A DNA stretch of 64,000 nucleotides from Zopfochytrium polystomum. Its lineage: Eukaryota; Chytridiomycota; Chytridiomycetes; Chytridiales; Chytridiaceae. The notes below the pieces were generated by a model. That model ran no database searches. It was not told the DNA's origin and saw only the letters and a list, made by a program, of their open reading frames with translations. Of this stretch, positions 1 through 64,000 are shown piece by piece. The stretch spans positions 109,501 through 173,500 of the forward strand of contig JAIVFJ010000136.1 of the NCBI GenBank assembly GCA_025765615.1. The letters run 5' to 3'. How positions within the stretch are numbered: the stretch's first letter is position 1; each line of letters begins with the position of its first letter. The translations under genes and the position numbers were made by a program.

Positions 1-48
1 CCAAAATACTCGTCCTTGTTCTGAAGGTAGCTTAGGGCACGCGGGTTG

Positions 49-1989
49 TCAAGAACTTGTACTTCTGAGTGGAAACTCTCTAGGAAGGGCTTCTGGTGTT
101 ACGACCAACTCAGGCGTAACAGGAGCTGTGTCAAGTGGTGAGACTGCTGTTTCAGTTTCTTGCTCTGTTGGCACAGCAGGGAGGAGGTCTCCAAGGTTTG
201 ATAGAAACTCAATGCAGTAGTGGTCGCTGACAGGAAGTCCATCAGCAGCAGGAATTTCATTGTGAACTTGAACACTGTACTGTGAAGGGTCAATGTCTGC
301 ACTCACAAGGAAATAATCAATTCTCAAGAGAGGAACCCATTCACTCGAAGAGACAGATCTCATGGTCCAGGTCAGTCCATGAGCAGAAGGGAAACTCTTT
401 CGGAAGGCATCAGTATAGCCAGATGCTAAGAATCTGTCGAGCCATTGTCTTTCTTCAGCCAAAAGGCCAGGAAACGTAGCGTTGTACTTTTTCAGTGTAA
501 AACGCAAGGAATGATCAACATCAAGGTCAGTGTGTGCGATGTTCAGATCTCCAGCAACAATGACAGTAAAGCCTTGTAGTTGGAGCGCAGAGCAGTTTCG
601 TGTGATGTCTTCAAGGAAAATCATCTTGTAAGGATGGCGGGTGCCAGTTTCATCAGCAAACGAACTTGGAGCATAAACGTTCACAATTGCAAATGGCCCC
701 ACAAGAAGAACAGCAACACGTCCCTCTCGGGTGTGTTGGGGGTCTCCTAAATAGGTGAATTCTTTGCCGTTCAACTCAGAACGGTAGAATATTGCAACTC
801 CACTTATCCCGGTTCGGGGATCGCAAAGCAAAAGCTTCCATCCCTTGATCTGGGAAAGTTGATCAACAAGTTTCTGGCGCTTAGCACCAAGACGTGTTTC
901 TTGCAAACAAACAATACAAGAGGATTGTGAGTTGAGGTAAGACTCAAATCGTTTGGCAGGGTCAGTTTCTTGAGCAAAAGTGACACCGGATTTGTGAGCA
1001 ACCTTAAGCCAGGAGTTCAGTCCGTTAATATTCCATGAGGAAATACTGAAGGACGGTTTCCACTTAGGTCGTTCAAAAACTTCTGCTTTCGCAGGTTCGC
1101 GTCGCCGTATGAGATGATGGCGGAGGAGATCCTTTCGAACCTCTGGGTCAAAGAGAGATATTTCTCGAGGAGGGCCTTCATTGTCTGAATCCAACGCATT
1201 GGTTTCAGATTCAAAGTCCTCATCAGTAGCAGTGGCTACCTCTTTTTTCGCTTTGTCCTTACTTGTTACAGTAAAGATCGCGTTTTCAACAGGGGACATT
1301 TCTGTCTGTGTTGCAGCATCTTCAGAGAACAGGAAGCGCTTCTCTTTCCTTGCAGTGGGTCCAAGGAAAACACGGGAGAGGGCGTCAGCAACGATGTTCT
1401 GTTTGCCTGAGACATGGACAAGCTCGATGTCGTAGTCAGAAAGTGCATAGGCCCATCGTCCAAAACGGCCAGTCAGAGGTCCTTTCTTGAACAGTTGAAG
1501 GAGAGGAGCGTGATCAGTCTCAATAATCACAGAGCGGTTGAAGATATATCGTTCAAAGGTGTCGACAGCCCATACAACTGCGAGTCCTTCGCGATCGTGA
1601 GTCCAATAACGCGTTTCCGCATCATTTAAAACTCTCGAAGCGAATCCAACAGGTTTCCGTTTCTCGCGGTTGTGGGGGTCATCAGGGTCAACTATGTAGA
1701 GTGCAGCGCCAAGGGCATAACCAGAGGCATCACATTCTATTAATAGCTTGTCATTAGCAGTTGGGGTCACGAGTTTGATGTCGCGTTGAAGCTCTTTTCT
1801 CAAGAGGTTAAAGGCATCTTCCTGTTGAGATCCCCACAGAAATGGGTTCTTTCCAGAAAGGAAGGTTATATAGCGGTTTTGCTTTATCAGAGAAAGCCTG
1901 AATGAAGCGCTTGAAGTAGTTTGCAAAACCAAGGAACTGCTGTAGCTGGTTGAGCGTTTTGGGCATTGGGTACTGGTCCAACTGAACAA
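49..1989 (-). CDS. Pol, copy 1: end of RT, RNase H and EEP endonuclease
   Basis: A 646-codon open frame. After a short out-of-frame start (true frame entered near 1,861) it encodes RNase H with the acidic residues in ECDASG, DREGLA, ETDHAP and VADALS (about 1,390-1,760). An acidic linker of roughly 100 residues follows, then a full EEP endonuclease (about 193-1,053). The frame ends at 49 because copy 1 has one extra A near 90; copy 2 continues uninterrupted into integrase. It is part of one polyprotein with the 2,085-4,715 frame, from which it is separated by small frameshifts near 1,861 and 2,146. Confidence 0.9.
   Translation of the reverse strand: MFSWTSTQCPKRSTSYSSSLVLQTTSSASFRLSLIKQNRYITFLSGKNPFLWGSQQEDAFNLLRKELQRDIKLVTPTANDKLLIECDASGYALGAALYIVDPDDPHNREKRKPVGFASRVLNDAETRYWTHDREGLAVVWAVDTFERYIFNRSVIIETDHAPLLQLFKKGPLTGRFGRWAYALSDYDIELVHVSGKQNIVADALSRVFLGPTARKEKRFLFSEDAATQTEMSPVENAIFTVTSKDKAKKEVATATDEDFESETNALDSDNEGPPREISLFDPEVRKDLLRHHLIRRREPAKAEVFERPKWKPSFSISSWNINGLNSWLKVAHKSGVTFAQETDPAKRFESYLNSQSSCIVCLQETRLGAKRQKLVDQLSQIKGWKLLLCDPRTGISGVAIFYRSELNGKEFTYLGDPQHTREGRVAVLLVGPFAIVNVYAPSSFADETGTRHPYKMIFLEDITRNCSALQLQGFTVIVAGDLNIAHTDLDVDHSLRFTLKKYNATFPGLLAEERQWLDRFLASGYTDAFRKSFPSAHGLTWTMRSVSSSEWVPLLRIDYFLVSADIDPSQYSVQVHNEIPAADGLPVSDHYCIEFLSNLGDLLPAVPTEQETETAVSPLDTAPVTPELVVTPEALPREFPLRSTSS
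193..1053 (-). other. EEP (ExoIII/APE-like) endonuclease domain in Pol, copy 1
   Basis: About 285 residues with every hallmark of the endonuclease/exonuclease/phosphatase fold in order: WNINGL (1,018-1,035), LQETRL (about 890-906), VNVYAP, GDLNIAHTDLD (about 515-550), RIDYFLVS (about 303-327) and SDHYCIEF (206-228). These carry the Asn, metal-binding Glu, Asp/Asn, Asp and the catalytic Asp-His pair. In this fold they cut DNA at abasic sites or, in non-LTR elements, nick the target. The closest-looking relatives by motif are cellular ExoIII/APE1 enzymes. The domain is in frame between RNase H and integrase, and all motifs are intact in both copies. Confidence 0.92.
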
Positions 1990-2084
1990 TCTTGGTTGGA
2001 TCCTTGCGGAGTCCTTCTTTCGAGATTCGGTGGCCCAGGAACGGGAGGTCCAGATGAAAGAGATTACACTTAGAGGGTTTCAGC

Positions 2085-4715
2085 TTAAGGTTGTACTCGC
2101 TGAAGCGGGAGAAAACACTCTCGAGGTGCGCAAAGTGCTCGTCGACTGGAGTTGGAGTAAACTACAACATCGTCAACATAAACCATGCAATATAACCACT
2201 TAATTCCAGCAAGAACGTGATCCATAGCTCTCTGAAAGGTTGGAGGGCTGTTACAGAGTCCAAAGGGCATAACATTGAACTCATGGAGTCCTTGCGAGGA
2301 GATAAAAGCAGTCTTGTGACGGTCTTCCTCAGCGACAGGGATTTGCCAGAATCCACTAAGTAAATCCATAGCACTGAACACATATTTGTTACTAATTGCA
2401 TCAAAGACTTCCTCTATTCGCGGGAGCGGATATCGGTCTTTGATGGTGATTTCGTTAACCTTTCGAAAGTCAGCACAGAAACGCCAAGAACCGTCGGGTT
2501 TCTTTGCAAGTACGACAGGGGCAGCAAAAGGTGACTTGCTTTCACGAATCACATTTGCTTCCTTCATTTTTTGGATATGTTCACGTAACACTTCAGTTCT
2601 GCCAAGGCCCTCAGGGTAAGGGTTACTTGCAGGAATCCGTGCACCTTCTTGGAGTTGAATGGTGTGTGGTGGTGGGAACTTTGTTCCAGTAATCTTACCA
2701 GGTCGGAAGATGTCGATATAGCGGTATACCAATTCTTTAAGGCGGGCCACAACATCTTTGCCAAAAGCTTCGTTAATGTGGTCCGTTTTCAGTTTAGCCC
2801 AGATTTCGTCGTCAGTCATCTGGGACTCAGGTGGGAGATATTCAAGCTTATCCCCATGTGTTGTGTCACGTCGGGGCATATCAGCTACAGGTGAGGCCTG
2901 AGCTTCAATGGCATCTTCATTCACAAGTGTTTCTTCAGAACCTGATTCAAAAATGCGCTCTATTTTAGCCATCTCTTCAAAAGAGGGTGGTATAATAGAA
3001 TCAGGGAAGATTTCAACAGAGCCTTGCGTGGTGTATTGTTGTCCAGCTTCAGGAAAACGAGGGTAGAACGAGGTATGTGAACTATCCAGGTCGTTCAAAG
3101 CAGAGAGAAAAGACTCTGTGTCAGTTGGATTATGACAGTGCGCAACATTGAGCATTGTCATAAGGTGCTCAGGTTCATCATGTAGTGTGTCGGGCACATT
3201 AATGATATGCGACTCAGGATCTGGTGGTACATCAATAAAGTGCGCAACACAATTGCCTTTTCGTAAGGAAACAGGTGTATCACGCAAGTTCATCAAAGGA
3301 ATGGTGAATATCTTTGGGTTGCCATCTTCGTTATGAAGGTCAGCAGCAGTAAATATGGATCCAGGGAAATGTATCTGTTTGTCCATCAGAGATCCAACTG
3401 GTATGGCGTGTACTGTTGATTCCCTGAATTGGAGCGGCTCTCGTAGTCGTACTTTTACAGCATGACTGCATTTTGGATCAAGGACAGTCTTTTCCACCAC
3501 TACGAGGTCAATAATGTCACTTGGCACTGATTCTGCGTTCATGGACTCAGGAATTCGTTGGTAAGACAACAAAGGGGTCTTAAACCAGCAGTCTTCTCCA
3601 CGCGGCGTAGTGGCTTCCCACATAATCGCCTGGTGTTTGAAGGAGATGATTGTGTTGAAGGCCTGCATAGTCGGAGTTCCAATGATGACAGGTTTTGGGC
3701 AGTGGCTCATAACTGAAAATCGCAGCCATTTACCACATGCGCCAGAGTGTCCAAAATTAACTTTCAGATACACGTATCCAAGAACTGGTACATGTCCTCC
3801 AATTCCTCTGTTCATTACAGGGCGAGAGAGTGGTTGGATGACAGGCATTTTCGGCAAAGTACTCAGAAAAGAGGTGGTCACAACATTGTGACTTGAGCCA
3901 GAATCAATAAGACAGTCTGATATTTTGCTTCCGTGCACCCACATGGCAGCACGGGCAATAGTTGAGGCTGTTTTATCAAAAGCAACATACGAATCAGGAT
4001 ATTCAGGAGCAACATAAATAAGAACTTTGTTGCTGAAACGGACTTGTTTTGTTTCTCCTGGCGGTAAGCCAGAATTTGATTTGCAATCTTTGTTGTTGAG
4101 CTCGTCAAATTCGACGAGGGGAGGTTGCAAAATTATGTCTTCAACTCTGCTGTTCGGTTCTGTCACAGACATGACAGAGCCTCCCGGGGGGTTGAAAATG
4201 GAGGGGGTACTTGAAGAGGTACTCCAGCCAGAAGTATCTGAGGCAGGCGAGAGGGTCTCACCGTCATCAGTTGCCAGAGGAGCTGGAGCAGCAGGGGGCG
4301 TTTGTGGGGGAATCGGTTCCCCAAAGAAAACGCGGAGTCCCGAAGGTCGGGACAGTTGTTGCATTCGCATCGAACGGGCGAGCGAAGGTGGAATGTGAGG
4401 TAAGGGTGGACATATAGATTCAACACAGCGCAAATGGCCATGGATCTTCTTATATTTGGACTTACTACTCACAAATTCACGAAACGCTTTAGAGCGTGGA
4501 GGAACAATCATGTACGCCTTACACGTCCATTTACCATCAGGTGTTGGAAAGAATAAGTACGGGAGATTGCTCTGGGCCGTTGATGAGGATGTTGCAGGAA
4601 AGTAGTGTGCAATCCATTTTGGAGTCATTCCAAGTGGGTCAGTGAAGACATGTGCAAGGGTAATGACAGCAGTGGGATCGCGTTCTTTTAATTCAGGCTG
4701 GCAGCAGAACGTCAT
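2085..4715 (-). CDS. Pol, copy 1: accessory segment, aspartic protease and reverse transcriptase
   Basis: 876-codon frame overlapping the end of the gag frame by 23 bases, suggesting programmed frameshifting or a consensus error. The start carries the second half of an unassigned accessory segment and a Pro/Ser-rich linker. A retropepsin follows with DCLIDSGSSHN (about 3,885-3,915) and a later IIGTPTM motif. The RT begins near 2,750 (PPPHTIQL, then PFAAPVVLAKKPDGSWRF) and reaches the YVDD box at 2,169-2,180. The frame leaves register near 2,146, where copy 1 has an extra T. RT copies element RNA into DNA in the particle; the protease cuts the polyprotein. Confidence 0.92.
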   Translation of the reverse strand: MTFCCQPELKERDPTAVITLAHVFTDPLGMTPKWIAHYFPATSSSTAQSNLPYLFFPTPDGKWTCKAYMIVPPRSKAFREFVSSKSKYKKIHGHLRCVESICPPLPHIPPSLARSMRMQQLSRPSGLRVFFGEPIPPQTPPAAPAPLATDDGETLSPASDTSGWSTSSSTPSIFNPPGGSVMSVTEPNSRVEDIILQPPLVEFDELNNKDCKSNSGLPPGETKQVRFSNKVLIYVAPEYPDSYVAFDKTASTIARAAMWVHGSKISDCLIDSGSSHNVVTTSFLSTLPKMPVIQPLSRPVMNRGIGGHVPVLGYVYLKVNFGHSGACGKWLRFSVMSHCPKPVIIGTPTMQAFNTIISFKHQAIMWEATTPRGEDCWFKTPLLSYQRIPESMNAESVPSDIIDLVVVEKTVLDPKCSHAVKVRLREPLQFRESTVHAIPVGSLMDKQIHFPGSIFTAADLHNEDGNPKIFTIPLMNLRDTPVSLRKGNCVAHFIDVPPDPESHIINVPDTLHDEPEHLMTMLNVAHCHNPTDTESFLSALNDLDSSHTSFYPRFPEAGQQYTTQGSVEIFPDSIIPPSFEEMAKIERIFESGSEETLVNEDAIEAQASPVADMPRRDTTHGDKLEYLPPESQMTDDEIWAKLKTDHINEAFGKDVVARLKELVYRYIDIFRPGKITGTKFPPPHTIQLQEGARIPASNPYPEGLGRTEVLREHIQKMKEANVIRESKSPFAAPVVLAKKPDGSWRFCADFRKVNEITIKDRYPLPRIEEVFDAISNKYVFSAMDLLSGFWQIPVAEEDRHKTAFISSQGLHEFNVMPFGLCNSPPTFQRAMDHVLAGIKWLYCMVYVDDVVVYSNSSRRALCAPRECFLPLQRVQP

Positions 4716-4990
4716 GTGGAAGAATGAGGGTCAAGTCCACATCAGGTAGCGCAGCACGAAAAGTTTCAATATGGCGAGGGTCAACAGCTTTGGAAACCCA
4801 AACCAAATGAGAGGTATTCATGAAAACATTACGAAACATAACTTCAAGAATCGATGTATTTTGGTAATGTGTGAGATGGTCAACAAATTCAGGTCCAATA
4901 CCAAAGGTAAGGTGTTTAGCTCCCACAGCAGCAAAAAGGGAGTTAAGAGCCATAAAAAAATGATGATTCAAACTAAAAATATTGAACGTA
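4465..4990 (-). other. Unassigned accessory segment 1 (between zinc knuckle and protease)
   Basis: About 175 residues between the Gag zinc knuckle and the protease that match no retroelement domain I recognise. Landmarks in reading order are VFMNTS (about 4,815), a block ending TLILPHD (about 4,720) and AHVFTD (about 4,645), then a hydrophobic PYLFFPTPDGKW stretch. The same three landmarks recur in the same order in the integrase insert of copy 2. The gag frame and the pol frame meet inside this segment (4,693-4,715). Confidence 0.5.
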
Positions 4991-5754
4991 GTTCGATCCT
5001 TCTTGAAATCAAACAGCAGGGGCTCCTTGGTTGAGTCTGAGAGCTGATTAGAGAAGGAAGGGGGCAAAGAGGGGTCATACCTCTTTGCAATGAGCGCATC
5101 AATTTCTGCAGCATGGGGGCATTCCTCACGGAAATGTCCAGGTTGCTGACAGCGGTGGCAGAGGAGCGTGGACCGGTCGCGAGAGGCGGAACGGGCACGT
5201 CGGTCATCACGACGAGGGTCGATAGGACGGGAAGCATCAGGGTAGCGGGAGTCATCACGTCGGTCATTATCACGGTGGAAATCCTGGCGCTTGTTGTCAC
5301 GGCGAGAAGGAGTGACAGGTTGTTGGATAAAACTATCGAAAGTTTCACCAACATAGGTGCGACGGGGTGAAGAACCACGAGAGTCACGATAATCATGGCT
5401 GTTGTGGCGGTCACGGTCACGGTCACGTCCAGATTGAAGGCGAAGAGCGAGAGTTGTTTGCCAGAATGCAAGACGGTTGGCAACATCCTGGGGTGTGATG
5501 GCCTCATCAAGATACATTCGTGCAGGACCAGCAGCTGTCGGAATATGGTCGCCGCTAATCTGAGCGCGCAGGAGCTCGTTGGTGCATGAACTAACAAGCT
5601 GAATTTTCAGTGCACGATCCTCAAATGGCGTTTTGAGGTGTTTGTTCAACAGTTGGAGGTGGGTGAAGCGCTGTTGTTGGGGAGCTGACCACGTTTTCAG
5701 ACCACTTAAAGTTGAGCCAGGTCTGGAGGATCTTGTCCTCCGTGTTGGCACCAA
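4693..5754 (-). CDS. Gag C-terminal part, copy 1: end of capsid, basic region, CCHC zinc knuckle
   Basis: 353-codon frame. The start is the end of the capsid-like retrotransposon gag domain (helical, Leu/Gln-rich). A long Arg/Asp region rich in RDRDR and RRDD follows, then a CX2CX4HX4C nucleic-acid-binding knuckle, CHRCQQPGHFREEC (about 5,120-5,165). Downstream is the first half of accessory segment 1. Gag packages element RNA. In copy 2 the same region (61,800-62,670) is broken into several short frames by single-base indels. Confidence 0.88.
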   Translation of the reverse strand: MVPTRRTRSSRPGSTLSGLKTWSAPQQQRFTHLQLLNKHLKTPFEDRALKIQLVSSCTNELLRAQISGDHIPTAAGPARMYLDEAITPQDVANRLAFWQTTLALRLQSGRDRDRDRHNSHDYRDSRGSSPRRTYVGETFDSFIQQPVTPSRRDNKRQDFHRDNDRRDDSRYPDASRPIDPRRDDRRARSASRDRSTLLCHRCQQPGHFREECPHAAEIDALIAKRYDPSLPPSFSNQLSDSTKEPLLFDFKKDRTTFNIFSLNHHFFMALNSLFAAVGAKHLTFGIGPEFVDHLTHYQNTSILEVMFRNVFMNTSHLVWVSKAVDPRHIETFRAALPDVDLTLILPHDVLLPA

Positions 5755-7889
5755 AGAAGAAAGAGTCGAACTTGGCCAGGAATACAGGCCATGTGAGCTG
5801 CTGACCAGAAGGGAGGGAGTTGAAGAAGTTCAAACCCTCCTGAGTCTCAAAGTTCTTGGATGAAAAGTTCTCCAAGAAGAAGGAACCATCATCCAGGTAA
5901 ACAGGTCCACGATCACCAACCTGTTTCAGCAACAAGATTAGTGTAGGCCTTAATCAGCGCCATCCGAAAGCTGAGAATCTCAGGGATGTTGTTCTGTGGA
6001 TGCTGAAGCCTTGAGCTGGAGGGATGGCATTTGCATGGCGAAATGCCTTCACTTCATCAGTCGCAAAACGAGGGTTACGGCCAGTCGTTGGAAGCTCATC
6101 GTCAGGAATGGCAGAGGTTTCTCTTCGAGAGGGCCGTCGGGAGTCGCGAGAAGAACGGTTGGCCAAACGCACAGGTGCAACTGGAGCAGGAGTCCAAGAC
6201 GTTTGAGCAAAGCTTGTCCCAGGTGGGCGGAAGCACTCTGCAGAGGAGCGAACAGGCCAGTGGGAGGAGTCAATCCGCGGGGAGGCCCAACGGAGTTGCT
6301 AGAGGGAGCACCTCTAGCTGGAACCGACTGACTCGGTAAGACCGTACTAGCCGAAGCAGACGGTAGCGGCGGGGCAGATGTGAATCTGCGGCGCGGCGTA
6401 ACAAAGACAAACCGGTTGGTGGGGGAGGTAATACCACCAGGTGTGAGCAGGATATCCATCGTCCATGGAAGCTGTTCCACAGAGTTGTCCTGAACGAGGG
6501 GGAAGACGGGCACGCTGGAGTATAAGAGCTTCCCCAGGTGAATGAGGGGGAAATACACTATTGTTGACAACAAACAGGCCATTCAGGAAGTCGAAGTCCA
6601 GAGCAGGCCGGTCCAGTCGAAAATACGCATGAGGCGCAGGAACAGAGCGCCTTGTGTACTCAGGATGAATTCGCAAAGCAATGTGGACCGAGGTAGGCCA
6701 GGCAACATCCAATGCAAGGCTGTGTCGGCGAATCTCTCGACCTTGAGAATGCAAAGTGAGGTTGGGAGCCTGATTATAGTCCATCGTTAAATGCCGAAGG
6801 ATAGAGGCAGCCCAGAAAGGAGTCCAAGGAGGGAAGGTACCGCCAAGGTCAGTGTTGTACCATCGCAGAAGAGTGTGATAGGGCAACGAATCAAGCTCGA
6901 CGTCAAAGCAGTTAGAAGCCATTTCATCATCTGGGTTAATCTCCACCAGAGCGAGGAATCCTTGTCCAGTAGCCTCAGGATCAAGTGAGTGCGATGTGAA
7001 AACAAAGAGATGTGTACCCAGCCTGGAAGAAACCAAAGGGCGGTATGCCAGAAGGATCTCCAAATGGGTCGTCACGGTAAGGGTCGCCACCATCAGGGGG
7101 GCGACGACCGTCGTTGGGCTTGCCAGCGTCAGCAGGAGCACCAGAGCCAGAACCAGCAGGAGGAGCAGGTGGAGCAGGCCCTTTGCCTTTGCGGTTGTCA
7201 GAGGGAGGTTCCTTCTTTAGCGTCAGGTGACTACTCTCCACAGCTGAGTTATCTTCACTGTCGGAGTCGTCATGTTGAGCAGGGTCCCACTCGAGAAGAT
7301 TATCAACGTAGGACACTGTTGGTGCCGGAGAGAGGACGATCGTCAGACCGAGGAAGGCGAAATCTTAGTCTCTGCCATGAGGGTAGACAGAGGGTGAGGT
7401 TCGTCAGACTTGAGTTCCTCAGGCTCGGTTGTGCGCATTGCAGCAAGGATGGAGACTGGGATACCAGAAGGATTCTTCTTGGTGGGTGCTTCAAGTCCAG
7501 GCAGCAAGGCCAACGGAGCATAGCCTGAGCGAGCAGGGGTCGAACGAAAGTTGTGCGTGCTGCGGCCCATAACAGAAGCACCAGCAGGAGCAACTTGTTG
7601 CACAGACTCAGGTGAGGACTGAAGGGTCTCCACGAAACGATTGGTGGCAGCTGAACTCGTACTGAAAGGCCCACCAGCGACAACAGAGGGGCCAGGGCGT
7701 GAAGCCTGGGCAGCAGCCATCTTTGCTCCAGCTGCAGCAGAGATGTCAATGGGGGCACGAGGGGCAACCTTGGGCGGGTCAGGCTGTGTAACAGTCGAGA
7801 CTTTGGAGCGCAGGAATCCATGACCTGTCGAGGCTTCAGTTGAGGCCGCAGTCGGGTTTGAAGGCGGAGTCGGGGACGAGGAGGACATC
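5755..7889 (-). pseudogene. Gag N-terminal part, copy 1 (frame broken)
   Basis: Read from an ATG at 7,889 (MSSSSPTPPSNP), through Ala/Pro/Ser-rich sequence and an acidic stretch (about 7,260), to a globular region (FDVELDSLPYHTLLRWYNTD, about 6,840-6,900) and a capsid-like block with TWPVFLAKFDSFFFG (about 5,755-5,800). That last block resembles the family pattern of the retrotransposon gag domain. The reading frame is interrupted at several places, for example an extra C near 5,921 that copy 2 lacks. At roughly 700 residues before the zinc knuckle this Gag is unusually long. Whether the breaks are real or consensus errors is unresolved. Confidence 0.7.
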
Positions 7890-8654
7890 GTTGGGTTTTT
7901 CAAAAGCAAGTTTTGTGAAGATGCTTTCAAAAATATTTTACTCTTTATGTTGTAATAAATAGAGATATGTTTTGCGTATTTTTCCATTATTTTTACGCAA
8001 TATTTCACCAAATACGCTCATATCAACAAGCTCATAGTGAGGGTCAGACAATTGCAATTGTCTGATTTTGTTGTTTCAAACCCCGCCCCTAACAGGAGAG
8101 ACAGGGAGAGACATGGAACACGAGAGAGACACCAGAGTGTGATCAAAGTGGCACCTTGTGAGTAATGGAAACAATCCAAACTCGTGGGGCAGACACTATT
8201 TTGTCAGGAGATGGGTGTGTAGAGGGGGAATTCCGTTGGGCGGAACTCTGCGGGGTGTGGGAGGTGAAAGGTAATGAAATTATGCCAAACACCTATAGAC
8301 ACCACCACAGAATTCCGTTGTTTCTGCGGAATTCGCTGAGCGGACTTTTGAGCACAGCATAAATAGAACATTAGTGGAACCCAACAGGATGGCGAGGGAC
8401 AATGCAATAAATTATGCTGAGCACTGAAAGACACCATCACGGAATTCCGCTATTTTTCGCAGTGTATAATACTTCCCTAATCGGAAGGTGACAATTGCGA
8501 ATATATTGATAATCTAAGTCAATGGGAAAACGCGGAAAACGCACTGAGTGCAGCTTCTAAAAATACGAACATAACACGTAAGGATATTGTAACAAAATGA
8601 GTAAGGATACAATAAAAGTGTGATTAAAATATAAAACACAGTTGCGTGCAGCAG
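7890..8654 (-). promoter_or_regulatory. Inter-ORF region with imperfect direct repeats, upstream of gag
   Basis: 765 bases without a convincing ORF, between the upstream Ala-rich ORF and gag. An AT-rich block lies just before the gag ATG (7,900-8,040). Two imperfect repeats of about 50 bases (about 8,277-8,330 and 8,410-8,461) share TATGC, AGACACCA and GAATTCCG in the same order. A third GAATTCCG occurs at 8,229-8,236. It could be an internal promoter or translation signal for gag; function is inferred from position only. Confidence 0.4.
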
Positions 8655-9665
8655 TCAAACGGCAGGCAAGTCGCGGGAGAATTCTTCTTCAAAGTATTGA
8701 AGGAGATCTCGGGACGAAGTGGACTCAGCGTCATTAGAATCAATGGAGGGGTTGGAGTCATCGTCTGATGTCGCAGTGAGGTTGACAGCAGTGGAATCTG
8801 GGGACTCTGGTGGGGGGAGAGCCTGATCTTCTGCTTGGTCACCGTCAGGGGTCGCAGCCATGGTGTGGGCAGGCGTGGCAGCAGGAGTGAGAGCAGCTGC
8901 AAGCGCAGATACTTCAGATGTTGTAACCTTCTTGTCAGGCAAGTTGGACAACAGAGCGAGGGACGCGGCAGCATCAGCAGTCGACAGGGTAGGCGGAGCA
9001 TGATATGGTGTGCGCCCGATTGCGGCAACAAACATGGCGAAGGCCTCAGGAGAGAGGCTATCGATGAAGGCAGCGGCAGGGTTGAACGATGCAGGTGGAA
9101 TGGCAGGCGCAGCGGGAATCGTCACCGCATTAACAGTGACGACAGAGGATCCAGCAGCTTGTGCAGTGGCATTCTGCACTGCAGCAGGGTGGGCAGCATC
9201 AGCAGTGGTGTCAGCAGTCGCAGCAGCAGGTCGAGCGGCCCTGACAGTGGTGGCGGAATTGGCCTCATTGTCAACGTCCATGGTGTCGACTGTCACTTCA
9301 CGCTTCCGTCCCTTGCGTCCTCCGGCACCACGAGGGGTAGTACGTTGGGCGCGAGGGGGGAAATGGCGAGTGGGTCGGGGAGCGACATGATTGATAAGGC
9401 GGTCGATAATCTCATCGCGGTGTCCCAGTGTGTCCATCGAAGCGATGAGCGTAGCATGTTGGCGAACATCTTGATTGATGCGGTTGTAATTATACAACCA
9501 CTTGTTGGCAAAATTCCGACCGATCGGTCTACCATTAACATCGCGAGCTGAGGATAGATCCCGCTGCGTGAGCATTCGGGGGAAGTGGGCTAGCGATGCA
9601 TTGACTCCGCGGACCGTCGAGAGTTCAATTGGAGCACGTCGTTGAGAACCAGAGGTGCTCCCCAT
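8655..9665 (-). CDS. Extra Ala-rich ORF upstream of gag in the retroelement (336 aa)
   Basis: An intact minus-strand ORF with ATG at 9,665, lying between the 5' LTR leader and gag. The N-terminal third is basic with RGAGGRKGRKRE (about 9,310-9,345), which could bind nucleic acid or direct nuclear import. The middle is strongly Ala/Thr-rich with a short ordered-looking stretch (SPEAFAMFVAAIGRTPY). The end is acidic and Ser/Asp-rich. I recognise no domain. Its codon style (Ala GCA-rich) resembles the gag start, so I assign it to the element, but copy 2 does not reach this far and the assignment cannot be checked within the window. Confidence 0.6.
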   Translation of the reverse strand: MGSTSGSQRRAPIELSTVRGVNASLAHFPRMLTQRDLSSARDVNGRPIGRNFANKWLYNYNRINQDVRQHATLIASMDTLGHRDEIIDRLINHVAPRPTRHFPPRAQRTTPRGAGGRKGRKREVTVDTMDVDNEANSATTVRAARPAAATADTTADAAHPAAVQNATAQAAGSSVVTVNAVTIPAAPAIPPASFNPAAAFIDSLSPEAFAMFVAAIGRTPYHAPPTLSTADAAASLALLSNLPDKKVTTSEVSALAAALTPAATPAHTMAATPDGDQAEDQALPPPESPDSTAVNLTATSDDDSNPSIDSNDAESTSSRDLLQYFEEEFSRDLPAV

Positions 9666-10861
9666 CGTGCTTGCAGTAACTGAGGGTGCACGAGAGGGCG
9701 GTCCTCCAAGGGCGCTTGGTTGGATCCAGCGTGTGAACGGCTTTAGGGCCGATCGGCGAGCAATCTGGACCCAGCACGAGAAGTCGAAGAATAGCCGGCA
9801 TCAGATGCCCCCTGGGTCGAGATGCAGGCAGGCCTTGTTTGGTTCCAAGAACCAGCTTGTGAGTTCGAGAGACCAGGAGAGAATCGTGGCGAGAGTTACG
9901 AAATAGTTTTGTGCCGTCGCAGCATCAGCAGTTCCGGAAACATGCAGGGACCGGACCTTTTGGGCGCGCGGAGGGCGTCGACGGAGTCGCGCCATCAGAT
10001 CCATGAGCTTCCATCCTTGGGCAGGTCTAGCAGGGTGGGAAACTCCTGTGTGTAGTTGTGGTAGCTGAGCATAGATCGGTGACTGAGCGTTGGGGATCAC
10101 GACCTCGATCACGGCTGTAAGGCGAAGTAGGTTACTACGACATTCGCAAAGTGAGATTAAAGCATACCGATGGGGCGGTGTGTACCTTCCACGTCTCGCG
10201 GTTGATTAGGCAGCCGTGTTGAAGGCAACGGGGCGATCATGGCCCTGCAGCAGCTTGCTGGGTTTGGGTGCCGAGGCAGCAGGGGAGCTGTGGGCGGCGC
10301 TCATGGCAGCGATGGCAGCGGCACACGCGGCGGCAGGGGGATCGCCGGGCGTTGGCGACGGCGTCATTCATCTTTGTGAAAAGGAAAGATTTGTTTTCTT
10401 TCTTTCTTTTTCTAAAAGAAAAGAAGACAGCATAAAGAAAATATTTTCTCATTCAGAAAATGAGGGAAGAGGAAAGTTCCGGAACTGGGCGGGAATCGAT
10501 CCTGCTCCATCCAAGGTGTTAGGTGCTGTGCGTTAACCAACTGCACAACACAACCCTTTGTGACCACAGATCTTTGAAGATCGGAGGTTTCTGAGTTCAA
10601 ACCTTGTATTGAGCTGTGTAAAAAACACAAGTTCTTTCTGACTGCATTGATCGCATTTGGAGTCTGCACGGCGGATCGAACCTAGGTCCGATGCCGACTG
10701 GGGTGCAGTGCGGAACTCCGTTTCAAAGCCACTAAACAAGAAAGGCTTTTGAAGTTATGCCACACAAGACGAATTGTGGCGCTATGAGGCACTTCAAAAA
10801 GAAAGAGAGCCACCCACTTTATGAGACTCCCAGTTCTCAATAAAGTTAGGAAGCCCCCCCC
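9666..10861 (-). other. Leader between 5' LTR and first ORF
   Basis: About 1.2 kb from the LTR inner edge to the first ATG. The sequence next to the LTR starts with a run of eight G in the sense direction followed by CTTCC. No TGG-type tRNA primer site is visible there, so priming could be unusual (self-priming, as in Tf1, is one possibility). A 103-codon minus-strand ORF (9,801-10,112) has natural-looking composition but no recognisable domain. A T/A-rich near-palindrome sits at about 10,390-10,465. Confidence 0.5.
10487..10556 (-). other. tRNA-like remnant in the leader
   Basis: On the minus strand there is a D-arm-like block with paired GTGC/GCAC around AGTTGGTTAA, followed about 35 bases later by GGATCGATTCC, one base off the Pol III B box. 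The anticodon stem does not pair, so this is not a functional tRNA. It may be a tRNA-derived repeat or a Pol III-like signal in the retroelement leader. Confidence 0.4.
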
Positions 10862-11863
10862 TGTGAGACTGTGCTCTCTAACTCCTCACCTAGGGCTATA
10901 GGTGGAAACTAGAGCATGGACCTAAATACCAATCCTGACTAATGAAAAGGGGCAAAAGGGGGGTGTCTAGGGGCACTAGACAGGAAAGTGTATTTGGAGT
11001 CTTAAAAAGCCCAAGAAAAACACAAATAAATCTCTAACACAAAAGAGGGGTTTCTCACACCAAAGCATGAAACAGACACAATCACAAAAGAAAGCATAAT
11101 CCTCTGGTGCAAGACACAGAAGGGTTTCATCTGGGGCACAAGGCCAAAGCCAAGTTAGACCAGAGGCAGAACCGACTTGATCGGTAAGACCGACTGAATC
11201 GGTAAGGGGAGTGACAAGCCACTACAACCCATCAAAAGAAACAACAAAAGAAATAAACAACAAGTCAAACCCTGAGTTGGAGGGGGTTGGAGAGACAAAG
11301 GGCAGACACAAGGAACAGTTAGTGTGCAGAGGTGCCTGTTGAACCAAATCAGAACTGTTTTCCACTTAACAGAACCAGACACAACTTGTCTCACTCCAAG
11401 GAGAGTGTTCCAACTCAATCCAAGGAAGAGGGTGCAACCAGGGTGGGAGACAGTGGGACTCTTCTTGCTCCATCCTACCAGGAGACAGACCTCTGCCTCA
11501 CCAGGCCAGAGAGAATAACCTGTCTTAGAAGCAAGGAAGGTCAATACCCACTCCCACACACAAGGAAGACACCAAAGACAACCACAGGTATTAGCATGAA
11601 AGGAAGAGGGTCTGAACCCAGTGAACCAGGCCCACCAAAGGCCAAAGGAACCATCACCGGGGATAGGGAGGAATACCAGAGAGACCATACCACCACATAA
11701 TACCTGACCAGCCAACTCATTCATATCACCTTGAGAGACCTGGATTTGAAGCGATGTATTGACAGGAACCGGCGAGGCACTACCACAGTTTTACCCTCCC
11801 ACCGTCCATCATCAAGTAGCTCCTACCCCAGACCAGCCTAAACAGTATGTGCAGAATGGTGAG

Positions 11864-11945
11864 GTGCACTGGGACTTGAACCCAGCACACTGCCATAAAT
11901 GGCCAAGAGAACCAATTCTCCTGTCACACACCAGGGGACTGCCAC
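11864..11945 (-). other. tRNA-like segment in LTR (perfect T-arm and B box)
   Basis: On the minus strand, a perfect 5-bp stem CTGGG/CCCAG closes a TTCAAGT loop (11,869-11,885), containing GGTTCAAGTCC, an exact match to the Pol III B-box consensus. The rest does not fold into a normal cloverleaf. An identical copy is in the other LTR (offset 41,396). Confidence 0.45.
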
Positions 11946-12639
11946 CCCCAGCTCATACACACAGTCAGAGAAGGAATAAGGGCAGGCAAGAAGACTTCAG
12001 GTACAGGTTCTAAGGGGCAACAAGAATGGGGGGTGGGCTGCTTAAATAGGAGAGGGTTGGAATCAGCAGGGTGAAGGAAGAAGGAAGGGAAAAGAGGGGA
12101 AAACATATACAAAAGAACAAAACAATAAATAAAACAACAAAGAAGAGAGAGGAGGAGTGAGTCACCAAACAATGGGGCTGAGCCATCAAACAAGGAAGAC
12201 AGCTCAGAAAATCATGGAGCATTTCTTGGCATCAGCTGCCAAGAAAGATGGAGGAGATGGAGAGAGCTGGTTGGTGCAAAGAGGAAGACAGTCACTCACA
12301 GCCACAAAAGAAAAGAGAGACACACACAGAGACAATAAACAAACAAATAAATAAAAGATAAAACAGTAAAAACAGGAAAAACAGGATAAACTACTAATTG
12401 AAAAAATAAGTAAAAATCATCAATAAAGAAAGGAGAAAAAACCCTATGATCTCATACCCTTTCATGAGGCCTTTCATCATGGTAGCTTATGTAGCAGCTC
12501 TGTGTTAGCTCTGTGTACACCTGGACTCTGTACTTCTACCCACTTAAGCACATCATCCTAATCCATTTCCAAAAGTGAGGGGGCAAGGCTTAGTCATTGT
12601 GCAGAACTTAGCATTTCTGCATCATTCAGTCAGTGACTG

Positions 12640-12720
12640 CCAGCATGTCTCGAACTTAGCACCTTTCCCATTGAAGGGAGCGCTCTACACCACTGAGCTA
12701 GAGGGCCTCTGGCCAGTAGT
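12640..12720 (-). other. tRNA-like segment in LTR (intact A box and D arm)
   Basis: On the minus strand, TAGCTCAGTGG (an exact A box) with paired GCTC/GAGC D stem, and an AGTTCGAGAC B-box-like stretch about 40 bases downstream. The T stem does not pair well, and the loop where an anticodon would lie has T at position 37, so it is tRNA-derived rather than a working tRNA. Duplicated in the other LTR. Confidence 0.5.
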
Positions 12721-13010
12721 GCAGAGCGGCCTGAGCCATTCGGCCTGCAACTTAGTGCGTAATAATAACATGAATAATATACATGGCCGCGGCTAAGAGA
12801 CAGTCCAAATCTCAGTGGTTCGGCTTGCAGGGACAATAATAACCCATGAAAATAATAAGAAATGGGGTCCAGCCGTGTTACGTCACTTTCGTGAAACGTT
12901 GTTTGGTCAAGTCAAATTGATAATCCTCACAAGTTATCAGTTAAAAAAGCGAGGTATACTCTTTTTATTTGAGGTCGCAGGCTCAACAACCTGTCGTCCT
13001 CACATCAATA

Positions 13011-13129
13011 ATTCATAACAGAGTTTTTTTTTCTCTTTCTCTCCAAGTTGGGGAGAAGGACCACCCACAAACACACATCTTCACTTCATTCACTCCTTCC
13101 ACTCACTCACTCAGAGTAGACTGTTTACA
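13011..13129 (+). repeat. Left terminal inverted repeat
   Basis: Reads inward from ATTCATAACAGAG through a T run, CTCTCCAAGTTGGGGAGAAG (itself a short hairpin) and CACTCACTCACTC to AGTAGACTGTTTACA. It is the reverse complement of 16,083-16,198 with few differences, mainly at the T run. Confidence 0.85.
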
Positions 13130-14363
13130 TTGGTGAGAGTAATCAAGACAATTACATGGCGAGCATTTATACAGTCCATGCGATCCAGTCCCTTCTGACC
13201 TTGCTGCTGTCACCTTGTTGCTTTGAGGATGATTCCTAACGGCATTCCAACATGCCAGTTTCTTCTGGAGATGCTGCTTTGGGAAATTTGCCTTTTTGAT
13301 GTGTGTGTTCAATTTGAAAGTAGCTGGCGAAGTCCGGTTGGTGCATCTTAGATTTTGGCAATGACACATGGTGAAAGTGGCGATTCAATGACAGGTTCCA
13401 GTTTAGTGTTGATGGATGCTGTTATGTGGTCTGCTGATGGAGCTAGGTTCTCTTCAGGTCTGTCTTCATCTTTGCCCAGAATGACTGCAAATATGTCAGG
13501 TTCCAACCATAGTTGTCATTGTCATCATTGTCTTCCATATCTTGGGGAAGAGTTGGAGGCTGATCTGAGGTGTTTGATGATGGCAGCTGTCCCCCCTGGA
13601 AGCCTGGCGCAGTTGCTGGCAAGTACGAGCGGACGGAGCACTGTCAGGAGGAGAGTTGGATAATCGATGGTAAGAGTCAAGTGGCGGCTCAACAGGTTCG
13701 GTGGTGCTGGGGCTGTGTGCTACAGACATGGCTTGTGGCTGTGCTCAGCCCGAGCTGCTGATCATATGCGCAGAAGGCATGAGCTATACGCACTGTACGG
13801 TGTGTGCTATCATCAGTTTTAAACTGCACATCAAGTGTCTCCTGCTCTCATGCTATCTCTCAATGCCTAGCTCCTCCTCGTTACTCACACCCTCTGGCGA
13901 TGCTATATCTGTTCTCAATGCCCGGTATGAGTCAGGATCTAATACTCTTGTGCCTGTCAGCATGAAGTATCAGAACTCTCTCACTGGCACCGACTGCGTC
14001 TCTCTGCATAGGGCATCTACCAAGACCATCGGCAGCCACAATGGGCACGGTCCGAATAGTATGACCAGGTAAAGTATGCAATCTGCTATTTTGAACCATA
14101 TCAGTTTGAGAAGGAGCCATGTAGCCATTTCTGGACTCACGCTCTGCATGATGCTCTGATTTATTGCCCAGCGTTTATCTGGTGCAATTAGCACGTATCT
14201 GAACCACCTGCCCTTTTGTGTGAGCTCCCCTGTCTCTACTGGGTGTTTCAATTTGCCTGTCGCACCCATAGTTTCTGCTGTGCCCTTTAAGTGATGTTTA
14301 AAAGGAGTGTTCGGAGCAACAATCAACCATTGAATGCTGACATCAGTGCATGGCGAGTTGCAC

Positions 14364-15091
14364 TCACGATACTGTTGTGTATGACTCATTCCTGCTGTAT
14401 GTTCCCACTGTTGCCATCTGCGTTGTAGTGACTGTGGTTATGTTGGTGCTTGTCAGTATGGGAATGGGAGTCACTATCTGCTGTACTGATGCTGTACTCG
14501 ACGTTATAAAATACAGTGTCAATGCATTGCCAGATAATACTGCAGTAGAGGATACCACAGGGACAGTAACAGTCACATTGGCTGTAGTCAGTGTAGCAGT
14601 GGGAATCAGTGTCTCGATTGTCTGGGTTACCTGGCTATGCTCGTGGCTGGCACTATGGTCCACGTGGTATACACAGATGTAGCAGTGGTATGCTGGTAGC
14701 TTGACGGGATATCGACAGGGAGCTGAGGTGCTGTATACCTTGTAGTACCCTGGCAGTACCTGCAACTTGGTGGCATTCACCAGCAGTATCAGAATGGCCT
14801 GCATGTATCCTGCAGTTGAGTTCTTTGACTCCAGCATAGCTGCACACTTGGACATGAACTCTGGTGCTGCCCTGGTGTGTAGTTCAGCTTACCGCAGTAA
14901 TAGTCAGTTTCAGTCGAATTGCTGGATACACAGCGTGAGCCATTACACACTGCCAGGAGGATATTGGCAGATGCTGATCCTGGTGTTCTGATTAAACATG
15001 CCATGCTACTTGCCTCTGCTGATAATAGACGGCAATAAATTGCGGCTGTATAACATGCCGGATACTGGGCGCAAGCTATTCGCTGCAACAA
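14364..15091 (-). other. Possible Cys-rich/Thr-rich coding region inside the inverted-repeat segment
   Basis: Two overlapping minus-strand frames (14,789-15,091 and 14,364-14,855) read as a Cys-rich part (for example CVSSNSTETDYYCG) followed by a Thr/Ser/Val-rich part (TATLTTANVTVTVP), like a surface protein ectodomain. A hydrophobic stretch lies further on at about 14,080 (LLLKLIWFKIADCILYLVIL). A competing plus-strand ORF (14,998-15,564, 188 aa) has a signal-like segment. I cannot decide which strand is coding and know no homologue. If real, it would be cargo or a captured host gene. Confidence 0.25.
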
Positions 15092-16082
15092 GTTTCGTTC
15101 GTGCTATAGACGCTATGCCTACACACACTAGATTGCTGTTGGTGTTGGGATGCATTTTGCACTGCATTCAGCTGGTGCATGCAGCTGGTTCCGTTCCACT
15201 GTTCATGATGTTCTATGTACGCTACCTATGTCAGTCTACATCTGATGGACTGAAGCTAGACTTCGGCTCGTTTAAGACACCAGGAGCTAAGTCCAGTGAT
15301 TGCCTTGCTGGTGCTACGTTCGGGCCATTCTATCAGTTCACTCACTATTGCGCTGGTGCTACCTATGACTCAGGTACAGGGACATACGCTCTTGCTATTG
15401 CACCGGCATCATATGTTCAGTCCACATTCGACTCATTCATCTCCACTGTTTGTGCTCTGCCCAATGACAACAGTAGCCTTGCGCAGCCTGGATTGACTGT
15501 ACTTGATGGAGGAATGGTCCAGGATAGAAGATGTGTGTTGCACACAATGCTTGTTGCAAGCTGATTGATGGATGAAAAATTCTGAAATTGGAATAGCAGG
15601 TTGGCACTGCTGAATAGCAATTGTGTGCCAAATTTCAGGCTGAGGAACTGTTGTCCCAAAATCTCTTATAGCTCCTGCTGTAGCGTCGTAGCAGGGCGCG
15701 TCAGGTATCAATGGAAAGAGCAGAAGCAGGCAAATACAGCTGTGTAAGCGCGTCTTCTGATCACTTCTCCCCGTTAAGACAATGCCACACAAAGTTGAGG
15801 AAGCGTTTCAACTTTCGATGCCAATCAAATTCTGTAGGGACAACATAGAGAGCTCTGTGACAGCTTGTTAGATAGAGGAGAACCAGAGCTTTCAAATGCA
15901 CTTGTGCAAGCCCAGATTGAATGACGGAGTCAGCCAGGAGAGGGCGTTGAAAATTTTGGGCCTCCCAAACGAAATGGTTTCTAAAGTTGAGCTATGCTGA
16001 TTCTGTTTGTTGGAGGTGGTAGATAGTGTTGTTCTAAGCTAGAATCTGTGGCTGATGCAGCCAGATAGCTGGCACGCTGTTG

Positions 16083-16198
16083 TGTAAACAGTCTACTCTG
16101 AGTGAGTGAGTGGAAGGAGTGAATGAAGTGGAGATGTGTGTTTGTGGGTGGTCCTTCTCCCCAACTTGGAGAGAAATCAGAAAAACTCTGTTATGAAT
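16083..16198 (-). repeat. Right terminal inverted repeat
   Basis: Inverted counterpart of 13,011-13,129, from TGTAAACAGTCTACTCTGAG to CTCTGTTATGAAT. Confidence 0.85.
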
Positions 16199-16699
16199 AG
16201 ATTGGGTACAACAAAGTAAATGCAGTGCGCAGTTCGAAGGTGAGATCAAACTAGCTTCTCATAGATGATGGCATCGGGAGGCAGCAGTGCTGGATGGCGA
16301 AAAGTCGTTTTTTTTTTCCTTTTTCTTGATTATTTTTCCTTTTTGGCTTATTCACGGTTGGTCGTTCTCCCTTGTTTGATTGCGCATTTATTTATTAATA
16401 TTGGACGAAGCGTGCGAAGCATTCAACAGAGATAAACATTAAAAATATCATCCAGCGACATCTGCAAATGAACCATACAATCGCTCCCGCAGAGCTCACT
16501 CACAATTCAACATATTGCCTCTTTAAAGGACAGCAGGAGGCAGAAAGCGAAAGCCAACCCACCGCACTTTCGTTTCTGCCCAAAATCATGGACCAGTTCT
16601 ACCAGCGGGAACGTGCGCTCTGCACAAATCCAGGCTCACATCGCATCGCCAAACAACACTTCAAACGTCTGTTGTCTACAACGCAGGCCTGTGTGAATT
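16199..16699. other. Intergenic, no gene seen
   Basis: Contains a T-rich tract at about 16,306-16,350. It is the presumed 3' flank of the minus-strand Zn2Cys6 gene. No convincing ORF. Confidence 0.5.
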
Positions 16700-18647
16700 T
16701 CAAAGTTCGCTGCGTCGGGCGGCCCAATCCGCACAGGAGACTGATAAGCTGATGGACGGGTCCGTGGGAATAATGTCCTCCTGCTGCACACAGTCATTTG
16801 ACATTAAAAAGGGCCACATTTCTGCAGAAATTTCCGAATGGGATACTGAAGTGCAGTCCGCCTCTGCCTCCAAGCAGAGCAGGTCGATCATTGTAGCCGA
16901 CGTGCTCGAGTGTGAGAGTGCACGGTTTTCGGCGCGGGGTAAGTAACTGCTGAGCTGTTGCGAACCCGAAAAGATCTCTTTCAAGAAGTCAACGGCATGG
17001 GCATCGGATGGCATCGGTGGAGATTCGGACCAGTTTGAGACGTCATGAGACGAGATGACGTAGGAGCCCCCAGCCGAGGAGGGCTCCATGTTAAGAGATT
17101 GGCTCGGGACAACACTGTTGATGTCGCCGCGAGCATTGTCGAAAAAGTTACTAGAAGCTGTCGCAGCCATAGTAGGTCCGGTCAAGGCAATAATATCTAT
17201 GGCCAACCTTTCGCTACCAACGGAGTTTTCAATAATATCCGAAATTACAGTTTGTTTATCGCATGGAGCTTCTGTTATGATAGTTTCTGAGATAATAGTT
17301 GCAAGTTCAACGATTTGCGGCGTCACTGGCGACGCATAAAGGGTTGGGCAGTCAGAATTATGGTCCTCGGGTTGTCCAAAGTCGTCCATAGCCGCACAGA
17401 AAAGAATGGACTTGGCAGTTTCGCCAAGAGCGTGGGAGTGGGCGAAAGGTGGGTTCAAGCAGAACTGGCTTTCGTCTGGTGCAACAGCTGTGGCATGGCA
17501 ATCACGAAAGCTCGTAACAGAAATATCCACCCATGGTGTGTTATTCGCGGGCTGCTGCCAAGGATTGATAGAGTGGTCCCTTGACCCATTGGTTTGAACT
17601 TGATGTGGAGCGTGTGAAGAAAAATAGATGCCCAAACCAAGCGATGCATCACGCTTGTTGGTGCCTGGGTCAAGCAGTTCGAGTAATTCAGTGTTTAGAC
17701 TCGCACGGCAAGACAGGCGTTGAGCATCAAGAGCCATAGTTTCGTTCCCTACGGTTGATAATTCAAAAACGGCAGGCCCTGATGGTGGCGGCGAAACGGA
17801 AGCTAAAGCGTTGGCGGTCTCTGCTGGGACCTGCTTGGGTCTTCCTCGCTTCTTTCTAACCGCGTCTGTGCATGTGTCGGCTTTCCCAATCCGAATGCAC
17901 CTCTGCAGCGCGATTTGTTTCAAACAAATTCGGAACAGGCTAGTGAGAACAGGAACCAGTGCGAGCAGAAATGTTTGGCCCATGCCGTAACGCATGCTCT
18001 TCCATAAAGAAACAAGCAATGCAGTGGCTTTTTATCACGGTGCTTACCTGGCACGGCCTTCCCGCGTCACAAGTAACGTGAACGGACTTGCACCGGTTGC
18101 ATCGGGGAGGAAGGATCTTCGGTGGTACATTCCTGGGCCATTTCGGAATAAGGTCGACTGCATCGGCTGCATCAAGGACGCCGGGAAAGCCATACGAAAC
18201 AGCAATGAAGCGCGGGGAGGTTTTTGAGCGTCGGTGCGGGATGGGTCTGACGGACGCGACGGCTGGTCTTGGGCTTATTTCGGACAGGGCCATAGGCTCG
18301 GAAGTCTGTGTCGTTGCGACCGCCTCCACTGAGGGCAAGGGCGAGCAGACCGATCCGAGAAGGCCATCGAGGTTCCAGGCAAACTCTGCGGCGACAGCGT
18401 CAAAGTCCTCCAAGAGCGTGGGGGAGGCCCAGTATGGCGCGGACGAATACGGGTTAGGAAAAGCCCCGTTGTGGCACCTGCGCTGGCGTTTGGCGGGGAG
18501 GCTGGCAACGTCGTTCGCGCCCTGCTTGCCAGATGCACCAGAGGCTCCACTGGAGTCGCTTGGCACTAGTGAGGGCTGCTGGATTGACGGCGGTGGCGGC
18601 GGCGACGGCTGGGGCTGCGGCATTGAGGGCAAGGCCAGCACGCTCAT
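16700..18647 (-). CDS. Zn2Cys6 (fungal binuclear zinc cluster) transcription factor
   Basis: Two exons, 18,048-18,647 and 16,700-17,902, joined across a 145-bp GT-AG intron, giving 600 residues. The intron splits the zinc cluster: exon 1 ends with CNRCKSVHVTCDAGRPCQ and exon 2 starts RCIRIGKADTC, giving CX2CX6CX5CX2CX8C. The basic AT-hook-like KKRGRPK follows at once. The N-terminus is Pro/Ser-rich; the C-terminal 350 residues are acidic/Ser-rich without a recognised domain, plausible for activation. I chose ATG 18,647 because the earlier in-frame ATGs (18,752 and 18,845) run through an A-rich tract or overlap the end of MPP10. DNA target unknown. Confidence 0.85.
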
Positions 18648-18786
18648 GGGCGACGACGAAGACGACGGCCAGGGCCTCCCAAACTGCCTGCCTCCTGCCT
18701 CCTTTCGTTTCAAACCTTTTTTTTTTTTTCTTTTCCCCTTCCTCTCCTCCATCCCGTCCAATTTTGAATCAGTAAAGCTATGTTTT

Positions 18787-21156
18787 CTACAGTCGCAACA
18801 TGGAGCCAGTCCGCGCCGACGCGCGGTCGTCCGCGCCCAACGCATCTCCCCTTTTGATAATCTTCGCCCCGCTCTTCTGTCCCTTCTTCTTCTTCTTGCC
18901 GTTTACAGTGTCCGCCAGCCGGCCACTTGCGTCGTCGATAATGGTCACGTTGCGCTGCTTCCGCAGGGTCGCCATCGCCTTCTCCTTTCCTTCCCGCTTC
19001 GACACGACAATGCCGGCCTCCTCCTTCGACTTCTGCTCCTTGGCCTTCTCCAGTCGCTGTTTCTTGTGAACACGCTTCTGCCGCAGTCGCTCCCTCTTTT
19101 TGTCCGCCTTTTCCATCTCTGATTGACTCTTGGCAACCTTGCCCGCGTAAACGTCCTGCGGCGCCGCCTGCGTGGCGTCGGACACCACGGCAGGTATCAC
19201 TTCTTCCATTGTGAGAGCGGGCACGTTCGGCTTAGCCTTGACTTCGAGCTCTGGGATGGATATCTGCGGTTTGAAGTGCCAATTGGATAGAGCATCGAGG
19301 TCATGGTAAAGCTCCTTCAGTAATCCTTCGACTTCGTCGTGACTTTTTTGCAACGCTAGATCCTTTGCTGTTTTTGCTTTCGCACCACCGGTTGTTTGGC
19401 GCAAATATTCCGATTCGTACTCTTCCGCCAAAGACTTCGATGACTTGGTTTCATCAATGAGAGGCCGACGGTTTGGATCGAACTCTTTTTTCTTGCGTGT
19501 ATCGATTTTCCGCTCAACGTCGTTAAACAGACTATCCCGGATTCGCGATTTAATGAGCTCTTCCAGCGTCAAGGTTGTCTCCTCCGTGATGACGGGGACC
19601 GGTCGATTGGCATGCTCGACGTCGAGGTACTCCTCAAGTAATGAGTTCATTGGTCGAGCTTTCGCAGAAACCTCGCCCTTTAATGTCCATGCCTTTTCGC
19701 TTAGAGCTTCCGTCTCCAATTTCTTGATCTCTTCTTGCATTTTCAGCTGTGCTTTTTCAAACCTGGATAGGTTTGAGCCACTCTCCTCGGTATCATCCAA
19801 AGTGTCTTCCAGCAAGTCTAACTGCATTTTCTTTGCAGATGTCCCTGTTTTGTCCGCTTTGCCCGACTTGCCCGACTTGCCAACTTCTTGCGTTTGAGCC
19901 TTCGTCTTCTCGTTGACTGATGAAGGGGGTTTGTCTTTATCAAACTTTTGTTCGTCCCGCCCCTCTTTAAAGCGGACAGAAGTCTTGCCGCTTTTGCCAT
20001 CCGCGTCGGTGCCGTTGGGCGTCCGCAGCTTCTGTGGTGGCAAGAAAAAGTCTTCGTACCGTATGTCTATGGTAGCGATATTGTGGTGAGCCTGCAAGTC
20101 GCCGGAACTATCAACGTCGAGCTCATACCGTTTGCATTTAAATTATCTTCATCATCACTGCCCTCGATTTCATCGGGATCCATGCTAAAGAGATCTAACT
20201 TCAAGTCAGTGGGGCGACTCGGACAGAACTAAACGGGCGCACCTGTACCCAGGTTCCACGGGTCATTCTCCTCCAGTTTTCCATCAGCTCTGGCCAGATC
20301 GCGAGCTTCACCCTCCTCAGCAAAGCGCTCCATCTCTTCGACAGAGAAAAACTCATCATCGACCTCTGTAACGCGTCCACGGGGTCTCACTTCATCCAAT
20401 TCGTCTTCGTCATCTTCTTCGCCACCCCCGTCATCAGCATCCACGTCCGAACCATCCGCACCCTCATCCGCCCCCTCATCGTCACTGTCCGCTTCTTCTC
20501 GCATCCGCTTTCGAGTCGATTTTGAATCCTGGCCCGAGAGGTCTTCTTCGTCGAGATCGTTGTCCATTGCAAAATCCGTCTCGGAGAAAGCGTCTACATC
20601 ACTTTCGCCGCCCAGATCGCTTCCAGAAACATTTTCGCCCTCCAAACCGCCATCTTCCCGACCGTCAACCTCACGAGCACCTTGCCTCCAGTCGTCGTCG
20701 AAGTCTGGTTCCGGGGTGGGCAAATCCCCAGCGGCTACAACACGTTCGGCTTCCTTGGCGACAAACTTTAGCATGGGAGTGTTCTGTAATTGCAGCTGTT
20801 CCCAAATTTGCTCCAGATCGCAGCCGTCGGTCAACAACTCGGAGAGTGGGCTCATACCATACGGCTCGGATGGCTTGGCTGCATATGTTGGCAGTCCACA
20901 AAGGCGGCGTGGAAGTCAAAAAGCAATGGAGGTGAGACCCAATTTTGGCCATCATGGACGGAAGAAAAGAAACGCGCAACTCAGTACCGAGGGCGTAGAG
21001 ACGGCTGCACGCTGCGAGCCATGAGGATGAGAGGAGTGAATCCGGCAGCAGAAACAAGTGCGGCTTCTCGGCGGCGCCGTCAATCGCAGCGCCGACCGAC
21101 AAGGAGGCCTCGGCGACGACGTCACTGAGGGCGGCGTCGGGGCTCTGCGCCGACAT
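18787..21156 (-). CDS. MPP10: U3 snoRNP protein Mpp10
   Basis: Four exons fit: 20,988-21,156, 20,243-20,878, 20,129-20,194 and 18,787-20,066, with introns of 109, 48 and 62 bp, giving 716 residues. The protein acts in the nucleolus in the small-subunit processome, with U3 snoRNA, in early 18S rRNA cleavages. Family signs: LSELLTDGCDLEQIWEQLQL near the N-terminus, a long acidic central region, DLFSMDPDE, IRYEDFFLPP, SRFEKAQLKMQEEI, and the conserved C-terminal half (PMNSLLEEYLDVEHANRPVP; IKSRIRDSLFNDVERK) ending in a basic coiled region. Part of the N-terminal homology (FLLPDSLL...LYAL) is in the first exon, which supports the extra upstream intron. It is divergent to the GDP-mannose transporter. 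Confidence 0.93.
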
Positions 21157-21695
21157 GCTTTCTTTCTTTCTTTCTTTCTTTTTTTTTTTTTCTTTTTTTC
21201 TTTTCCTTCTCCTTTCTTTCGTTCAGCTGTCACCAAGTCAGGCACCGTTTTCCAAAAAGGGGTTTCAAATGCATTTTCAAATGCGTTTTTAAAAGGAAAA
21301 AACTTCAAAATCCTTTTTTCACCATTTGCATCTTCATATTTTCTTCTTTGCATTGGATCGCCTTTTTGCACTGAATTTGCGCTGCGGTTGCACTGCAGAA
21401 TTATCGGAGAGAGGCTCTCTGGTGTGGGTTTTTTGATTCGGCCTCTTTTAGCAATTCCGTTTTGAAATATCAGGTGCAACGAACGTGCTGCCGGCCTTGG
21501 CGGTTCCCCCTTCTTGGCAGTGGACAAAATAATGACAAAAAGAAGGTGGTGGGACCGAGAGAGTGAGATCGAAACAGAGATAGGCAGACACAGTCAAGAA
21601 AAAACGCAAACAGACAGACCCGGACGTCTCTTCCCAGTGAGAGCGACGAGAACGACGACGACGGCGACAACGAACAACGAGCAGAGAGAGACGAC
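21157..21695. promoter_or_regulatory. Divergent promoter region MPP10 / GDP-mannose transporter
   Basis: 539 bases between two start codons facing apart. Contains a CTTT/T-rich microsatellite (about 21,158-21,215), a repeated CAAATGC(A/G)TTTT motif at 21,266-21,292 and a purine-rich GAGA region before the transporter ATG. No TATA box is obvious. Confidence 0.5.
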
Positions 21696-23110
21696 ATGGC
21701 GTCCGCGCTCTCGGGCCCAGCGGCAGCTATCACCGCCTACTGCGCGGCGTCCATCGTGAGTGGAAGGGTCCCTTCCCCCCCCTCCCCCCGTCCGCCCCAC
21801 CTCAAACCCATCCTCCAATCGATTTGGGCGGAGGCAAGCCCGCCGTGTACTGTTCCACAGAATACTAAACCCCTACCACGTCTTGGGGTCTAAAATTCAG
21901 TTGATGACGGTCACCAACAAGCTTATTCTATCCAGCTACGAGTTTCATATGAACTTCATTGTCCTCGCGGTCCAGGTTTGGCCATCCACCTCCATTAAAC
22001 CGTCTCCGAGCTGATCATCCAGTTTCTCAGTCGATTGTTTGCGTGGTTATCCTGGAGATCTGCCAAAAGCTTGGTTTTTTGACCCATCGTCCGTTCATGC
22101 TGGAAGATGCTAAGCGGTGGTTCCCAGTGTCGCTCGCCCTTGTGGTGATGATCTACACGGGATCGAAAGCTCTTCAGTACATGTCCATCCCTTTGTTTAC
22201 AATTTTCAAAAATCTGACGATCGTCCTGATCGCGTACGGCGAGCTTCTCTTTTACAACGGCGCACCAGTCACGCGGCTCGCCCTACTGTCCTTCCTCATG
22301 ATGATCTCATCCTCCGTCATAGCCGGTTCGAGGATCTGCCGGCTCTCATATTTCCACTAACCTCAATTTTGTCTGCTCGTTTGGCGATAGGTTGGGCTGA
22401 CATTTCTGCCGGGAAAGTGCTTAAAGACAACGCCAAAGAAGCTGGCATTTTCGTCACGTACTTCTGGATGGTTGCCAACTGCCTCACAACGGCCTTTTAC
22501 GCGCTTGCTATGCGGTCAAAAATCAAAGAAGTCGGACTCAAGGACTTTGACACAGTGTTCTACAACAATTTGCTGTCCATACCAATATTGCTAGTCTCGT
22601 CGCTGCTGTTTGAGCGAAATGAGTACTTGATTTCGGTGGACCGTTTCGTCGACCCCGGTGACGATTCGGACCAACTCTTTGGCCTTGTCGTTGCATTAGC
22701 TGTCAGCGGTATCACTGCCTTTGCCATCAGCTTTGGAACTTCTTGGTGTGTAAGAGTAACTTCATCTACGACCTATAGGTAAGGCCGAAGTCAATTCACC
22801 TTCGTTTTTCCAAGCTCATTGTAACGCTCTCCACTATAGCATGGTCGGAGCCTTAAACAAATTGCCGATCGCAGTTGCAGGGATGATGTTCTTCGATGAT
22901 CCTGTTACCGTCGGAGGAGTTCTGGGGGTCCTTATTGCTTTTTTCGCGGGAATCATCTACACTTACTCGAAAAGTACGAATAGCACCTTGCAACCACGAC
23001 ACACGCCGCTGCCAACAGTTGACCCCAGTCGCGAAAGACAAGCATCAGCAAAGAATGGCGGGAACGTTGTCATCTTCGATTCCGCTGACTCCTCAAAGGA
23101 GAGGGATTGA
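21696..23110 (+). CDS. VRG4: Golgi GDP-mannose transporter (Vrg4-type)
   Basis: Five exons: 21,696-21,755, 21,901-21,975, 22,031-22,325, 22,391-22,778 and 22,840-23,110, in phase, 362 residues. It exchanges cytosolic GDP-mannose for GMP across the Golgi membrane to supply protein and lipid mannosylation. Two family signatures are present: FYNN (about 22,558-22,569) and GALNK (about 22,847-22,861), the latter known from Vrg4 to be needed for GDP-mannose recognition. The rest is hydrophobic with about ten membrane helices ([35 protein letters not shown]). A Ser/Asn-rich cytosolic tail ends in KERD. Length fits the family. Confidence 0.95.
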
Positions 23111-23506
23111 GGGAGCTGTAGAGTAGATTTCCCCACTCATGTTTTCTCTTTCTCCTCCTAGCTTCCTCCTTCTTCTTCCCTCCTTTTCCTCTTTATTTCT
23201 GTTCCTGCTGTGCGCAAGTAGCACACCGCTTGTCACATCTGGTAATAAAGCGAGAAGAGATCGCTTCGCGCAGCGGTTGTGGACTGGTCTGCGTTTTTTG
23301 CAGGTATTGAGGGCAGGGAGGTCGCTCTCCGCATTTTTTTCCTTGTTCGAAAAACAGGCGGCAACAACCTCATTGGGACCACTGTCCGACTCTCCCGCCA
23401 CCGGCCGTTCCCTCCACCCGTCGCATCTCCTCCTGCCGAACGTAGTGGATAGTAGAATCTACCAAATCATCGGAATCTGCTGCCTGAGCGCTTTTGCGGT
23501 CGTCTG
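23111..23506 (+). promoter_or_regulatory. Intergenic between transporter and RasGEF
   Basis: Pyrimidine-rich tract (about 23,145-23,210) and no convincing ORF. Holds the transporter 3' UTR and the promoter of the RasGEF gene. Confidence 0.45.
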
Positions 23507-26500
23507 ATGGCGCTCAGAGATGCACTGGATGAGGCAGCGCTAGACATATCTCGCATCTATGACAATCTCCCGCTCGACCAGCAGCACGCCGTCATGGGTG
23601 AGGAGACTTCCATGTTCTCGATGGCTGCCACCGCTTCCCAGATGCCCCATTTACAGAGAGGAATGGGACTGAGCGCTGGTAGTGTGCAAACCTGATTTCT
23701 CCGCTTACCTCAAATATCGCCCTCAGAGCACCTACTGGAGAAGATCGCTTTGTCCTCGCCGTCGTTTGTCCAGCCGGCATCAGATCCTTCTCCGCCCTTC
23801 TTCGCTCATTCGCCAGATACGCGAAGCACCGAAAGTGATGCATGGCAAAAGATTTGTTTCAGCCTTGGCTCGTTGCGACAAACTCTGAAGACTGGGAAAC
23901 AGCCATCTCGGCGCGACAGCCCCCGGTCGACAGTGGAAAGCGGCGGCCCGGAGAGCAACAATCTACAAGGGGATATGATGGTCTTGGTGAAGGCGCCTGA
24001 GGGGGTTGATCCTGTCATAAGGATTTTAAGGCGCCTTCAGCGAAGCCCGGCGGCACGACTCTTATTTGACGGAGTTCAAATTACGACTCAGAGCAGTGAC
24101 ACGGGGGAGAAGGTGCGTCCCGAGTATATCTGCGGCTTCCTCTAAGTCCGTTTGGCGGAGTCAGAGGTCCAAGCTGGAAACCCTTGGAAACACTTTTTCT
24201 GTCATAGAAACCCACATGTCGACCATTCTTCTGTTAGCCCCGTCTGTCATTCTCCGCTCAACCTCCACACCAACCGACAGTGAAGTTCCAGAGTCATCAG
24301 CAAACTCAAGACCATCCCGGTCTGTCAGTAGCTATCCTGGAACGAGCCTTTCGCTCAACAGAGTGCTCACAGCGTCCACGGCCCTCTCTGCCATTATCAA
24401 AGCGGTTGTGTCAGTCCACAATGTGGAGATTCTGGACAGCCTTGTTGATCCACATCCCCTGGAGGAATACGGTGGCATAGTTGACGGTCTTGGGGAAGGC
24501 ATGAGCAAAGTGATGAAGTTTGTCAAATGTATTCGGGACTGGAATTCCGAACTGGGGAAGATCGATGATGCCAACGCCATTTACAATGGCCTTCTCAAAG
24601 AATCACTGGGTTTTGTTAGGTCTCTGCTCAAGCTTGTTGAGTTCTGTTACGCTGTCTTGAAACCCAAGGTCAACTCGAACCTCTTAGGTAAGTAGTCATG
24701 CGTTGTTGCAGATAGTGAAACACAACTGAATTGCTCTCATTTTGAAAGAATCTCATCACCCGCAGTCACAGCCTGACCGCCAGGACGGTGTGTTATTGGA
24801 CGAGGTCAGCGCCCGGCGAACCTTGCAAGCGTCTGTCGCCTCGGACGAGTCGGTCGCCCCTGTAAAGCAAGGCATGAAGAATTCTGACATTGATTCTGCC
24901 ATGTCTACGAGCCCATCGACCTCAACAGAAACTGCGGGAGTAAACACTGCGCGAGCGGAAACGGCTGTTGATCGGCTTATAGCGCAGGAGGATGTAAGCC
25001 CTGGCTTTCGCGAGATTTCATGCTTTAACATCTGGGACTTTGCATATTCAGCGTGACTTTCTGCCCAGGCGAAGCCGTAAGTTAATAATCGTCCCGCCCC
25101 TTCACTAATCACCGCCGTAATCGGGCTGGTCCTGAGTAGATTCAAGCCCGTCCGGTTTCGGACATCAGATTCTTCACCGGCCCGGCTCGCAGCTTGTTCG
25201 CATTGTGTCGACAAACGAATGGCGGGTCAAATTTCCGCCTGACGAGGATCCAGATAACTTGCCCGTAGATTCACACAACGTTGTTGCAGGGAAACCAACC
25301 AAAGTGAAAGAGGATCGTTGGTCAAGAATGCTTTCCGAGGTTGTTATTCCTGGCCGTCCAAACCTTTCATCTTCAGCCTCCGCGATTTCAGAGGGGACCG
25401 AAGACACTCATAGTCTCTCCTCTGGGGCTTTGGACCTTACCCCACCTGCCACGCCAGATCATCATGACCTCCAGCCGCTGTCGATGGATGGTGCTAGCTC
25501 GTCCAGCACTCACGACGAAAAATCTGGTCGTCGGCGTGTAATTAACGCTGCGATGGGTAAAGGAAGTTCGGCAGAAGAGTCTGCGACACCAGTGCCTCGG
25601 TTTCGGCGCAACTCCAGCAGCAGGGCGTCCAACACGAGCGGGGAGAATCAGTCCTCCATCGCGAACTCGGAGAATGACAGCGTCCGGATAACTTTTGAAA
25701 GTTTGAAAACCGTTGGCAGGCGCGGTGGCCAGGGAATACCTACATATGACTCCCAGGGCCGACGTATCGGGACATTTGACCGTGGAATCTTCTTCTCCGA
25801 GACCGAAATGGCAGACACCGAAGACGACCCATTGAATAGGAATGTTTCAATCAAGGGCAACCTTCTTCATATGATAGAGGATGGCTTTGACGTTTTGGTG
25901 ATGGAGAAAATTGCAGGTAGACTTCATATTATTGCGGGGACAGCTGAAAAGCTTGTTCACCGTCTCGCTGACGATGAAGCGTTTGGTGAGTTTCGCAACT
26001 AAGCGAGTTAGTTACGCTAAGAGAAGGGATCTAGATATTGAGTATGTGGATTGCATGGTTCAAATGCACAGCTTCTTCATCCCAGCGATGGACCTGCTGG
26101 ACAATCTTGTTGCGCGATTCTATGTGCAGCCTCCAGAAAATCCAGCAGACGGAGAGCGAGAGTACTTTTTAAAATGGAAGAGGCCCATTCAACTCAAGTT
26201 AGTTACTTCCTTTTTTGCGTCTTTTTTTGTTTGTCAGTTAGTAGAACTAACGCCCCTCGCAATGTTAGGGTTCTCACCGTCATTGCCCGTTGGGTGAAAT
26301 TGCAGGCAGAAGAATTTGAACGGGATGCGGCGCTCCGGGAAAGGCTTCAAGTGTTTCTGGCGGAAATTTGGTCGGCAGGATTTCGAAGCGAGGCAGACCG
26401 GATTCGGCGTGTTTTAACCGTGCAAGTTAGTGAACGCAACTTTCGGATGGGCCGCCTGACTAATCCAATTGTACTGAACAGGTGCTTTCAACAGCATGGA

Positions 26501-28023
26501 GGTCGAAGAGTATTCCTGTTTCACATGGCTTCTTCCTTGATGATGAGGGCGAAGATGGTGGCACAACCAGTGCGCCCTCTCAACATAAGCCCATTTCTCG
26601 AAACCCATTGTTGTCATTTGGTAACGCCATCGATGCGACCATCCCCGAGCTATCCACCTCAATGTCGCCCCAGGAAATATCTCCGTGTTTATTTTACGAC
26701 GCCCGCGAGATTGCAAGATACTTGACTATAGTCGATCAGAGCATTTTCAGTTCGATAAGCACCTTTGACTATTTGTTGAAACTCTCTGGTTCAAACTATG
26801 AGCATGTAAACTCCTCTAAAAGGGATACGGGTCCAGGCCGAATCGATTATTTTGTTCAACGTTCAAACTTGGTATAGCTGTTCTGTTTACTTGTTATCCC
26901 AACTTGAAATTGACTCTGATGTCAATGGCACCGTCTTCTTGATGATTGCAACCAGGTCCGCAACTGGGTTGCACTTGAAATTTGCAGCACTCGGCAAACG
27001 AAAGCCCGACGCAAGACCATCGAAAAGTTTCTTCATGTGGCTAAACACTGTCGTGAACTCAATAACTTTCACTCGTGTCTGCTGATCATGAGCGCTCTGC
27101 TTTCCCCAGCTGTGCAACGGCTTAAGCGAACTTGGAAAGGAGTGTCCGCCAAAGATATGCTCTCGTTGCAGTACCTGGAAAAGTTTCTGGATCCCTCTGG
27201 CAACATGCGATCCTACCGTCGAGCTTACGCCGCTGCACGTCCACCGTCGATTCCCTTCTTCCCAGTGGTCATGAAGGATATAACTTTCCTAAATGACGGT
27301 AATGCGAGTACGAGACCAGCCCACCCGGCGACCCCGATTCAGTTACCAACCCAAAACCTCAGTGGTTTAGACCAAGATCGTGGTATCACAGCGCATCTAG
27401 GATCTTTTGAGGACGCTCAGAACTCAAGGACTGTAAACACCCCGCAGCAGCCCAGCGGCGGCGTACGCGCAGCTGAAGCAAGCTCGTCCAACCTAGCAAG
27501 CGTGGTGGCCTCCGGCCCCACGGACACACGCTTGGCGCCACATTCGTCGACAGCCGCTGGGCCAGTTTTAACGCCGGCGCCACCATCTGGAGCGGCGGTA
27601 GTCGATGCTTCCTCCTCCTCTTCAACAACGGCTGGCAGCGCGCCGGCACTCCTCATAAACTTCGACAAATACCGTACGATTGTTCAACTGCTTGCACGAT
27701 ACACGACGGCGGCCACTGAGCAGTACGAGTTCGCTCCTCTTCTACTTCCAATAGTCCGACGAATATCGGCGTGTACAGTTGTTGGGACTGCTGGGGAGGT
27801 CTCGTCCGCTGGTTCCACCTCTGGATTTTCGGGCTTACTGCACAACCCAGTCTTTCCTCCTCCCACTGTTGGTACCATCGAGAGCGGCGGTGCATCGGGA
27901 GTCATGTACGCCGAAGCCCTTGCTCTGACTGTGGAGCGCCGCCTATCAGGCGCGGCTGACGAACGCGCCATGACTGTTGCATGGGAATGGGCTGTTCAGA
28001 TCGACGTGGATGAGCCGGCCTAA
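23507..28023 (+). CDS. Ras-family guanine nucleotide exchange factor (Cdc25/RasGEF)
   Basis: Multi-exon gene encoding a protein of probably more than 1,200 residues. An N-terminal helical region precedes a Ser-rich linker (25,330-25,690). The RasGEF N-terminal module starts at IKGNLLHMIEDGFDVLVMEK (about 25,852-25,911) and continues after an intron with MVQMHSFFIPAMDLLDNL. The catalytic CDC25 domain starts near ISPCLFYDAREIARYLT (about 26,680) and holds RNWVALEICS (about 26,958) after an intron (26,871-26,954), NNFHSCLLIMSAL, RLKRTW and FFPVVMKDITFLNDGN (about 27,258-27,305), where Ras helical-hairpin contacts lie in the family. The C-terminus is Ala/Ser/Pro-rich. It should load GTP on a Ras-type GTPase at a membrane. 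Start and several 5' splice sites are less certain. Confidence 0.87.
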
Positions 28024-28719
28024 CAGTTGGGCGTCAGCCCTTGCCGTCGCGCTGTGTTTTCCCCGTTTACCACACACTCTGTCCGCTCTACGTCTCGGGA
28101 GCTTGTTTGCTCCCTGTTTTAAACCTTGCTCGCGCGCTTCTATTTCAATTTATGCCTCATGGTCTAAATTTTGGCTCGTACTTTTGCTGTTGCGGCACGT
28201 CTCGTCATCTTCAGCTACATCAACGGACTCTTTTTTTCTCTCCTTCCCTGCCTGCATGCACATTCCCGCGAAAACCCCCAGCTCCCCCACTCACCCACCC
28301 AAATACAACGCTTATCTGTCAAACATCCATGATGCTTCTTTTGCCAACGCGATCCGACCTCACACACCCTCTCCGCTCCCACACGTCATTTCTTTGGTCT
28401 GTTGCCCCGGTATTTTTTTCCCTTTTCTTTTCGTTTGCTTTTGTTTTGTTTTTTCCTCGCTCTGCTTGCCTGACCGTTCTCTGACTCTTCTGGCACCCGA
28501 GCTCTCTCTCTCTTCCTGCGACTTGTTCTACCCTTACCCTTTTTCCATGTGGAATATAATTCTGACGTACTGGACGTTTGGCGGCGCTTGGGCTTGACCA
28601 GATGGCAGGGGGGTGTGCCTGTCTGTTTGCGTAAGTTTTCCTCTGGTATTGTGGGAATGTTGCTAGTGGCTTTTCATACGCGAACGTGGAGAAAGCGTGG
28701 AAGAAGCGAGAGGGCGTGT

Positions 28720-28766
<47 letters not shown>

Positions 28767-28937
28767 ACGAGAGAGCGATGAGTGTGCTACCTTCGTGTAA
28801 AAAAAAAACCTTTGGGGAAAAACGTGGAACGAGAAAGAAGATTTATTTACAGTATGAAACCAAAGAAAAAAGAAAGAAAAAGAAAAAAACAGGAAACCAA
28901 TACGAAAAAAAACAAAAAACAAAGAGATTGGGCGAAA
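28024..28937 (+). other. Intergenic between RasGEF and SAR1
   Basis: About 0.9 kb, pyrimidine-rich 3' UTR-like sequence, then a (GT)n microsatellite at about 28,725-28,764 and an A-rich tract (28,799-28,920) just before the SAR1 start. Long ORFs here come from simple sequence. No gene supported. Confidence 0.55.
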
Positions 28938-30599
28938 ATGTTCCTGTTCAACTGGCTGTGGGATGTCCTTAGCAGTCTCGGTAAGCCTCCACTCACCCAG
29001 CACCGCCAACGTTGATTGATCAATGTGGACCCACCGCCACGCGCTTGCTACCCCCGGACGCGAATCGATCGCGCGATGGCAAGGGGGGCTGGACATGCGG
29101 AGCTATGAGGGGGGGAAAGGCGAGGCAGGCGTGTCTGGCTTCAAGACCGGAAAAATGCGACTCACCTGCCCAGACAACTAGCGTTCGGAGAGGACCAGTA
29201 AACCAGCATACTCTCGCGACCCAACTCCCCACTGTCGCTGGGCGCCTTCGTTGCCCTTTCGTCCGCCCCTTCTTTCTTTCCCTATGGACCCGATGTTAAT
29301 CTGGAGCTGGATCCGCTGATCGGAGATCTCTGCACAACACCGAACATGATCTTCCACCACGCACTCTGCACTCTTTCCCCAGTCAGTTTGCGCATCCATC
29401 GCCCGCCTCATCAGAACGCATACCTCCATCAAACTTTCAGCGCGATGCGCGATGTTTCCGTTCAGCAGATCGCGAGATGGGAAGAATACCCTCAATCCCT
29501 CTAGATCTGGCATTCGTGCAGCAGAAGCTTTGAGAAGCCACCGATTACTATCACCCGCGGAATGGACGCCTTTCAGAATTCGTTTTTCCCGTCTCCCTCA
29601 CCTCTTTCCTTTTTTTTTTTTTTTTTTTTTTCCCTCCGAATGACGCAGGGCTCGTCAACAAAAATGCGAAGATTCTCTTCCTTGGCTTGGACAATGCAGG
29701 AAAGACCACGCTTCTTCACATGTTGAAGAACGATCGCGTGGCGCAGCTCCAACCCACGCTTCACCCGAGTAAGTTCTTTTTTTTGTTCAATGACACCGTT
29801 TGCAAACAATTTTCACAGCCTCTGAGGAGCTTGCGATTGGACAAGTGAAGTTTACAACGTACGATTTGGGTGGCCACCAGCAAGGTAAGACAAACTCCAT
29901 TTCCAGCGCGTCTTGCTTAACGAAGTGTGTGCTACGATTGCCAGCACGTCGCTTGTGGAGGGATTACTTCCCGGAAGTTGACGGAATCGTCTATCTAGTG
30001 GACTGCGCTGATCGTGAGAGATTCGCAGAGAGCAAAGTGGAGCTGGATGTACGTGCTTCCTTATCTTTAACCGCGATTGAATGCAAACTAATTTTATCAA
30101 ACACTTTTTTCCCGACTGTCGGGGCAAATTTTTTTTCACTTTTTTTTCTTCGGCAGTCACTTCTCTCAATCGAGGGACTCGCGCGTGTTCCGTTCCTGGT
30201 TCTTGGAAACAAAATCGACATGGCCGGTGCAGTGTCCGAGGAGGAGCTCCGCCACCACTTGGGTCTTCTTCAGACGACCGGGAAGGGGAAAGTTCCGCTG
30301 AAGGACGTGCGTCCTGTCGAGCTCTTCATGTGCTCTGTTATCCTGCGACAGGGATACGGCGATGGTTTGTGCCTTCTGCGTCATGATGTCTTTTTTTTTA
30401 TTTTTTATTTTTTTTTTTTTACGCTCAACGCACTCTCACGATCGGCGAGATAGGACCCTCCAATCCGCTTGCTCCTCTCTCTCTCTCTTACTCTCTCTTT
30501 CTGACTGTCGTTCCCGTCTCACACCCCCCTCTTCCTTCCTAACCCTTTCTTTTTCATCAAACACACACAGGCTTCAGGTGGCTCTCGCAATACATTTAA
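28938..30599 (+). CDS. SAR1: Small COPII GTPase Sar1
   Basis: Six exons: 28,938-28,980, 29,649-29,768, 29,819-29,884, 29,945-30,048, 30,157-30,364 and 30,571-30,599, giving 189 residues, the usual family length. Sar1-GTP inserts its N-terminal amphipathic helix into ER membrane and recruits Sec23/24. Seen: N-terminal [15 protein letters not shown] (membrane helix), P-loop GLDNAGKT, switch II DLGGHQ, NKID, and the conserved end GFRWLSQYI. The start is fixed because exon 1 encodes the typical Sar1 N-terminus. Intron 1 is unusually long (668 bp) for this window and has a T tract of about 20 just before its 3' end. Confidence 0.96.
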
Positions 30600-31279
30600 A
30601 TTTTTTGAGTTGCCTCGTTCGATGTGTGTGCGTGTTTGGGTGCTGGGTCGGGGTCCGCAATGGGGTACCTTGGGGCTATCTGTCTCCACCGTGTGGGAGT
30701 GTGGTTTCAATGTGGCCTCCCGTTTTTTTTTGTCTCTTTCCAAATTTCGTTTCTTCTTTTTTTTTTTCCCCTGGCGCCACCCGACGCCACACAAAACAGG
30801 ATGGAGTGAGACCTTTGCCTCATTTGCTTCTTCATTTTGATTTTTGCCTTTTCTTTTCAAAGTGTTCTCTCCCACTCATAATAAGGAATTCTCCCATTTC
30901 TGGCAGTGAGTCTGTCTGTCTGTCTGTCTGTCGGTCTCCATTGTTGGCTCTGGACCAATCAGACACCCGCCCACACCATGTTTAATGTTTCAGGTTGGCC
31001 CGACACGTCTCAGACACTGTTCCAAATAATTTCCAAAAAAAAAAAAAAAAAAAAAAAAAAAAGGAGAGGAAACGCAGGAAAGTCAAAGCAAAAAAAAAAA
31101 AAAGAAAAAGGGGGGAAAACGCCACCAACTCTCCCGCCCTCGTATAAAAGAGGAGAGTTCCCCTACCACACCCTCCATCCAACCACAAACGTAGACCCAA
31201 TAGAATACAGAATCCCCTCACTTCCACCAAGCCTTTCCACCACCAACTCAGCCGCACCAACACTCCATCTCTATTCAAC
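30600..31279 (+). promoter_or_regulatory. Intergenic and promoter of the repeat surface protein gene
   Basis: Contains a (GTCT)n tract near 30,907-30,930, a run of 28 A (31,035-31,062), a second A-rich run, and a good TATA box (TATAAAAG at 31,143-31,150) about 130 bases before the next ATG. A CA-rich 5' UTR follows. Confidence 0.6.
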
Positions 31280-31882
31280 ATGCAGTTCACCACCGTTGCC
31301 GCTATCCTCGCCTTCGCATCCGCCGCTCAGGCCGCCTACTACGGCACCGAGCCTGTCTCCACCGGGTCCAAAGCAGCCCCCGAGAAGGACTACTACGGCG
31401 CCAGCCCGTCCTCCACCGCCTCCAAGGCCGCACCGTACGACAATGACAACTACGCCCCGTCTCCCTCCGCCACGGGCTCCAAAGCCGCCCCGCAAGAATA
31501 CGGCGCCCCCGTTCCAAGTGCGACCGGCTCCAAGGCCGCGCCTTCCGCCACGCCCGAGTACGGCGCCACCGGCAGCAAGGCCGCCCCGTCCGCTTCGTCG
31601 ACGCCCGCCGGGTACTACGTCGCACCCCCCGCAAGCTCCACCCCTGCCGCTACTGGCAGCAAAGCGGCGCCCTCGGTCGACTACACCCCGACCTGCGGCG
31701 ACTCCACTCCGCTGGCCACGGGAAGCAAGGCTGCACCGTCTTCGACGTCCACGCCCTACGCCGCAAAGAATACTTACTCGCAGAACAGCTCCAACATTGT
31801 GTACTCTGGTGCTTACCAATCTAGCTCCGCCCACGCTGGCTTCCTCGCCGCCGCTTTGGGTGTGGCCGCCCTTTTCCTTTGA
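31280..31882 (+). CDS. Secreted, GPI-like surface protein with ATGSKAAP repeats
   Basis: Single-exon, 200 residues. A clear signal peptide (MQFTTVAAILAFASAAQA) is followed by a low-complexity Ser/Thr/Ala/Pro/Tyr region with seven or eight units built on [AT][TS]GSKAAP, spaced by YYG/YGA motifs. The end is SSSAHAGFLAAALGVAALFL, a hydrophobic tail after small residues, as in GPI-anchored wall proteins. I do not recognise a family. The strong TATA box, long pyrimidine- and CA-rich leader and biased codons (GCC, AAG, TCC) suggest high expression. Role in wall or surface is inferred. Confidence 0.82.
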   Translation: MQFTTVAAILAFASAAQAAYYGTEPVSTGSKAAPEKDYYGASPSSTASKAAPYDNDNYAPSPSATGSKAAPQEYGAPVPSATGSKAAPSATPEYGATGSKAAPSASSTPAGYYVAPPASSTPAATGSKAAPSVDYTPTCGDSTPLATGSKAAPSSTSTPYAAKNTYSQNSSNIVYSGAYQSSSAHAGFLAAALGVAALFL

Positions 31883-32193
31883 ATATTCTTTCCTGCAAAT
31901 CCAATTTTGTTCTGTTTTTTTTTTGCCGCCCACGAGCCCCTATCCTTCTTCCCTGTGTCACATTCCGTATGTCGGGAATATATAATGATTTCAAAATGAG
32001 TTGTACGCTTTTCTATGGTAGTAGTAGAATTGAAGTTGTCGCCTTCTTGCACGCGGGATGTCGGTCGGGTCTGGAGGCTCGCCGTTGACATGTGCTGCGA
32101 GGCAGGTATCACGTGATGAAAATGACATGGCTTGTGAAGAGGTTGGGTTTGCACCTCTGCGAAATCCTGTGAATTTTTGAACCATCCGGAACA

Positions 32194-33140
32194 ATGGTGA
32201 GCCCACCCAAACACCACCAACTCTCACCTTCAGCGTCGGCCCCCCGCTGATGGTCTCGGGCGATCACTCCAGCTTTTCGTTTGCGGCAGGCCCGATCTTC
32301 ACTACGCGGGGCGGGTGCCCTGCATGAGATGGACGAGATGGATGGGATGAGATGGAATGGGATGGGATGGGATGGGACGTGATGGAACGGATGGGATCCG
32401 ACGGTTGACCCGTCGTTGGAGATACCGAATGGACCCGGAAGGCCACCCCGCTTCGATCGCCCCCTTTCCCTTATCTCACTACCTCTATCACGCAACATCC
32501 GCACTGCGGCGGTCTTTCCACACAGCCGGGAGTCCCTGCTCCCTCGATCCGATCTTCAGCACACGGTCTCCTAACACTTGCTTTTTGTTCCCTCCAAAAA
32601 CCTTAGTCGGTCGTCGTCCCGGACAAGAACCAGTTCCAGCACATTCTGCGTCTCCTCAACACCAATGTTGACGGAAAGCGCAAGATCATGTACTCCTTGA
32701 CCGCAATCAAGGGTGTCGGCCGCCGCTTCTCTAACCTGGTCTGCAAGAAGGCTGACATTGACATGAACAAGCGGTAAGCGTCGCGCCGATACCCGTCCCT
32801 GCTGACGAATCCCCCGCTGCACGTCTCCCCCTGCGACAGTGCCGGTGAGCTCACCAACGACGAGCTGGAGCGCATTGTCACCATCATGCAGAACCCCGCC
32901 CAGTACAAGATCCCCAACTGGTTCCTGAACAGGCAGAAGGACATTCGCGACGGCAAGTACACTCACAGCTTGGCCAACATGGTTGACAACAAGCTCCGTG
33001 AGGACCTTGAGCGCCTGAAGAAGATTCGCGCTCACCGTGGTCTTCGTCACTACTGGGGCGTCCGTGTCCGTGGTCAGCACACCAAGACCACTGGCCGTCG
33101 CGGTCGCACTGTCGGTGTCAGCAAGAAGAAGGGTGGATAA
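32194..33140 (+). CDS. RPS18: 40S ribosomal protein S18 (uS13)
   Basis: Three exons: 32,194-32,196, 32,607-32,773 and 32,840-33,140, giving 156 residues, as expected. The start codon alone forms the coding part of exon 1, followed at once by a GT donor and a 410-bp intron; such early introns are common in fungal ribosomal protein genes. The protein sits in the head of the 40S subunit near the P site. Seen: [59 protein letters not shown] and the basic end [17 protein letters not shown]. Assignment is essentially certain. Confidence 0.97.
32327..32400 (+). repeat. GATGG minisatellite in RPS18 intron 1
   Basis: Irregular tandem units of GATGG/GATGGGAT/GATGAGAT over about 70 bases inside the first intron. 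Confidence 0.8.
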
Positions 33141-33494
33141 GGGGTGTACCTGCTTGCTGGTGATCTGGTGATGATGGATGGATTTACAGAAGGGGAGGGT
33201 GTCTCCCAATACAATCACTTTCGAAGGCCACTCCTTTTTATCGTACTCCGTCATTTGTTCACCGCTGTGACGGGCACTACACGAGTAGTTGCCGTCAGAA
33301 ATCTTCAGCACGGGATGCTCAATCCACGAACTGTGCAACATGTTTGGGAACGGATCCAAGAAATCGTTTCATAACGACAGCATCTCTCCCCATTGCCAAC
33401 GAGTCAACGACCCACAGGACTGTCATCGCGCAAAAGCGAAACCCCAAAACGACCCGACCTTAAACAAAAGAAAAGCAAAACGGAAAAGGAGAGC
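33141..33494. other. Convergent intergenic, no gene seen
   Basis: Short 3'-3' gap between RPS18 and the lectin gene. Only UTR-like sequence. Confidence 0.5.
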
Positions 33495-33791
33495 TCAGAA
33501 GCGCTTATACGCCTTGGGGGCGACGCGCCGTTGATAGTAGAGGAACCCCGCCAAACCCCCACCAGCCACCAATAGTAAGATTATGAGAACGGTCACAATG
33601 CCGGGTCCACTGCTGGTCGATTTGGGCTTCCCCTTGGTGCCCTTCTTCAAGGTTGGTGTGGCTTTGTGGCCGCCGCCAGTCTTGGTCCCCAGCGAAGTTG
33701 TGCCGGCGTTCTTTGGCTGAGGAGGGGGCTTCGTTTTGGCCTGAAGGTAGATAGTTGTCGGAGGAAAGGATGAGCAAGCGACATGACCCAC

Positions 33792-33829
<38 letters not shown>

Positions 33830-35376
33830 CTTTCTCTCTCTCTCTCCCCTCTCTTACATTCAAGATGCTACTTGTTGTAACGCGAAGTATGTCGTGATTA
33901 TCTGGGGGTGTTTGGAGAGGGTAGAGGTTTCAAAAACCGCGTAAGCAACACCCGAGAAGTGAAAAAGTGAATGACAATAACGAAGGCACCAAACCAGATG
34001 CATCGCCGGTGTGCGAGCTGAAGCCAATGTACCCTTTTGACGGTAGAGAGACATCGTCCGCCTTGAAGCAGGTCTCAAACTGGTCGTTGCCCTTGACGTC
34101 CAAGGAAAGCTGGGTGCGCAAGTTCTGTCAGTCTTTTGCCGTGACGACCACACTAAATCACAAACGACGCGTGGCTGCGCGAGCCGGGTAATTTTACCTC
34201 CAACGAAGTGTGGGCCAGGTACCGGATCCTCGCTCGGGTGGGAACATCCCGCTTTCGAATCTCCGACGTGCATCCTCCGATTGCTTGGTCCATCCCATCA
34301 TTTCCGTTGTCGTAGGAAACGGAGCCGTTGTTGACCATGCCCATAATGTAAGGGAACCCCGCCTGAAAAACCACGCAGGTATCAAAGATCAAAAAACAGA
34401 AAATAAAGAGTAGCAAAACTTCAATCTTCGTACGCGATGGCGGCCGTTGCTGTACGTGTCAAAAAAGATTCCAAGCCCGTCAAAGTAGTCCTTTGAACCG
34501 AAAACAGGGCCATTTTCCGGCGGAGTCGAAGTAAACCAGAAAGCGAAACCGTCGCCGTACAGCGAGGATCCGCTGCCGTCGACTTTGAACTCGAATTCGA
34601 CGAGCCACGAGGGAACCATCAGCGGCTGAGCCGGGAAACCAAAGGGAGGTTAGAGACTAGGCGCGACCGAAAAGCTGCGCTCAAACTTTCACCGTAGATC
34701 ACGGCGGCCAAACGCTCAACAAGAAAAAAAGAAACTCACCGTGGCAGCGTATATCCATCCACGCCTGGATTGGAAATCTGGTGCCAGCCGGACGAAGCGG
34801 TTCACCTCCACAAGGGTGTCTACGTGAAGAACCGGAATCCCTTGGTTAGCACACTTCAAACGGCACCTGCGTGTGGGCTTACCTCCGCCGAATTCCCACC
34901 AGCTTGTCCACGGTGGCGGAGTGGTCAGTTCGGTTTACGACACGGAATACAGGAGCGTCTTGTCAGTATCTCCACAGTTGGAGACTGTTACACAAAAGAC
35001 TTACCGGTTCCTTAGATTCTCCTCTAATTCGTCGTGCGGTTAGCGCATGGGCAAGGTTGGTAGATTTTTGCATTTTGGGTTGTTGGCGTAGTTTCAAGAA
35101 CAAACCGCCATGACAGGAAGGCGCGTTAATGAGTGCAGGCCATTTGAGTCGCGACGCGAGATCGTTGCGGGAGACTGCGCGGACCTGAACGATCGCGCCA
35201 AAAAAAAATGGCAACCGGGCCGAGTTCCAACTCCACTCACCAACAAACGGAGGGTTCAGCGCGTAGGCAAACAGAGGCATGGTCGACTCTTCTGGTTCTG
35301 CGGCGACCATGCCGCTGGGAGTGGTAGCGAGAATCGAGGCGAGAGCGCTTGCGAGGAAGGCGATTGCGGCCACCAT
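33495..35376 (-). CDS. L-type (legume-like) lectin cargo receptor, VIP36/Emp47 type
   Basis: At least six exons on the minus strand. From ATG 35,376: signal peptide-like MVAAIAFLASALASILATT, then the leguminous-type lectin domain with VNRFVRLAPDFQSRRGWIY (about 34,750-34,805), WLVEFEFKVDG, YGDGFAFWFT (about 34,530-34,560), FDGLGIFFDTYSN (about 34,450-34,490, the metal- and sugar-site region) and KGYIGFSSHTGDA. The last exon holds a Gly/Lys/Pro stalk, one membrane helix (IVTVLIILLLVAGGGLAGFLYY) and the cytosolic tail QRRVAPKAYKRF, like the short transport signals of VIP36. Such proteins carry high-mannose glycoproteins between ER and Golgi. A 34-base homopolymer (33,794-33,827) lies in the last intron. 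Confidence 0.9.
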
Positions 35377-35663
35377 GCTGGATGAGGATGAATTGACAGG
35401 AGAGATCGTCCGGAGCCCACGAAATCGGGCAGGCCGACGCTGCGCCGACGACGGCGATGACGAGGATGGTGAGGGCATGGAGAGGGCGCCGGCGGCGGTT
35501 GTAGTCGTGGTGGTGGTGGTAGGAGAGGGGCACGCCGAGGGCGGGGCGTTGGCGAAGCAAAAACGACAACAGCGGTTGAGGAGATTCTTCTCTCTCTGTC
35601 TTGTGCTGTCTGCTGTGTTTTCGCTTTCGTTCCACAGGCACCTCACTTATTACAAATTAGCGC

Positions 35664-37080
35664 TCACGTAACATCGGTCGTCCCACAGTGTGCAAGCAAG
35701 CCGCGGAACGGCGGCGGCGCCGTCCCAACACCCCCTCTTCCTCCTCGTCGGAAGATACCGGCCTGGCACCGCGCCGCCTCTGTTGTTAGCACACCTTCCA
35801 GCCATTTCTTATTCCTGGCGCCTTGCTCGGAAAGCGGCGCTCTTATCACAAAACTTGCTTGTCGCAAAAGTTGAAGACGATGCAGATAAGTCTTCGACTT
35901 TGACGGAGTTTTTTCTTGAGTGCCAGACGCTTGAAGGTTGTAAAGTCGTTTCTCCGTTTCCGAAACCTGTCGCAGCACTTTCAGGGCGGAGCGGGCGTAA
36001 CATCACACAAGCATCCAGGGCAAGCCAGGTTGAGATCGTCCCGATCATCACCGCCACAGAACGGTGTGTAATGCTATCTTTGAGCGGGTCATCAGGTCGA
36101 GCAAAGCAAAGCAAAGGCTCTTACCGATTGTGTGATCGTTTTGGTATGGAGCTGAGCGCAACCACTGTTCCTTCTGCAGCTTTGCTATCCTTCTGTCGAT
36201 CATTTTGGGCTTTCACCGAAACGGACGAGCCTCGTGCCCACAATAAATTGCTGCCACGATATTTATTGGCACGGACGGTTCTTCTTGCGTTTCCAATCTG
36301 CTTCCCTTTCTTCTCTTGCTTAGAGCGCGCCAGGGAAAGGGCTTGAAAAGTAAAGGTAAGAGAAAATTCCATTTGATGCCGGTATCAGCAGTTGTTCCAG
36401 TACGAGATATGTTCAGATAGATTGGCGGGTTACTCTTTAGATGGTAAATCCCGATTAGCTAGCTAAGGTAGAGCATGCTTCAACAGATGGCCCATCGATC
36501 CCGTAGTTCACCTGTTTAAACTTGTTTTATGACAACAGAATAGAACTGAGTTTCGGCCACTTCCCTTCTCTCAAAAGCTCGTATCCAAGAACGCTCAAGT
36601 TTTGAAAGATACTCGCACAATTCAGCGTGCCACTGCAGCTGTCTTAAATTTAGGATGGTTAATGTAGAGGCAACAGTGGCATTCACAGAAAAGAAATCCC
36701 TCATATGTTTCAGCGCTGAATTGATTGCAACGTATGCTGGTGATGAGCGGCACTATGCAATGAGCCTGGACGCAGGATATCAACCGAGAAGATTCGTTTC
36801 ATTGAAGATGGAACCCGTTCTTGCGACATCCAGAGCATCACAAAGCACTTTACGACAGCCGTGGCCCAGTTGCGGCCGCTCAAACGATACAGCTGCTCGA
36901 GTTCTCCCTCCTAAATCGACGCGCTACTCCATGCCCTTTCAGAAATGTGGGAGGGAATCTTGCTGCACGCACACACTCGCCGTCACTAGCGCACACACAC
37001 ACACCTCTGAATTTGCTCCGTGAAAGATCTCTTTATCATGACGCATCGCCCGCTCCTCTCCCTATTCAACTTCCTATTCT
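35664..37080 (-). CDS. Tentative multi-exon gene, function unknown
   Basis: Several minus-strand frames look coding but cannot be joined with confidence. In order: about 36,905-36,800 (ERPQLGHGCRKVLCDALDVA), about 36,760-36,516 (YVAINSALKHMRDFFSVNAT, then a helical stretch with WHAELCEYLSKLERSW, ending at a GTGAAC donor), about 36,345-36,121, and 35,978-35,664 (ALKVLRQVSETEKRLYNLQA). They are helical and charged and could form a coiled coil. I recognise no family. A plus-strand ORF over 36,655-37,023 is the alternative reading. Confidence 0.35.
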
Positions 37081-37254
37081 TCTTCCGCTTTATTCTTCTT
37101 CTCTCATTGTTCTCGCTAACCTTGAATAGGACTCATCCCTGACGACACCCGTCAAACGAGGATCGCCGCAAACTGATCGTCGCAAGCTGGCCAAGCGCGA
37201 ATACACACAAACCGGAACAGACCTGGAGACAGACGTTGACAAAAGGAGGGGAGA

Positions 37255-37345
37255 CAGAGAGAGAGAGGGAGAGAGAGAGAGAGAGAGGCAGAGAGAGAGT
37301 GTGTGTGTGAGTGAGAGAGTGAGAGAGAGAGAGAGAGAGAAAGAG
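37255..37345 (+). repeat. (GA)n-rich microsatellite in the SDR 5' region
   Basis: Impure GA/GT repeat just upstream of the SDR start codon. Long ORFs over it on both strands are low-complexity artefacts. Confidence 0.85.
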
Positions 37346-37378
37346 TGAGAGAGAGAAAGAGCGAGAGGAAACGCAACA

Positions 37379-40300
37379 ATGTACGTTGCCCGACTAGCGA
37401 CAGGCGCCTTGTCCTCGCTAGTCTCGCCGCTGTTGCGTCGACCGCAACCGTCGCCGACCGAAGTGGAAGGCCCGTCGGCGTCCGCCCCGGCCCTGCTGCT
37501 TTCTTCAGCCGCCACCGCCGGCGATACCGCCGAGCCGTCGGCAGGTCGGCGCGCCACCGACACCCACGACGACCGGACAGGGCGAGCGCTGGGCAAGAGC
37601 GTGACGTCGCTGTCGACATCGGACGGCCGCGTCGACCTGCTGGCCGTCGCGGACTACATCTCCGACTCGGTCAACACGGGCATCGCCGTCGCCGCAAACA
37701 GGGTGTTTGGCTACAACCTCGAGTTTCCCGTGCACGACCGCGGCGCCGTGCTCGTTACCGGCGCCGGCTCCAAGGTCGGCGCGCACGCGGCAAGGACGTG
37801 AGTTGGGAGGGCCGCGGATTAGAGAACGGGGGGCGCGTGGGAGAGATTCGAGAGCGAGCGAGAGAGAGAGATACAGAGAAGGGAGAGGGTGTGTGTGTGT
37901 GCATGTGAAAGTACGAGAGCAGGTGAGACTACGTATGACCCTTCGGAGCTGCCAGAGCCGGTTTTCCTTCTATCTTCTCCTTTCCGCCCTCTCCTTCTCC
38001 TCCCCTTCTCTCGTGCGTGCTGTTGCGTAGGAGGGGTGTCGCCAGCTGCCGCTCCGAAAGGAAGTGCAGTGCCACACCCACGTGAAGGGAAGGGCTTTCC
38101 ACCACGTTCAGAAAACGACCAAGCCCTCTGCTAACCCCTCCACTGCTTATTCCCTCTCACCCAGCCTCTGCTCGCTCGGGTATACGATATTCGCGTGTGT
38201 GCGTTCCGTCCAGGAGGGCCGCCGTCTGGAGGCGTGGTGCGTTCAGGACGGCTCCACTGCACCCTGCGTGCCCATCGTTCTTGATGTCACCTCGCCGCAA
38301 AGCCTCCGCGCCGCGTACAACACAGTCTGCAAGCACCTTGGCGTGCATGCTGTCGCTGGCGGCTCAATTCAGCGGGACAATGCGAGGAGCCGCGATCCTG
38401 GGCCGGGCATCATGCTGCCCAGCCAGCAACAGCAGCAGCAACAGCAGCAACAGCAGCACGGCGGGAAGTCGCAGGAGCATCAGGAAGGCGAGTGCGATTT
38501 TTCGTCGCAATCGACGCTGCAGACCCTGGTGCATGCTAGCCCTCCTATATCTCGCTCCGCGAGCGATCTGCAACCCGCGGCTGGCCCAGATGATCGAGCT
38601 TCTGACGCCACAGAGCCGTTAGATTCCCGAACCGCAGAGCTCCTTGTCGGCATAATCAACTGCGAGGGCACCGAATCGCCGGGGCCGTTGGAGCTTTTGC
38701 CGCTGTCCGAGCTGATGCGGTGTTATGAGATCAACACCGCGGGTGCGGTTGCGGTAACGCAGTGCTTTTTACCGCTTTTGAGAGAGTCCCGGGGACGAAT
38801 AATCAACGTTTGTTCTTCTGCCGGCGTTACGGCCGCCCCAATAAATGGAAGCTACGCGGCAAGCAAGATGGCCCTCGTAGCTGTTTCGGACAGCCTCCGA
38901 GTTGAGCTCTACCCCTTCGGCATAAGGTGATGACTACGATGGTGCTGCAAACGCTAATTTGTAAATCTATTTCTTTCGACTTAAAGCGTGTCCATCATAG
39001 AACCCGGTGCGGTGGATGCTGCGGCTTGGTCTCCGCCTCACAGCAGCGAGCCAGCCAGCTCCGTATCTAGTTCCACCCACTCTCTGCAACTCCGCCCACT
39101 CAATTCGCTTCAGCCTCAGCTTCCGCAGCCTCTCGCGACGCCGGCACGAGGAAGGGCAAGAGCGGAGCCTCAGTACCAGCGTCCAACCCCACCCTTCTTT
39201 TCGGCCGAACGCCGCAGGCTTTCCTCCTTTGATTCGCAGCCAAGTCGGCCTAATTCTCCGCAGCTATTTCACGTTCACCAAAGGCAGCTCAAAGAACTGG
39301 AGGAGCGCCTTCTCTCCCAAGCGACTTGCCCGCTCAACCAGTCCTCGCCCTACCCTTCTTCGACGGCTCAAAGTGTCTTGCGCCGGCGGTCGACGGGAGG
39401 CGCCCACAGAGCCGGTCCGTCCCAACGCAACGCCTTTGGCTTGGCCGTTGCCATACCGAGCGGGGACGCGACAACACCATGCGCATTGCAGGGACCAGCG
39501 CGAATAGAATCCACGCCCACAATGCCCTCCCCGCCGCCGGAAGCGCCGCCACGGTACTACCGTTCATGGTCGTCGTCGTCGTCGTCGTCGGCTTCGTCGT
39601 CGACCGCGGGCGTCTCTCCGCCCGACGAGGCCGTTAGCGGCGGCAGCGAGCCGCCACCGTCCGCAGTCGCCTTCTTGTCGCGGCCGCCGAACCAACAAAT
39701 CCAATACAACGCCCATGCCCTCGACTACCACCCCGTGTGGGATGCGGCGGACCTCTCAACGACGGCCGAACGGCTGTACGGTCCTCTGATCGCGACAGTT
39801 CGCAACCTTTCGCTCCTCGCACTGACTTCGGCCGACGGCACGCCGCCGTGCCGGGAGCAGCAGCCGTCGTCGAACCACTCGTCGACCGCGACACCAAAGT
39901 CTGCGAAAACAAGCGCGGCGGCGGCGGCCACGCTGAGCCGCAAGGCGGCGCTGCGGCACAACGACCGCGGCGCAACGCCGCCAGGTGGACGAGGCGGAAG
40001 TGCAGGAGCAGCCGCAAGGTCGTCGTCGTCGTCGTCGCCGTCGTTGCCTCCGCTGCCGTTGGAATCCGCCGATCACCCGGCCGACCACGCGCCCTGTTCG
40101 CCGCCGTCGTCGTCCCTGCGCCACACGTCGCGCGCCATCTGCCACGCGCTCAGGTCGCCGTTTCCAAAGACGCGCTACCGGGTCGGGTGGGATGCTCGCG
40201 CGACGGCCGCGCTGCGCTGGGCGCTGCCCGATCGGATCTTGGATTGGGGGTTTGCGGCGTTGGCGGGCGGCAGGCGGGACGGCGCGGGATGGTAAGAATT

Positions 40301-40447
40301 GGGGTGGTGGAGCGAAGCACGACGCTCATTGCCCCTGCCCCCGCCTTGCCGTGTTCTTCTTCACCCGCCTCACTTGACAGGAAGTGCGGCAACTTCCCCA
40401 GCATACCCCGAAGGGAGAATAAAATTCGTCATCGTGCTCGAACTTGA
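37379..40447 (+). CDS. Short-chain dehydrogenase/reductase with long disordered C-terminal extension
   Basis: Exons 37,379-37,797, 38,165-38,926 and 38,987-40,291, then probably 40,381-40,447 (canonical donor at 40,292), about 850 residues; without the last splice it would stop at 40,295 with 829. SDR marks: VTGAGSKVG (NAD(P) loop), LDVTS, INTAGAVAVTQCFLPLL, RGRIINVCSSAG with catalytic Ser, SYAASK with Tyr/Lys, and IIEPGAV. The usual NNAG is NCEG. A glutamine run (38,421-38,459) lies inside the fold. The last 430 residues are Ser/Pro-rich apart from short ordered patches. Resembles 11-cis-retinol/steroid dehydrogenase-like SDRs; substrate unknown. Confidence 0.85.
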
Positions 40448-40473
40448 CTGTGGGAATTTTTTTTTTGGGTGGA

Positions 40474-40692
<219 letters not shown>

Positions 40693-40753
40693 GCAGACAG
40701 GCAACGATTGGTTACTGTGTTATTGGGAGGAGCGAGACAGACAAAGAACGACA

Positions 40754-42923
40754 ATGACAATGACGCACGCAGCAACAGAAGCCCGCGGCGACGACGAGAA
40801 GGGCCGCGCCGGCGACTTGAAGAAGCACTTCGGCGACGCCCGCCGCCACCACCACAACCACCCGCTTCTTCCCACGAGCAACAACTACCACCAGCAACAG
40901 CACCAGCCACGGCCGCTGCCGCACGCCCTGCTGCTCACAATGATGCCCGCGAGCTTCCCCGCCGCCGCTCGCCGCACCGCCGGCCCCACCCGCCTGGCCC
41001 TCGCGCTCCTCGCGTTCCCCTGCCTCCTCCTGCTGCTGGTGGCGTGGCCCGACCTCGGCCGCTGGACGGCCGCCGTCGGCCGCCACGGCCTGGATGCCGC
41101 CGCGGGCCGCGGCAATGCGGGGGCTCTGTGGTCGCCCGCATCGGGCGACGCCGCCATCGCCAGGTTGGGTGCGTCCGCATCGGACCTCGACCGTGCCTTG
41201 GCACTCTTGCAACGCGCGCCCGTCATCGACGGCCACAATGACCTCCCCATCGGCTTGCAGGTGCGTGCGGACCAAGTCACCGCCATTTGTGCTTTGGGGG
41301 CGTGGGCTAATCTTATACTTCGTTCGATCGGAAATTTGGTCAGTTCCGCAACAACGGGCGCCTCCAGAACATCAACCTCACCACTCTGCCGGGTTACCAC
41401 ACGGACATTACGCGCCTGAGAGAAGGGAGGTGAGTGACGGAACTCTATTTGAGTGGGAGAACGCTGCGTCCCTGACCATCACATTTCGCGCCTTCGATTA
41501 GGGTTGGTGCGCAATTCTGGAGCGCTTTTGTCCCCTGCAACCCGGACTACAAAAAAAAGTCCGACGATGTTCGGTTCACCTTGGAACAGGTGGGTTGCGG
41601 CTCTACTTCGTTTAAAGTAGCTCGATGCATCCTAACACCGCCCGCCCGCTTCACAGATTGACCTGATCAGGCGCATGACAGAGTTGTATCCGGAGGTACG
41701 GTTTGTCTTTAACCTTTGGCGATATCTCGATCTAATTCCGCCTGTTTACCTCTAAAGACGTTTGCCATGGCGTACAGCAGCGCTGACATCAAGAAAATTG
41801 CCCAAACGGGACGCATTGCCTCTCTCATCGGTCTGGAAGGAGGTGAAGCTGTTTTTTGGGGCGGGGGGTGGTGTCTTGCGCTGAACCAAGTGTCTCCAGG
41901 CCACCATATAGACGGTTCTCTCGCGGTCCTTCGCCAGTACTACTCGCTTGGAGCGCGATACAGTAATGCCATTCTAATAACCCTTTTACTTGCCAACTGT
42001 TTTCCCCTGATGTTTTGCGGCTCTCTTCAGTGACGCTTACGCACTCGTGCAACACCGCCTGGGCCGACTCTGCCTCGCAACCCCCCGAGCACAACGGGCT
42101 CACCAAATTTGGCGAAACGGTGATTCGTGAAATGAACCGCTTGGGCATGTTGATAGATTTGAGGTGAGAATGCGAGCGTCGCGTTTTGGGGTTCACGGAA
42201 TGGTTATGTGTGTGTGCAAGATGTGGTGCCTGTCTGTGCGCCCACCCCACCTCATGCCTTCCCCCTCTTTCCTCCAGCCACGTCTCTCCCGAGACCATGC
42301 TGCAAGCAATCCGCCTGTCAACGGCGCCCGTCGTTTTCTCGCACAGCTCCGCCTTTGCCGTGTGCAACTCGCCGCGCAACGTGCCGGACAAGATCCTAAA
42401 GATGCTCAAGGCCAAGGACGGCGTCGTCATGGTCAACTTTTTCCCCGACTTTGTCGGCTGCAACAAGAAAAACCCCAAGAACGTGACGCTTGAGGACGTG
42501 GCCGACCACGTCTCGTACATTGCAAAGCTCATTGGTGCAGAGTACGTCGGCCTCGGAAGCGACTTTGACGGTATCCCGTCTACGCCCAAGGGGTTGGAGG
42601 ACGTGTCCAAGGTGAAGAAGGACGGATTTTCTGTGCTTCTCTGCGGTTTCGTCTCCGCCCCTCGCCCCCGGAAAAGCAAAACAGAAAAAAAAACTCACAA
42701 ACTAACAAATCAAAAACAAATCAAAAACAAAACAAAACAAAACAAACAGTATCCAAACCTGGTGGCCGAGCTCTTGCGGCGCGGCCTGACGCCGGCCGAG
42801 GTGATTGGCATCACCGGCGGCAACCTCTTGCGCGTGTTTGGCCGCGTGGAGCAAGTCAGCCGCAGCCTCAAGTCCTCTCCGTTGGTCGAGGAGGGCCGGG
42901 TCGCGGTCAACAAGACCTGCTGA
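40754..42923 (+). CDS. Membrane dipeptidase (M19, renal dipeptidase family)
   Basis: Nine exons: 40,754-41,260, 41,344-41,429, 41,502-41,589, 41,657-41,695, 41,758-41,842, 41,900-41,962, 42,031-42,163, 42,278-42,611 and 42,750-42,923, giving 502 residues. Zinc enzyme cutting dipeptides. Ligand motifs: IDGHNDLP (His-x-Asp), SLIGLEGGH (bridging Glu), FSHSS (His) and GLGSDFDG; also [16 protein letters not shown] and [11 protein letters not shown] hydrophobic segment near residue 80-97 ([18 protein letters not shown]) and a His/Pro-rich N-terminus suggest a type II membrane protein, with the catalytic domain in the lumen or outside. No GPI tail, unlike the mammalian kidney enzyme. Confidence 0.94.
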
Positions 42924-43521
42924 CGGCTGGTATGAAAAAGAAAGAGACGGGGCTCTGTCATTTTCTCTCTCTCTTCTCTCTCTCTTCTCTCTCTCTCTTC
43001 TTTTCTTTCCTTTTTTTTTGTTTTCTCTTGTTCTTTTTCTCCTACTCGTCTCGTAAGAGTCTGATTGTGTCCGTTTGGGGCTGGGTCTTGGAGGTCTGGG
43101 GGGGGGGGGGGGGGGGCCTTTGGGGGCCTGCCGGCCTCCTCTGTTGGTGCGGGTTGCGCGGGTTGTCCTCGTCGAGGTTTCTCTTCTCTTCCGTTTTGCC
43201 GCGGCCCGCCATTCTTTCTTGTTCGGTCCTTCACGTCCGTTTTTAACACTTCGTTTTTGTCTCAAAGTCGTTTTGCCGTTTGATTTGTTCGATGTGTGTT
43301 TGTTTGTTTGATTTTGTGTTTCTTTTTTTCCCCCCTGTGTGAGTGAGCGAGTGAGTGAGTGTTTGTGCGTGTGTGTGTTTTGTTGCTCTCGTGTTAGTGC
43401 GTGTCTCTGCGTGTTTCTCCCCTGGTCCGTTTTCTTTCTGTTTCCGAAGCAGAAAACGAAAGAATCAACGCGAGAAATAGAGACAGAGACTGGAGAGAGC
43501 TACGACTGAAGTGCAACATTT
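42924..43521. other. Convergent intergenic region
   Basis: About 600 bases between the 3' ends of the dipeptidase and HRD1 genes. CT-rich tract (42,960-43,050), a run of 19 G (43,098-43,116) and GT-rich sequence. No gene supported. Confidence 0.6.
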
Positions 43522-45930
43522 TTATTGTGTCGGTTGTTTTCCCTTTGAAACAGCCGAAGACGAAGACGACGACGACGACGACAACGGAGCGGCCGCCCCT
43601 ACCCCCACCTCATCCGGCATCATCTGCAGCACCTGCGTGAACTGCGTGGCGACGCCCGCCAGCTGATTTTGTATGTTTTGTATCGCGCGGAGTCGCTGGA
43701 TGATCGCCTCCCGCGACGTGCCCTCCATTGTACGGAGTTGGTCGTCGCTCAGCTCCTCAAGAGGTGTTGCTAGCAAAAACGTGCGGGCGGAGGGTGAGTT
43801 TGGGAGACGCGCCGAAAAAAAAAAAAAAAACAAAAACAAAAAAAAGCATAAAAGCGCACACTCACCCAAGTTGGACAACGAAACGTTGGGACCCTCCGCT
43901 CCTCCTGCACGCAGGGGCGTCAACGTGAACGGATAAAACTGAGCAAACGTCGAGCCGCCGAGCTGTACAGCGGGAAGCGGAATGGAGGTGGAGGTGGTGG
44001 AGGACGACGAGGACGACGAGGACGACGAGGAAGACGACGACGACGACGACGAGGAGGAAGACGAAGACGACGCGACGGCCGGCTGTGCGTTTCCCCCAGG
44101 GGGTGCCGGCGGAATGATTCCGAGACCCGCAAGGCTCGGCAGCATTTGATGCAGCATCCGAGGGGCCGGGGCAGCGGCGTCCGGCCTCGGTGCGGCGGGG
44201 GCCGCTGCGTTGGCGCCACCCAGGGGGGGCGGCTGCTGTCCAGGCTGCGGCCCTGCCGCAGGTCCAGCTGGAGCGCCCGGCTGAAGAGGTCCCGGAGCCG
44301 CGTCGAGAACGGATCTGCGGCTGTTGAAACATTGCATTATTAGCGTATGAAAAGCCTGAAGCAGCGATGATGCGCCTGAACAAACCACCACCACCACAAA
44401 AAAGCTCCGGTTGGAAACTAGTCTGACTCTCACCAAGTGGGGCAGCTTTGCTGCCGCTCCAGCCAACTCCTCAGGCACTGAAAGTGGAAAATATGGCCGC
44501 ACTGTAGCTTTTTCGGCACGTTGGAGCGGCTGCCGGCCGCTGGAGGGCGCGCAGGCGCCGCTCCCTGAGCAGCAGGTGCAGCACCTGGAGCGGGTGCGGC
44601 TCCACCCGCGGCGGCGGGAAGCTCCATTTCTTCTCGGCAAATGATGCAAACACGATCGGTGGCCTGTAAATCGGCAGCCGTCGCATCGGGGTAACGCTCG
44701 TTCATGTTGGCTGTGGCACGACGGTACTGAACCAAGTCACGGCAACGCTGCACGAAGCTTCGAAGGGTGATGTAGAGATCGCGTAGGATGTGAAGCGGGA
44801 AGCCATAGTAGTTGACGATAATTCCAAAGAAGAACATGTACGTGACCAACTTAAAAAAGTCTGCACAAAATCAAGGTCAACCAGGCGAGAATGCCGCACC
44901 TGCGTCTTACCAACAACGAGATCCACATAAAACAAATACATGGATTTGTTCTCCCAAGGATGCTCACTGACAAGATCGATGGAGTGGATGATATACTTGA
45001 TTATGGTCGACACCATTAGGGTGACGAGAATCATGTACTGTATCCAGGTCAGGGAGATCGATCACTTAAAGTTGCCTCGCCACAATTAAATACATACCTC
45101 AAACCCAAAGATGATCATCATGCTTGCTCCCTTCTTGAAGGTATAATCCACCGAATATGCAAGGAGGCCCAGGTCTACTAGAACCAAAATTACCATCACA
45201 GATATCATTCTCACGTGGAACAGCGGAGGAGTGTTTGGAGCTTGCTCCATCTAAGGCGTTATGGGGGAAAGGACGTTACGAAAAAGGGAGCAACCAGGGA
45301 GAAACCGGATCCAACTTACGAAATCCACTCGAACTGCTGAAATCCAGTGGAAAATCTTGATCACCAGAAGCAATCCGAAAAGGACAATGAAGCGCATGTC
45401 GAACTCATCGCGAAAGATCGTCATTGCGAGGCACGTCTCGGTGATTGCAAACCACGATCGCTCGTACAGATGCTGCATTGTGATAAGGATGGATCCGAAG
45501 GCTGGGGAGGAAACAGCAACTACCTCCACTTCGAGAGCCCGAAGCTCGCCAAAGAAAAGCCGTTGGAAGAACCGCGCAAACACGATGGTCAGATAGAGGC
45601 CAAGATTCAAAAGGACCTGAGGGTGAGGGGCAGTGAGTCAATCGAGTACGGTAGGGGTGTGCAGGAGGAGTTCCTCTCCGCCCGATGAAACTCGAGAGTT
45701 GAGTGAGGGTCGTGCGGCGCAGATGGGGTGCGTCCGATCCCCGCTTCTCTCGACACTGCGCGCGCGACGCGCCGGCTCCTCAAGGAGATCACACGAACCA
45801 GCATTGACGAGCTCGATCTTGTCAGGTGGAGGCAAGCGGTGTAGAAGTGGCCGCGCAGGTAGAACGCGTTGGCGATGACGACGCTCGCGAGCCCGACCGA
45901 CAGGGCGCCGTACATCTCGAGGCGGCCCAT
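43522..45930 (-). CDS. HRD1: ER-associated degradation E3 ubiquitin ligase Hrd1 (synoviolin)
   Basis: Multi-exon minus-strand gene. It ubiquitinates misfolded proteins moved out of the ER. Exon 1 gives the first membrane helix (MGRLEMYGALSVGLASVVIA). Later exons give LFFGELRALEVE, HLYERSWFAITETCLAMTIF, FRDEFDMRFIVLFGLLLVIK and further helices to about 44,760. The RING-H2 follows: CIICREEM, then a 35-residue Ala/Pro insert, LQCGHIFHFQCLRSWL, and CPTC completed across the 44,321-44,433 intron. The tail is Ala/Pro/Gly-rich with a Ser run (44,030-44,075), then a conserved-looking end (PLEELSDDQLRTMEGTSREA). A 51-bp intron after LRALEVE keeps the frame if unspliced. Confidence 0.93.
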
Positions 45931-46822
45931 CTTGGACGGTGGTGTTGGTGCGAGTGGAGTGGAGTGTCGGTTGTGGTTCAGCTTGAACCAAGGGTCGCGG
46001 AATTGATTGGAATTTTTTTTAATTTTTTTTTTCTCCCTTCTCTTCTTTTTTGTTTCCCCTTTGGCGATTTTGTCGCACGCCTACCTGGACACACTTGATT
46101 GGCCAGAGATGTTCTTCGGTTCAGCCAGGTGGTTCAGCCTAGCCAGTCGGTTCAGCCGGGGTTCAGTCTCAACGTGCCGAAACCAAAAAGATGGTGCTGT
46201 GCAAAGCCGTCCAAAGCGCGCGTAAGGACATCTGCACCCTATCCATCCATCCCATCCGCCCACCCACCCACCCACCCATCATCCCTCCCATTCATCCACC
46301 CATCCATCCCATCCACTCTGCGCCAGTCTGACTTATGCGTGTGAGTGTGTGTGCGAGTGTACCGAGCCCGCGGGCGAGCTGGCGGGCGAGGGTGTGAGTG
46401 AGTGCACCTGGTGTGTGTGCGTGTCGATGACTTCGAGCCCCCGTGCAAGTACTTCCTTCGCAGAGAAGGTGGGTGTGCGACTGTGCCGCCTTACTTTGTT
46501 GCGTCAGCTGACGCGAGCCACAAAAACACACACACACATGTCATAGAGAGAGATGGAGGGAGGGGGCAGACCAGCCGACAGGCGCACTCGCTACCCAACC
46601 CTTAAAATGTGTTATTTGCAGCTGCTGCTGTGATGGAACGGTTTCGAAAGGAGAGAAACAAACAAGAAAAAAAAAAATCGCGAATCCTTCATTTTGCAGA
46701 CAAACAGAATCAACAACGGAAATTCCTTTCTCCGCAGTCCCCAGTTGCTGTAGAGAGGAATCATCTGCCAACCCGCACCCATCTCCAAAGCATGAAGCAC
46801 GACACAGCCCCACTCTCTCTCT

Positions 46823-46871
<49 letters not shown>

Positions 46872-47027
46872 CTCTCTCTGTCTCTCAGACCCTCGATCGA
46901 CACCTTCCCACATATAAAAGCACCGCGCCTCTCCCTCGCAACCCCCCTGTCACCAAGAAGCAAAGGAAAACAGAAAACAGCCCCATACCTTGCACGCACA
47001 CTTCAGAACACAAACACACAGAAAACA
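45931..47027 (+). promoter_or_regulatory. Divergent region between HRD1 and the 67-aa gene
   Basis: Holds a CCATCC/CACC minisatellite (about 46,238-46,315), GT/CA-rich stretches and a (CT)n microsatellite (about 46,815-46,885). A TATA box, TATATAAAAG-like (about 46,910-46,920), is followed by a CA-rich leader before the ATG at 47,028. No other gene seen. Confidence 0.6.
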
Positions 47028-47231
47028 ATGGTCCACCGAAACTCCCCCGACGCCGTTGCCTCGATGGTCTCTAAGCACCACGTCTTCACCCACAAGTCCA
47101 ACCCCGTGGAGACCGCGAACCTGCACGGCCTGCCGCTCTCAAAGCACGCAACCATCACCAGTATCAAGTCGACGCGGTCCGCCGCGGAAGCCGTCAAGGG
47201 CTTCTTCACCAACCTCTTCTCGAAGAAGTGA
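47028..47231 (+). CDS. Small basic protein, 67 aa, function unknown
   Basis: Single-exon ORF with a good start context (AACAATGG), a TATA box about 115 bases upstream and a long UTR afterwards. Rich in His, Lys and Ser, with VHRNSPDAVASMVSKHHVF near the start and AAEAVKGFFTNLFSKK at the end, the latter able to form an amphipathic helix. No signal peptide or membrane segment. Codon use is strongly biased (AAG, ACC, AAC, CTC), like the RPS18 and repeat-protein genes, suggesting high expression. No family recognised. Confidence 0.65.
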   Translation: MVHRNSPDAVASMVSKHHVFTHKSNPVETANLHGLPLSKHATITSIKSTRSAAEAVKGFFTNLFSKK

Positions 47232-48291
47232 GTCGAGCACCCCTACGGACTGCGATAACAAGACCGAACGGCGGATCGATAAAAGAAAGAGAAGATATGA
47301 CATAGAGAGAGAGAGGGCCGGTGGGCTTAAGTTTTAAATGCCCCTGTTTCATTTCTTTCGTGTTCCAATGTGCACACCCCCCCTCTGGATTCTTTTTTTT
47401 CTTATTGTTCGTCCTGGACGTCCCGCAGTTGCCTTCAGCCGTGCCATAGTTTACCCCCATCTCCCTATCTGCCTGTCGATGCACAACTACTTCTACTGCC
47501 TCCCTGAGAACTTTTCATTCGCCTGCGCTGGCTTTTCTCATTACCTGTCTCTCGCTGCTTAGCACCCACACCCCCTCCCACGCCCGACTGCTTCGACCGC
47601 TTTCCGGCGATCTAGCCGCCGTTGTGTCTTTTCTCCCTTTCTTGTTCTTATCAAGCGCTGGCCCTTTCTTTTGTGCATCCCATCGAATACCTGTTTAGTT
47701 TCAGCTTCATATCTTTATTTTTACCCCCTTCACCCCCCCACTAGTAGTACCGGCCCTACCACGCCCTACCACCCCCGCTAACCAGGAGCGTTTTTGTTGG
47801 GTTCCCCTTCTCGAGCGTGCGCCAGAATACATCAAGCAGTGAACTCCCCCAATTGTGTCATTATTAAACTTGGAACAGTTGCTGCTGTGCCGCTCGGCAG
47901 CTGTTGTGTGGGGGGAAGCTGTAGGAGTGAGAAAGGGGCTTCGGGAAGAAAGAAACGGTTCTCCCTGTTCGCTTTCCTCGGGAGCATCAAAAACCGTCAC
48001 AAGTGCGACACACGGTCAGGTCGGCGGCCTCTACAAGTCATGCATTTTCACGAATGGGGACAGAAAAAGAGAAAGTGTGAAAACGGGTGAGGAAGGAGGA
48101 GGTCAACGGAGTGGGGAGTGGGTTGGAGATGGAAAACAGAATCACTACAAAAAAAAAAGGAATTTGGGTTCGCGGGGGGAAAGGTCGAGAGGAGGAGAGG
48201 AGGAGAGGAGGAGAGGGAAGAAAAAGTAAGGGAAAAAAAAAAAAGAAAAAAAAAAAAACACAGGGAGACCCCAGACGCACGCGCCCTTCAA
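47232..48291. other. Convergent intergenic region
   Basis: About 1.06 kb of pyrimidine-rich then purine-rich sequence with A tracts (48,150-48,260). Likely 3' UTRs of the 67-aa gene and the fasciclin gene. ORFs here look like low-complexity artefacts. Confidence 0.5.
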
Positions 48292-51246
48292 TCAACTTTG
48301 TCGCTCGTCCTTCTTCCCGTCGCCCGCCGCGTCGTCAGAACCACCACCACCACCACCACCCACAACCATGGCCAGCGCAGAGTCGCCCTCCGCCACGCTC
48401 CTGATCATTTCGTTCGACCGCTTCGAGTGGTACGACGCTCTCGACTTGCGCTTTTCCGCCGCCGCCGCCGCCGGCGCAGACAGGTTCCGGCCGCCGCCAT
48501 CGAGCTCGACTTTGTAGCCGGCCGGCAGCTCGGGCACCTCGTCCTCCTCCGACACCGTGTTGCCTGCCGCCGCCGACCACCACGATCGACGCTCGGCGCG
48601 CGAGCCCGCCCGCGACCCCGCCGTCATGCTGCGCTTGCCCATGTCGGGCGGCGCGGGCGCGGGCGACTCGCCCCCGAGCGCGCTGCGCCGCTTCCCGCCG
48701 TCCCCGCCTTCCACGACGCTGCGCCGCTTGCCGCCGTACTCGCCGCCGCCGCCGTCCAGAACGCTGCGCCGCCGGTCCCGGTCCGTCGTCGGGCTGTCGT
48801 TGCCCGACCGCGAGCCCGAGTTGGACACGACGCTGCGGCGCTTGTCGGACCCCGTCGTCGACGGCGCCGCCAGCGCGCCGTCGCCCGTCCACCACGATGC
48901 GCGCTCCTCCTCGCGCCGCGCCTGCGCCTCCAGCACCGCGGGGTCCGTCACCCCGGCGCCCACCCCCGTCGCGGACCACCACGAGTTGCGCACGCTCTCG
49001 CGCTTCTTTTCTTTCGGGTCCGACACCTCCGGGAGCGGGAGCTGGCTGAGCCGCTTGGACGACACCACGGACCGTCGGTTGCTGTTGCCGCCGCCGCCGC
49101 CTCCGGAGCTGGTCTTTTCGTCGCCCGACGACACGACGCTGTCGCGCTTGGGTCCGCCGGACGAAGACCGCCGCGAGTCGCCGTTGGACCACTGCGAGCG
49201 CCGGTACTCCATGATGCGCCGGGCCTCAGCCATCGCCTTCCGGACGTCCTCCTCGTCCTCCTCCTCGTCGTCGTCGTCGTCATCGTGTTCGTCGTTCTTT
49301 GCGCCGTTTGCTCCGTTTGGAGACGCGCCGACGGCGCTTGGGATGCGCGACATGCGCTTCGAGGAGCGCTTCGAGCCCGCTTTCGAGTGCGGGGAAAACA
49401 CCCCTTCCATGCTGTTCACCGCCGTGTTGGAGGCCGAAAGATCGGAAATGTCGACCGACTCCTTCTTGGTGACGTCTCCGGCGTCGTCCTCGCCGTCCGA
49501 CTCGAATTCTTCGTTCTCCAACCCTTCCGCGTCCGCGTCGTACTGCGCCTCTTCCTCCTCCAGCTGCTTCTGCCGTCGCAGTATTCTGCGCCGGCGGCGG
49601 ATCACCAGGAAGAAAATCACAGCCAAAATAATAACAACCAGGCCGCCGAACGCGCCTCCAGCCACTGCTCCAATCGGAAAGTCGGAGCCAAACTTTGTGG
49701 CGTCCACAGGGCCGTATCCCGAAGGGTAGATTTGGGTGAGAGTTGGAAGCGGAGTCGGAAGTTTGCCCGACGCGATGATATCGGCCAGAACGAACGAGCT
49801 GACCACGTGGATTACGCCAGCGTCGATCAAAACGTCGGGAATGGTGATTGTGACTGTCTCGGTGGTTTGCGGGTTGGCTGCGATGGTGGACCCGTTTTTG
49901 ACCGTGATGGTTGCGTTGGCAAGGTACGTGGTCAAGGCGGTATTCGCCGCGAGGGTCGAAAGTTGGGTTGAGTAGTATACTCCGGGGATGATGAGTGCCT
50001 CTATAAGTGCCGCACGGACATCGGACGTCAGTGTTAGGCTCGGATGCCGAGTTTGAAAGTCGAAGATGCCGTTGTTTGATGGAACAAAGATTGTTATCGA
50101 CTGCAAGTTGTTGGCATCGTTCGTGATGGTCGCTGCGTTGATGAAATTGCTGTAGCCCGAGAGCGCAAGTGTGTCCTTGTATGTGCTGACCAAACTCAAT
50201 GGAGGAATAATTACCGCGTCCACAACAAAGACATAGCCTAGAGTGGTGCTCTGTTTAACGACAATACGATATAATGATAGTGAGACTAACCATTTGATGC
50301 CGGGTACCCGGCAAGTATAGAAGCTGTGATAGATCCTGTTGTCAGGAGCGTGCCCGAGGACTGCGTGCGTTGAACGACTATAGTCTGGTTCTGGCCGAAG
50401 TTCAGTGCGTTCAAGAGGTTGTCCGGAGACAGCATCGTCTTTATAAACGATTTGGCAGGCAGATCGCTGCTCGACACGTTGACCTTTGATGGGATGACAT
50501 GGTACATGAGGAGGCCTGCCAGGGCGTCGATGTTGTTCAAGAAGCTTCTCAGCAGACTGGTTGATGCCGCATCATTATATACACTGTCGGTGAATGCGAG
50601 GAGAGTAACGTCCGAGGATGTGAGCGCCGTCCTAACGTCAGCAATTGGGATAGTCGAGTTGGTGAGGAACGAAGTCATTTGCTTCAAGGTAAAGTCGGGG
50701 CTGGAGATGCCTTGAAGGACCTGCAACAACCGTAGCGGTTTGCGTTAGGGAGGAGAAACAGGCCGAGCACACCCAGCCCGAAAAACGGCGAGATGGAAAT
50801 GCGCTCCTTACCTCAAGGACATTGGCCGCCGAAACCACAACACTAAAGCGGGCAGCGAAGAGGAGGAAGGCGAACAGCGACAAACAACTCGACGCAGAAA
50901 AAGGAGAGCGGGCATCGTCGGCGGTAATGCGGCGTAAACGCTGGCTCTTTCTGCCCACGGAGGGTTGGTCATGACAATAACGGAGTCCCTGTTGTTGCCG
51001 GTGGGATGGTTCGGTGTGGCATGTACGATCGACGCTGCTGCGGCGGTTGCTGCAGCGGCTGTAGCCTCCTTTGTCGCCGTTGTCGCCGTCATCGTCGCCG
51101 TCGCTGTGGTGAGCCGACCAGGTCCACCACCGCTCCAAGGCGCCGTCCTTGTCCGGCGCCGCCGTTCGTCCTCCTCCTCGCACTCGCACGCTCATTGGTC
51201 GGAAGAGAGCGTGAGGCAATTTTTCTGTTTCCGTCCACAGATGCAT
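48292..51246 (-). CDS. Fasciclin (FAS1) domain type I membrane protein with long cytosolic tail
   Basis: A hydrophobic signal-like stretch (LSLFAFLLFAARFSVVVSAA, about 50,825-50,885) precedes two FAS1 domains: about 50,290-50,715 (TLLAFTDSVYND, GLLMYHVIPSKV) and about 49,770-50,223 (SITIFVPSNNGIF, VIHVVSSFVLADII). A membrane helix (GAVAGGAFGGLVVIILAVIF, about 49,610-49,680) with a stop-transfer RRRRR follows. The ~430-residue cytosolic tail is Ser/Arg/Asp/Gly-rich with many RRS motifs. FAS1 proteins mediate cell or matrix adhesion. The start is uncertain: the frame opens at ATG 51,246, about 115 residues before the signal-like segment. Introns lie at about 50,720-50,813 and 50,224-50,292; the second junction is not cleanly in phase by eye. 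Confidence 0.83.
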
Positions 51247-52015
51247 TACCTGTGCGGGTTTGTCTGTTTGTCTCTCTGTCTGTCTGTCTGTCCGTCTGTC
51301 TGTCTGCTTGTCTGTCTTTCGGTCTTTTCAGTACACACACACAAACACACTCTGTCCTGTCCTTCCTCTTTGGGAAAACAGAACAACAACAACAACAACA
51401 ACAACAAGCTTGATACCATCGACGACAAACAAACCCCTTTTGGCCCTGGTGGCACATCTCACATTTGATATCTTATCCCTCATTTTCAGCACATTGCCAG
51501 CGTTCCAAAAATACTAGCGAAGCCCCAATTCAACCTTGCTCGTTTGTTCTTCATAATCAAAGAAAGCCCCTGCTCCTTGCCGAAATGGCAAACAATTTTA
51601 CTATGTATAACAAAAAGTACAACAGACTTGTCTTGAAAGATATAAAATATTGATACCTTTTTTCCAAATCATACCAAAATGTGATCCAGGGCTCTGGACA
51701 TCTCCTGCTTAGGCCTGAAATTGTGTTTACATATGCTCTTCAAGAATCAAAAGGCCTTGCAACAATCTTGCTATTGAAATTCAAAGTGTTCAATTTTCAA
51801 AGTCGGCTCATTTGTGAGTTTGCAAAAGTGGGGATTGATGCTGTAACACTGTTCCTTCAATTGTGGCTCTCTAAGCCTCATATCGACTCCACAAACAAAC
51901 TAACACATTCTACAGCAACAAATTCCTCAAACATAACTGATTTTATTGAAAAAAAGAGAAAGTCAAGCAATCATCTGCCTTTGCAGTTTAACTCTTTCTT
52001 GCGTTGCATTACTTC
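51247..52015. other. Intergenic; change from host-like to AT-rich sequence
   Basis: Contains (TCTG)n-like sequence (51,262-51,320) and (AAC)n (51,381-51,408). From about 51,470 the composition turns AT-rich, and a 117-codon plus-strand ORF (51,681-52,034) without recognised domain runs into the terminal repeat. This part may be the remnant interior of a transposon. Confidence 0.4.
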
Positions 52016-52133
52016 TGTAAACAGTCTACTCTGAGTGAGTGAGTGGAAGGAGTGAATGAAGTGGAGATGTGTGTTTGTGGGTGGTCCTTCTCCCCAACTT
52101 GGAGAGAAAGAGAAAAAAAACTCTGTTATGAAT
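52016..52133 (-). repeat. Third copy of the ~118-bp terminal repeat
   Basis: Same orientation as 16,083-16,198, ending CTCTGTTATGAAT, followed by AATTGATACATAATG. No inverted partner is visible nearby, so it belongs to a truncated element. It lies 124 bp left of the chromovirus LTR. Confidence 0.85.
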
Positions 52134-52257
52134 AATTGATACATAATGATGATATGCACACTGTAATAGTTGCTAGGCAAGTGTGACTGACACAGGGTAA
52201 AAACCTCTCCAATATTATCTGCTTGAGCAGAGGAGGAGGAAAACTGTTAACACTGGG

Positions 52258-54400
52258 TGTGAGACTGTGCTCTCTAACTCCTCACCTAGGGCTATAGGTG
52301 GAAACTAGAGCATGGACCTAAATACCAATCCTGACTAATGAAAAGGGGCAAAAGGGGGGTGTCTAGGGGCACTAGACAGGAAAGTGTATTTGGAGTCTTA
52401 AAAAGCCCAAGAAAAACACAAATAAATCTCTAACACAAAAGAGGGGTTTCTCACACCAAAGCATGAAACAGACACAATCACAAAAGAAAGCATAATCCTC
52501 TGGTGCAAGACACAGAAGGGTTTCATCTGGGGCACAAGGCCAAAGCCAAGTTAGACCAGAGGCAGAACCGACTTGATCGGTAAGACCGACTGAATCGGTA
52601 AGGGGAGTGACAAGCCACTACAACCCATCAAAAGAAACAACAAAAGAAATAAACAACAAGTCAAACCCTGAGTTGGAGGGGGTTGGAGAGACAAAGGGCA
52701 GACACAAGGAACAGTTAGTGTGCAGAGGTGCCTGTTGAACCAAATCAGAACTGTTTTCCACTTAACAGAACCAGACACAACTTGTCTCACTCCAAGGAGA
52801 GTGTTCCAACTCAATCCAAGGAAGAGGGTGCAACCAGGGTGGGAGACAGTGGGACTCTTCTTGCTCCATCCTACCAGGAGACAGACCTCTGCCTCACCAG
52901 GCCAGAGAGAATAACCTGTCTTAGAAGCAAGGAAGGTCAATACCCACTCCCACACACAAGGAAGACACCAAAGACAACCACAGGTATTAGCATGAAAGGA
53001 AGAGGGTCTGAACCCAGTGAACCAGGCCCACCAAAGGCCAAAGGAACCATCACCGGGGATAGGGAGGAATACCAGAGAGACCATACCACCACATAATACC
53101 TGACCAGCCAACTCATTCATATCACCTTGAGAGACCTGGATTTGAAGCGATGTATTGACAGGAACCGGCGAGGCACTACCACAGTTTTACCCTCCCACCG
53201 TCCATCATCAAGTAGCTCCTACCCCAGACCAGCCTAAACAGTATGTGCAGAATGGTGAGGTGCACTGGGACTTGAACCCAGCACACTGCCATAAATGGCC
53301 AAGAGAACCAATTCTCCTGTCACACACCAGGGGACTGCCACCCCCAGCTCATACACACAGTCAGAGAAGGAATAAGGGCAGGCAAGAAGACTTCAGGTAC
53401 AGGTTCTAAGGGGCAACAAGAATGGGGGGTGGGCTGCTTAAATAGGAGAGGGTTGGAATCAGCAGGGTGAAGGAAGAAGGAAGGGAAAAGAGGGGAAAAC
53501 ATATACAAAAGAACAAAACAATAAATAAAACAACAAAGAAGAGAGAGGAGGAGTGAGTCACCAAACAATGGGGCTGAGCCATCAAACAAGGAAGACAGCT
53601 CAGAAAATCATGGAGCATTTCTTGGCATCAGCTGCCAAGAAAGATGGAGGAGATGGAGAGAGCTGGTTGGTGCAAAGAGGAAGACAGTCACTCACAGCCA
53701 CAAAAGAAAAGAGAGACACACACAGAGACAATAAACAAACAAATAAATAAAAGATAAAACAGTAAAAACAGGAAAAACAGGATAAACTACTAATTGAAAA
53801 AATAAGTAAAAATCATCAATAAAGAAAGGAGAAAAAACCCTATGATCTCATACCCTTTCATGAGGCCTTTCATCATGGTAGCTTATGTAGCAGCTCTGTG
53901 TTAGCTCTGTGTACACCTGGACTCTGTACTTCTACCCACTTAAGCACATCATCCTAATCCATTTCCAAAAGTGAGGGGGCAAGGCTTAGTCATTGTGCAG
54001 AACTTAGCATTTCTGCATCATTCAGTCAGTGACTGCCAGCATGTCTCGAACTTAGCACCTTTCCCATTGAAGGGAGCGCTCTACACCACTGAGCTAGAGG
54101 GCCTCTGGCCAGTAGTGCAGAGCGGCCTGAGCCATTCGGCCTGCAACTTAGTGCGTAATAATAACATGAATAATATACATGGCCGCAGCTAAGAGACAGT
54201 CCAAATCTCAGTGGTTCGGCTTGCAGGGACAATAATAACCCATGAAAATAATAAGAAATGGGGTCCAGCCGTGTTACGTCACTTTCGTGAAACGTTGTTT
54301 GGTCAAGTCAAATTGATAATCCTCACAAGTTATCAGTTAAAAAAGCGAGGTATACTCTTTTTATTTGAGGTCGCAGGCTCAACAACCTGTCGTCCTCACA
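52258..54400 (-). repeat. 3' LTR of copy 2 (2,143 bp)
   Basis: Nearly identical to 10,862-13,004, with ends TGTGAG/CTCACA. It sits immediately downstream, in element sense, of a polypurine tract. Outer flank CTGGG. Contains the same tRNA-like segments (13,260-like positions shift by 41,396: about 53,260-53,341 and 54,036-54,116). Confidence 0.95.
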
Positions 54401-54414
54401 GTACCCTCTTTTTT
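54401..54414 (-). promoter_or_regulatory. Polypurine tract for plus-strand priming
   Basis: In element sense AAAAAAGAGGGTAC directly abuts the LTR start TGTGAG, the expected position and composition. Confidence 0.8.
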
Positions 54415-54464
54415 ATTCTCGCAGCCATAGATGCGACAAATTAAAATAAGGTGGGTCCAAGGCG

Positions 54465-57400
54465 TCACTTGGATTTTTGCAGTCGGAGGCTACGTCGCGT
54501 TCCGGTTGCAGGTGGTGGGTTTACTGGGATGAGCTTCTTTGTGGTATTCATTGGTTTTACAGGAGTTTCTGCACGTGTTGCAGGACTTGTGTTTTTGGGA
54601 CCTGGAGCGTTGGAGCGCTTGGAGGGTCGGTTTGCAATGAATTCTGTTCGTCGCTGGAACTCATCTGGATCGTTCTCTTTTACAAGAGCCCAGTAGTCTT
54701 GAATAGCTTTGGGGTGTAAGTCTTCTTCAAGTTGGTTCCAGTCATGCTTGGAAGAGTATCCTAACCATTTGGTTAGATACATATATTTTTCGCCATCGAA
54801 TGTGTGAGATTTAATGCGCTCGATCTCGTATTCGATATCGGCGGGGTCTTCTTCATCATCTTCAGGCTCAAAGTATCGCCTGACAAATTCAGGGTGGATG
54901 CCAGGAGCCATCGTGGTTTTTGAAGAGGGTTGGCGGTAGCGTTTCTTAGCGGTTTGCCATTTTTCAAGTTCTTCGTCATATGTTGCACCAGCGAGGTCCG
55001 CGGCTTCTTCTGCGAAGTCAGCAGGAGCTCGCTCAGTGTAAGGTCGCAGTCGTGAAACATGCACAGTTCTGGTCACAATCTGATTTCCAGGGAATGCTTC
55101 AACAATTGTGTATTGCGCTTCAGAGTCTTTGCCGGTGATTGCAATGACTCGTACAGGGCCAACCCAACGGAAGAGGAGTGAGCGGTTCTTATCGTTAAGT
55201 TTGCCAGGATTATCAAGAGGAACAGAGAGCCAAGCCCTCTGTCCGAGTTGAATTTTGTGAGCTTCTTTATCTTTTTCAAGGGAAGCAAGGTGCAAAAGCT
55301 CTTGATTCTGCTTTGCTCGTGTCATAACAATGTTCTGCGCAGCAGTAAGCTTGTCAATAACTTCAGCTATGTAGGGTTCTGTCAGAATGAGTTCTGAACT
55401 CATTGTTTCAGATAGATCTGTTGAGGGGAGCTCAAACAGAAGTGGTGCCGAAGCGCCAGCCCACAGCGGGAGAGCTAGTGCAAGCGTTTCAAGTGAAGGC
55501 GGTGTGAACAGGTTTAGGGTAATTTGGTGTCCTGTTTTGTTGGCAAAAAGGTACACAAGTTCTCCGTTTCTTGAAAGAACAGTGAGCCCGCGTTTGAATT
55601 CAGTCACAGCAACTGATTTCAGCAAGTGTTCAGGACAAATGAGGTGTCGAGGCCCGTAAACATAACAGGCAGAACGATCAGTAAAAACCTGTGATGCGGC
55701 CAGAGATGTCGTCATTCCACCAGGATTCAGTGAGTTTCGCAGAAAAGTGGGGAATTTCAAGTGTTCAGGTCGGCGTCCTGGAATTGCAGGTGGACGCTCA
55801 TGAAAGATGTAAAGAACATCAATGGAGTATCTGGAGATAAACTCGCTTAGCACTTCGTGAACAGGGTACTCTGTGGGGAAGGGCCAGAGTTTCATCGGCA
55901 AATACTGTCGGAAGGAGAGCCTAGGATTTGTTGTTCGCATGAACACAATCCTAAGTTGCGGTGAAGAAGGCAGGGGCTCGCTTGAAAAGAGAGGGAGTGC
56001 TTTCTTTGAGTACACTGCTGTTGTTGTCAGTGTTTCAGGTGTGTTAACTACAGGAGGTTTAAATTCAAAGCTCTGAGCAAGAAACACATTGTCACCCAGC
56101 AGCAATGTTGTACTATCAGGTTCGGCATCTTCTTCTTCAGGAAGAAGTGCTTTTTCCTCTGTGCTGAGAGGATCATCTCTGTCAACTCCAGAGAACATAT
56201 CAATGGGGAGTCGGCAGTCGCGTCCATGCATCAGGAAAAACGGAGTTTCTCCAGTCAGTGGGTGGACGTGCGTTCTGTACGCAAAAAGAGCATACGGAAG
56301 CACAGTGGGCCAGTCGTCATGGGATGACTGATCAATGAAAGACCGTAAGGTTGTCTTCAGTGTTTTGATGTAACGTTCTACAGCACAGCGTGGTGATGAG
56401 AAGGTCTTCTTGGTTCCGAGTGCTTTACAGAGAGCAGCAAACAATTCACTGGAAAAGGGCTGTCCTCTGTCGGAGTGACGGAACACAGGGATTCCATGTC
56501 TGCAAAACACTTGTTCTACAAGGACTCGTGCAGCAGTTTCTGCGGTAATGTCTGTGACAGGGACTGCTTCAACCCAGCGGGTGAAATAATCAATCACAAC
56601 CATAATGTACTGGTAACCTTCAGTGGTCTTTTTGAAGGGGCCAGCAAAGTCAACAGAAATTCGTTCCCAGGGATACATTCCAATGGGGACAGGATGCAGA
56701 ACTCCGGAACGGGAGGGCGCAGGTTTACTCTTTTGGCAAGTTTCACAACTTGCAATGTGGTTGCGGAGGTCTCTACCCATAGTGGGCCAGTAGAAACGTT
56801 CAGCAAGGGTGTCAAACACTTTCCGAGCACCAAGGTGTCCAGAAAGGAGGTCGTCGTGGACAAGTTTAAGAACATTTCTCCGCAAGTTGTCAGGAATGCA
56901 TATGGCAAGTCTTAGTGGGGTTCTCTTCATCATGAAAGAGTATGAATCTCTCACGGCGTGGAGAACTCCGTGTCGAATCACCATCATGGCTGCTCGTGTA
57001 GTCATGGTGCGAAGAGATACTCCGTCAGGAAGAATCCCATCTTTCCTAAAACGAAGGATTGGTCCAAAATACTCGTCCTTGTTCTGAAGGTAGCTTAGGG
57101 CACGCGGGTTGTCAAGAACTTGTACTTCTGAGTGGAAACTTTCTAGGAGGGCTTCTGGTGTTACGACCAACTCAGGCGTAACAGGAGCTGTGTCAAGTGG
57201 TGAGACTGCTGTTTCAGTTTCTTGCTCTGTTGGCACAGCAGGGAGGAGGTCTCCAAGGTTTGATAGAAACTCAATGCAGTAGTGGTCGCTGACAGGAAGT
57301 CCATCAGCAGCAGGAATTTCATTGTGAACTTGAACACTGTACTGTGAAGGGTCAATGTCTGCACTCACAAGGAAATAATCAATTCTCAAGAGAGGAACCC

Positions 57401-59465
57401 ATTCACTCGAAGAGACAGATCTCATGGTCCAGGTCAGTCCATGAGCAGAAGGGAAACTCTTTCGGAAGGCATCAGTATAGCCAGATGCTAAGAATCTGTC
57501 GAGCCATTGTCTTTCTTCAGCCAAAAGGCCAGGAAACGTAGCGTTGTACTTTTTCAGTGTAAAACGCAAGGAATGATCAACATCAAGGTCAGTGTGTGCG
57601 ATGTTCAGATCTCCAGCAACAATGACAGTAAAGCCTTGTAGTTGGAGCGCAGAGCAGTTTCGTGTGATGTCTTCAAGGAAAATCATCTTGTAAGGATGGC
57701 GGGTGCCAGTTTCATCAGCAAACGAACTTGGAGCATAAACGTTCACAATTGCAAATGGCCCCACAAGAAGAACAGCAACACGTCCCTCTCGGGTGTGTTG
57801 GGGGTCTCCTAAATAGGTGAATTCTTTGCCGTTCAACTCAGAACGGTAGAATATTGCAACTCCACTTATTCCGGTTCGGGGATCGCAAAGCAAAAGCTTC
57901 CATCCCTTGATCTGGGAAAGTTGATCAACAAGTTTCTGGCGCTTAGCACCAAGACGTGTTTCTTGCAAACAAACAATACAAGAGGATTGTGAGTTGAGGT
58001 AAGACTCAAATCGTTTGGCAGGGTCAGTTTCTTGAGCAAAAGTGACACCGGATTTGTGAGCAACCTTAAGCCAGGAGTTCAGTCCGTTAATATTCCATGA
58101 GGAAATACTGAAGGACGGTTTCCACTTAGGTCGTTCAAAAACTTCTGCTTTCGCAGGTTCGCGTCGCCGTATGAGATGATGGCGGAGGAGATCCTTTCGA
58201 ACCTCTGGGTCAAAGAGAGATATTTCTCGAGGAGGCCCTTCATTGTCTGAATCCAACGCATTGGTTTCAGATTCAAAGTCCACATCAGTAGCAGTGGCTA
58301 CCTCTTTTTTCGCTTTGTCCTTACTTGTTACAGTAAAGATCGCGTTTTCAACAGGGGACATTTCTGTCTGTGTTGCAGCATCTTCAGAGAACAGGAAGCG
58401 CTTCTCTTTCCTTGCAGTGGGTCCAAGGAAAACACGGGAGAGGGCGTCTGCAACGATGTTCTGTTTGCCTGAGACATGGACAAGCTCGATGTCGTAGTCA
58501 GAAAGTGCATAGGCCCATCGTCCAAAACGGCCAGTCAGAGGTCCTTTCTTGAACAGTTGAAGGAGAGGAGCGTGATCAGTCTCAATAATCACAGAGCGGT
58601 TGAAGATATATCGTTCAAAGGTGTCGACAGCCCATACAACTGCGAGTCCTTCGCGATCGTGAGTCCAATAACGCGTTTCCGCATCATTTAAAACTCTTGA
58701 AGCGAATCCAACAGGTTTCCGTTTCTCGCGGTTGTGGGGGTCATCAGGGTCAACTATGTAGAGTGCAGCGCCAAGGGCATAACCAGAGGCATCACATTCT
58801 ATTAATAGCTTGTCATTAGCAGTTGGGGTCACGAGTTTGATGTCGCATTGAAGCTCTTTTCTCAAGAGGTTAAAGGCATCTTCCTGTTGAGATCCCCACA
58901 GAAATGGGTTCTTTCCAGAAAGAAGGTTATATAGCGGTTTTGCTTTATCAGAGAAAGCCTGAATGAAGCGCTTGAAGTAGTTTGCAAAACCGAGGAACTG
59001 CTGTAGCTGGTTGAGCGTTTTGGGCATTGGGTACTGGTCCAACTGAACAATCTTGGTTGGATCCTTGCGGAGTCCTTCTTTCGAGATTCGGTGGCCCAGG
59101 AACGGGAGGTCCAGATGAAAGAGATTACACTTAGAGGGTTTCAGCTTAAGGTTGTACTCGCTGAAGCGGGAGAAAACACTCTCGAGGTGCGCAAAGTGCT
59201 CGTCGACGGAGTTGGAGTAAACTACAACATCGTCAACATAAACCATGCAATATAACCACTTAATTCCAGCAAGAAACGTGGTCCATAGCTCTCTGAAAGG
59301 TTGGAGGGCTGTTACAGAGTCCAAAGGGCATAACATTGAACTCATGGAGTCCTTGCGAGGAGATAAAAGCAGTCTTGTGACGGTCTTCCTCAGCGACAGG
59401 GATTTGCCAGAATCCACTAAGTAAATCCATAGCACTGAACACATATTTGTTACTAATTGCATCAA
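54465..59465 (-). CDS. Pol, copy 2: RT end, RNase H, EEP endonuclease, integrase, chromodomain
   Basis: 1,666-codon frame. The first ~65 codons are out of register because of an extra A near 59,275; after that it reads true: YVDD of RT, RNase H (ECDASG, DREGLA, ETDHAP, VADALS), EEP endonuclease (57,255-58,115), integrase H2C2 finger (HDDLLSGHLG...CETCQ, about 56,740-56,860), DDE core (VDFAGPF, HSDRGQPF, AVERY), an unassigned insert (about 55,400-56,090), the GPY/F module (RWVGPVRVI, about 55,145-55,172) and a C-terminal chromodomain (54,685-54,840). The protein copies, processes and inserts the element; the chromodomain should direct it to modified histones. Stop codon 65 bp before the LTR. 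Confidence 0.95.
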   Translation of the reverse strand: MMQLVTNMCSVLWIYLVDSGKSLSLRKTVTRLLLSPRKDSMSSMLCPLDSVTALQPFRELWTTFLAGIKWLYCMVYVDDVVVYSNSVDEHFAHLESVFSRFSEYNLKLKPSKCNLFHLDLPFLGHRISKEGLRKDPTKIVQLDQYPMPKTLNQLQQFLGFANYFKRFIQAFSDKAKPLYNLLSGKNPFLWGSQQEDAFNLLRKELQCDIKLVTPTANDKLLIECDASGYALGAALYIVDPDDPHNREKRKPVGFASRVLNDAETRYWTHDREGLAVVWAVDTFERYIFNRSVIIETDHAPLLQLFKKGPLTGRFGRWAYALSDYDIELVHVSGKQNIVADALSRVFLGPTARKEKRFLFSEDAATQTEMSPVENAIFTVTSKDKAKKEVATATDVDFESETNALDSDNEGPPREISLFDPEVRKDLLRHHLIRRREPAKAEVFERPKWKPSFSISSWNINGLNSWLKVAHKSGVTFAQETDPAKRFESYLNSQSSCIVCLQETRLGAKRQKLVDQLSQIKGWKLLLCDPRTGISGVAIFYRSELNGKEFTYLGDPQHTREGRVAVLLVGPFAIVNVYAPSSFADETGTRHPYKMIFLEDITRNCSALQLQGFTVIVAGDLNIAHTDLDVDHSLRFTLKKYNATFPGLLAEERQWLDRFLASGYTDAFRKSFPSAHGLTWTMRSVSSSEWVPLLRIDYFLVSADIDPSQYSVQVHNEIPAADGLPVSDHYCIEFLSNLGDLLPAVPTEQETETAVSPLDTAPVTPELVVTPEALLESFHSEVQVLDNPRALSYLQNKDEYFGPILRFRKDGILPDGVSLRTMTTRAAMMVIRHGVLHAVRDSYSFMMKRTPLRLAICIPDNLRRNVLKLVHDDLLSGHLGARKVFDTLAERFYWPTMGRDLRNHIASCETCQKSKPAPSRSGVLHPVPIGMYPWERISVDFAGPFKKTTEGYQYIMVVIDYFTRWVEAVPVTDITAETAARVLVEQVFCRHGIPVFRHSDRGQPFSSELFAALCKALGTKKTFSSPRCAVERYIKTLKTTLRSFIDQSSHDDWPTVLPYALFAYRTHVHPLTGETPFFLMHGRDCRLPIDMFSGVDRDDPLSTEEKALLPEEEDAEPDSTTLLLGDNVFLAQSFEFKPPVVNTPETLTTTAVYSKKALPLFSSEPLPSSPQLRIVFMRTTNPRLSFRQYLPMKLWPFPTEYPVHEVLSEFISRYSIDVLYIFHERPPAIPGRRPEHLKFPTFLRNSLNPGGMTTSLAASQVFTDRSACYVYGPRHLICPEHLLKSVAVTEFKRGLTVLSRNGELVYLFANKTGHQITLNLFTPPSLETLALALPLWAGASAPLLFELPSTDLSETMSSELILTEPYIAEVIDKLTAAQNIVMTRAKQNQELLHLASLEKDKEAHKIQLGQRAWLSVPLDNPGKLNDKNRSLLFRWVGPVRVIAITGKDSEAQYTIVEAFPGNQIVTRTVHVSRLRPYTERAPADFAEEAADLAGATYDEELEKWQTAKKRYRQPSSKTTMAPGIHPEFVRRYFEPEDDEEDPADIEYEIERIKSHTFDGEKYMYLTKWLGYSSKHDWNQLEEDLHPKAIQDYWALVKENDPDEFQRRTEFIANRPSKRSNAPGPKNTSPATRAETPVKPMNTTKKLIPVNPPPATGTRRSLRLQKSK
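54685..54840 (-). other. Chromodomain at the integrase C-terminus
   Basis: About 50 residues: YEIERIKSHTFDGEKYMYLT, then KWLGYSSKHDWNQLEEDL and an amphipathic helix. The aromatic-cage-like Y, W and Y/W positions and the KW.GY....NTWE-like block fit chromoviral chromodomains, which bind methylated histone H3. Confidence 0.88.
55400..56090 (-). other. Unassigned accessory segment 2 (insert in integrase C-terminal region)
   Basis: About 220 residues between the integrase core (ending GRDCRLPIDMFSG) and the GPY/F module, where other chromoviruses have a short helical linker. Landmarks in order are VFMRTT (about 55,935), a block ending VLYIFHE (about 55,800-55,820) and ASQVFTD (about 55,680). They parallel VFMNTS, TLILPHD and AHVFTD of accessory segment 1. 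No family recognised. Confidence 0.5.
57255..58115 (-). other. EEP (ExoIII/APE-like) endonuclease domain in Pol, copy 2
   Basis: Same domain as 193-1,053, here inside an uninterrupted frame running from RNase H into integrase, which shows it is a real polyprotein part. All motifs are intact: WNINGL at 58,080-58,097 and SDHYCIEF at 57,268-57,290. Confidence 0.93.
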
Positions 59466-61697
59466 AGACTTCCTCTATTCGCGGGAGCGGATATCGGTCT
59501 TTGATGGTGATTTCGTTAACCTTTCGAAAGTCAGCACAGAAACGCCAAGAACCGTCGGGTTTCTTTGCAAGCACGACAGGGGCAGCAAAAGGTGACTTGC
59601 TTTCACGAATCACATTTGCTTCCTTCATTTTTGGATATGTTCACGTAACACTTCGGTTTCTGCCAAGGCCCTCAGGGTAAGGGTTACTTGCAGGAATCCG
59701 TGCACCTTCTTGGAGTTGAATGGTGTGTGGTGGTGGGAACTTTGTTCCAGTAATCTTACCAGGTCGGAAGATGTCAATATAGCGGTATACCAATTCTTTG
59801 AGGCGAGCCACAACATCTTTGCCAAAAGCTTCGTTAATGTGGTCCGTTTTCAGTTTAGCCCAGATTTCGTCGTCGGTCATCTGGGACTCAGGTGGGAGAT
59901 ATTCGAGCTTATCCCCATGTGTTGTGTCACGTCGGGGCATATCAGCTACAGGTTGAGGCCTGAGCTTCAATGGCATCTTCATTCAACAAGTGTTTCTTCA
60001 GAACCTGATTCAAAAATGCGCTCTATTTTAGCCATCTCTTCAAAAGAGGGTGGTATAATAGAATCAGGGAAGATTTCAACAGAGCCTTGCGTGGTGTATT
60101 GTTGTCCAGCTTCAGGAAAACGAGGGTAGAACGAGGTATGTGAACTATCCAGGTCGTTCAAAGCAGGAGAGAAAAGACTCTGTGTCAGTTGGATTATGAC
60201 AGTGCACAACATTGGAGCATTGTCATAAGGTGCTCAGGTTCATCATGTAGTGTGTCAGGGCACATTAATGATATGCGACTCAGGATCTGGTGGTACATCA
60301 ATAAAGTGCGCAACACAATTGCCTTTTCGTAAGGAAACAGGTGTATCACGCAAGTTCCATCAAAGGAATGGTGAATATCTTTGGGTTGCCATCTTCGTTA
60401 TGAAGGTCAGCAGCAGTAAATATGGATCCAGGGAAATGTATCTGTTTGTCCATCAGAGATCCAACTGGTACAGCGTGTACTGTTGATTCCCTGAATTGGA
60501 GCGGCTCTCGTAGTCGTACTTTTACAGCAATGACTGCATTTTGGATCAAGGACAATCTTTTCTGCCACTACGAGGTCAATAATGTCACTTGGCACTAATT
60601 CTGCGCTCATGGACTCAGGAATTCGTTGGTAAGACAACAAAGGGGTCTTAAACCAGCAGTCTTCTCCACGCGGCGTAGTGGCTTCCCACATAATCGCCTG
60701 GTGTTTGAAGGAGATGATTGTGTTGAAGGCCTGCATAGTCGGAGTTCCAATGATGACAGGTTTTGGGCAGTGGCTCATAACTGAAAATCGCAGCCATTTA
60801 CCCACATGCGCCAGAGTGTCCAAAATTAACTTTCAGATACACGTATCCAAGAACTGGTACATGTCCTCCAATTCCTCTGTTCATTACAGGGCGAGAGAGT
60901 GGTTGGATGACAGGCATTTTCGGCAAAGTACTCAGAAAAGAGGTGGTCACAACATTGTGACTTGAGCCAGAATCAATAAGACAGTCTGATACTTTGCTTC
61001 CGTGCACCCACATGGCAGCACGGGCAATAGTTGAGGCTGTTTTATCAAAAGCAACATACGAATCAGGATATTCAGGAGCAACATAAACAAGAACTTTGTT
61101 GCTGAAACGGACTTGTTTTGTTTCTCCTGGCGGTAAGCCAGAATTTGATTTGCAATCTTTGTTGTTGAGCTCGTCAAATTCGACGAGGGGAGGTTGCAAA
61201 ATTATGTCTTCAACTCTGCTGTTCGGTTCTGTCACAGACATGACAGAGCCTCCCGGGGGGTTGAAAATGGAGGGGGTACTTGAAGAGGTACTCCAGCCAG
61301 AAGTATCTGAGGCAGGCGAGAGGGTCTCACCGTCATCATTTGCCAGAGGAGCTGGAGCAGCAGGGGGCGTTTGTGGGGGAATCGGTTTCCCAAAGAACAC
61401 GCGGAGTCCCGAAGGTCGGGACAGTTGTTGCATTCGCATCGAACGCGCGAGCGAAGGTGGAATGTGAGGTAAGGGTGGACATATAGATTCAACACAGCGC
61501 AAATGGCCATGTATCTTCTTATATTTGGACTTACTACTCACAAATTCACGAAACGCTTTAGAGCGTGGAGGAACAATCATGTACGCCTTACACGTCCATT
61601 TACCATCAGGTGTTGGAAAGAATAAGTACGGGAGATTGCTCTGGGCCGTTGATGAGGATGTTGCAGGAAAGTAGTGTGCAATCCATTTTGGAGTCAT
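59260..61697 (-). pseudogene. Pol, copy 2: RT N-terminal half and protease region (frame broken)
   Basis: Corresponds to 2,200-4,650 of copy 1, where a single frame exists. Here it is split: 59,260-59,628 (RT up to FQRAMDHV), 59,641-59,982, 60,407-60,823 and 60,798-61,697 (protease with DCLIDSGSSHN). The breaks are single-base insertions or deletions, many in homopolymers (for example near 59,630, 59,952, 60,165, 60,213, 60,358, 60,530 and 60,800). Either a decayed copy or consensus errors. Confidence 0.8.
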
Positions 61698-61699
61698 TC

Positions 61700-64000
61700 C
61701 AAGTGGGTCAGTGAAGACTGTGCAAGGGTAATGACAGCAGTGGGATCGCGTTCTTTTAATTCAGAGCGGCAGCAGAACGTCATGTGGAAGAATGAGGGTC
61801 AAGTCCACATTAGGTAGCGCAGCACGAAAGTTTCAATATGGCGAGGGTCAACAGCTTGGAAACCCAAACCAAATGAGAGGTATTCATGAAAACATTACGA
61901 AACATAACTTCAAGAATCGATGTATTTTGGTAATGTGTGAGATGGGTCAACAAATTCAGGTCCAATACCAAAGGTAAGGTGTTTAGCTCCCACAGCAGCA
62001 AAAAGGGAGTTAAGAGCCATAAAAAAATGATGATTCAAACTAAAAATATTGAACGTAGTTCGATCCTTCTTGAAATCAAACAGCAGGGGCTCCTTGGTTG
62101 AGTCTGAAGAGTTGATTAGAGAAGGAAGGGGGCAAAGAGGGGGTCATACCTCGTTGCAATGAGCGCATCAATTTCTGCAGCATGGGGGGCATTCCTCACG
62201 GAAATGTCCAGGTTGCTGACAGCGGTGGCAGAGGAGCGTGGACCGGTCGCGATAGGCGGAACGGGCACGTCGGTCATCACGACGAGGGTCGATAGGACGG
62301 GAAGCATCAGGGTAGCGGGAGTCATCACGTCGGTCATTATCACGGTGGAAATCCTGGCGCTTGTTGTCACGGCGAGAAGGAGTGACAGGTTGTTGGATAA
62401 AACTATCAAAAGTTTCACCAACAATAGGTGCGACGGGGTGAAGAACCACGAGAGTCCAGATAATCATGGCTGTTGTGGCGGTCACGGTCACGGTCACGTC
62501 CAGATTGAAGGCGAAGAGCGAGAGTTGTTTGCCAGATGCAAGACGGTTGGCAACATCCTGGGGTGTGATGGGCCTCATCAAGATACATTCGTGCAGGACC
62601 AGCAGCTGTCGGAATATGGTCGCCGCTAATCTGAGCGCGCAGGAGCTCGTTGGTGCATTGAACTAACAAGCTGAATTTTCAGTGCACGATCCTCAAATGG
62701 CGTTTTGAGGTGTTTGTTCAACAGTTGGAGGTGGGTAAGCGCTGTTGTTGGGGAGCTGAACCACGTTTTCAGACCACTTAAAGTTGAGACCAGGTCTGGA
62801 GGATCTTGTCCTCCGTGTTGGCACCAAAGAAGAAAAGAGTCGAACTTGGCCAGGAATACAGGCCATGTGAGGCTGCTGACCAGAAGGGAGGGAGTTGAAG
62901 AAGTTCAAACCCTCCTGAGTCTCAAAGTTCTTGGATGAAAAGTTCTCCAAGAAGAAGGAACCATCATCCAGGTAAACAGGTCCACGATCACCAACTGTTT
63001 CAGCAACAAGATTAGTGTAGGCCTTAATCAGCGCCATCCGAAAGCTGAGAATCTCAGGGATGTTGTTCTGTGGATGTGAAGCCTTGAGCGGAGGGATGGC
63101 ATTTGCATGGCGAAATGCCTTCACTTCGTCAGTCGCAAAACGAGGGTTACGGCCAGTCGTTGGAAGCTCATCGTCAGGAATGGCAGAGGTTTCTCTTCGA
63201 GAGGGCCGTCGGGAGTCGCGAGAAGAACGGTTGGCCAAACGCACAGGTGCAACTGGAGCAGGAGTCCAAGACGTTTGAGCAAAGCTTGTCCCAGTGGGCG
63301 GAACACTCTGCAGAGGAGCGAACAGGCCAGTGGGAGGAGTCAATCCGCGGGGAGGCCCAACGGAGTTGCTAGAGGGAGCACCTCTAGCTGGAACGACTGA
63401 CTCGGTAAGACCGTACTAGCCGAAGCAGACGGTAGCGGCGGGGCAGATGTGAATCTGCGGCGCGGCGTAACAAAGACAAACCGGTTGGTGGGGGAGGTAA
63501 TACCACCAGGTGCGAGCAGGATATCCATTGTCCATGGAAGCTGTTCCACAGAGTTGTCCGAACGAGGGGGAAGACGGGCACGCTGGAGTATAAGAGCTTC
63601 CCCAGGTGAATGAGGGGGAAATACACTATTGTTGACAACAAACAGGCCATTCAGGAAGTCGAAGTCCAGAGCGGATGGTCCAGTCGAAAATACGCATGAG
63701 GCGCAGGAACAGAGCGCCTTGTGTACTCAGGATGAATTCGCAAAGCAATGTGGACGAGGTAGGCCAGGCAACATCCAATGCAAGGCTGTGTCGGCGAATC
63801 TCTCGACCTTGGGAATGCAAAGTGAGGTTGGGAGCCTGATTATAGTCCATCGTTAAATGCCGAAGGATAGAGGCAGCCCAGAAAGGAGTCCAAGGAGGGA
63901 AGGTACCGCCAAGGTCAGTGTTTGTACCATCGCAGAAGAGCGTGATAGGGCAACGAATCAAGCTCGACGTCAAAGCAGTTAGAAGCCATTTCATCATCTG
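61700..64000 (-). pseudogene. Gag, copy 2 (frame broken, cut by window end)
   Basis: Capsid-like block intact in 62,693-63,343 (MALIKAYTNLVAETVGDRG), including a stretch frameshifted in copy 1. The Arg/Asp-rich region and zinc-knuckle half (LLCHRCQQPGHFREEC, about 62,190-62,240) are in broken frames. The N-terminal globular region continues past the window edge. Confidence 0.78.

Follow-up and report, generated by a model that had tools for sequence, protein, structure and literature searches.

A putative repair-type (ExoIII/APE-like) endonuclease domain in the Pol of Ty3/gypsy LTR retrotransposons of a chytrid genome

The Pol open frame of a Ty3/gypsy-type LTR retrotransposon in the window (by which we mean the whole stretch of DNA analysed, 64,000 nucleotides, C136:109501-173500 of an assembly of 80.16 Mb in 761 contigs) contains a complete EEP domain between RNase H and integrase. 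It is near certain that an EEP is held in the Pol of these LTR elements. As the best explanation of anatomy and mechanism together, we propose that a cellular ExoIII/APE-type nuclease was captured into Ty3/gypsy Pol and that it would clean the element's own cDNA, a joint reading whose chances we judge to be about even. Nucleases of the EEP kind serve many LINEs for entry and cells for repair, whereas LTR elements are believed to need no more than reverse transcriptase (RT), RNase H and a DDE integrase.

The open reading frame (ORF) list of the window holds a 1669-aa frame at 54465-59474 (minus strand, as are all element features given below). Its Pfam matches begin with the C-terminal part of RT, continue through RNase H, EEP and integrase, and end with a weak chromodomain. 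RVT_1 is matched at its end only (aa 67-130, 59085-59276), followed by RT_RNaseH (aa 220-327, 58494-58817), Exo_endo_phos (aa 459-731, E 1.6e-18, 57282-58100), the zinc-binding domain Integrase_H2C2 (aa 860-918, 56721-56897) and the rve catalytic core of the integrase (aa 937-1029, 56388-56666); the Chromo match (aa 1549-1595, 54690-54830) scores 23.2 bits with a cut-off of 25.1. The EEP motifs WNINGL (58080-58097), LQETRL (57951-57968), GDLNIAHTDLD (57582-57614), RIDYFLVS (57363-57386) and SDHY (57279-57290) can be read from the window letters in the same frame. The initial annotation had described a chromodomain Ty3-type Pol in which a complete EEP separates RNase H from integrase, and the Pfam order and the motifs within one frame bear this out. 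The upstream part of RT (59260-59640) is found in another frame of the ORF list, and comparison with intact copies places the first ~60 aa of the 1669-aa frame out of frame, which reveals a frameshift in the RT of this copy (copy 2); these ~60 residues are therefore not real Pol. Further upstream, a script located the motif LIDSGSS (60960-60980, in an ORF with no Pfam match), which we take to be that of the protease, and a pattern search by script found the CCHC zinc knuckle of Gag at 62189-62230.

A second EEP, that of copy 1, lies at 193-1053 (C136:109693-110553), and its protein is 100% identical to that of copy 2. Over the 6955 bp that can be aligned (window positions 1-6933 with 57064-64000) the identity of the two copies is 98.7%, the differences being 48 mismatches and 40 gap openings. 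Gap openings are nearly as frequent as mismatches, which may reflect sequencing errors in repeats or decay.

The earlier observation that the motifs are kept in two copies holds for copy 1, and the number of copies proved to be far higher. A genome search with the EEP retrieved 102 matches, many of which are pieces, and the xth profile scored above cut-off at 31 places, namely one exon of the host APE1 and 30 retroelement copies. By EEP identity to the window (group A), these fall into groups B (78-79%), C (54-56%), D and E (36-40%), F (28-29%) and G. An integrase lies 241-602 nt downstream of the EEP at 23 of the 30 retroelement places and 2047 nt downstream at three (group G); no integrase match was found downstream at the other four. 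The longest open frames reach 3604 aa in group B (contig C251) and 3741 aa in group E (C40 and C61), and RT, RNase H, EEP, integrase and chromodomain share one frame in those parts of the long B and E frames that were read. The Chromo profile scores above its cut-off in groups D (34.9) and E (32.2) and below it in B (19.0), as in the window; no chromodomain was detected by Pfam in group F.

Seen from the integrase, 33 of the 37 loci of the A-E kind have an EEP match no more than 1.5 kb upstream. The remaining four (C26, C19, C85 and C244) have no RNase H match nearby either, among the best 150 scored places, and look like fragments. Copies lacking the EEP, which had been named as a possible objection, are, among these 37 loci, confined to the four that look like fragments. 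It had also been suggested that the EEP region could be an assembly joint; since many contigs show the identical domain order, this is excluded. More broadly, an artefact, either a joint or a nested LINE, has a negligible probability. It could draw on the presence of EEP-bearing LINEs in the genome and on the many indels of the window copies; against it stand the identical order in many contigs and in groups only 36-79% identical to the window, the long open frames, and the dN/dS constraint and EEP tree placement described below. A larger Ty3 family of the same genome (family H), many copies of which have 1255-aa frames, has a gap of only ~150 nt between RNase H and integrase (e.g., C18:208490-209026 and 209177-209779). 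No EEP was seen in the single H copy that was read, nor in another family, I.

The affiliation of the domain was analysed by profile and by phylogeny, as the initial annotation had advised, and by structural relatives. NCBIfam TIGR00633 (xth, exodeoxyribonuclease III) matches the window EEP with 135.5 bits, the curated cut-off being 99.05. Its best relative in the PDB is ExoIII (5j8n, 2.4e-26), and APEX1/APE1 chains appear lower down (from 8.7e-20); catabolite repression control protein, which has the EEP fold, is also among the matches. In the EEP tree, two LINE rows from the same genome are set apart from all 35 remaining rows by a branch of 3.1 (100/100); this branch is long, and the two rows have an odd composition. 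Judged by its profile score and its tree position apart from these two LINE endonucleases, the EEP is of the repair (ExoIII/APE) type and not of the LINE type. A nested LINE, or an EEP of LINE-type origin, is ruled out by the xth profile and the EEP tree. Capture from the host's own APE1 (C103) is not supported, as APE1 is placed elsewhere in the EEP trees. The host APN2 (C228) is only a fragment and was left out of the second EEP tree, which comprised 30 of the 37 rows and was also used for the one-clade test given below; both LINE rows, APN2, P0017, P0021, P0023 and P0024 (long or partial) had been removed.

Compared with cellular ExoIII and APE1, the retroelement EEPs are alike in scoring above the TIGR00633 cut-off and in carrying the full catalytic set, and differ in a replaced residue at the position of APE1 Trp280 and, in groups A-E, in an insert of ~20 residues after the first motif, as seen relative to the bacterial rows. 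With the APE endonucleases of LINEs they have in common the EEP fold, the catalytic residues and the failure to retain the Trp280-type residue; they differ from these by their separate tree branch and by belonging to elements with LTRs and a DDE integrase.

Several observations indicate that the domain is in use. The ten active-site columns are intact in 18 of 20 fetched copies, and the other two are truncated matches that show gaps, and no substitutions, at these columns. By the Nei-Gojobori method, RNase H, EEP and integrase all have a dN/dS of 0.088 when group A is compared with B (EEP dS 1.54, near saturation); when the two group F copies (C104 and C20) are compared, RNase H has 0.080 and EEP 0.050. 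For the close group B copies of C251 and C117 the ratios are 0.037 (RNase H), 0.052 (EEP) and 0.505 (integrase), the last being based on very few changes; the remaining EEP pairs are saturated or nearly identical. From active-site retention together with constraint it follows that the EEP domain is used. Catabolite repression control protein has lost its nuclease activity, and its presence among the PDB matches is the point in favour of the EEP being a non-enzymatic module that binds nucleic acid or serves as a spacer. We consider this improbable, given that groups as distant as 36% identity, and F and G too, retain the complete set of catalytic residues.

The position of APE1 Trp280 is occupied by Leu, Phe or Met in ten of ten retroelement rows, while Trp is found there in 16 of 23 database proteins and in host APE1; the APE1 numbering of the active-site columns is taken in part from PMC8565326. 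According to a passage of the same paper, Trp280 of APE1 pushes and bends abasic DNA, and the L1 endonuclease has Ser at this position (PMC8565326). Since the Trp280-type residue is replaced, activity on abasic sites is not assured. The residue bears on the substrate and is not a criterion of the xth family. Three ExoIII-like database proteins with a long C-terminal extension (P0018-P0020, 417-418 aa) have Leu, Asn and Tyr there.

Copy 1 measures 17.8 kb end to end and is bounded by two LTRs of ~2.14 kb that are 99.81% identical and have TGTGAG...CTCACA ends; the 5' LTR occupies 10862-13004, and the 3' LTR is found beyond the window (C136:104676-106821). In copy 2 the 3' LTR (52258-54400) is 99.95% identical to 10862-13004. 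Beyond the window the match of copy 2 to copy 1 ends at position 2678 of the stretch that was read there, and no LTR match was found in that stretch. LTRs of group E end in ...CATA. A polypurine stretch adjoins the 3' LTR of copy 2 (54401-54420, approximate limits), reading AATAAAAAAGAGG and then TAC, and is the same in groups B and E.

The usual primer-binding site begins with TGG. Directly after the 5' LTR of copy 1, where that site is expected, there is a G tract (10854-10861, the same in C117); the sequence there is GGGGGGGGCTTCC, and it does not start with TGG. Groups A and B alike have eight G adjoining the 5' LTR, and an ordinary tRNA primer site was not seen at that place. As to self-priming, no complement of 7-12 bases was found in the LTR. 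The window as a whole has no tRNA or Rfam match.

Comparison of flanks revealed a TCAA target duplication of copy 1 (right-hand copy at 13005-13008). The window also contains a paralogous empty site (52016-52208), to which the joined flanks of copy 1 match over 194 columns with 95.4% identity and in which TCAA is present once. Of seven elements tried, from groups A, B and E, the six that could be read at both ends (groups A and E) all have exact 4-bp duplications, TCAA in copy 1 and CGGT, GCCT, AGCA, AAGG and TTCT in group E; the seventh (C117, group B) ran into another element and has no outer right end. Because of the 4-bp duplications and the matching empty site, integration in groups A and E is ascribed to the DDE integrase. 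The short repeat into which copy 1 inserted is dispersed and occurs three times in the window (13005-13129, 16083-16198 and 52016-52208). In C49, LTR matches at 54463, 68421 and 82386 correspond to tandem elements with a common middle LTR, and C117, where an LTR starting at 111703 is followed by an internal start, shows the same arrangement. The outer ends of the C49 tandem retain the TTCT duplication, as expected from recombination between copies.

These data bear directly on target nicking or an alternative route into the genome, which had been put forward as possible roles of the EEP and which the six duplications and the empty site contradict. In a LINE-like entry, the EEP would nick the target, and the resulting 3' end would prime reverse transcription or aid insertion. 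The EEP is indeed the nicking domain of many LINEs, and the Trp280-type residue is lost as in the L1 endonuclease, but to Leu, Phe or Met and not to Ser. Besides the duplications and the empty site, the complete LTRs, the constraint on integrase and the repair-type character of the EEP speak against such an entry, which we regard as very improbable overall and as largely refuted for groups A and E.

Two further groups extend the distribution of the EEP. Group F (C104 and C20) is a distant Ty3 lineage whose integrase is 26-29% identical to that of A-E; the order RNase H, EEP, integrase is as in A-E, with the C20 integrase on another frame. In group G, of which one copy (C55) was read, the EEP is located between protease and RT and there is none between RNase H and integrase; C79 and C143 match this copy with equal spacing. 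G groups with F in EEP, RT-RNase H and integrase trees. In the EEP trees, A-E form one clade (99/98 and 100/99) and F and G another (100/99 and 100/100); a single clade uniting the two is neither supported nor rejected (p-AU 0.452, second EEP tree, 30 rows). In a Pol tree built without the EEP (unrooted, 8 rows, two of them partial), all EEP-bearing groups are split at 98/97 from families H and I, the two EEP-less representatives, and the inner groupings are those of the EEP trees. Since the position of the EEP in G differs and G is allied with F, the EEP has either moved within Pol or been acquired more than once. By their sequence these elements are classed as Ty3/gypsy-type LTR retrotransposons, A-E as chromovirus-like and F and G as a second lineage, where the chromovirus label rests on the chromodomain and the domain order and RT was compared within this genome. 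Tentatively, and with somewhat less than an even chance, the groups may represent an old Ty3-type clade with a repair nuclease of its own, captured from a cellular gene of the ExoIII/APE family other than the host's present APE1, constrained as strongly as integrase, moved within Pol, and acting in cDNA repair or trimming in the particle.

What could such a nuclease do? We suppose that the EEP would be a working metal-dependent phosphodiesterase, made within Gag-Pol and packed together with RT and integrase, and that it would act on cDNA during or after reverse transcription. Its most likely task would be to cut abasic sites or to remove blocked 3' ends of the element's own DNA; on cDNA cleaned in this way RT could finish, and the LTR ends would become usable by integrase, the insertion itself still being carried out by the DDE integrase. 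Processing of cDNA ends is possible, and cDNA repair or 3'-end cleaning is our first choice for the probable role. We prefer the latter because of the slot used by the lentiviral dUTPase, to which the proposed logic would be akin, and because uracil excision leaves apurinic DNA. In the relevant passages of PMC4531489, the dUTPase of non-primate lentiviruses is encoded in pol between RNase H and integrase, and uracil excision results in apurinic DNA, whose repair involves an apurinic endonuclease together with other enzymes.

The main rival is a changed substrate, e.g., RNA/DNA or primer remnants. The EEP would then be an extra processing nuclease serving reverse transcription at its RNA/DNA stage (a second RNase H-like activity or primer removal) and not a DNA-damage enzyme. 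ExoIII and APE1 have RNase H activity, which counts for this alternative, as do the position of the EEP directly after RNase H in groups A-F and the loss of the Trp280-type residue. Capture of an extra RNase H is, moreover, known in Ty3/gypsy Pol from a passage of PMC5348765. The group G EEP, however, sits between protease and RT, and the EEP active site is of the DNA phosphodiesterase type; we therefore consider this alternative unlikely, if by no means far-fetched.

Hypermutation is not shown to be a driver: C>T or G>A changes account for 196 of 593 singletons in group B, while the figure is 170 of 660 for group A and 15 of 20 for group E. In the five group E copies compared (EEP plus 1.5 kb on each side), 10 of 15 C>T or G>A changes are at CpG, a pattern that resembles what deamination of methylated CpG would leave in young copies.

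Enzyme capture by Ty3/gypsy elements is known as such; what is new here is the class of enzyme and the constraint on it. Chromoviruses of fungi and plants, e.g., the Tcn1 clade as described in a passage of PMC2864245, have the order RT, RNase H, integrase, chromodomain in common with the present elements, as well as LTRs and a polypurine tract; the present elements add, after RNase H and before integrase, the EEP of ~275 aa. Non-primate lentiviruses and some fungal LTR elements likewise carry a captured DNA-hygiene enzyme in Pol, the dUTPase (passages of PMC4531489 and PMC2864245), although this is a nucleotide hydrolase and the EEP a nuclease. The two are also comparable in position, since dUTPase stands between RNase H and integrase in lentiviruses, like the EEP of groups A-F, and, among the varying places it takes in some fungal LTR elements, between protease and RT in one family, like that of group G (as far as the passage of PMC2864245 goes). 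In Tat, Archon and Chronos, the last of which also has a chromodomain, an extra nuclease accompanies the original RNase H in Ty3/gypsy Pol; that nuclease has an archaeal-type RNase H fold, here it is an EEP (passages of PMC5348765). LTR elements with Exo_endo_phos have been reported among the Kuafuorterviruses of animals, where a passage of PMC11673190 calls the domain "only present sporadically", in contrast to the EEP described here, which is fixed in several groups and constrained.

The initial annotation knew of no described lineage with this layout, and we found no description of a clade of this kind in topic searches of open-licence PMC full texts. A survey of 121 angiosperms, covering 25,565 consensus sequences, reports 15 uncommon extra domains, and the section on them does not name an EEP (PMC9289625).

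The presence of a constrained EEP in several Ty3-type groups of one genome suggests an extra nuclease step between reverse transcription and integration. With it, another enzyme class joins dUTPase and the extra RNase H among Pol captures. If the cDNA-cleaning reading is true, these LTR elements would mend or trim, inside the particle, the cDNA that they make, and a repair nuclease would belong permanently to their reverse transcription. The constrained EEP also makes it possible to test, with one purified domain, whether cDNA quality limits LTR elements. In annotation, the rule "EEP present, hence LINE" can misname elements.

Relatives were also sought in sequence collections. Scans of IMG/VR yielded either no relatives or 14 loci that have an EEP relative and near which RT, RNase H and integrase gave no significant match (best E 0.13), and one scan of GTDB prokaryotes yielded none; these are viral and prokaryotic collections, which say little on other eukaryotes. 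With group F as the query, none of 8000 scored protein candidates was above threshold. With the window Pol, a single one among 2731 candidates was, P0001 (948 aa), whose Pfam accessions fit a group II intron-type RT with an N-terminal EEP. P0001, which comes from metagenomes or unnamed sources, thus appears as another RT-EEP fusion outside LINEs.
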